The notes beneath the pieces were generated by a model, which saw only the letters and a list, made by a program, of their open reading frames with translations, was not told the origin of the DNA and did not search any database. Below, one piece after another: positions 1 to 32,106 of a stretch of DNA of 32,106 nucleotides; the first letter of the stretch is position 1; every line of letters begins with the position of its first letter. Source of the DNA: a virus; the IMG/VR virus record IMGVR_UViG_3300005731_000008, positions 1-32,106 of that record; one strand, given 5' to 3'. The position numbers were made by a program, and so were the translations under genes.

Positions 1-50
1 CCTTTTTTAATACTAAAAACTTTTAAATTATGTCATGTGATATTACAGCA
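1..50. repeat. Terminal direct repeat, left copy (circular closure)
   Basis: Bases 1-50 are identical to bases 32057-32106. They cover the T-run of the terminator behind the capsid gene and the first codons of the gene at 30. A gene start repeated at both ends shows that the sequence was read around a circle, from a circularly permuted or circular genome. The non-redundant unit is about 32,056 bp. It could in principle be a short physical terminal repeat, but 50 bp is more like an assembly overlap. Confidence 0.9.
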
Positions 51-584
51 GGTAGAGCAGAAGTATGCAAGGACTCTATTGGAGGACTAGACGCTATCTA
101 CTTTGTTAACTACGGAGACGCTCCTTATTCAGATGTTGTCTTTGACTCTACAAATACAGATGTTATCGAGACTATCAACCTAACACCTGGAACAGTTTCA
201 GCATATAAATACGAATTAAAAGGAGACGAAAACACTTTTGAAGAGACTATCACCTCAGACCGTAACACGGGAACAACTTTTTTCGAGGGAGTTCTTAATG
301 TGTCTTTGAAAAAGATGGATTTAGCTACTCACAAAGAGGTTAAATTGTTAGCGTTCGGACGTCCTCACATTGTTGTTGGAGACCGTAACGGAAATTTTTT
401 CTACATGGGCGCACATTGGGGTTGTGAACTTACAGGAGGCTCTATTATGTCAGGTGGTGCTATGGGTGATAAGTCTGGTTATACTTTGACCTTCACAGCA
501 CAGGAGGCTATCCCTACACCATTTATGGAAGCTACAGACGAGGCAGGTTTGAATACTGCTGGTCTTAACGTTGTTACTGCGTAA
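30..584 (+). CDS. Probable major tail (tube) protein
   Basis: 184 residues. Likely the second most abundant virion protein, forming the tail tube. The middle and C-terminal part (LLAFGRPHIVV, GNFFYMGAHWGCELTGG, AMGDKSGYTLTFTAQE) resembles small structural proteins of Bacteroidetes phages that I recall as tail tube or major tail proteins. The ATG at 30 follows an A/T-rich leader without Shine-Dalgarno sequence, as usual in Bacteroidetes. Across the circle join it lies directly behind the major capsid gene, separated by a terminator, and a second terminator (605-640) follows it. Such tuned read-through suits a highly expressed structural gene. Family assignment is from remembered sequence patterns; a head decoration protein is the main alternative. 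Confidence 0.6.
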   Translation: MSCDITAGRAEVCKDSIGGLDAIYFVNYGDAPYSDVVFDSTNTDVIETINLTPGTVSAYKYELKGDENTFEETITSDRNTGTTFFEGVLNVSLKKMDLATHKEVKLLAFGRPHIVVGDRNGNFFYMGAHWGCELTGGSIMSGGAMGDKSGYTLTFTAQEAIPTPFMEATDEAGLNTAGLNVVTA

Positions 585-604
585 AAAGTAACTCTTTCAT
601 GTTT

Positions 605-640
605 AAGCAGGGGGTAGTTGTATAACGCTCCCTGTTTTTT
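605..640 (+). terminator. Rho-independent terminator after the tail-tube-like gene
   Basis: The arms 605-614 and 628-637 form a 10-bp stem with two G-T pairs (core CAGGGGG with CTCCCTG), followed by a run of T to 640. It lies between the genes at 30 and 654. It also overlaps the region a TTG start at 618 would need, which argues for the later GTG start of the next gene. Confidence 0.75.
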
Positions 641-653
641 AAAATTACAACAA

Positions 654-1019
654 GTGAAAAATATAAAAGATAGAATCAATTCTCAATTATTCAAAGCTCA
701 GGAGGTAGAGCTGAAAGCGGAGCGGATTGAGTTAACATTGATAGATGATATTTGGGACGGGATAAGAGCTTCTCAAGAAATTTCTAAAAAAAATCAAAGT
801 GTTTTCAATGAGGCAAATAGTATGTTGAGTGAACAGAGAATAAGAATGCAGAAGTCCGTTAAGCAACTAAAAAAATACCAAGGGGCTTTTTTAGCAGCAG
901 CAAAAGAGCTGGGTATAAATGGCACAAACAACGAAAACTACAAGATGTCAGTTAAGGTTATTGATGAGCAAGAGCAAAAAATAAAAATACTAGGTAAGGC
1001 AATATCCGCTTTAAAGTAA
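654..1019 (+). CDS. Coiled-coil virion-associated protein, paralogue of the 30011 gene
   Basis: 121 residues from a GTG start at 654. The frame stays open upstream to a TTG at 618, but that start would sit inside the terminator. The protein from 654 (MKNIKDRINSQLFKAQ) aligns residue for residue with the N-terminus of the 30011 product (MKSIRSRVLSFMPKEE). The shared pattern continues as VELxAExIELxL near residues 17-28 and AAKxLGIN near the C-terminus, with a long charged coiled coil between. The two genes bracket the scaffold, capsid and tail-tube genes. A role in head assembly or an internal head protein is inferred; no enzyme motif is visible. Confidence 0.7.
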   Translation: MKNIKDRINSQLFKAQEVELKAERIELTLIDDIWDGIRASQEISKKNQSVFNEANSMLSEQRIRMQKSVKQLKKYQGAFLAAAKELGINGTNNENYKMSVKVIDEQEQKIKILGKAISALK

Positions 1020-1133
1020 AATTAAAGCAATATTATATTTTTTAGAGCGTTTTTTTACGCTCTTTTTTTTGTTAAGTTCTTTTCTTAGATGCCTTTCTTG
1101 CTCTCTTATAAATTCTTCAATCCAATAGTTCAT
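1011..1133 (-). CDS. Possible small minus-strand protein, 40 residues
   Basis: Open frame of 40 residues (MNYWIEEFIREQERHLRKEL, then a lysine-rich stretch, ending in IALILL). Its ATG at 1133 lies one base after the stop of the 57-residue minus-strand gene, a spacing that suggests translational coupling. The lysine-rich middle is encoded by the complement of the 1044-1070 terminator and the last residues overlap the stop of the + strand gene, so part of the frame may be fortuitous. No family recognised. Confidence 0.35.
   Translation of the reverse strand: MNYWIEEFIREQERHLRKELNKKKSVKKRSKKYNIALILL
1044..1070 (+). terminator. Rho-independent terminator closing the capsid operon
   Basis: Stem AGAGCG (1044-1049) with CGCTCT (1058-1063), an A/T loop, and a T-run to 1070. 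It lies 25 bp behind the stop of the 654 gene. On the minus strand the hairpin lacks a following T-run, so it works only for + strand transcripts. Confidence 0.85.
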
Positions 1134-1134
1134 T

Positions 1135-1308
1135 TTACCAAGTTTTTAAAATATAGGTTTCTTTGAATGGTGTAAAGTTTCCGTTATCGTCCCAATCTTG
1201 AATATCAATAGTCACGTATGTAAATCCGTTCAATTTAGACTCAAAAGTATAAACACCAAAAGCTGTCATTTTGTTTGCTTCTTCAATTGTGATAACTTGA
1301 TTTTTCAT
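1135..1308 (-). CDS. Small minus-strand protein, 57 residues
   Basis: Open frame from ATG at 1308 to TAA at 1135, read against all surrounding genes. The product (MKNQVITIEEANKMTAFGVY ... ETYILKTW) has a plausible soluble composition, with an acidic aromatic stretch DIQDWDDNGNFTPF. It starts in the same intergenic region as the divergent late promoter for 1369. The gap between the + strand genes would otherwise be empty for 350 bases, which supports it being real. Function unknown; I recognise no family. Confidence 0.55.
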   Translation of the reverse strand: MKNQVITIEEANKMTAFGVYTFESKLNGFTYVTIDIQDWDDNGNFTPFKETYILKTW

Positions 1309-1333
1309 GTTTTTTTCTGCTAATATACAAAAA

Positions 1334-1371
1334 TTAACACAATACCCACTTTCTTACGTTATATTAATATG
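1334..1371 (+). promoter_or_regulatory. Late promoter P1 (TACGTT class)
   Basis: Upstream element TTAACAC at 1334, 18 bases from TTA to the box TACGTTAT at 1355-1362, then ATTAAT and the ATG at 1369. The 23 bases ending in the ATG are identical to those before the gene at 19151, and TTAACAC is at the same distance in both. Geometry matches the Bacteroidetes -33/-7 promoter, but TACGTTAT differs from TAnnTTTG at its last two bases. Transcription would begin at or next to the ATG, predicting a leaderless message. Confidence 0.7.
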
Positions 1372-1695
1372 ATTATTCTACAAGAGACACCGAGCGCACA
1401 GGATTTTAAAATTATCCCACGCTCATACTTTGCAGATAGTATGAAGATTAAAAACGAGACAACAGGCGAAGAGCTTACCTACACCATTACAACTTCATTA
1501 GATGGGTATTATTTAACATTCTCTAAGGCTGTAACATTAAAAGAAGACACTTTCTACAATTTAACTGTTTTGGATGGTTCGGATATTGTCTACAAAGACA
1601 GAATTTTCTGTACTAATCAAACTACGTCAACATACACTGTAAGTAATAACGAGTACACAAGTAACTCAACAGATAACGACTATATAACGCTATGA
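1369..1695 (+). CDS. Small conserved structural protein before portal
   Basis: 108 residues, beta-rich in appearance, with no membrane segment. The opening (MIILQETPSAQDFKIIPRSY) and the segment YNLTVLDGSDIVYKDRIFCT resemble small proteins that commonly precede the portal gene in Bacteroidetes phages. The ATG follows promoter P1 directly. The stop overlaps the portal start by 4 bases (ATGA), so the two are translationally coupled. A virion or assembly role is inferred from position alone. Confidence 0.55.
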   Translation: MIILQETPSAQDFKIIPRSYFADSMKIKNETTGEELTYTITTSLDGYYLTFSKAVTLKEDTFYNLTVLDGSDIVYKDRIFCTNQTTSTYTVSNNEYTSNSTDNDYITL

Positions 1696-3443
1696 GTAAA
1701 GACATAAATATAATTGAATTATCACAGTATACGGCTCCTGAGATTGTAGAGGATAGCCGAGAGGATTGGGTAGAATACGGCTCCGACAATATGCACTATA
1801 ATTGGCTTATTGACCGCTTCCATTATTCACCTACCAACAACGCTGTAATAAATAACATGGGGCGTTTAATCTATGGGCGTGGAATTAGTGCAATCAACGC
1901 AAGACGTAAAACAGCAGAATACACAGCTCTAAAGGCTTTATTTACTCCAGATGTATTGAGAGGTATTTCACAAGGTTTGAAGCTGTTAGGAGACGTTTAT
2001 ATTCAATGTATCTACAATAAGCAGCACACACGCATTGAAAAGGTAGACTTTTTAACGGCTAATTATGTACGCCCTGAGAAGTGCAACGAAGAGGGAAATA
2101 TTGAAGGGTACTACTATTGCTACAATTGGGAGGACGTAAAGACATACAAACCTAAACGAATTGCAGCTTTTGGAACATCTAAGGATGAGGTAGAGCTTTT
2201 GCGTATTATGCCCTACTCTGTAGGTTTTAAGTATTTCTCTCCTGTAGATTATCAAGGCTGTCTACCTTATGCAGTACTAGAGGAAGAGATTAGTACTTAT
2301 TTAATTAACGAGGTTAAGAATGGCTTCTCTGGGACTAAGGTTATTAACTTTAATAACGGGCAAGTAGGAGACGATAAGCAACGCGAACAATTAAAGCGTA
2401 GAGTAATGTCAAAGCTCACAGGCTCGACAGGTGAGAAAGTTATCGTTTCATTTAATAGCAATGTAGAGAACAAGACTACCATTGATGATATACCGTTAAA
2501 TGATGCCCCGCAGCACTATGAATATCTATCCAAAGAAGCAGAACAAAAGATTTTAATAGGTCACAATGTAACTAGCCCAATGTTAGTAGGTGTTGTTACG
2601 GATAACCAGGGCTTTTCTAGTAATGCAGAAGAGATTGATATAGCAGCGAAATACTTCTATAATACAGCCGTCAAGCCTTATCAAGATATGATCATTGAGG
2701 CAATAGAGCAAATTCTAACTTTCAACGGTGTTACAGGTTTAGATTTGTATTTTAAGCGTCTCAACCTACTTGATTCTGTAGAGGAAAAAGCACAAGCAGA
2801 AGAAGAAACAGCACTGTCTTTGGAAGCTCAAAGAGCAGACTGGATAGATGAATTTGGAGAGGATGAAAGCGAAGAGTGGGAGTTGATAGATAGCCGAGAA
2901 GTTGACTATGACAAAGAGCAAGAACTTGACGCGCAACTATCAGAAATGAACAAGGCAGCAGCGCAAGCAGATAAAACCACACTTTCTAAAATATGGGAGT
3001 TCGCCACAGGTTGGGCGAAACCTAACACAGCAAGCGAGCAAGACAAGGAAATAGACGGTTTCTATTTTAAGGTTCGATATAAGTACGTAGGTAACAAAAG
3101 CCCAGAACGTGATTTTTGTAGGCAAATGATGAGAGCCTCTAAAATTTACCGAAAGGAGGATATTATGAGAATGGAGTCTCTAGGGCTTAACAAGTCACAC
3201 GGACATAACGGAGAACCTTACTCAATTTGGCTCTACAAAGGCGGGGTTTCATGCCATCATAAATGGGAGCGCAGAACGTATGTAAGTACACAAAAAAGAG
3301 CTTCTATAGGTTCCGCTAAGACAAGCCAAGTAAGTACAAACAAGGCACGTAAATTTGGCTATAGACCAACCAACGAAAAAGAGGTTTCTATGATGCCAAA
3401 AGATATGCCAAGACAAGGACATCACCCAGATTATAAAGGATAA
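1692..3443 (+). CDS. Portal protein with C-terminal MuF-like extension
   Basis: 583 residues. The first 400 or so have the look of a portal protein, the dodecameric ring through which DNA enters the capsid: YGSDNMHYNWLIDRFHYSPT near the start, a central mixed domain with TKVINFNNGQ and ISPM-type loop NVTSPMLVGV, then a long helical acidic stem (residues about 365-430). Residues about 450-545 form a separate module with RDFCRQMMRASKIYRKEDI and YKGGVSCHHKWERR, resembling minor-head (SPP1 gp7/MuF) C-terminal domains. It overlaps its neighbours by 4 bases and by 1 base. Portal identity follows from length, context and pattern; the MuF comparison is less certain. Confidence 0.75.
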   Translation: MSKDINIIELSQYTAPEIVEDSREDWVEYGSDNMHYNWLIDRFHYSPTNNAVINNMGRLIYGRGISAINARRKTAEYTALKALFTPDVLRGISQGLKLLGDVYIQCIYNKQHTRIEKVDFLTANYVRPEKCNEEGNIEGYYYCYNWEDVKTYKPKRIAAFGTSKDEVELLRIMPYSVGFKYFSPVDYQGCLPYAVLEEEISTYLINEVKNGFSGTKVINFNNGQVGDDKQREQLKRRVMSKLTGSTGEKVIVSFNSNVENKTTIDDIPLNDAPQHYEYLSKEAEQKILIGHNVTSPMLVGVVTDNQGFSSNAEEIDIAAKYFYNTAVKPYQDMIIEAIEQILTFNGVTGLDLYFKRLNLLDSVEEKAQAEEETALSLEAQRADWIDEFGEDESEEWELIDSREVDYDKEQELDAQLSEMNKAAAQADKTTLSKIWEFATGWAKPNTASEQDKEIDGFYFKVRYKYVGNKSPERDFCRQMMRASKIYRKEDIMRMESLGLNKSHGHNGEPYSIWLYKGGVSCHHKWERRTYVSTQKRASIGSAKTSQVSTNKARKFGYRPTNEKEVSMMPKDMPRQGHHPDYKG

Positions 3444-3955
3444 TGAAAGCACTATTAATTACACGCGAAGACATAGTTAAAAAGACTGTAATGAATGGGA
3501 ACGTAGACACCGACCAATTCATTCAGCATATTGAGATAGCTATGGATATACACATTCAGAACTATCTGGGGACTGACTTACTTGTTAAGATTCAGTCTCT
3601 AATAAGCGCAGGAACTATAGGAGATGCAGGAAACGAAGACTACAATACCTTATTAGTGAAGTACGTTAAGCCTATGCTTATTCATTGGGGAATGTACGAA
3701 TATCTCCCATGGGCTGCATACACTGTAGCAAATAAAGGAGTTTACAAGCATACAAGCGAAAACGCTGAAACAGCACAAAAAAACGAAATAGACTATTTAC
3801 AAGAAAAACAAAAAAAGACAGCAGAGAATTATACTCAACGATTCCTAGATTATATGGATTTTAACGCAGGGGAGAAGTTTCCAGAATACTACTCAAATAG
3901 TAACGAAGACGTAGACCCCTCACAAAGTACTAACTTCTCAGGCTGGGTGATCTAA
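3443..3955 (+). CDS. Head-tail connector protein, DUF6712-like
   Basis: 170 residues. It begins with a helical N-terminus (ITREDIVKKTVMNGNVDTDQFIQHIEIAMDIHIQNYLGTDLL) and has the WGMYEYLPWAAYTVANKGVYK stretch I associate with DUF6712 proteins of Bacteroidetes phages. These probably act as the gp6-like adaptor ring under the portal. The segment after residue 110 is charged and helical. The start overlaps the portal stop by one base and the stop overlaps the next start by one base, so it is in the same transcript as the portal. Confidence 0.6.
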   Translation: MKALLITREDIVKKTVMNGNVDTDQFIQHIEIAMDIHIQNYLGTDLLVKIQSLISAGTIGDAGNEDYNTLLVKYVKPMLIHWGMYEYLPWAAYTVANKGVYKHTSENAETAQKNEIDYLQEKQKKTAENYTQRFLDYMDFNAGEKFPEYYSNSNEDVDPSQSTNFSGWVI

Positions 3956-4182
3956 TGGAAAATACTATAAAATTAATAAAAGCCTACGGAGCGACTGCAG
4001 TCTTAGTTTTATGGCTTGCCAGTAACAATTTAAGAATAAAAGAAATTGAAGAAAAGCTATACAGGTGCTATGAAGACCAAATTGCAATGGATTCGCGAAG
4101 TAGTAGCTACAGAGTTAACGAAGTGGAACTTTTAGCAAAAAAAGAAAAAGAAGTTTCAGGAAAAAGAAAAGAGTGGATATGA
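3955..4182 (+). CDS. Small one-TM protein, possible holin
   Basis: 75 residues with one hydrophobic segment at about residues 10-24 (AYGATAVLVLWLAS), then a charged helical tail (EIEEKLYRC ... LLAKKEKEVSGKRKEW). It directly precedes the amidase, with which it overlaps by four bases (ATGA). Size, membrane segment and position suit a class III-like holin or another lysis protein. With a single short segment and no recognised family this remains an inference; a structural accessory role is possible. Confidence 0.45.
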   Translation: MENTIKLIKAYGATAVLVLWLASNNLRIKEIEEKLYRCYEDQIAMDSRSSSYRVNEVELLAKKEKEVSGKRKEWI

Positions 4183-4790
4183 AAGAGTTACTAGTTATTT
4201 TAGACGCAGGACACGGAGGATTAAATCCTAACAGTGGCGAATATACAACACCAGGGAAGCGCATGGTTAAAGATGACGTTGAATTCTATGAGGGTGTAAA
4301 CAATAGGGATAACGTAGAGCGAATCAAAGAAGCGTTAGAGGCTTTAGATATTGAATGCGTAGAGGTTGCCCACGAATGGAGAGATACACCTTTAAGCAAT
4401 AGAGTACGACAAGCTAATGAACTCGCAAGAGGCAGAGAGGCTGTTTATTTATCTATTCACTCAGACGCGGCAGGAAACGGCAAAGAGTGGCATACTGCGA
4501 AGGGTTTTAGTGCTTTCATTTATAACTCCACAAGAAGCAAGAAAACAAAGCTACTCGGGCAACTTATGCAACAGGAGCTAGTTTGTAACCTTGGCGAATT
4601 ATCAAGAGATAGAAAGCTAAGAAAAGCAGATTTTAAAGTGCTTAGAGAAACTACAATGCCCGCTTGTCTAATTGAGGGGGGCTTTCACACTAGCGAAAGT
4701 GAGGTTAATTTAATGGTTACTGATGAATGGAAGGATGCATTCACTAAAGCTGTAGTAGATGCGGTTTTGATTTACATTTCAGAGCTATAA
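4179..4790 (+). CDS. Endolysin: N-acetylmuramoyl-L-alanine amidase (Amidase_3)
   Basis: 203 residues, a single catalytic domain without signal peptide or cell-wall-binding domain. It cleaves the amide bond between muramic acid and the peptide stem. Zinc-site residues of the family are visible: H12 in ILDAGHGG, E38 in FYEGVNN and H94 in LSIHSD. The catalytic glutamate is E166 in CLIEGGF. An in-frame GTG at 4173 is an alternative start; ATG 4179 is preferred because it makes an ATGA junction with the gene before. With the small membrane protein before it and the spanin-like gene after it, it forms the lysis cassette. Confidence 0.9.
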   Translation: MKELLVILDAGHGGLNPNSGEYTTPGKRMVKDDVEFYEGVNNRDNVERIKEALEALDIECVEVAHEWRDTPLSNRVRQANELARGREAVYLSIHSDAAGNGKEWHTAKGFSAFIYNSTRSKKTKLLGQLMQQELVCNLGELSRDRKLRKADFKVLRETTMPACLIEGGFHTSESEVNLMVTDEWKDAFTKAVVDAVLIYISEL

Positions 4791-4820
4791 AAAAAACCCC
4801 GCCCACAAAAGCAGACAGGG
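4789..4820 (-). terminator. Hairpin that would terminate minus-strand transcripts
   Basis: Read on the minus strand, 4811-4820 and 4797-4806 form a continuous 10-bp stem with several G-U pairs and a TTTT loop, followed by eight T. On the + strand the same positions give A-C mismatches, so only minus-strand RNA folds well. No minus-strand gene is seen to the right of it. Confidence 0.55.
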
Positions 4821-4843
4821 AAACCTAACAAACACAAAATTTA

Positions 4844-4872
4844 TTGACACTTCAAAGTTAAACATATTATTT
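4844..4872 (+). promoter_or_regulatory. Promoter of the spanin-like gene
   Basis: TTG at 4844-4846, an 18-base spacer, and TATTATTT at 4865-4872, close to the Bacteroidetes TAnnTTTG box. The ATG at 4877 is only 4 bases further, so the message would be leaderless or nearly so. The gap after the amidase gene supports a separate start here. Confidence 0.45.
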
Positions 4873-4876
4873 CAAT

Positions 4877-5308
4877 ATGAAGTACATTTTATTATTCTTT
4901 TTATTAACATCCTGTACAGCTTACCAACACTTAAAGAAAGCAGAGAAGCACACTCGAAAGGCAATAGCTAAAGGAGCTACTATAGAAAAAGATACTTTGC
5001 GAATCGCGATAAGCGATACTGTAACAGATATAGATACTTTAGATAATTATATTCGAGTAACTAAAACAATTAGAGATACCTTATACATACAAGGCAACAC
5101 CACTTACATCGCTAAATCAAGAACTGAGGCAAGACAAGAGCAAAAAACAGAACGCAAGAAAATAAAAGAAGAGAATAAAACGCAAAGAAAGCAAGCTAAG
5201 CAAAAGAGGAAAGAGAGTTTTTTCTATAAATTTAGGAGTATGTTATTTATTTTACTTATATTGGGCGCATTAATTTTGGGCTATAAGCTCTTTAAAAAAA
5301 CATATTAA
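4877..5308 (+). CDS. Unimolecular spanin-like lipoprotein
   Basis: 143 residues with membrane anchors at both ends. The N-terminus MKYILLFFLLTSC carries a lipobox ending at C13, so it should be lipidated and sent to the outer membrane. The C-terminus (FRSMLFILLILGALILGYKLF) is an inner-membrane segment. Between them is a periplasmic stretch with many T, D and I residues and then a very basic coil (residues 83-115). This is the layout of u-spanins, which fuse the two membranes in the last step of lysis of Gram-negative hosts. It lies right behind the endolysin. The next gene overlaps its stop by one base. Confidence 0.65.
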   Translation: MKYILLFFLLTSCTAYQHLKKAEKHTRKAIAKGATIEKDTLRIAISDTVTDIDTLDNYIRVTKTIRDTLYIQGNTTYIAKSRTEARQEQKTERKKIKEENKTQRKQAKQKRKESFFYKFRSMLFILLILGALILGYKLFKKTY

Positions 5309-6099
5309 TGTGTAACACGATAAAAAGAAACCGTTTATTCTATGACATAGAGACTAGCTTCTGTGAAGGTCATTTCTGGAGACCTGGGTACAATCAAACG
5401 ATACTACCGCACCAAATAACAAAACACGCTCAAATAATTTGTATCTCATGGAAGTGGGAAGGGGAGGACGAGGTTCATCACTTAGATTGGGGTTTAAAAA
5501 AGCAGTGTGATAAAAGCCTATTGAAGAAATTCATAAAAGAGCTAGATAAAGCAGACGAGATTATAGCACACAATGGGGACAGGTTCGATATTAAGTGGAT
5601 TCGTACAAGAGCAGCCTTTCACGGTCTGCAAATGAAACACACGTATAACAGTATAGACACGCTCAAATGGTGCAAGAAGTACCTTAATCTACCTTCAAAC
5701 AAACTAGCGGAGGTTTGCAAGTATTTCAATCTAGTTAATAAAATAGACGCAGGAGGGATCAACACATGGGTAAACGTGGTTTATCACAAAGACAGAGAAG
5801 CGTTAGACCACATGCTTTACTACTGTGATGGTGACATCCTAAGCCTTGAGGCTGTATTTAATAAGCTGCTACCATACGCAGCCCCTAATATGCACTATGG
5901 CGTTTTACGTGGAGGTGAGAAATTCGAGTGCCCTAGCTGTGGTAAGTTACCTAAATGGAACAAGACCTACACAACGGCAGCAGGAACAGTACAGCACTAT
6001 ATGAAGTGCAGAGATAAAGAATGCGGTACTTACTTCAAAGTAAACAATAAGACCTATCAGGACTATATTACTTACAAAATCCGTAATAATATTAAATAG
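5308..6099 (+). CDS. RNase H-fold 3'-5' exonuclease with C-terminal zinc ribbon
   Basis: 263 residues. The three DEDD-type exonuclease motifs are visible: FYDIET (D13, E15), IIAHNGDRFDIKW near residue 90, and YYCDGDILSLEAVF near residue 170. These bind the two metal ions that remove nucleotides from a 3' end. After the nuclease domain come two cysteine pairs (CPSC, then CRDKEC) that look like a zinc ribbon for nucleic-acid binding. No polymerase domain follows, so it is a stand-alone nuclease. It is the last gene of the late unit starting at 1369 or 4877 and is followed by a strong terminator. Confidence 0.75.
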   Translation: MCNTIKRNRLFYDIETSFCEGHFWRPGYNQTILPHQITKHAQIICISWKWEGEDEVHHLDWGLKKQCDKSLLKKFIKELDKADEIIAHNGDRFDIKWIRTRAAFHGLQMKHTYNSIDTLKWCKKYLNLPSNKLAEVCKYFNLVNKIDAGGINTWVNVVYHKDREALDHMLYYCDGDILSLEAVFNKLLPYAAPNMHYGVLRGGEKFECPSCGKLPKWNKTYTTAAGTVQHYMKCRDKECGTYFKVNNKTYQDYITYKIRNNIK

Positions 6100-6119
6100 T
6101 CTAACTTACTAAGTTTAAG

Positions 6120-6149
6120 AGCCTTACAGAAATGTAGGGCTTTTTTTTT
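6120..6149 (+). terminator. Strong rho-independent terminator between late and early regions
   Basis: Stem AGCCTTACA (6120-6128) with TGTAGGGCT (6133-6141), one G-T pair, a GAAA tetraloop, then a T-run to 6149. It separates the late lysis/exonuclease unit from the early promoter at 6171. Confidence 0.9.
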
Positions 6150-6170
6150 AAAATAAATCTGTGAATATGT

Positions 6171-6200
6171 TTGTACATATAAACATTGTTACTATCTTTG
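6171..6200 (+). promoter_or_regulatory. Early promoter, perfect Bacteroidetes consensus
   Basis: TTG at 6171-6173, 19 bases, then TATCTTTG at 6193-6200, an exact TAnnTTTG box. Transcription should start near 6206, so the gene downstream cannot use the GTG at 6161 and must start at 6224. The consensus match suggests recognition by the unmodified host polymerase early in infection. Confidence 0.85.
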
Positions 6201-6223
6201 TTCTATACAAAAACACAAAACAC

Positions 6224-6466
6224 ATGGATATCTACAGTATTGAAGTCGGGAATATCTACAACGACGAAACAGAAAGCACAGGGCATTACGATTACATTGA
6301 GGATGCCTATTATGAAGCTGCTGAGATAGCAGAAGAAATGCACAAGCAAATCATAGAGAAGTATAAGGACAACCCAAAGTATGAACCAGAAGCATTTGAC
6401 TTTACAGAGGATATTATCTATAAAGAACAAGTTAGAGACGCTTACGAATACCATTTAGATTATTAA
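6224..6466 (+). CDS. Very acidic small early protein, function unknown
   Basis: 80 residues from the ATG at 6224 (MDIYSIEVGNIYNDETESTG). The frame runs upstream to a GTG at 6161, but that lies before the promoter's -33 element. The protein has 23 Asp/Glu and only about 6 Lys/Arg, with many tyrosines, no cysteine and no membrane segment. It is the first gene behind the strongest host-type promoter. Position and charge are like phage DNA-mimic or host-takeover proteins, but there is no recognised family and this is only an inference. Confidence 0.65.
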   Translation: MDIYSIEVGNIYNDETESTGHYDYIEDAYYEAAEIAEEMHKQIIEKYKDNPKYEPEAFDFTEDIIYKEQVRDAYEYHLDY

Positions 6467-6468
6467 TT

Positions 6469-6516
6469 ATGAAAGCATACATTGAAACAGTAAACAGAAT
6501 AAACAGAGCAATATGA
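6469..6516 (+). pseudogene. 15-codon remnant sharing its tail with the 11472 gene
   Basis: The micro-frame MKAYIETVNRINRAI has nearly the same end as the 77-residue protein at 11472 (SYIETVYRINKAI), and both stop codons form an ATGA overlap with the next ATG. The DNA is similar over about 40 bases. It is probably the leftover 3' end of a second copy of that gene, or a short translated leader kept for coupling to the gene at 6513. Confidence 0.5.
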
Positions 6517-6686
6517 AAACATTTGAATTTTTATGCGAGAAGAACTATCTAATCGCTGTAAGGTCAAGGTTTAACGTTAAACAGACAGTCGATAAATTAA
6601 AACAAAAAGGGTTAAATCCTATTTCATATCTAGAATTAGATGAGCTAGACGCTGAATTTATAGAGATAAATTATACTTTTAAATAA
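6513..6686 (+). CDS. Small early protein, 57 residues
   Basis: Starts at ATG 6513 inside an ATGA junction and ends at TAA 6686. The product (MKTFEFLCEKNYLIAVRSRF ... ISYLELDELDAEFIEINYTF) is mixed helical and acidic toward the end, without membrane segment. I recognise no family. It is translationally linked to the micro-frame before it and followed after 8 bases by the gene at 6695. Confidence 0.6.
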   Translation: MKTFEFLCEKNYLIAVRSRFNVKQTVDKLKQKGLNPISYLELDELDAEFIEINYTFK

Positions 6687-6694
6687 TAAAAAAC

Positions 6695-6997
6695 ATGAAT
6701 TTTAAAGAATTAGCAAACCAACAGGCAGTTATTAATTTAGTCGGTAAAGATATAAGTTTGGAATTTCAATATGCTGCCTCTAACTTACTAAACTATGAAA
6801 CGGTTTTACCAAAAAAGATAAACGGAGAGTATTATGATTTTGAGGTGTCTGTTTTTTATGAATCCTCTGAGTATTTTTCAATTTATGAAACGATGGAGGA
6901 TATTTGTTACAAAAGACAAGTTTTTGAACTTAAAGTAAAGACCAGAAAGCACACTAAAACCTTGTACCATAAAAAATACATTAATCCAAATAAATAA
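6695..6997 (+). CDS. Hypothetical early protein, 100 residues
   Basis: Soluble 100-residue protein (MNFKELANQQAVINLVGKDI) rich in Tyr, Phe and Glu in its middle (YYDFEVSVFYESSEYFSIYE) with a basic end (KVKTRKHTKTLYHKKYINPN). No signal peptide, membrane segment or metal motif. It sits in the run of small early genes driven from 6171. The start has the A-rich leader (AAAAAACATG) typical of this genome. Family not recognised. Confidence 0.65.
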   Translation: MNFKELANQQAVINLVGKDISLEFQYAASNLLNYETVLPKKINGEYYDFEVSVFYESSEYFSIYETMEDICYKRQVFELKVKTRKHTKTLYHKKYINPNK

Positions 6998-6999
6998 AC

Positions 7000-7182
7000 A
7001 TGAAAACACAAAATAGAATCCATAGCTTTTTTAACCGTTCTAAGGCATCCAATTTGCCCGAGAATACATACACGCCAAACACAGGGAGAAAGTCGCTCAG
7101 AATCGCTAAAACAGTGCAACCAGACGAACGAGCTACATTCAATGAGGTATTTATTAACGCACGAAAAGAATTAATGAAATGA
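7000..7182 (+). CDS. Small basic early protein, 60 residues
   Basis: Product starts MKTQNRIHSFFNRSKASNLP and is basic with few hydrophobic residues, so probably partly disordered or nucleic-acid binding. The stop overlaps the next ATG by four bases (ATGA), showing it belongs to the same translationally coupled run. No family recognised. Confidence 0.55.
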   Translation: MKTQNRIHSFFNRSKASNLPENTYTPNTGRKSLRIAKTVQPDERATFNEVFINARKELMK

Positions 7183-7424
7183 TATATAGTATAGAATACT
7201 TAAACAGAGACAGCAAACACCATGAATTTTTTCGAGTAGATGATTTGCTATTTCATTTAGAGAATGATTATTCAGGATGCGCAGAGGTTTCTATATATGT
7301 GACTGATGATTCTATAGGGTTTGAACCAGAATTATTTTGCACCGAAGACTGGAATGCAGAGGAACTTAGATTTATGGCTAATGCTTTTAATCGAATGGCT
7401 AATAAATTAGAAAAATATAAATAA
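7179..7424 (+). CDS. Hypothetical early protein, 81 residues
   Basis: Acidic soluble protein (MIYSIEYLNRDSKHHEFFRV) with strand-rich composition in the first half (AEVSIYVTDDSIGFEPELF) and a C-terminal helix (EELRFMANAFNRMANKLEKY). It starts inside the stop of the gene before and is followed after one base by the DnaA-like gene. Function unknown. Confidence 0.6.
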   Translation: MIYSIEYLNRDSKHHEFFRVDDLLFHLENDYSGCAEVSIYVTDDSIGFEPELFCTEDWNAEELRFMANAFNRMANKLEKYK

Positions 7425-7425
7425 A

Positions 7426-7755
7426 ATGAGATACAAAGAAGCAATAGAAAAATATGAGTTAGACTCTAAAAGTAGAAAGAGAGAGAACGTATGGAGAAGA
7501 GCTATAATAGCAAATGAATTAAGAGATAGAGGTCACACGACTACAGAAGTAGGTAAGCTATTTAATAGAGATCATAGCTCTATAATTCACATGGCAAAAC
7601 TATACACTGCATGGAGTATGTATCGAGATTTCAAACTGTTTAAGGCTAGATTTATGAAAGAAATGTGTAGCTTAACACTGGAGGACAAGTTGATGATGTG
7701 CGAAACGTTTGACGATTTTAAACGACTACAGGGAGAAACCCAGACGGTTAAATAA
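7426..7755 (+). CDS. DnaA domain-IV-like DNA-binding protein
   Basis: 109 residues. The segment ELRDRGHTTTEVGKLFNRDH followed by SSIIHMAKLY (residues about 31-60) resembles the helix-turn-helix of DnaA domain IV, which reads DnaA boxes; the RDHSSIIH core matches the DnaA signature loosely. There is no AAA+ ATPase domain, so it is not a full initiator. Placed just before the replication proteins, it may bind the phage origin or act as a regulator. It is the last gene before a new promoter at 7793. Function is inferred from the motif. Confidence 0.6.
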   Translation: MRYKEAIEKYELDSKSRKRENVWRRAIIANELRDRGHTTTEVGKLFNRDHSSIIHMAKLYTAWSMYRDFKLFKARFMKEMCSLTLEDKLMMCETFDDFKRLQGETQTVK

Positions 7756-7792
7756 AAAACAAAAAAAAGTAGTGGGTTTAAATAAAAGCACT

Positions 7793-7800
7793 TATATTTG
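7793..7800 (+). promoter_or_regulatory. Host-type -7 box before the replication genes
   Basis: TATATTTG at 7793-7800 is an exact TAnnTTTG box, 20 bases before the ATG at 7821 with an A-rich leader. The expected TTG at -33 is replaced by GTG at 7772-7774, so it is probably weaker than the promoter at 6171. Confidence 0.65.
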
Positions 7801-7820
7801 TAAAAACTAAAACAAAAAAA

Positions 7821-8819
7821 ATGGCAGAAAACAAAAAAGGTTTTATCCTTTATGCAGATTTAGCTCATACATTTGAGCATTTGAGTAATGAACAGAGAGG
7901 TGAGGTTATTTGGTGGGTTTTACAGTATGTTAATGATTGCAATCCAGAGCCCTTAAAAGGGTTACTAGCAGCAGTAACAGAACCTATCAAGCAACAACTT
8001 AAACGAGATCTGAAGAAATACGAAGCACGTTCAGAACGGGCGAGGGAAAACGGCAGGAAAGGAGGGAGACCTAAAGGTGAAACAATAGCGTATTCTGAAT
8101 CGGGGAAAGTTATCCCGACAGAGTCTAAGAGCAAGCATTTTGTTTACTTACTGGTTGATAAGGGTACAGGGTGTGTAAAAGTTGGGGAGACTAAAGACTT
8201 AAAGAAAAGAATTCTCAGTATACGTAAAGATGGTGAACGTTTAAGCGTTAAAGATGTCTCAGTTCTAGACTTTATAACAACAACTCGCGGTGAGGCTATA
8301 AAGGCAGAGAAGTATATTTTAGACGGTTATACTGACTATTCTATTGGCGGTGAGTGGTTTAATGCTGACTTACCTATTGGTCAAATAAAAACCCAGTGGG
8401 TTAAATTTATACCCAAAAAACCTGATACAGGTACAGATACAGGTACAGATACAGATACAGATACAGATACAGATAGTAATAATAAACAACTTCTAACGAA
8501 GTCGGATTTTGATTTTATTTTAAAAGAGATGAATTCTATATTCAGCAGGAAGTTTAAAGTTATAAGCGAAGCTACTAAGGGAAAGTATAAGGCTAGAATT
8601 AGAGAAGGCTTTACAGTTGACGATATTGTGAACTCAATGAAAGTGGTTTTTAATGATGAATTTCATAGAGAGAATAATTTTAAGTATATTACTCCAGATT
8701 ATTTCTCTAGGTACAAAACACTTACAATGCACTCTGAGGAGTTGGTTAAGGTTTCTGGAACGGATAAGCTAACAGAAAAGGCTAAACAACAAATAGAATT
8801 ATATGGCAATATTAAGTAA
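7821..8819 (+). CDS. Replication protein: DUF6291-like, GIY-YIG-like, phage C-terminal domain
   Basis: 332 residues in three parts. Residues 1-85 (KKGFILYADLAHTFEHLSNE, GGRPKGE) look like DUF6291, found in Bacteroidetes phage replication regions. Residues 106-195 look like a T5orf172/MUG113 GIY-YIG-type domain: FVYLL at 107-111, VKVGET at 119-124, R130, a glutamate at 158 or 163, and GGEWF at 176-180. A threonine-aspartate linker (202-219) follows. Residues 229-310 match the conserved phage C-terminal domain TIGR02220 (KARIREGFTVDDI, YITPDYF) of DnaD-like replication proteins. It probably acts at the origin or as helicase loader; whether the nuclease-like domain cuts DNA is unknown. It overlaps the helicase start by 17 bases. 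Confidence 0.75.
   Translation: MAENKKGFILYADLAHTFEHLSNEQRGEVIWWVLQYVNDCNPEPLKGLLAAVTEPIKQQLKRDLKKYEARSERARENGRKGGRPKGETIAYSESGKVIPTESKSKHFVYLLVDKGTGCVKVGETKDLKKRILSIRKDGERLSVKDVSVLDFITTTRGEAIKAEKYILDGYTDYSIGGEWFNADLPIGQIKTQWVKFIPKKPDTGTDTGTDTDTDTDTDSNNKQLLTKSDFDFILKEMNSIFSRKFKVISEATKGKYKARIREGFTVDDIVNSMKVVFNDEFHRENNFKYITPDYFSRYKTLTMHSEELVKVSGTDKLTEKAKQQIELYGNIK
8425..8472 (+). repeat. Hexanucleotide tandem repeat inside the replication gene
   Basis: Eight consecutive copies of ATACAG or GTACAG. In frame they encode the alternating Thr-Asp/Gly linker between the GIY-YIG-like domain and the C-terminal domain. Copy number can change in multiples of two codons without breaking the frame, so linker length may vary between relatives. 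Confidence 0.9.
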
Positions 8820-9714
8820 AGGCAGCGATACACAATATCTACTAGACTACAAACATGGAAGGATAGAGAAAGGCTTAGGTATAAATTGCGAGTTAGATAA
8901 TAATCTAAGATTTAAAAGAGGGCAGTACTGCGGAGTCTTAGGAGGTAACAACGTTGGTAAAACTTTTTTCATGACTTGGTACTTTGCTTGTCTAGCTTCT
9001 ATACATGGTTTAAAGTTTGGGCTATGGATGGATGAGAACAAGAAAGGCAAAGCTATGAGAGATTTAGTACAGTTCTACACAGGAGAGAAGCTAAAGGACT
9101 TATCAGATGAGATGATAATTAGGGTTAGCGAAGATATAGAAGAGAATTTTTATTTTATAGATAACTCCCAGCTTTACAAGCCCTCTGAATTGTTAAGTTT
9201 ATTTGAATCAAAACCTACGGATGCTGTTCTTCTTGACCCATTTAACCAATTAAACAGACCTATAGGATATTCAGAAAATATACCATTCATCAGAAATATA
9301 AAACACTGGTGTAAAACAAAAGATATAACCCTATACTTGACAATGCACCCTAACACAGAGACAGGTAGAAAGTCTTACACATATCCAGATACTCACGAAT
9401 GGGCAGGGCAGCCAATGATGCCGTTAAAGCACAACTCAGAAGGGGGAAGCGTTTTTTCTAATATGGCAGATGATTGGATAAACTTACACAGACTAAACAA
9501 ACTAGACTCTATGAAATACATAACCATGCTTGACGTAGACAAGGTTAAAGATGTTGACACTGGAGGTAGTATAACAGGCTCGGATGATTACTTATTCTTT
9601 CACTTTAACGGTGGTAAGGGTTTTTTAATAAACGGAGTTAATCCATTACAGAAGAAGCAAAACAGTTATAGAGAGAAAACAGGACTACATGAGTTTATCT
9701 CAGATGAATTCTAA
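8803..9714 (+). CDS. DnaB-type replicative helicase ATPase domain
   Basis: 303 residues with a RecA-like core. Walker A is GGNNVGKT at residues 47-54 and Walker B is AVLLDPFN near 141-148. LTLYLTMHPN-type sensor sequence (YLTMHPNTETG) follows, and the late segment WINLHRLNK resembles the DnaB C-terminal core. There is no DnaB N-terminal domain, as in compact phage helicases. It should unwind the phage fork, with the 7821 product as likely partner or loader. The 17-base overlap with that gene shows coupling. Confidence 0.8.
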   Translation: MAILSKGSDTQYLLDYKHGRIEKGLGINCELDNNLRFKRGQYCGVLGGNNVGKTFFMTWYFACLASIHGLKFGLWMDENKKGKAMRDLVQFYTGEKLKDLSDEMIIRVSEDIEENFYFIDNSQLYKPSELLSLFESKPTDAVLLDPFNQLNRPIGYSENIPFIRNIKHWCKTKDITLYLTMHPNTETGRKSYTYPDTHEWAGQPMMPLKHNSEGGSVFSNMADDWINLHRLNKLDSMKYITMLDVDKVKDVDTGGSITGSDDYLFFHFNGGKGFLINGVNPLQKKQNSYREKTGLHEFISDEF

Positions 9715-9794
9715 GCACCCTGAGAAGCGATTTAAGAGCATTTAAAGTAAAAATGGTATATTGATACCAGAGAACAAATAAAAACACGTTAGAA

Positions 9795-10127
9795 ATGATT
9801 ACATTCAAAAAAAGAACAGAGTACCAAGCAGACATAATTGCACATGATAGGATAATAGGAACACTATCTAAGATTGCAAACGCATACTATGAGCTAGAAA
9901 TCGACTACGTTAGTACTGTAGTGCCTTTATCAATGGGCAGTAAGGTAAGAGAATTAATTCAAAAAATATACGCTCATAAACTACAAAGAGAGAAACGCGA
10001 AAGAGAGAGCCCTTTTCACCCTGCAAAGAGTAGACTACACGAAGAGCATGAAGTTAAAGGGAAGAGAATTCTAGAGCTTAACGATGAGCAATTAAATAAT
10101 TTTGCTAAATTTGCTAAAAATCAATAA
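9795..10127 (+). CDS. Hypothetical protein behind the helicase, 110 residues
   Basis: Soluble, mainly helical, basic in the middle (AHKLQREKRERESPFHPAKS) with a C-terminal helix (LELNDEQLNNFAKFAKNQ). It lies between the helicase and an HNH endonuclease. An 80-base gap precedes it; a short palindrome GGTAT-N4-ATACC sits there at 9755-9768, but no clear promoter. No family recognised. Confidence 0.6.
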   Translation: MITFKKRTEYQADIIAHDRIIGTLSKIANAYYELEIDYVSTVVPLSMGSKVRELIQKIYAHKLQREKRERESPFHPAKSRLHEEHEVKGKRILELNDEQLNNFAKFAKNQ

Positions 10128-10128
10128 C

Positions 10129-10596
10129 ATGAAACGAATAAAGCAGTTCCCTAACTATTCAGTAACTAAGGATGGACAGGTTTATAGTCACAATAGAAAC
10201 AAGTTTTTAGCTGAGCATTTTGATGGTAGGGGTTATCTTAAAGTCAATCTATACAGGCATGGAAAAAGTTTTAATTTTAGAGTTCATAAATTAGTAGCTA
10301 TGGCGTACTTAGATTATGTACCAAACGGAAAACAAGATACAGTAATAGACCATATAGATAATGTAAAAACTAATAACAATTTGAGTAATCTGCAAATAAT
10401 AACAAACAGGGAAAACACTTCAAAGGATAGGGTAGGCTATTCGTCTAGATATGTAGGTGTTAGCTGGTGTAAACACCATGAAAAATGGCTATGCAGAATT
10501 AGTAGAAACGGAAAAAATAAACATTTAGGATACTTTAATTGTGAAGATACGGCGCATAAAGTGTATCAAAGAGCCTTGAAAAATATAGAAAAATGA
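10129..10596 (+). CDS. HNH homing-type endonuclease (NUMOD4, HNH_3, AP2-like)
   Basis: 155 residues from ATG 10129; the frame opens upstream at a TTG (10102) that would overlap the gene before. Residues 1-28 (IKQFPNYSVTKDGQVYS) are a NUMOD4-type DNA-binding segment. Residues 50-98 hold the HNH motif with H53, DHIDN at 74-78 and NNLSNLQIITNREN. Residues 106-145 (SRYVGVSWCKHHEKW, GYFNCEDTAHKVY) resemble an AP2-like DNA-binding domain. Free-standing HNH genes like this usually spread as selfish elements between phages; its tight packing (1 base after, 4 bases overlap before the next) shows a neat insertion. Confidence 0.85.
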   Translation: MKRIKQFPNYSVTKDGQVYSHNRNKFLAEHFDGRGYLKVNLYRHGKSFNFRVHKLVAMAYLDYVPNGKQDTVIDHIDNVKTNNNLSNLQIITNRENTSKDRVGYSSRYVGVSWCKHHEKWLCRISRNGKNKHLGYFNCEDTAHKVYQRALKNIEK

Positions 10597-10949
10597 GTAT
10601 AAACAGTAAAGACAAAGGCAACAGATTTGAAAGAGAGATTGCTAAACAGTTGAGTAAAAAGTTTAACACAAAAGCACAAAGGACTCCGTTATCTGGAGGT
10701 ATGGATTTTCGCGGAGATTTAATAGTGTTAGATCAAAGAAGCATACTATTCAACTTTAGCTTTGAGTGTAAGAATCAAGAACGTTTAAACATCTGGAAGG
10801 CACTGCACCAATGTGAGAACGACTGCGAACGATGGAAGGAGCCTGTGGTTGTATTTACTAAAAACCATGAGAACACCTACGCGGCTATGCGGTTTGAAGA
10901 TTGGATGAACTTAGTAAAGGAGTTAGAAGATTTAAGAAGCAGTGAATAA
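10593..10949 (+). CDS. PD-(D/E)XK nuclease, possibly a junction resolvase
   Basis: 118 residues. The opening KGNRFEREIAKQLSKKF with E13, then TPLSGGMDFRGDLIV with D38 and D42, and FECKN with E58 and K60, make the PD-(D/E)XK active site. Size and layout are like archaeal Hjc-type resolvases and small phage nucleases. Next to replication genes, it probably resolves branched replication or recombination intermediates. It overlaps the HNH gene by four bases. Confidence 0.65.
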   Translation: MSINSKDKGNRFEREIAKQLSKKFNTKAQRTPLSGGMDFRGDLIVLDQRSILFNFSFECKNQERLNIWKALHQCENDCERWKEPVVVFTKNHENTYAAMRFEDWMNLVKELEDLRSSE

Positions 10950-10985
10950 CAACCAACTAAACAACACTAACTGCTTTTTTCTTTT
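10935..10985 (+). terminator. Probable terminator after the nuclease gene
   Basis: AGCAGT at the end of the gene pairs with ACTGCT just before a T-rich run (TTTTTTCTTTTT). The loop is long, about 27 bases, so this is weaker than the other terminators, but it closes the replication operon before a new control region. Confidence 0.5.
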
Positions 10986-10991
10986 TACCAC

Positions 10992-11031
10992 TCATCATTG
11001 ATATTTACCGTTCATCATTGATATTTGCCGT
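10992..11031. repeat. Two tandem 20-bp repeats (iteron-like)
   Basis: TCATCATTGATATTTACCGT at 10992-11011 and the same with one change (A to G) at 11012-11031. A degenerate third start (TCGTCACAATTTGC) follows at 11032. They lie in the only sizeable gap of the early region, between the replication nuclease and a new promoter. They could be protein-binding sites of the origin or operators for the promoter at 11070. Confidence 0.85.
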
Positions 11032-11046
11032 TCGTCACAATTTGCA

Positions 11047-11077
11047 TATCGCGATACGAGGTAATGGCGTATATTTG
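11047..11077 (+). promoter_or_regulatory. Promoter with palindromic operator for the second early operon
   Basis: TATATTTG at 11070-11077 is an exact host-type -7 box, 17 bases before the ATG at 11095. The perfect palindrome TATCGCGATA at 11047-11056 covers the place where the -33 element should be, and no TTG is present there. A regulator bound to the palindrome could repress or activate this promoter. Confidence 0.65.
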
Positions 11078-11094
11078 AAGAAAACAAAACAGTC

Positions 11095-11289
11095 ATGGAA
11101 ATCACAAAAACACAATTAAAAAAAATAGCAAAAACCTATGCATCAGAAATGCAATTGAAAGAAAGTAGTTTGATGGGGTCTGAAAACGCATGTATTAGAT
11201 TGTACGGAATGGACATGGTGATAAAAGAATTTTCAAAAGAAACAAAAAAATTATTTTACAAATTGGTTGAACAATACAGAACAAAATAA
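11095..11289 (+). CDS. Small lysine-rich early protein, 64 residues
   Basis: Helical, basic (MEITKTQLKKIAKTYASEMQ), without membrane segment or recognised motif. First gene behind the palindrome-bearing promoter at 11070, so it might be a regulator of its own operon, but nothing in the sequence proves this. Confidence 0.6.
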   Translation: MEITKTQLKKIAKTYASEMQLKESSLMGSENACIRLYGMDMVIKEFSKETKKLFYKLVEQYRTK

Positions 11290-11309
11290 TGAATTAGAAA
11301 GACGAAATA

Positions 11310-11468
11310 TTGGAAACACGCACAAAGATTGAAGAAATGGCGCAAGCGTTAAAAGACAGATACGCAGCACCGACAAAAGCGCAAGCGGTTAACTATCTAT
11401 TAATGATATACCCAGACGCGCACGTAAATAATTGTATAATTGCCTATAATTTGGCATTTAAAAAGTAA
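11310..11468 (+). CDS. Small protein, 52 residues from TTG or 43 from ATG
   Basis: The frame is open from a TTG at 11310 (ETRTKIEEMAQALKDRYAAP) to TAA at 11468; an internal ATG lies at 11337. Product is helical and alanine-rich at first (KAQAVNYLLMIYPDAHVNNC). GC-richer codons (gcg, cgc, ccg) than elsewhere suggest that this stretch to about 12335 came from another source. Family unknown. Confidence 0.5.
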   Translation: METRTKIEEMAQALKDRYAAPTKAQAVNYLLMIYPDAHVNNCIIAYNLAFKK

Positions 11469-11471
11469 TAG

Positions 11472-11705
11472 ATGAAAGCAACATTGAACAAAAAGCTACA
11501 CGAACGAGCGTTGGCAATTATTGAGATAATCGAAACAGCCGAACGAAGAATTGAACAACAGGAGCGCAATAAAGTCGAGATACCTTCTGTTTTTTTTAAC
11601 ATTAAAGATAGTTGCGACAAGCACATAGCAACCCACCGCGAAGCCATCGAACGGCTGGAAAAGTCCTACATTGAAACTGTTTACCGAATAAACAAAGCGA
11701 TATGA
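11472..11705 (+). CDS. Small coiled-coil protein, 77 residues
   Basis: Two long charged helices (ERALAIIEIIETAERRIEQQ and ATHREAIERLEKSYIETVYR) joined by a short non-helical part, so probably an antiparallel coiled coil. The last 13 residues recur in the micro-frame at 6469. It is coupled by ATGA overlap to the next gene. No known family. Confidence 0.6.
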   Translation: MKATLNKKLHERALAIIEIIETAERRIEQQERNKVEIPSVFFNIKDSCDKHIATHREAIERLEKSYIETVYRINKAI

Positions 11706-11926
11706 AATACAAAGCAAAACTAACAACATCAACTGGCAGCGGTTACATCGAAGCGGACATCAAAGAAGAAGTCCAGGACACTATGCACGATTGGATGATT
11801 AACTACGGCATAGATTACAAAGGTGACAGGCTAGTAAAAATCCAGGAGAAAGCCCGACCGTCCGAAAGCATTTGGAAAAAGGGCAGTACTATTATTATTT
11901 GTAATTGGAATATACAGGAACTATGA
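11702..11926 (+). CDS. Hypothetical early protein, 74 residues
   Basis: Soluble protein (MKYKAKLTTSTGSGYIEADI) with strands at both ends (GSTIIICNWNIQEL) and a helix in the middle (EEVQDTMHDWMINYGIDY). ATGA overlaps at both ends place it firmly in the small-gene operon. No family recognised. Confidence 0.6.
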   Translation: MKYKAKLTTSTGSGYIEADIKEEVQDTMHDWMINYGIDYKGDRLVKIQEKARPSESIWKKGSTIIICNWNIQEL

Positions 11927-12162
11927 AACCAACTAACTTTATAAACTTTCCAGAAGGGATAGACCCGAACAACTACCGAGTTAGCGGATACTTACAAGGA
12001 AAGGAACTTTGTTGGACAGCTATAATAACTTTTGACTTGTTCGATGTAGTGAGTTATTTACATTCGAGTGAGTGCCAAAGATCAGGCCGCGAAGTTATAC
12101 ACTGTATCGGCTACCGTGGGCGCGAGAAGAAAACAACAGTACTAACGATTGAAAAGAAATGA
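11923..12162 (+). CDS. Hypothetical early protein, 79 residues
   Basis: Starts at ATG 11923 (MKPTNFINFPEGIDPNNYRV), chosen because it makes an ATGA junction; a TTG at 11905 in the same frame is less likely. The central part (KELCWTAIITFDLFDVVSYL) is hydrophobic but too broken to be a clear membrane segment. Its end is basic. Family unknown. Confidence 0.6.
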   Translation: MKPTNFINFPEGIDPNNYRVSGYLQGKELCWTAIITFDLFDVVSYLHSSECQRSGREVIHCIGYRGREKKTTVLTIEKK

Positions 12163-12335
12163 CAGACGAGCAAAGACAAGAAATCAAAGACCAGATTGCC
12201 GAACTTGAAAAACAGTTGACAGGCGAAATGATGCAAGACATGGAAACAAAAGACAAAATCCACAACTTAGAAATGAAGCTGAACGGAACTAAACCAACTG
12301 ACAGCCATTTTGACTGCGTTGGTTGTTCGGGATAA
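12159..12335 (+). CDS. Small helical protein with terminal CxxC, 58 residues
   Basis: Starts by ATGA overlap at 12159 and stops at 12335. The body (EIKDQIAELEKQLTGEMMQD) is a charged coiled-coil-like helix; the end FDCVGCSG has a CxxC pair that could bind metal or be redox active. It is the last gene of the operon starting at 11095. No family recognised. Confidence 0.6.
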   Translation: MTDEQRQEIKDQIAELEKQLTGEMMQDMETKDKIHNLEMKLNGTKPTDSHFDCVGCSG

Positions 12336-12443
12336 ATTTTTAAATACAAAAGATCTTAAAAACAGAAATTATGTACAGCAAATAAAAAGCAAAGAATACA
12401 TAAAAATAAAAGCGTTTCAATGATTTTTATTAGATGTTATTGC

Positions 12444-12451
12444 TATATTTA
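12444..12451 (+). promoter_or_regulatory. Promoter box of the recombination operon
   Basis: TATATTTA, one base off the TAnnTTTG box, 24 bases before the ATG at 12476 with an A-rich leader. It lies in a 140-base gap, the natural place for a new start. The -33 region is only T-rich. The box lies inside the longer open frame starting at 12434, so that earlier ATG is not the start. Confidence 0.55.
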
Positions 12452-12475
12452 CAGAAACAATTAAAACAGATAAAC

Positions 12476-13000
12476 ATGAAAGACGAATTCACAGAGATTT
12501 TAGAAAGTAAAAAGCTAAGCATTTATAAGAGTTTAGCAGAGTTCCAACAGGAATGCCCAGTAATACACAAGGCTACAAAAGCTCACCAATACAGCTATGC
12601 AGATTTACCTGCTATTTTTGAGGTAATTAATCCACTACTAGCAAAGCATGGTTTAGGCTTTACCCAGTTGTTACAAGGTAGCTCAATACAAACTATCCTA
12701 TTTCATACTGAGACAGGAGAAACGCTAGAGAGCCTAACAGAGATACCACAGGACGAGGCTAGCCGTATGAACATCTACCAAAGTTCTGGTAGTGGTATTA
12801 CTTATTTTAGACGTTACGCACTCTCTAGTATGTTGGGTATTGTTACAGACGTCGACACGGACGCACAAAAGCAACCTATTGCAGCGGATAGATTCGCAAA
12901 AGCGTTGGAAGGTATCAAGAAAGGAACTGTTAAGGCAGAGCAGATTACTAAGAATTTCAAACTAACTCCAGAGCAGGAGAAACAACTTAAAGCAGTATGA
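12476..13000 (+). CDS. erf: ERF-family single-strand annealing recombinase
   Basis: 174 residues from ATG 12476. It anneals complementary single strands in phage recombination and genome circularisation. Family pattern is clear: HQYSYADLPAIFEVINPLLAKHGLGFTQ (read as separate blocks near residues 38-64), TGETLES near 80, MNIYQSSGSGITYFRRYALS near 98-117, and LGIVTDVDTDA at 120-130. Length is usual for the family. It overlaps the exonuclease start by four bases; the pair works like lambda Bet and Exo. Confidence 0.9.
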   Translation: MKDEFTEILESKKLSIYKSLAEFQQECPVIHKATKAHQYSYADLPAIFEVINPLLAKHGLGFTQLLQGSSIQTILFHTETGETLESLTEIPQDEASRMNIYQSSGSGITYFRRYALSSMLGIVTDVDTDAQKQPIAADRFAKALEGIKKGTVKAEQITKNFKLTPEQEKQLKAV

Positions 13001-13773
13001 AAGATTTAAAGATTAGGGCGTCCTCTCTTGGGCGCCTTATGGCTACAAGTAAAAGCACAACGATAACAGAGAAGCAACTAGAAACGCTTAACGGGTTACT
13101 GTCTAAGATTAAACTAACAGAAAAACAAGCAGAGTTAAGAGATACGCTACTTCTTAAGCGTGATGCAGAGCCAGAACTAAGCGAGGGAGCTAAAAGTTAT
13201 GTTAAGGAGTTGTATCAGTTCCATGAGTACGGAATACGTCAAGAGATCAAATCTAAATATTTAGACAAAGGTAACGAAGTGGAGAACCTTTCTATAGAGT
13301 TAGCGTCTATTTACATGGATGACTTTCTAGTAAAGAATGATGAGTACTTCGAGAATGATTTTGTATGCGGTACGCCTGACGTTGTTACTTCTGAATATGT
13401 TTTAGACGTTAAGAGCTCTTGGAGTGCTGCAACGTTTCCAATGTTTGAAACTGAGCTAAGAAATAAAATCTATGAGTGGCAATTAAAGGCTTATATGTGG
13501 CTCACAGGCTTAACAGAGTCTTATCTATGTTACTGCTTAGTAGAAACACCAGAGCCGTTGATATTGGACGAAATTCGTAGAATAAGCTGGAGCCGTGGCG
13601 AAGGTGCTGAAATTTCAGAAGAGACAGAGATAGACGTGAGAAACTATTTTGACATATCTAAAATACCAACAGAGCGCAGAATCAAAGTCTTTAACGTAAA
13701 ATTAACAGAAAAAGACATTGCAGATATGAAGAAAAATATTAACTTAGCGCGAAAGTATTATAGTGAGATATGA
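12997..13773 (+). CDS. YqaJ/lambda-Exo-type recombination exonuclease
   Basis: 258 residues. RASSLGRLMATSK near the N-terminus, a helical stretch, then KGNEVENLSIELASIY. The PD-(D/E)XK active site is CGTPDVV (D128) with VLDVKSSWS (D137, K139), followed by YEWQLKAYMWLTG, the conserved glutamine helix of lambda-exonuclease-like proteins. It should resect 5' ends to make single strands for the ERF annealase encoded just before it (ATGA overlap). Helix-rich insertion at residues 25-75 is longer than in small members. Confidence 0.8.
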   Translation: MKDLKIRASSLGRLMATSKSTTITEKQLETLNGLLSKIKLTEKQAELRDTLLLKRDAEPELSEGAKSYVKELYQFHEYGIRQEIKSKYLDKGNEVENLSIELASIYMDDFLVKNDEYFENDFVCGTPDVVTSEYVLDVKSSWSAATFPMFETELRNKIYEWQLKAYMWLTGLTESYLCYCLVETPEPLILDEIRRISWSRGEGAEISEETEIDVRNYFDISKIPTERRIKVFNVKLTEKDIADMKKNINLARKYYSEI

Positions 13774-13795
13774 AAAATTTTAAAACAATTTAAAA

Positions 13796-14062
13796 ATGGG
13801 AGCATTATTAAGCGTAGGTATTAAACAACAAGACGGAACCTACAAGAATTACACGATAGGAGTAAACGACGAAACCAACGAATGGGGAAAGAACGTCTCT
13901 ATTTGGGAGCAACAAACCAAAGAAGAGCGAGAAGCTAAAACTCCTAAAAGTTACTGCGGGAACGGTAAGGTTATTTGGACTGACGGTAAAGTGGTAGCTG
14001 CAGAGTGGCAGGATAAAGCTACAGCAGGAGCAAAAGAAAAAGAATCTGATTTACCATTTTAG
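13796..14062 (+). CDS. Small single-stranded DNA-binding-like protein
   Basis: 88 residues. The N-terminal part (LLSVGIKQQDGTYKNYTIGV, KNVSIWEQQTKEER) looks like strands of a reduced OB fold, and the very end EKESDLPF is the acidic-then-DLPF tip of bacterial SSB proteins, which recruits partner enzymes. Placed third in the recombination operon after ERF and exonuclease, an SSB role is sensible. The fold is inferred; the tail is seen. Its stop overlaps the next GTG by one base. Confidence 0.6.
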   Translation: MGALLSVGIKQQDGTYKNYTIGVNDETNEWGKNVSIWEQQTKEEREAKTPKSYCGNGKVIWTDGKVVAAEWQDKATAGAKEKESDLPF

Positions 14063-14322
14063 TGACTTTCTCCGAAATAACGACTAACTTACTAGCTAAG
14101 AAGAATTGCTCTCTCTATGTTAAACGCATGGAGGGGGCTTTCTTCGTTCAAGACCTTCACAAGTATGTAAAGACTGACATGGCTATAGTAGCTAAGATAA
14201 GAGACCCGCGCAAAAGCGATAGGGCTAAAATGCTAAAAGAGCAGCTTCTTTACATTTATAGCAACTTTGATAAGATAGAAAAGCATTCGTTAAACTGGAA
14301 ACCAAAAAAGAAAAAGAGATGA
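14062..14322 (+). CDS. Hypothetical basic protein, 86 residues
   Basis: GTG start overlapping the stop of the SSB-like gene by one base. Basic protein (YVKRMEGAFFVQDLHKYVKT) ending in a very basic tail (NWKPKKKKR), so it may bind nucleic acid. Coupled by ATGA to the next gene. No family recognised. Confidence 0.6.
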   Translation: MTFSEITTNLLAKKNCSLYVKRMEGAFFVQDLHKYVKTDMAIVAKIRDPRKSDRAKMLKEQLLYIYSNFDKIEKHSLNWKPKKKKR

Positions 14323-14537
14323 TTGAGTATAATTTCCCGCAGTTCGTACAATTTAAAACTGTAAGCATGATAGAGGACACGGTCTTTGTTTATCACGCTC
14401 ATAAGTTATTCACTAAGTTTGACGGTTGCGGCTACGACTACCATGTCTTTGTTAATACGGAGTCAGGGCAAGAGCTAACTGTACCGTTAACTCATCTGGA
14501 GTACTACTACACTGGCAACTTTCAAAACCTTAATTAA
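14319..14537 (+). CDS. Hypothetical protein, 72 residues
   Basis: Aromatic-rich, strand-rich small protein (MIEYNFPQFVQFKTVSMIED, YDYHVFVNTESGQELTVPLT). Overlaps by ATGA before and by one base after with the sigma factor gene, so it is expressed together with it. Function unknown; its close link to the sigma factor makes a regulatory partner possible, without direct evidence. Confidence 0.6.
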   Translation: MIEYNFPQFVQFKTVSMIEDTVFVYHAHKLFTKFDGCGYDYHVFVNTESGQELTVPLTHLEYYYTGNFQNLN

Positions 14538-15064
14538 TGGAATGGATCAAGAAACTAGCTGAACAGCATGAGACGTGGATTCATTACGCCCGTAAGATTG
14601 GCGCGGGTTCCGATGCTGAGGATTTAGTACAGGACGCGTACATTAAGCTAATGAACTCTAAAGCACTCAACGAAAAGAAATGCCCTACAGTTTCCAACGT
14701 TTATATGTTTAGAACTATGCACAACCTATTTGGAGACAAGTTAAGAAAGGGAAGTATTCCAACCGTTGAGTTGTTAGCGTATCAAGAACATGAAGATCCA
14801 ACCAATATACCAGACAAGAAAGCCCTAGAGCTTATACATACTAAAGTAAATGAAGAGGTTAAAAAATGGGACTGGTACGATAGAATGTTGTTTAACTATT
14901 ACAGATACTCAGAAAAGAGCATAAGACAGATACACGAAGAAACAGGTATCAGCACTGCGAGTATATCAAAGGACTTAAAAGAGTGCAAGGCTAGGATTAA
15001 AGAATCTGTAGGGGAGGACTACATGGATTACAAGAATGGAGAATTTGAATTGATAAGCAAATGA
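14537..15064 (+). CDS. Phage-encoded ECF-type sigma-70 factor
   Basis: 175 residues with the two-domain layout of extracytoplasmic-function sigma factors. Region 2 lies at residues about 10-75 (AGSDAEDLVQDAYIKLMNSK, then NVYMFRTMHNLFGDKLRK) and region 4 at about 125-165, with the helix-turn-helix KSIRQIHEETGISTASISKD. It should redirect host RNA polymerase to particular promoters. Encoded at the end of the early/middle genes, it is the obvious candidate to recognise the TACGTT-class promoters before 1369, 19151, 27841 and 30011. That link is inference. It overlaps both neighbours by a few bases. Confidence 0.85.
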   Translation: MEWIKKLAEQHETWIHYARKIGAGSDAEDLVQDAYIKLMNSKALNEKKCPTVSNVYMFRTMHNLFGDKLRKGSIPTVELLAYQEHEDPTNIPDKKALELIHTKVNEEVKKWDWYDRMLFNYYRYSEKSIRQIHEETGISTASISKDLKECKARIKESVGEDYMDYKNGEFELISK

Positions 15065-15243
15065 AAAGAATAATAGAAGCATACTATGAAACTATTGAAG
15101 AGATGTCAATAGAAATGAACAGGCTCAGAGATCAAAACAGAAAGCTAGAGCGTGAACTGCTACAGCTAAAGAATAAAGACTTTGAGTCTATGGTTAAATA
15201 TCACAAAGAGAAAAACAATGAAGGAAATCAAGAACTTTCTTAG
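15061..15243 (+). CDS. Small coiled-coil protein, 60 residues
   Basis: A nearly continuous charged helix (EEMSIEMNRLRDQNRKLERE), so probably a dimeric coiled coil. It overlaps the sigma gene by four bases. It may be a small regulatory partner of the sigma factor, but there is no direct evidence. It shares 26 bases in another frame with the next gene. Confidence 0.55.
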   Translation: MKRIIEAYYETIEEMSIEMNRLRDQNRKLERELLQLKNKDFESMVKYHKEKNNEGNQELS

Positions 15244-15433
15244 AGGTCAGATAGATGTGCTACAAAACGCACTATTTAAAGAGTTTGCCAAAGAAGAGGG
15301 TGCTAACTTAGTAAAGACTCAGGAACTGAATAACGATATAGTAGCAATGCACAGGACGTTGTTATCATTAGAGAAAACCGAAAAAATAGTACAGGATGGA
15401 ATCAAAGAAGCCAAAAAGAAAGCGAAGAACTAA
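15218..15433 (+). CDS. Small helical protein, 71 residues
   Basis: Starts at ATG 15218 (MKEIKNFLRGQIDVLQNALF); an upstream in-frame TTG at 15182 would lie deep in the preceding gene and is not preferred. Helical, with a lysine-rich end (GIKEAKKKAKN). It overlaps the genes before and after. No family recognised. Confidence 0.55.
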   Translation: MKEIKNFLRGQIDVLQNALFKEFAKEEGANLVKTQELNNDIVAMHRTLLSLEKTEKIVQDGIKEAKKKAKN

Positions 15434-15824
15434 GGCAGAGATGGAAGCAGACAACGCAAAGAAGGTGAAAGAATCTAAAGGATTAGGAGACGCTGTAGAG
15501 GCTGTAACAAAAGTGACAGGTATTAAAGCCTTTGTTGAGTTTATGAATGGTGGAGAGCCTTGCTCTGGTTGCGAGAAGCGTAAGAAGTGGCTAAACAAGA
15601 TCAGTAAACGCAGACCAGAAGCCTTAACATTGGATGAGTTTAATTTCATTGAGAGCATTAAGGACAAGAAACGCCTAACAGCCTCAGAGAATATTAACTT
15701 AGCAAAGACGCACGCTAGAGTTTATAGGACTACTTATGAGCCTCCAGGAAATTGCTCAAGCTGTGCAATACAGAAACACAAAGACCTAGTAATTCTGTAT
15801 GAATCTTACTTAAAAGACATTTAA
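15396..15824 (+). CDS. Cysteine-motif protein, 142 residues
   Basis: Very basic N-terminus (KKPKRKRRTKAEMEADNAKK), then CSGCEKRKKWLNK at residue 57 and CSSCAIQKHKDL near residue 125. The two CxxC pairs could form one zinc site. Basic tail plus zinc site suggests nucleic-acid binding. It overlaps the preceding gene by 38 bases and closes the operon before the terminator at 15831. Confidence 0.6.
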   Translation: MESKKPKRKRRTKAEMEADNAKKVKESKGLGDAVEAVTKVTGIKAFVEFMNGGEPCSGCEKRKKWLNKISKRRPEALTLDEFNFIESIKDKKRLTASENINLAKTHARVYRTTYEPPGNCSSCAIQKHKDLVILYESYLKDI

Positions 15825-15830
15825 ACATTA

Positions 15831-15860
15831 AAGCCGATTTGTAACAGAGTCGGTTTTTTA
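15831..15860 (+). terminator. Terminator closing the recombination/sigma operon
   Basis: AGCCGA pairs with TCGGTT around a short loop and is followed by TTTTTTATT. The TTG of the next promoter (15839) lies inside the hairpin loop, so the terminator and the new start overlap. Confidence 0.7.
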
Positions 15861-15869
15861 TTATATTTA
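15839..15869 (+). promoter_or_regulatory. Promoter of the GP88-like gene
   Basis: TTG at 15839-15841, a 20-base spacer, and TATATTTA at 15862-15869, one base off TAnnTTTG. The message would start about 15875, inside a small inverted repeat CCTAA-caaa-TTAGG (15872-15885) just before the ATG at 15889. Confidence 0.55.
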
Positions 15870-15888
15870 CACCTAACAAATTAGGAAT

Positions 15889-16479
15889 ATGAAGTTTTTA
15901 AGAAAAACAAAATACTATGACGGTATAGTATACGAATGGAATTTACCAAGTGGCTTCAGTTGCCCTTTTGCACTTGAATGTTTAGTAAAAGTTGACAGGG
16001 AAACGGGTAAGTTTGACAATAAAAGCAATGCCTATAGATGCTATTCAGCTATGCAAGAAAGATTCCCAGCAGTACGTGAGCATAGGTGGAAAAACTTTGA
16101 CTTTTTACGTAATGGAGGGATACCCGAAATACCAACAAAGGCGAAACATATTAGAATACACATGAGTGGAGATTTTTACTCACAAGAGTATTTTGATATG
16201 TGGCTAAAACTTTGTTCGGAACATAAAGACGTTGAGTTTTGGGCTTATACAAAAAGCGTTAACTATTGGGTGAATAGATTGGGTGAAATACCTACAAACT
16301 TAACATTGACAGCAAGTAGAGGAGGTAAGCATGATAACCTAATTGAAAAGCATAACCTTAAAAACGTTGAAATAATTAAAAAAAAGGAACACGCTAATGG
16401 CAGACCAATAGACGAAAAGGATAGGGAGGCAAGAAAGCCAAATGTTAACTTTTGCCTATTGGATAACTTTGCTAAATAG
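15889..16479 (+). CDS. GP88-family phage protein
   Basis: 196 residues. The N-terminal cysteine pattern (PSGFSCPFALECLVK, YRCYSAMQ) and the core IRIHMSGDFYSQEYFDMWLK followed by FWAYTKS match the gene product 88 family of phages, whose function is not established. A late cysteine (NFCLLD) may complete a metal site. It has its own promoter and a 3' flank that is an attC-like palindrome, with the 9-base sequence CCTAACAAA just before it (15872) and again at 16804. This suggests that it arrived as part of a mobile segment. Function unknown. Confidence 0.65.
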   Translation: MKFLRKTKYYDGIVYEWNLPSGFSCPFALECLVKVDRETGKFDNKSNAYRCYSAMQERFPAVREHRWKNFDFLRNGGIPEIPTKAKHIRIHMSGDFYSQEYFDMWLKLCSEHKDVEFWAYTKSVNYWVNRLGEIPTNLTLTASRGGKHDNLIEKHNLKNVEIIKKKEHANGRPIDEKDREARKPNVNFCLLDNFAK

Positions 16480-16485
16480 TATTAT

Positions 16486-16614
16486 GCACAACGGACGAGT
16501 ATATGGCAAGGTGGTTTTAAAAGTGCTGACCTATCGAGCTATAATAAACTTAATTAACAGCACTAAAGTAGCAGTTTGGAACGATGCCCCAATTTGCTAT
16601 ATACATTGTTAGGC
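16486..16614. other. Integron-attC-like imperfect palindrome
   Basis: A 129-base non-coding stretch right behind the GP88-like gene with nested inverted repeats. The outer pair is GCACAAC (16486) and GTTAGGC (16608-16614). The next pair is GTATATGGCAA (16499-16509) and TTGCTATATAC (16594-16604), complementary except for one base. The inner pair AGTGCTG (16522-16528) and CAGCACT (16558-16564) is perfect. GTTAGGC fits the R' core GTTRRRY of integron attC sites; GCACAAC is one base off the matching RYYYAAC. No integrase gene is in the window. An RNA structure or a terminator-like element is an alternative. Confidence 0.5.
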
Positions 16615-16633
16615 ATCTGTAAAAATTAATACA

Positions 16634-16792
16634 ATGGAATACGAAGAAAAAATAAAAATGCTAAGGCAATTATTGGATGCCGTAAAAGAAGAAACAGAAA
16701 CATATATTGACCACGAAAAAATGGTTGCAAATAGCGAAAACTACTTACTAATAATTGCTATTGAAAAATACCTTGAAAGGCACGCTTTTTAA
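16634..16792 (+). CDS. Cassette-like small protein, 52 residues
   Basis: ATG 16634 to TAA 16792. Product is helical and acidic (MEYEEKIKMLRQLLDAVKEE), no known family. It lies exactly between TTGTTAGGCA (16606-16615) and its reverse complement TGCCTAACAA (16802-16811), as a gene would in an integron-type cassette. Confidence 0.55.
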   Translation: MEYEEKIKMLRQLLDAVKEETETYIDHEKMVANSENYLLIIAIEKYLERHAF

Positions 16793-16801
16793 TTTTTATT
16801 G

Positions 16802-16812
16802 TGCCTAACAAA
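16802..16812. repeat. Inverted partner of the attC-like core
   Basis: TGCCTAACAA is the exact reverse complement of TTGTTAGGCA at 16606-16615, and contains GCCTAAC, a fit to the RYYYAAC core. CCTAACAAA here also repeats directly at 15872-15880. No second half-site (GTTRRRY) is visible downstream, so the second palindrome would be incomplete. Confidence 0.6.
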
Positions 16813-16839
16813 GATATAAAGTACACTAACCTATTTAGT

Positions 16840-16965
16840 ATGAATAAGACAAGACTAAGAGAGCATTACACTAAATGCGAGAAGAAACAAAGACATAGAA
16901 AAGGAGAGAAAGCCTTTAGAGCTTTTAAGGTATTCATGGGATATTATCAAAACAATGAAGGATAA
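16840..16965 (+). CDS. Small basic protein, 41 residues
   Basis: ATG 16840 to TAA 16965 (MNKTRLREHYTKCEKKQRHR), lysine- and arginine-rich, one cysteine. An in-frame GTG at 16801 would make 54 residues but would lie in the repeat. The stop overlaps the next gene by 11 bases. Family unknown. Confidence 0.5.
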   Translation: MNKTRLREHYTKCEKKQRHRKGEKAFRAFKVFMGYYQNNEG

Positions 16966-17158
16966 ACACTATAACAACACTAATGGAAGCCTCTATAAGT
17001 TTGCACTTGAGCATAACTTAAACGCTTATGAGTTTGATATAATAAAGAGGGTAACAAGGTGCAGAAAGAAAGGTTTTTTCATAGAAGACTTGGAAAAGAC
17101 AAAAAGAGTTGTAGATTTGTACCTAGAAGAACAAAAACATAAATTTAAAAACGTATGA
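16955..17158 (+). CDS. DUF3310-like small protein
   Basis: 67 residues. HYNNTNGSLYKFALEHNLNA, then FDIIKRVTRCRKKGFFIEDLEKTKRVVDLYLEE, follows the DUF3310 pattern (HY near the start, a conserved K-T/R-R-x-K-KG step, EDLEK, then a final helix). These small phage proteins are common near nucleotide-metabolism genes, but their function is not settled. It overlaps the lipoprotein gene by four bases. Confidence 0.55.
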   Translation: MKDKHYNNTNGSLYKFALEHNLNAYEFDIIKRVTRCRKKGFFIEDLEKTKRVVDLYLEEQKHKFKNV

Positions 17159-17421
17159 AAAAAGAATTTTTAAAGAACGTAACAATGGCGGTAGTATGGT
17201 CTGCTGCATTTATTGGAATTTTATTCGTGATTAACGGATGCCAGAAGGAAAGTAAGAACTCAGGCAACTGTCAGTGCTATGAAGAACACGAAGAACTACA
17301 AGTACCTTCTCTACAATGGGAGGTAGAGTACACAACACCGATGCAAGAGGAACCATGTTCTAACGCTCATGGATGGGTGGAGACTTCACAGGGAACGCGA
17401 TATAGAAAAATATGCCAGTAA
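17155..17421 (+). CDS. Small cysteine-rich lipoprotein
   Basis: 88 residues. The N-terminus MKKEFLKNVTMAVVWSAAFI continues to GILFVINGC, a signal peptide with a lipobox-like VINGC, so C29 should be lipidated and the rest exported. The mature part has a CQCYEE motif and later cysteines (EEPCSNAHGW, RKICQ). It is outside the lysis block, so a role in superinfection exclusion or cell-surface change is possible. No family recognised. Confidence 0.6.
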   Translation: MKKEFLKNVTMAVVWSAAFIGILFVINGCQKESKNSGNCQCYEEHEELQVPSLQWEVEYTTPMQEEPCSNAHGWVETSQGTRYRKICQ

Positions 17422-17603
17422 TGAAAGGCAAATATATAATAGAATACCCTTTAATTAATAGCTGCCAAAGAGAGAACGAATTCATAGAGTTTATGAGGAA
17501 GTATAAAAGTAAAAGCGGTACAGTTTACTTTAAGCTGATAGATGACCCGAATGTTAAGATTGTAACAGAAGATGAATACTTACGTTATATTAAGGAGGAT
17601 TAA
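17412..17603 (+). CDS. Hypothetical protein, 63 residues
   Basis: MPVMKGKYIIEYPLINSCQR from ATG 17412, or from ATG 17421 which overlaps the lipoprotein stop by one base (TAATG) and is as likely. Mixed strand/helix composition with an acidic end. It is the last gene before the terminase. No family recognised. Confidence 0.55.
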   Translation: MPVMKGKYIIEYPLINSCQRENEFIEFMRKYKSKSGTVYFKLIDDPNVKIVTEDEYLRYIKED

Positions 17604-17628
17604 TATGTTTAATTAACTATAAGAAACT

Positions 17629-17919
17629 ATGCCATTCGAGAAAGGTAATACATACGGCACAGGAAGACCGAAGGGGGCAAAGGATAAAAAGACAGCAGAA
17701 GCGAGAGAGCTATTCTTAAACACTTTGGAAGGTCAGGTAGAGAATATAGAGGATGCATTTCAGAAAGTGCTAGACAAGTCACCAGAGAAGTACTTGGACT
17801 TATTGTCAAAGTATATGCAATACTTTATACCAAAAAAGACAGAGCAAGACATTAAGGCAGAAGTGTCAGGTACATTTGATTTTAATGAAGCTATAAAACG
17901 ATTGAGAGGTGATAAATAG
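17629..17919 (+). CDS. Terminase small subunit
   Basis: 96 residues. The opening PFEKGNTYGTGRPKGAKDKK is a basic DNA-binding segment often seen at the start of phage terminase small subunits, followed by helices (FLNTLEGQVENIEDAFQKVL) suited to oligomerisation. It should recognise the packaging site, likely close by. It overlaps the large subunit by 11 bases, which fixes the pairing. Confidence 0.75.
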   Translation: MPFEKGNTYGTGRPKGAKDKKTAEARELFLNTLEGQVENIEDAFQKVLDKSPEKYLDLLSKYMQYFIPKKTEQDIKAEVSGTFDFNEAIKRLRGDK

Positions 17920-19114
17920 TAAGTACCTAGTACTAGACAATGATAGCAGGTATTTCATTGTAACAGGTGGGCGTGGTAGTGGAAAGTCTTTTTCTATTAA
18001 CACGCTTCTCTGTTTAATGACTGCACAGTCTGGTCACGTTATACTATTTACTCGTTATACGTTGCGCTCTGCTAGTATCTCCATCATCCCTGAGTTCTTA
18101 GAAAAGATAGAGTTGTTAGGTATGCAGTCTCAGTTCAAGGTAACAAAAGATGAGATAATCAATATAACCTCGGGCAGTAGGATATTGTTTAGAGGTATAA
18201 AGACAAGCTCAGGGAACCAAGTGGCAAGCCTAAAGAGTTTACAGGGTGTAACTACGTGGGTACTCGATGAAGCGGAAGAGCTAGTAGATGAGAAAACGTT
18301 TGACACTATTGATCTATCAGTAAGGCAAAAAGGTATTCAGAATAGGGTTATAATGATAATGAATCCTACCACAAAAGAGCATTTTATTTATCAACGATTC
18401 TTTGAAGGCAAGGGAGTGCAGGAGGGAACCAACGGAACAAAGGGAGATACAACGTACGTACATACCACCTATTTAGATAATGAGGAAAACCTAGCCGAGT
18501 CATTCTTAAACCAGATTAAAGAGATACGAGAGAGAAGACCTAAGAAGTATAAGCACCAAATACTGGGAGGTTGGTTAGACAAAGCCGAGGGTGTTATATT
18601 TGAGAACTGGAATATAGGAGAGTTTAAACACGTAGCTAAGTCAGTATTCGGTCAGGATTATGGATTCTCTGTAGACCCTACCACATTAGTAGAGACAAAC
18701 ATAGACACTAACAACAAATGTATCTATCTAAAACTGCACTACTATAAGCCCAACTTAACTACAAGCCAGATAGTAGAACTCAATAAACGCTTTGCAAAGG
18801 ATAGTTTGATAGTGGGAGATAGTGCAGAGCCTCGGCTTATTACGGAGATGCAAGCACACCCTAATAACCTTAACATACTTCCAGCAGTAAAAGGGCAGGG
18901 GAGCGTCACGCATGGGATAACACTAATGCAAGACTACGACTTAATTGTTGACCCTGACAGTACAGAGCTAATCAAAGAGCTTAACAATTACTCATGGATG
19001 GAAAAGAAGTCTAGCACTCCTATAGATGATTACAACCACGCTATTGATGCAATAAGATACGCTGTAACTTATCAACTAGAAAACCCAAACAGAGGGAAGT
19101 ATTTTGTTTATTAG
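17909..19114 (+). CDS. terL: Terminase large subunit (ATPase and nuclease)
   Basis: 401 residues, GTG start within the end of the small-subunit gene. Walker A is GGRGSGKS at residues 20-27; Walker B with catalytic acid is WVLDEAEE at 117-124; the coupling motif NPTTKEH is near 152. The RNase H-like nuclease domain has GQDYGFSVDPT (D250), VGDSAEP (D304) and the late acid in DDYNHAIDAIRYA. Type is PBSX-like. It pumps DNA through the portal and cuts concatemers. A late promoter for the tail genes lies in the 36-base gap after it. Confidence 0.9.
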   Translation: MINSKYLVLDNDSRYFIVTGGRGSGKSFSINTLLCLMTAQSGHVILFTRYTLRSASISIIPEFLEKIELLGMQSQFKVTKDEIINITSGSRILFRGIKTSSGNQVASLKSLQGVTTWVLDEAEELVDEKTFDTIDLSVRQKGIQNRVIMIMNPTTKEHFIYQRFFEGKGVQEGTNGTKGDTTYVHTTYLDNEENLAESFLNQIKEIRERRPKKYKHQILGGWLDKAEGVIFENWNIGEFKHVAKSVFGQDYGFSVDPTTLVETNIDTNNKCIYLKLHYYKPNLTTSQIVELNKRFAKDSLIVGDSAEPRLITEMQAHPNNLNILPAVKGQGSVTHGITLMQDYDLIVDPDSTELIKELNNYSWMEKKSSTPIDDYNHAIDAIRYAVTYQLENPNRGKYFVY

Positions 19115-19115
19115 T

Positions 19116-19153
19116 TTAACACACTTTACGCTTTCTTACGTTATATTAATATG
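19116..19153 (+). promoter_or_regulatory. Late promoter P2 (TACGTT class)
   Basis: TTAACAC at 19116, box TACGTTAT at 19137-19144, then ATTAAT and ATG at 19151. The last 23 bases are identical to those of P1, and TTAACAC is at the same distance (8 intervening variable bases). It drives the tail operon. The short distance from box to ATG predicts a leaderless message. Confidence 0.7.
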
Positions 19154-19858
19154 AAAGCAAAAATAGTAGTACCAACCTCTTTAAGTGAGATAACCCTAGG
19201 GCAATATCAACACTTTCAGTCTGTAGCAAAGAACTTCGAGGAGGACAAGCACAACGAGTTTCTTAAACAGAAGATGCTAGAGATATTCTGTAACGTAGAA
19301 CTAGCAAAGGTACTCTTCATTGAAAAGAAAGCAGTACAGGACATCTCAGGACGTATTAACCAACTATTTACGGGGAACTACGAACTGAAAAGAACATTCG
19401 AGATTGATGGGGTTAAGTTTGGCTTCATTCCTAATCTAGACAAGATCACTCAGGGGGAGTATATGGACTTAGATACTTACTTCACAGATTGGAAGCAGAT
19501 GCATAAGGCTATGGCGGTTCTGTTTCGTCCTATAATCTCAGAGCGTAAAGATAACTATGAAATAAGAGACTACAAAGGCACAGATGAATTTGCAGAGCTT
19601 ATGAAGTTCACTCCTTTAGACGTTGCCTTAGGTGCTTATGTTTTTTTTTATCGTTTAGGAAACGACTTATTAAGCAGTACTCTAAACTTTTTGCAGGAGG
19701 AGGCGAAGGAGGTGGTCTCTCAATGGGCGCACAATTCCAAAGTAAGTGGGGATGGTATCACTCAATATATCGACTCGCTGGGGGAGAAATACTCAGCTTT
19801 GATAAAGTCACAAGCGAACCCCTTCACAAGTGCCTTACATTTCTCACCTATGAAATAG
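19151..19858 (+). CDS. Tail assembly chaperone (gpG-like)
   Basis: 235 residues, soluble, mixed helical (LSEITLGQYQHFQSVAKNFE). First gene of the tail operon. Its last third is overlapped by an open frame in -1 that continues to the next gene start, the signature of the lambda G/GT arrangement in which a small share of ribosomes shifts to make a longer chaperone. These proteins guide tape measure folding and tail tube assembly. Usual G proteins are shorter, but chaperones in Bacteroidetes phages can be this long. The identification rests on position and the frameshift more than on sequence. Confidence 0.65.
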   Translation: MKAKIVVPTSLSEITLGQYQHFQSVAKNFEEDKHNEFLKQKMLEIFCNVELAKVLFIEKKAVQDISGRINQLFTGNYELKRTFEIDGVKFGFIPNLDKITQGEYMDLDTYFTDWKQMHKAMAVLFRPIISERKDNYEIRDYKGTDEFAELMKFTPLDVALGAYVFFYRLGNDLLSSTLNFLQEEAKEVVSQWAHNSKVSGDGITQYIDSLGEKYSALIKSQANPFTSALHFSPMK

Positions 19859-19908
19859 AAAAAGACAAGGTAGAGCAGAACGAACTAAAGAAAACACTCA
19901 ATAGATAA
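19588..19908 (+). CDS. -1 frame extension of the tail chaperone (gpT-like)
   Basis: The -1 frame is open from 19588 to the TAA at 19908, giving LFAGGGEGGGLSMGAQFQSK and then WGWYHSIYRLAGGEILSFDK in the region where it matters. The glycine run and the W-x-W-Y-x-S-I-Y-x-LAGG pattern look like a real protein rather than an antisense shadow. There is no good independent start except ATG 19723. Two possible slip sites exist: nine T at 19641-19649 (T TTT TTT in frame) and CTTTTTG at 19687-19693. The stop meets the next ATG (TAATG). Confidence 0.65.
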   Translation: MCRAYEVHSFRRCLRCLCFFLSFRKRLIKQYSKLFAGGGEGGGLSMGAQFQSKWGWYHSIYRLAGGEILSFDKVTSEPLHKCLTFLTYEIEKDKVEQNELKKTLNR

Positions 19909-21374
19909 TGCAAGCATATTACAACGTACTAACAACCCTCAAAGCTCAATTAGAAGCTGACGAGTTTGTGACCACAGTTACACAGGGGGATATATTCGAC
20001 ATAGACCTAAACAAGCAGACATTATTCCCTTTGTCTCATATAACTATAAACGATACGCGCAAGAAAAAGAACGTACTAGAGTTTAGTGTTACCCTTTTGT
20101 GTATGGATATTGTAGACAAGTCTAAGGATGAAACCACAGACATCTTTAGAGGTAATGATAACGAGCAAGACGTATTGAATACGCAATTAGCTGTAGGTCT
20201 TCGCTTAATGGAGGTACTAGAACGCGGGGACTTTAAACAGTTCCAAATGAGGGGAGAGCCTAGCTTTGAGCCTTTCACTGAGAGGTTTGAGAATTATATG
20301 GCGGGCTGGGCTGTTACGTTTACAGTAGTAGTACCTAATACCATGCTATCCTGTGACGCTGTGGTGTTACCTAGCGCGTGTAAGGAGGCTAGTTACTTAG
20401 TAGAGTATGCAAACGGAACTTTGATTGAAAGCGGAACTATTCCAAGCGGTGGCACTAAAACAGTTACCGTTCCGAATTGCCCCGTTGTAGAAGATGCTAC
20501 CTGGACGTTAAAAGATGCAGATGGTAACGTATTAAACACGGGTACAATCCCAAGTGGAGGAACTGCAGATATAACCGCGCCAAGTGCAAGCGTAAACAAC
20601 AGCGATTCAAGCTATACAGCGAGCGTTTTGAGTGACGGTAGCCTATCTTTACCTAACTCACAGATAAACGTTAACAGCGTAGACCAAGGGGACGTTGTAA
20701 GCGTTAAAACAATAGACGTAAATCTAACCGATAGTAGCGGAACGGTAACGCCTGACAGTATAACGTTAACGGGCAATACGGTTGCTATTACCTTACCTGA
20801 TAGTAACCCCGCAGCCGTTGGGGCAACCTTACCAAAAACAGGGCAAACAACCTCATACGCCACAAACGATGACGGAGATTTGCAAGCGGGCAGGGCTACG
20901 GACGCTTTCACGCTAGGGGTTAACAATCCTTTTTCCAATACAAATAGATACACGGACGAGATAGGGGGGCAAACTTATACTAATGACATTGTAATTGATT
21001 GGATGACATACGATGTCGTTGCGGGAACTGTCTTGGGATATTATAGAACAGCTGGGGGTGCGGACATCTGGTCTGACGCTGTATCTAACGCGGCAACAAC
21101 TTCAGTAGGAACTTTTACTTCTGGCTGGAGACTAACCAACATGAACGAAGGTATGAACTTACAAAAAGCAGGATTTTCACGCGCTTTTAGTTGGTCGCCA
21201 TTCAATCAACCAGCTACAAATGACAGATATTGGACGAGTACAACACCAATACCAGGTTCGGGACAGCCTTATTTCATACAATCTCAATACGGGGGAGGTA
21301 ATGTACCAACCAGCCAATCTTATAAATGGTTTGCGTGTAGAACATTTACAGTAACAGGAACAATACTAACATAA
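19908..21374 (+). CDS. Tail completion protein fused to Lcl/DUF1566-like domain
   Basis: 488 residues. Residues 1-155 (YYNVLTTLKAQLEADEFVTT, NDTRKKKNVLEFSVTLL) look like a tail completion/terminator protein. Residues about 160-235 have two copies of a beta module around GTIPSGGT, followed by a strand-rich region with PDSITLTGNTVAITLP. The C-terminal 170 residues (VIDWMTYDVVAGTVLGYYRT, GWRLTNMNEG, DRYWTSTTPIP, YKWFACRTF) resemble the Lcl/DUF1566 lectin-like fold. It may thus place a receptor-binding domain on a tail or tail-head joint. Domain calls are by pattern. Confidence 0.6.
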   Translation: MQAYYNVLTTLKAQLEADEFVTTVTQGDIFDIDLNKQTLFPLSHITINDTRKKKNVLEFSVTLLCMDIVDKSKDETTDIFRGNDNEQDVLNTQLAVGLRLMEVLERGDFKQFQMRGEPSFEPFTERFENYMAGWAVTFTVVVPNTMLSCDAVVLPSACKEASYLVEYANGTLIESGTIPSGGTKTVTVPNCPVVEDATWTLKDADGNVLNTGTIPSGGTADITAPSASVNNSDSSYTASVLSDGSLSLPNSQINVNSVDQGDVVSVKTIDVNLTDSSGTVTPDSITLTGNTVAITLPDSNPAAVGATLPKTGQTTSYATNDDGDLQAGRATDAFTLGVNNPFSNTNRYTDEIGGQTYTNDIVIDWMTYDVVAGTVLGYYRTAGGADIWSDAVSNAATTSVGTFTSGWRLTNMNEGMNLQKAGFSRAFSWSPFNQPATNDRYWTSTTPIPGSGQPYFIQSQYGGGNVPTSQSYKWFACRTFTVTGTILT

Positions 21375-21378
21375 AAAC

Positions 21379-21621
21379 ATGGCAACTTACAAATTTCCAC
21401 AATTCAACGTAGAGATAACAAATCCTACAATCACAGTACACCCCACTGACATTAAAGTGGATGCAATTAACAACACTATATCACTAAGCGTAACATTGGA
21501 GGTGTTTGATGCTAAGTTTGGGGTGTTACTAGAAGATATCCCAGTAGACAACCTTAACTGGGAAGGGGAAACTAACCTAATGGAGAGAGCGCTACAAGGG
21601 CTATCACAGTACGAGGTTTAG
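21379..21621 (+). CDS. Small structural protein, 80 residues
   Basis: Strand-rich small protein (YKFPQFNVEITNPTITVHPT) without membrane segment or metal motif. Lies inside the tail operon, 4 bases after the preceding stop and overlapping the next GTG by one base, so a minor virion or assembly role is likely. No family recognised. Confidence 0.6.
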   Translation: MATYKFPQFNVEITNPTITVHPTDIKVDAINNTISLSVTLEVFDAKFGVLLEDIPVDNLNWEGETNLMERALQGLSQYEV

Positions 21622-22148
21622 TGAAGGAGGTACAGGAAATATTAAACAAGTTCGCGAAGACAGTGGTAACACAGTCTAAGAGAAACCTAACTGTAAAAGG
21701 TAAGGGAGGGGGTGCGCTTCACAAGTCTATAAAGTACGATTTAGAAGTAGGTCCTAATAGCTTCTCTCTTGACTTTATTATGGAGGAATACGGCAACTAT
21801 GTCGACAAGGGTGTGAAAGGTGCTAAGAATGCATCTAAAGCGCCTAAAAGTCCATTCAGATTTGGTAGTGGTAGAGGAAAGAAGGGGGGACTAACCAAAG
21901 GCATTGATAAGTGGGTGCGTAAAAAGGGTGTTCAGTTCAGAGACAGAAAAACAGGGCGTTTTCTTTCGTATGATGGTACTGCCTACATTATAAGGCGATC
22001 AATATGGAATACAGGCATCAAACCGTCCATGTTCTTTACGAAGCCATTTGAAAAGCATTTCCGCAAACTACCCGATGAAATGAAAGAGAGGTTCGCCCTA
22101 GACGTTGAAAAATTTATAGAGCATACATTAAAAGAATTTAATAAATAA
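21621..22148 (+). CDS. HK97 gp10-like tail/neck protein
   Basis: 175 residues, GTG start overlapping the preceding TAG by one base. EYGNYVDKGVKGAKNASKAP followed by SPFRFGSGRGKKGG, a basic glycine-rich loop, and the helix near the end (MFFTKPFEKHFRKLPDEMKE) are like HK97 gp10-family neck proteins of siphoviruses. Those join head and tail. Position in the tail operon agrees. The match is by pattern, so moderate. Confidence 0.55.
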   Translation: MKEVQEILNKFAKTVVTQSKRNLTVKGKGGGALHKSIKYDLEVGPNSFSLDFIMEEYGNYVDKGVKGAKNASKAPKSPFRFGSGRGKKGGLTKGIDKWVRKKGVQFRDRKTGRFLSYDGTAYIIRRSIWNTGIKPSMFFTKPFEKHFRKLPDEMKERFALDVEKFIEHTLKEFNK

Positions 22149-23200
22149 TGGCAGCAGATACGATAGCAAGAGTGAGGAGCCCTTATATAGTTAGTATATT
22201 GGGAACGCTAAACGACACAACAAAGGTAGAGTTGTTTATTTGGAACGGTTCGGGCAGTATACCCGTAAACCCTAGTTACACGCTAGAGAAACCTATAATT
22301 TCAAATGCAGTAGGAAAAGCTCAATACGATGTGAGCCCGTACATTAGAGAGTTTATATCTCACGACACCTATACGGAGACAAACGTACAAGCTATCACCA
22401 ACATCTCTGAGTACTGCTTTTGTAATATTAAATCCTACAAGAATGGAGTACTACAAACGGGAGGCGGGGCATACACTGAGGAGTTGATTTGTATTGACGG
22501 TTACGGCTACCACGAGGAAGGGCAAAACCCACCAACTGCGCAGGGGGTTTTCTTGGATCAAGGAACGTATCTGATAAGCGATACTGGAAACCCTGGAGGG
22601 ATATTCCGTACAGATGTGGGGACAGTTGGAACTTGGTCAGTGCTTTACACAGGGCAAACTACGGGGGGTACTGTAACGTTTAACCTATCCGCGGGAGAGT
22701 CTTATATACCTTACACTTACGCACCATTAACGCAGGAACCTGTAAAAGTAGAGGTTAAACTTGGCGGGGTTACTCAATTCACATATAATTTTATACCAAC
22801 GTGTGAAGATAAGTATACAGTACACAACTGCGATTTTGTGAATAAGTACGGAGTATGGCAGAGAGTGGTATTTTTTAAAGCTAGTCGTAAAAACTACGAG
22901 ATGAGCAATACTTCTTACAACCTAATGCCAGCAGATACGAACTACGACACTACAGAGGCACGAAAGAGAGTGTTTAACGTGAATGGTGTAGATAAAATAA
23001 CTGTTAACACTGGATGGGTTGAAGAGTCTTATAGTGATGTTATTAAACAACTAATAAACAGCGAGACTATCAAGCTAGATAACAAGCCTGTTAATATTTT
23101 AACAAAGAGCATAGAATTACAAGAGGGAATAAACAAAAATAACATCAATTATACCCTTGATTTTGAATACGCTTATAACGCTATAAACTACAATATCTAA
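22148..23200 (+). CDS. Tail structural protein, 350 residues
   Basis: Strand-rich protein (IARVRSPYIVSILGTLNDTT, VELFIWNGSG) with a middle glycine/threonine-rich part and cysteines (EYCFCNIKSY, TCEDKYTVHNCDF). I associate this kind of protein with the tails of Bacteroidetes phages, but I know no function. It overlaps both neighbours by one base, and with the large protein after it probably forms the tail tip or a tail-attached structure. Confidence 0.55.
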   Translation: MAADTIARVRSPYIVSILGTLNDTTKVELFIWNGSGSIPVNPSYTLEKPIISNAVGKAQYDVSPYIREFISHDTYTETNVQAITNISEYCFCNIKSYKNGVLQTGGGAYTEELICIDGYGYHEEGQNPPTAQGVFLDQGTYLISDTGNPGGIFRTDVGTVGTWSVLYTGQTTGGTVTFNLSAGESYIPYTYAPLTQEPVKVEVKLGGVTQFTYNFIPTCEDKYTVHNCDFVNKYGVWQRVVFFKASRKNYEMSNTSYNLMPADTNYDTTEARKRVFNVNGVDKITVNTGWVEESYSDVIKQLINSETIKLDNKPVNILTKSIELQEGINKNNINYTLDFEYAYNAINYNI

Positions 23201-25563
23201 TGGAGTTTAACGCACAGATATACGCAAAAGATGGCAGCGATTTCGTTCTATTAGACTTGTTTAAGGATGAGAAGATAGAGCTTAAATCCAGCGTGCAAGA
23301 TATTAGCGACATTAGTGAGGTATTTACAGACTTCTCTAAGGATTTCACTATTCCAGCTTCCAAGACTAACAACGGAGTATTTAAACACTACTATAATAAC
23401 GATCTGGACCAGTTTAACGCCAATATTAGAATTGATGGTATTATAGAAATAAACGGGACACCATTCAGAAAGGGCAAGATTCAGCTAGAGAGTGCAGAGA
23501 TTAAAAGCAACCAAGTTGAGAGCTACAAAGTTAGTTTCTATGGCGATAATGTTTCTTTAAAGGATAAATTTGGAGATGACAAATTAAAGGATTTAAATTA
23601 CACTACTATTGCTACCACTTATAGCGGGTCAACGGTTGAGAATAGTATCACTGACACCGCCGACTTAGATGTTAGATTTCCGTTAATATCTAGTGAAAGG
23701 GTTTGGACTTATGCGGATGGAGCATCTACAGACATAACACAAGTAGGTACGCCCCTAGCATGGACTGAGTTGTTCCCTGCGGTGAAGGATAAAAGCATAT
23801 TTGACATCATAGAATTCCAGTATGGGGTGCAGTTTGTAGGTAATTTCTTAACAGATAAGAGGTTTACTAACTCTTTTACATGGTGGAAAAATAGACAAGA
23901 GGCTGAATTTCTCTCTCAGCCATTTAACTTGACATTTGATTTTACAGGTATTGCAGATGTTACAAAGGCTACCTATGAACACCTAGACGAGCCTAACGAG
24001 ATTAATATTGTAGGGTTCGATATTAGTTCTGAGTACAGTTCTTTCATTACTGACTTTATTACAGGTCAATACTTGAATGTTAAGATAAAAGTAGATAACC
24101 TAAGCAACTCATCACCTTTCTTTATTGATGTTTATAAGAATGGGGTTTTGTTTAACTCGTTTGAGCAACTTGTAGATGGTTCTTATGTTCAGGTGGTTAA
24201 TGAATTCCTAGTTATTAGTAACGCCTTCCAGTCTTTAGATGATGTTTACGAGTTCAAGGTGCGTACAACGGGGGCAGCGACATTTGACTATGATATACAG
24301 TATAATTTTGGGTTTGATGATGTAGAGATAAATACTCCGAACCCTAACGTTATCACAGCGCAACCAGCGGGGGGTGAGTCTTATACTTTCTCAAGTACTT
24401 CGGGTTCTACATCTTCTAACTTTGATTTCAACACAACTGCGCCAGATATTGCTGTGCTAGATTGGTTTAAAGGTACGTTGAAACAGTTTAACCTAACTTG
24501 TTACCCTACAGCTAATGATAATGAGTACCAGATCGAGCCACTACAGGACTACTACCAAGGCGGGGAAGAGGTTATAATAACGCCCTATGTAGATACGGAT
24601 TCTATAGAGGTTTCACGTCCTAAACTTTACAATGAGTTAGTTTTCTCTTGGCAGGAATCAAAGAGTTTTTTAAATAAAGACTTTAAAGAGGCTTATGAGC
24701 GTCAGTACGGAGGGCTTAGAGAGACTTTTCCAGATTACGATGGGGGTAAATATGAGGTGAAGCTACCATTTGAGACACTGCTATTTAATAACGTAGACAC
24801 GACTAACGGAAATTTAATGCTCGGTTATTCACTGACAGAAAGCCCAGATTATAAGCCATACATACCAAAGCCCGTAAAACTGTATCTAGGAGAGCAATTA
24901 GTGCCTGTCTACTTCTTTTTTGATGATGGTACAGGGGGAACTTTGAAGAATGATTATATGCCTTTTGGTTCTGAGGTTACGCATAACAGCATACGCTACG
25001 CTTCAAACTTCGGGCAAGAGCAAAGTGTATTAGATTTAGCACCTTTAGAGAATAGCTTGTACCGTACATACTATCAACCTTACCTAGTAAACTTATTCAA
25101 TAGCAAAACTAGAGTTGTCAAACTAAAAGCAAAGCTGCCGATGAGTATGCTCACACGTTTAACGCTTGACGATGCTATAGTGGTTAGGGATAAAAAGTAC
25201 AGGATCAACGATATGACTACAGACCTTACTACAGGAGAGATTCAGCTAGTACTTATATCTGACTTCATAGTGCCTAGACGTAAGTTCATACTAAATAATG
25301 TCCCTAGCGGAGAAGGTGATATAGTTATTCCTATTAAACCACCAAAGGGAGGTACTATCTCAATAGAATCTGTGAGTGGCAAAACTTTCTCTACAAGCTC
25401 AATAACACTACCAGCAACGGGGGAGGGGGAGCAAAATTGGACATTAACACAACCAGAAAACATAGACGGTGCAGCTAGACAGGAAGAGTACTTACTGACA
25501 GGTGTGAACTCTGACGGTAGTACAGCATACGAGCAAACAATAATAATAGAGCAAGCGACATGA
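23200..25563 (+). CDS. Large tail protein, 787 residues, probable tail tip/hub
   Basis: Second largest virion gene of the tail operon. The N-terminal segment SDISEVFTDFSKDFTIPASK then NNGVFKHYYN recurs in large tail proteins of Bacteroidetes phages and prophages. Most of the protein is strand-rich. The final 100 residues (VPSGEGDIVIPIKPPKGGTI and following) look like an immunoglobulin-like module. It is placed between a 350-residue tail protein and the tape measure gene, so a tip, hub or baseplate-like role is likely. No enzyme motif seen. Confidence 0.6.
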   Translation: MEFNAQIYAKDGSDFVLLDLFKDEKIELKSSVQDISDISEVFTDFSKDFTIPASKTNNGVFKHYYNNDLDQFNANIRIDGIIEINGTPFRKGKIQLESAEIKSNQVESYKVSFYGDNVSLKDKFGDDKLKDLNYTTIATTYSGSTVENSITDTADLDVRFPLISSERVWTYADGASTDITQVGTPLAWTELFPAVKDKSIFDIIEFQYGVQFVGNFLTDKRFTNSFTWWKNRQEAEFLSQPFNLTFDFTGIADVTKATYEHLDEPNEINIVGFDISSEYSSFITDFITGQYLNVKIKVDNLSNSSPFFIDVYKNGVLFNSFEQLVDGSYVQVVNEFLVISNAFQSLDDVYEFKVRTTGAATFDYDIQYNFGFDDVEINTPNPNVITAQPAGGESYTFSSTSGSTSSNFDFNTTAPDIAVLDWFKGTLKQFNLTCYPTANDNEYQIEPLQDYYQGGEEVIITPYVDTDSIEVSRPKLYNELVFSWQESKSFLNKDFKEAYERQYGGLRETFPDYDGGKYEVKLPFETLLFNNVDTTNGNLMLGYSLTESPDYKPYIPKPVKLYLGEQLVPVYFFFDDGTGGTLKNDYMPFGSEVTHNSIRYASNFGQEQSVLDLAPLENSLYRTYYQPYLVNLFNSKTRVVKLKAKLPMSMLTRLTLDDAIVVRDKKYRINDMTTDLTTGEIQLVLISDFIVPRRKFILNNVPSGEGDIVIPIKPPKGGTISIESVSGKTFSTSSITLPATGEGEQNWTLTQPENIDGAARQEEYLLTGVNSDGSTAYEQTIIIEQAT

Positions 25564-25712
25564 TAGAGATGATTTTTGAAATGCTACACCTAACCAACCA
25601 CTACGGTAAAAGTGAAGCGATAGAAACAGCCAAAGGGAAGTACGCACTCCCTAAAGATTGGAAAGAATTAAAAGAAAAAGCTAAAAGACACAAGGAATGG
25701 CAGAAGAAGTAG
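25560..25712 (+). CDS. Small basic protein before tape measure, 50 residues
   Basis: ATG 25560 (ATGA overlap with the large tail gene) to TAG 25712, overlapping the tape measure start by 16 bases. Product MIEMIFEMLHLTNHYGKSEA then a very basic helix (WKELKEKAKRHKEWQKK). Translational coupling on both sides makes it likely to be real. Function unknown. Confidence 0.65.
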   Translation: MIEMIFEMLHLTNHYGKSEAIETAKGKYALPKDWKELKEKAKRHKEWQKK

Positions 25713-27742
25713 TTATAGATTTAAACGTAAATAGCAGCCAAGCAATTAAAAGCCTTGATAAGTTCGGGCTTACTGTGGAGGGTTTAAAAGAGTCAGAAGT
25801 AGAGCCGTTGACGTTTGCTATAAGTGAATTGGAAGATAAACTCTATGAAATGTCAGCAGCGGGAAAAAGTGGCACGAAGGAGTTTAGAGACATGGCTAAA
25901 GAAGTTGGACGCCTAAAGAAAACCGTCTTAGATACTGACGCAGTAGTAGATGGATTCGCAGAGGGTGTAGGCACTTCTTTAGGTGGTGCTATAGAGGGTG
26001 TGGCTGGGGCTTTCTCCATTGCTCAAGGTGCTTTAGGTGCTTTCGGAATGGAGGGAGACAAAGTAGAGGAGGCTATGCTTCGCGTTCAGTCAGCTATGGC
26101 AATTGCGCAGGGCATCCAATCTGTAAGAACAGGTATTCAATCCTTTAAAGCGTTGAGAGCGTCCATCATGGCTACTACTGTAGTTCAAAAAGTGCTTAAT
26201 GTGGTAATGTCTTTAAACCCTATTGGACTAATCATTGCTGGGGTTGTTGCTTTGGGTGCTGCTATCTACGCTTTGTGGGGGCCAATTAAGCAGTTCTTAC
26301 AGTTCCTAGGAATAATGGAAGATGATGCTATCGACGTAGCAGCAGCGCATAAGAAAATAACGGCTGAATATGAGGCTCAGTTGAAAGCGATGAAGGCGCT
26401 ACAGAAACAACGTGAGGCAGACCATAAGCACGAAATGTCACGCCTAGAACGTCGCCACAAGCGCATGATTGAAACCATGGAGGAAGAAGGGGCAAGCCAT
26501 GAGGAAATTACAGCGGAGATGCGCCGACAAACAGAAGAACGTTTTAAGGCTGAAAGCGAGGGCTTAAAAAAATCACAAGAAGAAAGGAAGAGTGAGTATA
26601 ACTTAAACCTTGACACCATACGAAGAGAGCGGGCACAATACAAAGAGGCTAAACGACAAGGCGAATACGATAAAGCGCGTGAAATTAAAGATTCAATAAA
26701 TAAGAAAAAAGAAGAGAACAGGGGCTTGCTTTTTGAAATCCGCAACCATCAAAAGAACGTTGAAAACCTAACAGAAGACCACGTAGATAGACTTGACGAG
26801 ATTGAAGATCAGGCTAGGCAAAAAGAAGAGCAACGACAGCGTGAAGCGTTAAGCCGTTACAAGGATTACCTAAACAATAAACTCGAAGCACGCAGACGGA
26901 TTGAGGATTTAGAAACGGAGTTAATAAAAGATGAGAACGAAAGGCGATTGGAAGAACTTCGGCTAAGTTTTGAGCGTGAAGTAGAGGAAACTAAAAAGAA
27001 AACTACAAACAAAGAACAGCAAGAAAGACTAATCACTCTACTTACTGAAAAATACACCCGTGAGCGTGGTGAGATTACGCGAGTAATTGAGGCGGAGCAA
27101 GAGGAACTAAATCGCCCAATGCGTATGCGTGCCGTAACCGAGCATAAGGAGATGGAGTTAGCGAAAACGCAATACACCACTGAGGGCTTGAAAGAAAGAC
27201 AAGACAAACGAGATCAGGACGCAGAACAAGAAAGACAATTAAACGAACAAAAGGTCAACATATCCCAACAATCACTAACAGCTATAAACGACCTAGTTCA
27301 AGCGTTTGCAGGTGAAAATGAAAAGGCACAACGCAGAGCATTTAACGTTAACAAGGCAGTAGGTATTGCACAAGCGGTTATAAACACGGCTAAAGCGATT
27401 ACAAAAGTATTTGCAGAAACTACCGATTTTACACCTACTCAATCGTTGAGAATTGCTAACGCGGTTTCTATTGGTGTTGCTGGTGCTGCACAAGTTGCCA
27501 CAATTGCACGAACACAGTTTCAAGGTGGCGGAGGTGCAAGTGGTGCAGGGGGTTCTATCAGTGTACCTTCTGTAAGTGCAGTAGCGCCTACGTTTGACAA
27601 TATTGGAGATACAGGAGTGAACCAACTAGCGCAGACACTAGGACAGCAAGGTAAGCAACCATTGAAAACTTACGTAGTATCTGGAGATGTTACAAGTGCG
27701 CAAAGTTTAGACCGTAAGAAGATACAAAATAGTACACTTTAA
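25697..27742 (+). CDS. Tape measure protein
   Basis: 681 residues. It sets tail length and is ejected with the DNA. N-terminal helices, then a hydrophobic stretch at about 165-205 (NPIGLIIAGVVALGAAIYAL) that may insert into the host membrane. A very long charged coiled coil follows at about 215-500 (rich in E, K, R and Q), then a C-terminal alanine/glycine-rich part (FQGGGGASGAGGSISVPSVS). Residues near 525-600 (QRRAFNVNKAVGIAQAVINT) are typical of tape measure C-termini. At roughly 1.5 Å per residue the tail would be about 100 nm. It is followed by a terminator. Confidence 0.85.
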   Translation: MAEEVVIDLNVNSSQAIKSLDKFGLTVEGLKESEVEPLTFAISELEDKLYEMSAAGKSGTKEFRDMAKEVGRLKKTVLDTDAVVDGFAEGVGTSLGGAIEGVAGAFSIAQGALGAFGMEGDKVEEAMLRVQSAMAIAQGIQSVRTGIQSFKALRASIMATTVVQKVLNVVMSLNPIGLIIAGVVALGAAIYALWGPIKQFLQFLGIMEDDAIDVAAAHKKITAEYEAQLKAMKALQKQREADHKHEMSRLERRHKRMIETMEEEGASHEEITAEMRRQTEERFKAESEGLKKSQEERKSEYNLNLDTIRRERAQYKEAKRQGEYDKAREIKDSINKKKEENRGLLFEIRNHQKNVENLTEDHVDRLDEIEDQARQKEEQRQREALSRYKDYLNNKLEARRRIEDLETELIKDENERRLEELRLSFEREVEETKKKTTNKEQQERLITLLTEKYTRERGEITRVIEAEQEELNRPMRMRAVTEHKEMELAKTQYTTEGLKERQDKRDQDAEQERQLNEQKVNISQQSLTAINDLVQAFAGENEKAQRRAFNVNKAVGIAQAVINTAKAITKVFAETTDFTPTQSLRIANAVSIGVAGAAQVATIARTQFQGGGGASGAGGSISVPSVSAVAPTFDNIGDTGVNQLAQTLGQQGKQPLKTYVVSGDVTSAQSLDRKKIQNSTL

Positions 27743-27746
27743 AACA

Positions 27747-27774
27747 AAAGGGGAGAACGCCAATCCTCCCCTTT
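27747..27774 (+). terminator. Terminator closing the tail operon
   Basis: AAAGGGGAG (27747-27755) with CTCCCCTTT (27766-27774), a perfect 9-bp stem with a 10-base loop. The T-run is short and broken by A, so part of the transcription may pass on to the head genes. Confidence 0.75.
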
Positions 27775-27805
27775 ATAAATCAACCCTAGTTAATAAATAA
27801 AATAA

Positions 27806-27843
27806 TTGATGCAAATATACAAATTTTACGTTTAATTAATATG
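27806..27843 (+). promoter_or_regulatory. Late promoter P4 (TACGTT class)
   Basis: TTG at 27806-27808, an 18-base spacer, box TACGTTTA at 27827-27834, then ATTAAT and the ATG at 27841. Same box-to-ATG distance and same ATTAAT as in P1 and P2, while the upstream element is a canonical TTG. A leaderless message is predicted. Confidence 0.65.
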
Positions 27844-28452
27844 GAAAAACTACAAGAAATTGAATTGACTATAAAAGATGCCGCTGAGCACGGTGTTTTT
27901 GCCATCTCATTAGTAGAGGAGCCTGCTATTGAAGAGGATTTCATAGCACTATCTAAGCACAACGAAATTAGATTAAAGGTAGTAGATGAGGAGCGAAGGG
28001 TTGTAGTGGGTTACGCACTAGTGCCAGATAAGCGCATTTATCGAAAGATGAAGCCTAAAGGGGCGAAAGAGCCTGTAGAGTTCAATATTTACTTCTCAAA
28101 AGACACCATTGCGGAGACTCAGGAGCTTTACATGAGGAAGCTAAACAACAACAACGTGACAGCAGACCACGAACGACCTGTGAAAGATTGTACCGTTATC
28201 GAATCATGGATCACAGAAGATGCTACACACGATAAAATCAACCTATTCAACGTAGAGCCTATCGTTGGAGGTTGGGCTGTTATGATGAAGATCAACAACG
28301 ACGAAGAGTGGAAAGCGGTTAAAGATGGTGAGTACAAAGGTTTTTCTATTGAGGGGCTTTTTGACGGCTTTGAGCAACTGAAATTTCAAGAGCAAAAACC
28401 AACCGAAGAAGATGTTATTAACCAACTAATTAAAATACTAGAGAATGCCTAG
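27841..28452 (+). CDS. XkdF-like prohead protease
   Basis: 203 residues. RVVVGYALVPDKRIYRKMKP, then a histidine in VTADHERP, ESWITEDATHDK, and GGWAVMMKINNDEEWKAVKD ending in GEYKGFSIEG match the XkdF-type putative serine protease of phages. The serine may be in GFSIEG and the histidine in ADHE. It should trim the scaffold and capsid precursors after assembly. The start follows promoter P4 directly. It overlaps the next gene by 8 bases. Confidence 0.7.
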   Translation: MEKLQEIELTIKDAAEHGVFAISLVEEPAIEEDFIALSKHNEIRLKVVDEERRVVVGYALVPDKRIYRKMKPKGAKEPVEFNIYFSKDTIAETQELYMRKLNNNNVTADHERPVKDCTVIESWITEDATHDKINLFNVEPIVGGWAVMMKINNDEEWKAVKDGEYKGFSIEGLFDGFEQLKFQEQKPTEEDVINQLIKILENA

Positions 28453-29782
28453 TGGAGACTTACCCTCTTATGTAAGGTACAAAGATATAAGTTCTCCCGT
28501 GGGGGATGAGTTTGTCTATCTTGATTCTCCTGTAGATAATATACCTAGACGAATATCCATAGAGGACTTAGGCTCTAGTTCTTTTGGAACTTTGGAAAAC
28601 AGAATAGTTGTAAATCAAGCAAACGTAGCAACTACGCTAGGTGGTACAATAGACAGTACAAAACAGTATTTTATAGATGGCTCTATTGATATGTCAGGGG
28701 TCACGGTTACTGTTCCAAGTACAGGGATTTTTATAAAGGGTTACAATCTTGACTTGTCTTTTCTCACCTGTTCGGATAATAGCTATGTTATGTTTGACGG
28801 TGCAACGGCAGGGAACGTATTTTTTCAAGATGTTACACTAACAACTTCGGGAACAGCTTCACAGGTTTTTGATCTTACAGACGCTACTGGATTCAACGCA
28901 GTTGAGTTGGTTCGTGTAAATTTTAACGACTGTACAGCTATCGGAGAATTAAACGGATATAGACAAGGACTAGAACTAAACACAGGGCGTTTTGGTGGCA
29001 CGCCTGAAATGACACTTTCAGGAACTTGGGTAGGTGGCTACTTTATTAATACGTCAATTGTTCGAGGTTTAACAGATGGAGGCTATACGCTATACAAAGC
29101 GGGTACAGGGTTTGCAATGAATAGTAGATTCAGAACTAATCAAAATATAGATTTACCAGCATCAGCATCATTTTTTGATTTTGCACCAAGTAATTTTGTT
29201 AACCCTTCAACAGTTCAGGTACAGGGCGCACTAGTTTCGCGTAGTGGTGTTTTTGATGCTACTGACACAAACATTACCCCAAACATTACACAGGCAGACT
29301 TAAAAAGTTCATGGAGTGATAATGTAGGTATGCGAAATACTTTTGAAGGTGGGAAACTAACACTTTCAACAGAAACAACAACCGTATTGTCAGGGGGTAG
29401 TTATTCAACGATTGCGGGTACTTGGACAGCTTCAAATTTAGAGCATTTTGACAATCCAAGCGGAGGGGAATTGAGGCACCTAGGAACTTCGCCAAGGGAG
29501 TATAAATGTATAGTTAACTTCATTATTGAAGGAGGTCAAAACGATGACATTGGAATAAGAGTAAGAAAATGGGATGACAGTGCAAGCGCATTTGTGGACG
29601 GTACAGAGGTCAGGAGACAAATTAACAGTTTTGTTGGTGGGCGTGATGTTGCTTTTTACAATTTTAGCTTTAGCGTTGAACTTGACCAGAACGATTATAT
29701 TTTCTTTCAGGTAAGAAATAACACTGACAACACCAATACAACATTAGAGATAGATTCTGATTTTGTAATTGAAGAAAGATAA
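28445..29782 (+). CDS. Beta-helix fibre-like protein in the head block
   Basis: 445 residues. After a 40-residue entry (YVRYKDISSPVGDEFVYLDS) comes NRIVVNQANVATTLGGTIDS and a long strand-rich part like a right-handed beta-helix, common to fibre or spike proteins of marine Bacteroidetes phages. The last 130 residues (REYKCIVNFIIEGGQNDDIG, EIDSDFVIEER) look like a jelly-roll head domain. Placed between protease and scaffold genes rather than with tail genes, so it could be a head fibre. Binding of host glycans is inferred. The ATG overlaps the protease stop. Confidence 0.6.
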   Translation: MPSGDLPSYVRYKDISSPVGDEFVYLDSPVDNIPRRISIEDLGSSSFGTLENRIVVNQANVATTLGGTIDSTKQYFIDGSIDMSGVTVTVPSTGIFIKGYNLDLSFLTCSDNSYVMFDGATAGNVFFQDVTLTTSGTASQVFDLTDATGFNAVELVRVNFNDCTAIGELNGYRQGLELNTGRFGGTPEMTLSGTWVGGYFINTSIVRGLTDGGYTLYKAGTGFAMNSRFRTNQNIDLPASASFFDFAPSNFVNPSTVQVQGALVSRSGVFDATDTNITPNITQADLKSSWSDNVGMRNTFEGGKLTLSTETTTVLSGGSYSTIAGTWTASNLEHFDNPSGGELRHLGTSPREYKCIVNFIIEGGQNDDIGIRVRKWDDSASAFVDGTEVRRQINSFVGGRDVAFYNFSFSVELDQNDYIFFQVRNNTDNTNTTLEIDSDFVIEER

Positions 29783-29786
29783 AAAA

Positions 29787-29942
29787 ATGGCAAAGAAAAA
29801 GAAAGGCAAATACAGCCCAAAACTAACAGCAGAAGAGTATAAAGAGCTAACAGGTCAAGGATTTGGCTCTCTAGTTAATCAAAGCACAAGCGTTATTAAT
29901 AACACTAACGCAGGGCGAAATATTACAGGGACTCATGGATAA
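29787..29942 (+). CDS. Small basic protein, 51 residues
   Basis: ATG 29787 to TAA 29942. Product MAKKKKGKYSPKLTAEEYKE, then a Ser/Asn/Thr-rich end (LVNQSTSVINNTNAGRNITG). It starts five bases after the fibre-like gene and may help its expression or virion attachment. No family recognised. Confidence 0.6.
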   Translation: MAKKKKGKYSPKLTAEEYKELTGQGFGSLVNQSTSVINNTNAGRNITGTHG

Positions 29943-29956
29943 AAAAAGTGAGAAAA

Positions 29957-29982
29957 AACACAAAAGTTTTTTTTTACGTTAT
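29957..29982 (+). promoter_or_regulatory. Late promoter P3 (TACGTT class) of the capsid operon
   Basis: AACAC at 29957, a T-rich spacer, then TACGTTAT at 29975-29982. Unlike P1, P2 and P4 the ATG lies 28 bases beyond the box, giving a leader of about 20 bases, but the start is again preceded by ATTAAT (AATATTAATATG). No TTG is present at the usual distance. It should drive the 30011, scaffold, capsid and tail-tube genes. Confidence 0.55.
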
Positions 29983-30010
29983 ATAAGTGTACAAATAGTT
30001 AAATATTAAT

Positions 30011-30454
30011 ATGAAAAGTATAAGAAGCAGAGTACTATCTTTTATGCCTAAAGAGGAAACAGTAGAACTACAAGCAGAACAAATTGAGTTGGGTTTAGCT
30101 CAAGATTTGGAAAAGGCTGTTTCTGATGTTAAGTCCTTGTTAAAGGATATGCGCTCTCTAGGAGATGAGGCTAGAAGCAAAAGAAGCGATTATTTTTCTA
30201 AAATAAGAGAGATATATAAAGAGGCTCAGTCTTTAGAGAAGGAGTTAAGCAGTAAGGCTAAAACTATAGAATCTAGCGTTGATAAAAAACAAAAATTAGT
30301 AAGCAAAGCGAAAAAAGCAGCTAAAGATTTAGGTATCAATGATTCAATTCTAGGTGTTGAAAAATTAGAAAAATCTATTTCCGCATTTAACATGATAACA
30401 GAGGATGAGGTTGGAGATATTAAAAATATAACATACAACATTCCTAACATTTAA
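30011..30454 (+). CDS. Coiled-coil protein, paralogue of the 654 gene
   Basis: 147 residues, almost wholly helical (EAQSLEKELSSKAKTIESSV). N-terminus MKSIRSRVLSFMPKEE and the following VELQAEQIELGL align with the 654 product, as does KAAKDLGIN near the C-terminus. First gene of the capsid operon, ending 4 bases before the scaffold-like gene. A chaperone-like or internal head role is probable. The C-terminal 20 residues (AFNMITEDEVGDIKNITYNI) are not shared with the paralogue. Confidence 0.65.
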   Translation: MKSIRSRVLSFMPKEETVELQAEQIELGLAQDLEKAVSDVKSLLKDMRSLGDEARSKRSDYFSKIREIYKEAQSLEKELSSKAKTIESSVDKKQKLVSKAKKAAKDLGINDSILGVEKLEKSISAFNMITEDEVGDIKNITYNIPNI

Positions 30455-30458
30455 ACAT

Positions 30459-31067
30459 ATGAAAACGCAACTAAGTAAACTAGACCAAGTGAAAAAAGTG
30501 CTTGGAATGAATATCGAATTAGCAGAGATGAAGCTGGAGGACGGTGTTACCGTTATTGAAGCTGAAACTTTCGAGGCTGGGCAGACAGTGGCAGCAGTTT
30601 CAGACGATGACCAGCGCATCCCATTAGTAGAGGGAGAATACAAACTAGAAGACGGGAAAATTCTAGTAGTAAAAGAAGAGGGCGTAATTGCTGAAATCAA
30701 AGAAGAAAGCGCAGAAGAGGAAGCACCAGCAGCACCAGAAGCAGAAGAAGCAGAGGAAGAGGTTGCAGCGTCTGAAGCACCTACACAAGCTCCAGTAGCT
30801 AAGAAGGTTGTGGAGTCAGTATCTAAAGAAACGCACTTCTCAGCAGAAGAGAAAGAGGCTTTAGAGAATGAGATTACAGAGCTTAAAGCGCAGATTGCTA
30901 AACTTTCTAAAGTAGAGGAAGAAACTCAAGAGGAAGAGGTAGAGCTTGCTAAAGCTATCACACCAAACCCAGAGAGCAAAGAAGAGGTTAAACTAACACG
31001 TTTAGCACCTAATAAAAAGGCTGGTATTTCTAGTCGAGTATTATCGCACATTAACAAATTCAAATAA
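30459..31067 (+). CDS. Scaffold-like protein before the capsid gene
   Basis: 202 residues. Residues 15-85 (MNIELAEMKLEDGVTVIEAE, PLVEGEYKLEDGKILVVKEE) form a small strand-rich domain seen in proteins that precede capsid genes in Bacteroidetes phages. Then comes a very acidic low-complexity stretch (EEEAPAAPEAEEAEEEVA), a coiled coil (ALENEITELKAQIAKLSKVE) and a basic C-terminal helix ending GISSRVLSHINKFK. Acidic, coiled-coil and a basic tail is the usual layout of scaffolding proteins. It may be the substrate of the protease at 27841. Confidence 0.7.
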   Translation: MKTQLSKLDQVKKVLGMNIELAEMKLEDGVTVIEAETFEAGQTVAAVSDDDQRIPLVEGEYKLEDGKILVVKEEGVIAEIKEESAEEEAPAAPEAEEAEEEVAASEAPTQAPVAKKVVESVSKETHFSAEEKEALENEITELKAQIAKLSKVEEETQEEEVELAKAITPNPESKEEVKLTRLAPNKKAGISSRVLSHINKFK

Positions 31068-31087
31068 TAACTAATTTTTTTTTAAAG

Positions 31088-32014
31088 ATGGCTACAACTA
31101 CATCTATTACAACAACTTACGCAGGTGAAAAAGCTGCGGGCTATGTTTCTGCTGCTCTATTGAGCGGAGACACTCTTTCACGCGGATTGATTGAGATTAA
31201 ACCAAACGTAAAATACAAGCAAGTATTGAAGCGTGTTTCTACTGATGACATTCTAAAAAATGCAGGGTGTGACTTTGATGCAACTTCTACAGTTACTTTG
31301 GATGAGCGCACGCTAACTCCTGAATCTTTCAAAGTTAACCTACAACTTTGTAAAGAAGATTTTCGTAGTGATTGGGACGCGATCGAGATGGGTTACTCTG
31401 CACACGATGAGCTTCCTAAATCTTTCGTAGATTTTATTATTGCATACGCAGCGGAGAAAGTGGCAGCTAAGACTGAAACTAACCTATGGTCTGGCGTTAA
31501 TGCTAACAACGGAGAGTTTGACGGGTTCGAAACTTTGTTGACTACAGACGCTAACTTGCCAGCAGCGCAAGAGGTAACAGGTACTACTATTACAGCGGCT
31601 AACGTTGTGGCTGAAATTGCAAAAGTAGTAGACGCAATTCCTAACCGATTATTTAAAGAGGACCTTTGCATCTATATTCCTATCTCTGTATATCGTTTGT
31701 ATGTACGCGCTCAGGCTGCACTTGGATTCGTTGACCGTTTCAACAACCAAGATATGGGTGAGAACGTAATGTTTGACGGTATCAAATTGGTAGTATGTCC
31801 TGGAATGTCAGACGATACAATGATCTGTACAGTAAAAGGAAACTTCTACTTTGGTACTGGTTTACTTTCTGACCACAACGAGGTAAAAGTTATCGACATG
31901 TCAGATGTTGACGGTTCAGATAACGTTCGTTTGGTTATGAAAATGACAGCAGCAGTACAGTACGCATTCTCTGAGGACGTAATTACTTACGGAATCACAA
32001 ACGCAGCTAACTAA
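31088..32014 (+). CDS. Major capsid protein
   Basis: 308 residues, likely HK97 fold. A strand-rich N-terminal arm is followed by KPNVKYKQVLKRVSTDDILK, a long helix (PKSFVDFIIAYAAEKVAAKT), LFKEDLCIYIPISVYRLYVR, and a C-terminal part (DNVRLVMKMTAAVQYAFSED) typical of capsid proteins of Bacteroidetes phages. It follows a scaffold-like gene and has a strong terminator after it. Codons are better optimised (many gct, act, gac) than in small genes, in line with high expression. Confidence 0.8.
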   Translation: MATTTSITTTYAGEKAAGYVSAALLSGDTLSRGLIEIKPNVKYKQVLKRVSTDDILKNAGCDFDATSTVTLDERTLTPESFKVNLQLCKEDFRSDWDAIEMGYSAHDELPKSFVDFIIAYAAEKVAAKTETNLWSGVNANNGEFDGFETLLTTDANLPAAQEVTGTTITAANVVAEIAKVVDAIPNRLFKEDLCIYIPISVYRLYVRAQAALGFVDRFNNQDMGENVMFDGIKLVVCPGMSDDTMICTVKGNFYFGTGLLSDHNEVKVIDMSDVDGSDNVRLVMKMTAAVQYAFSEDVITYGITNAAN

Positions 32015-32036
32015 GATTAATTAACTAATTGCAAAG

Positions 32037-32064
32037 AGGGTGGGCTTACTGCCTGCCCTTTTTT
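32037..32064 (+). terminator. Terminator after the capsid gene
   Basis: AGGGTGGGC (32037-32045) with GCCTGCCCT (32051-32059), with two G-T pairs and a five-base loop, then a T-run. It spans the circle join: the T-run is also bases 1-8. It should limit, but not stop, expression of the tail-tube-like gene behind it. Confidence 0.8.
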
Positions 32065-32106
32065 AATACTAAAAACTTTTAAATTATGTCATGTGATATT
32101 ACAGCA
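32057..32106. repeat. Terminal direct repeat, right copy
   Basis: Exact copy of bases 1-50. It contains the start codon and first codons of the tail-tube-like gene, whose full length is read at 30-584, so the partial gene here is the same gene and not a second copy. Confidence 0.9.

Follow-up and report, generated by a model that had tools for sequence, protein, structure and literature searches.

Candidate late promoters of a phage-encoded ECF-type sigma factor, set at a conserved distance from the start codon in a group of Bacteroidota phages

Redirection of the host RNA polymerase to late genes by a phage-encoded sigma factor has been described in Salmonella phage 7-11, whose sigma factor is gp47, and in phiEco32, whose counterpart is gp36 (PMC8948821). 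The promoters of phage 7-11 are bipartite, with the form GTAAtg-16-aCTA, and across related phages both the sigma factor and the promoter sequences have diverged while the promoter positions were kept. Phage sigma factors that read two-part late promoters are thus already known, as is their co-divergence with these promoters at retained positions; leaderless transcripts have no occurrence in the 7-11 paper. Promoters of comparable form are those of the cellular ECF regulators, such as Mtb sigmaH, for which promoter complexes have been solved. These factors combine sigma2 and sigma4 without sigma3, and read an AAC-type -35 element (GGAAYA at -34 to -29 in sigmaH) and, across a rigid spacer, G-11, T-10 and T-9 relative to the start (PMC6411747). 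In the Bacteroidetes, sigma-A promoters are AT-rich and combine a -33 element, TTTG, with a -7 element, TAnnTTTG, which has near-invariant T-6 and G-5 and lies only 4-5 nt from the start; in F. johnsoniae, the nearest host that has been studied, leaders average 33 nt and exceed 10 nt in 87% of the predicted transcripts (PMC6847099).

The window analyzed here is a viral sequence of 32,106 nucleotides from IMG/VR (IMGVR_UViG_3300005731_000008). A direct repeat of 50 bases at its termini (1-50 = 32057-32106), in a record listed without end repeats, suggests that the genome is probably complete, with a length of about 32,056 bp. By portal comparison its only cultured relatives are the Nonlabens (Persicivirga) phages P12024L/S (Inhavirus, JQ823123), and a megablast search of positions 1-16000 against cultured phages gave no match. 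A scan of host genomes returned two weak matches only, namely to a Winogradskyella metagenome-assembled genome (MAG) and to a MAG labelled Euryarchaeota. The former, taken together with the host of P12024L, Nonlabens sp. IMCC12024, points to a flavobacterium-like member of the marine Bacteroidota as the probable host.

This genome resembles the 7-11 and phiEco32 systems in having a phage sigma gene and two-part promoters ahead of operons that are classed as late from their gene content, with conserved positions and diverged sequences. It differs from them in the phylum of its host, in the ECF pattern AAC..GTT of its promoters, and in their fixed distance to the start codon. It shares with sigmaH and other ECF systems the domain composition of the factor and the -35, -10 and spacer pattern, but the factor is phage-encoded and proposed to serve structural genes, for which the A of the start codon is the predicted +1. 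We consider it likely that five sites in the window are late promoters for this sigma factor, leaderless at three sites and leadered at two; dozens of related phages that are uncultured appear to share the arrangement. They are as follows:

P1, 1334 to 1369, + strand: -35 element TTAACACAA at 1334-1342; -10 box TACGTTAT at 1355-1362, with GTT at 1358-1360; predicted start 1369, the A of the ATG
P2, 19116 to 19151, + strand: -35 element TTAACACAC at 19116-19124; -10 box TACGTTAT at 19137-19144; predicted start 19151, the A of the ATG
P3, 27806 to 27841, + strand: weak -35 element TTGATGCAA at 27806-27814; -10 box TACGTTTA at 27827-27834; predicted start 27841, the A of the ATG
P4, 29957 to 30013, + strand: -35 element AACAC at 29957-29961; -10 box TACGTTAT at 29975-29982; predicted start 29989 with a 22-nt leader; ATTAATATG at the start codon, 30005-30013
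P5, 17563 to 17595, + strand: -35 element TAACAG at 17563-17568; -10 box TACGTTAT at 17581-17588; predicted start 17595, still within the 3' end of ORF 17412-17603, with a 34-nt leader to a small-terminase-like ORF

The initial annotation had described four promoters heading structural operons, with TACGTT boxes at 1355, 19137, 27827 and 29975 on the + strand. All of these coordinates were found to be right, but a fifth copy at 17581 had been missed, and each of the five precedes a structural or packaging operon, in line with the promoter reading. The transcription units are:

1369 to 3443, + strand: start of the P1 operon, a 108-aa ORF followed by the portal protein (1692-3443)
17629 to 19114, + strand: P5 operon, the small-terminase-like ORF (17629-17919, named by position) and the terminase large subunit (17909-19114)
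19151 to 27742, + strand: P2 operon, a 235-aa ORF and tail-region genes, up to the tape measure protein
27841 to 29782, + strand: P3 operon, a head-maturation-protease-like ORF (27841-28452) and a 445-aa ORF
30011 to 32014, + strand: P4 operon, a 147-aa ORF, a scaffold-like ORF (30459-31067) and a capsid-like ORF (31088-32014)

The last of these ORFs is named by its position and conservation because PHROGs assigns no function to its family. Given the terminal repeat, the P4 operon is expected to run across the genome join, probably into ORF 30-584.

The sites are related by more than the box. The extended element TACGTTNNATTAATATG occurs in exact copies at 1355, 19137 and 27827, with six bases separating the 8-mer box from the ATG in each case, and is absent from all of 1000 dinucleotide shuffles; similarly, TACGTTATAT is found four times on the + strand against a shuffle mean of 0.035. 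As TACGTT alone is common (33 copies on both strands against 18.6 expected, which is weak evidence), it is the extended element that counts. P1 and P2 further share CTTTCTTACGTTATATTAATATG, a run of 23 bases that becomes 24 if the following A is included, and TTAACAC (1334-1340 and 19116-19122, respectively) 21 bases before the box. In P4, 28 bases separate the end of the 8-mer box from the ATG at 30011, and ATTAATATG is still present at the start codon. The P5 copy, CTTACGTTATATTAA, is identical to P1 and P2 over 15 bases, and TAACAG precedes its box by 12 nt; the copy falls within the final codons of ORF 17412-17603, ahead of the terminase genes, with ATTAATATG downstream at 17599-17607. P2 and P5 are conserved in two 96%-identical relatives (L004 and L005), in which the P5 box is kept and its ATTAATATG is not. 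A position-specific scoring matrix trained on the P1 homologs of relatives, with the species of the window left out, ranked P4, P1, P5, P3 and P2 at 1, 2, 7, 22 and 38 across both strands, although its scores alone do not exceed the shuffled maxima, and the degenerate consensus alone is too unspecific as a genome-wide classifier. The ECF-type pattern, namely a -35 element with AAC or AC, a spacer of 16-17 nt and a -10 element with GT(T), is seen in the window sites and in the relatives, the exceptions being some P2 clades and P3 of the window, where the -35 element is poor (TTGATGC).

A candidate reader of these promoters, overlooked in the initial annotation, is encoded upstream of the terminase genes, next to a conserved ORF:

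14537 to 15064, + strand: ECF-type sigma factor of 175 aa (TIGR02937, Pfam and PHROG matches), the proposed reader of P1-P5
15396 to 15824, + strand: neighbor of the sigma gene, conserved in relatives, with invariant cysteines in the arrangement CxxC ... CxxC

The product of the former gene passes the curated TIGR02937 (sigma70-ECF) model with 48.3 bits against a cut-off of 42.9, scores just above the threshold of Pfam Sigma70_r2 (24.7 against 24), and belongs to PHROG 1740; TIGR02937 is matched by all 19 members of the family that were tested (E<0.1). Profile searches gave SigW, a sigma factor fragment, SigL and SigE as the best PDB matches. The AlphaFold model shows two helical domains, corresponding to sigma2 and sigma4, joined by a low-confidence linker (74-89) with no sigma3, its pTM being only 0.43. 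The modelled C-terminal sigma4 aligns to region 4 of E. coli sigmaE on -35 DNA (2h27; Z 9.4, 2.1 A, 69/69 residues) and also matches 3hug, while the whole chain matches ECF chains with a large rmsd, as the placement of the domains is not fixed in the model. From these profiles and the model, the protein is classified as an ECF-type sigma factor, with core binding and transcription predicted. The sigma gene and its neighbor are syntenic in most relatives' records that cover the region, including that of cultured P12024L. A tblastn search of cultured phages with either protein gave no match at E 0.01, and profile searches recovered both in P12024L. The neighbor is possibly a partner of the sigma factor or of RNA polymerase; its predicted structure has a mean pLDDT of 69, and the fold search gave no match with E below 4. 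Its homolog in P12024L (CDS 22090) has a late promoter of its own.

The conservation of the sites was examined in about 200 IMG/VR loci, found with the terminase, the sigma factor, the 235-aa ORF and the portal. From these, 95 non-redundant upstream regions of P1, P2 and P3 homologs were compared with 612 other intergenic starts, of which some 'control' hits resemble late promoters of other genes. The late upstream regions carry a two-part signal consisting of (A/T)AC(AA), 16-17 nt, GTT, 8 nt and the start codon. Relative to the A of the start codon, the enriched columns, late against control, are G-11 (58% and 11%), T-10 (76% and 28%), T-9 (73% and 35%), C-29 (46% and 13%) and A-30 (77% and 39%), with T-1 also strongly enriched; since the sequences share ancestry, the column p-values are overstated and are to be taken as descriptive. 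In 49 of the 95, GTT and the start are exactly 8 nt apart, and this gap is also the commonest in the P1, P2 and P3 homologs separately (30/43, 11/29 and 13/23, respectively, if GTA is allowed), while the spacer between xAC and GTT is mostly 16-17 nt. In some P2 clades (L081, L089, L091 and others) the adjacent box is absent and the element is displaced or unclear; these genes probably have leaders.

The initial annotation had named conservation of both box and spacing in related phages as its own test. The promoter reading withstood this test in that the spacing is conserved; the spelling of the box is not, and varies by lineage among TACGTT, TTCGTT and TTAGTT ahead of the same genes. The full forms are TTACGTTATATTAAT-ATG in the window, TTTCGTTTAATAAGT-ATG in the relative G001, TTTAGTTATATAAGT-ATG in G004 and G005, and CGTTAATATA in P12024L. 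This re-spelling is accompanied by divergence of the sigma factor, which is mostly only 28-41% identical in relatives whose large terminase subunits (TerL) are 75-81% identical. Box distance tracks sigma distance (Mantel r 0.65, p 0.0004), also given TerL distance (partial Mantel r 0.55, p 0.001), both in a small sample of 15. P12024L itself has a homologous terminase, portal and sigma factor (P12024L_35, 'Sigma-70 region 2'), and seven matching promoters of the form AACAA..CGTTA beside the annotated starts of CDS 179, 3031, 5412, 22090, 24771, 26011 and 27612, GTT and start being 8 nt apart in nearly all of them. It is nevertheless distant from the window, with TerL only 57% identical and CGTTA as its box, and the annotation of JQ823123 lists no promoter.

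Taken together, these features suggest a mechanism in which the host core RNA polymerase, carrying the phage ECF-type sigma factor, would read P1-P5, with sigma4 contacting the -35 element, (A/T)AC(AA), and sigma2 the -10 element, here ACGTT, across 16-17 nt. At P1, P2 and P3 the +1 would be the A of the ATG, yielding leaderless structural mRNAs (a leader of 0-2 nt), whereas at P4 and P5 the two-part promoter sits farther upstream and would give leaders of about 22 and 34 nt. The predicted start follows from the comparison with sigmaH. When the phage columns are numbered from the A of the ATG, they fall on G-11, T-10 and T-9, with AAC one base closer than in sigmaH and no parameter fitted, and by this match transcription at P1, P2 and P3 is expected to begin with the A of the ATG. 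The geometry thus supports the earlier prediction of a start at or beside the ATG, with leaderless messages as its predicted consequence.

The initial annotation had attributed the boxes to a different reader, namely the host sigma-A with TACGTT as its -7 element. This appears unlikely, even though TACGTT fits the TAnnTT half of TAnnTTTG, P3 has a TTG 21 nt upstream, and the sigma-A geometry likewise predicts that transcription begins no more than about 2 nt from the ATG. The boxes TACGTTAT and TACGTTTA do not have the final G of the host element: T-6 and G-5 are both absent at P1, P2, P4 and P5, and G-5 is absent at P3. Relatives have TTCGTT, TTAGTT or AACGTA at this place, breaking even the TAnnTT half, and the AAC of the -35 element is not TTTG. 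Genuine host-type TATATTTG boxes precede early-region genes instead, and a phage sigma factor is present that matches the promoter geometry and co-varies with the box. If the phage sigma factor is the reader, it could still start transcription a few nucleotides upstream, so that the spacing would reflect a compact layout with short leaders. The leaders of 5-18 nt predicted for the same two-part promoter in many relatives and the mostly leadered messages of the host speak for such an arrangement, which we nonetheless regard as fairly improbable. The predicted distances from start to ATG in the relatives are bimodal: the distance is exactly 0 at 33 sites, 1-3 at six and 5-18 at the others, with no site at 4. 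This pattern speaks for messages that truly lack a leader rather than for a graded series of short leaders, and the ECF geometry puts the +1 on the A of the ATG without adjustment. T-1 is found in 88% of ATG-adjacent sites and 28% of displaced sites; being enriched only next to the ATG, it is equivocal as evidence for an initiator.

Least probable, and in our estimation very much so, is that the real promoter lies in another place and that the box either binds a regulator, as an operator or activator site would, or acts in translation close to the start codon. The closeness of the box to the ATG would suit such a role, as would the A at -3 and -6 in ATTAAT, A at -3 being a Kozak-like signal in Flavobacterium (PMC6847099). 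Against it, both parts of the signal are shifted together, farther from the ATG, at P4, P5 and the displaced sites of relatives, and A-3 and A-6 are not enriched at late genes over controls. ATTAAT is itself lineage-specific, with ATAAGT and other spellings in the relatives. Hence, the suggestion in the initial annotation that ATTAAT serves translation is not supported as a general role, though a role at the leadered P4 is possible.

In the open-licence literature, covered non-exhaustively, we found no earlier report of ECF-type geometry with a fixed promoter-to-start-codon distance in Bacteroidota phages; what is new relative to 7-11 and phiEco32 is that a phage group shares this fixed geometry. 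It is slightly more probable than not that a large and almost uncultured group of Bacteroidota phages has its structural genes transcribed from ECF-sigma promoters joined directly to the start codon, with late mRNAs leaderless by design and sigma factor and box co-diverging such that each lineage has its own late-promoter code; leaderless late messages might favor phage translation in hosts that do without Shine-Dalgarno sequences. As host messages are mostly leadered, leaderless late mRNAs would set those of the phage apart from most of them, and a resulting aid to phage translation is a matter of speculation. These observations provide a sequence-based account of late gene control in abundant aquatic phages for which one cultured pair (P12024L/S) was found. 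The differing spellings constitute a natural series of sigma-promoter pairs that could be useful for understanding -10 reading by ECF factors and as a source of orthogonal promoters, and the role of leaderless mRNA in Bacteroidota is testable with the existing isolate P12024L and its seven promoters.

Certain other features of these genomes were also observed. A scan of positions 1-20000 for E. coli-type sigma70 promoters gave 59 sites against 59.9 expected, and hence no signal. A short tandem repeat (GATACAGATACA..) lies at 8424-8470, inside ORF 7821-8819. ORF 30011-30454, which follows P4, is of the same protein family as ORF 618-1019, and this family also has two copies in G001. Host-type TATATTTG boxes at 7793-7800 and 11070-11077, 17-20 nt before the ATGs at 7821 and 11095, are likely early promoters. 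In the window, a small minus-strand ORF (approximately 1139-1308) precedes P1, and P3 overlaps a minus-strand TATATTTG (27819). P12024L (L070) has small minus-strand genes between its late operons, at 2750-2980, 5123-5365 and 25649-25945; the first two have host-type TATATTTG and the third the similar TATATTGC, divergent from and overlapping the late promoters.
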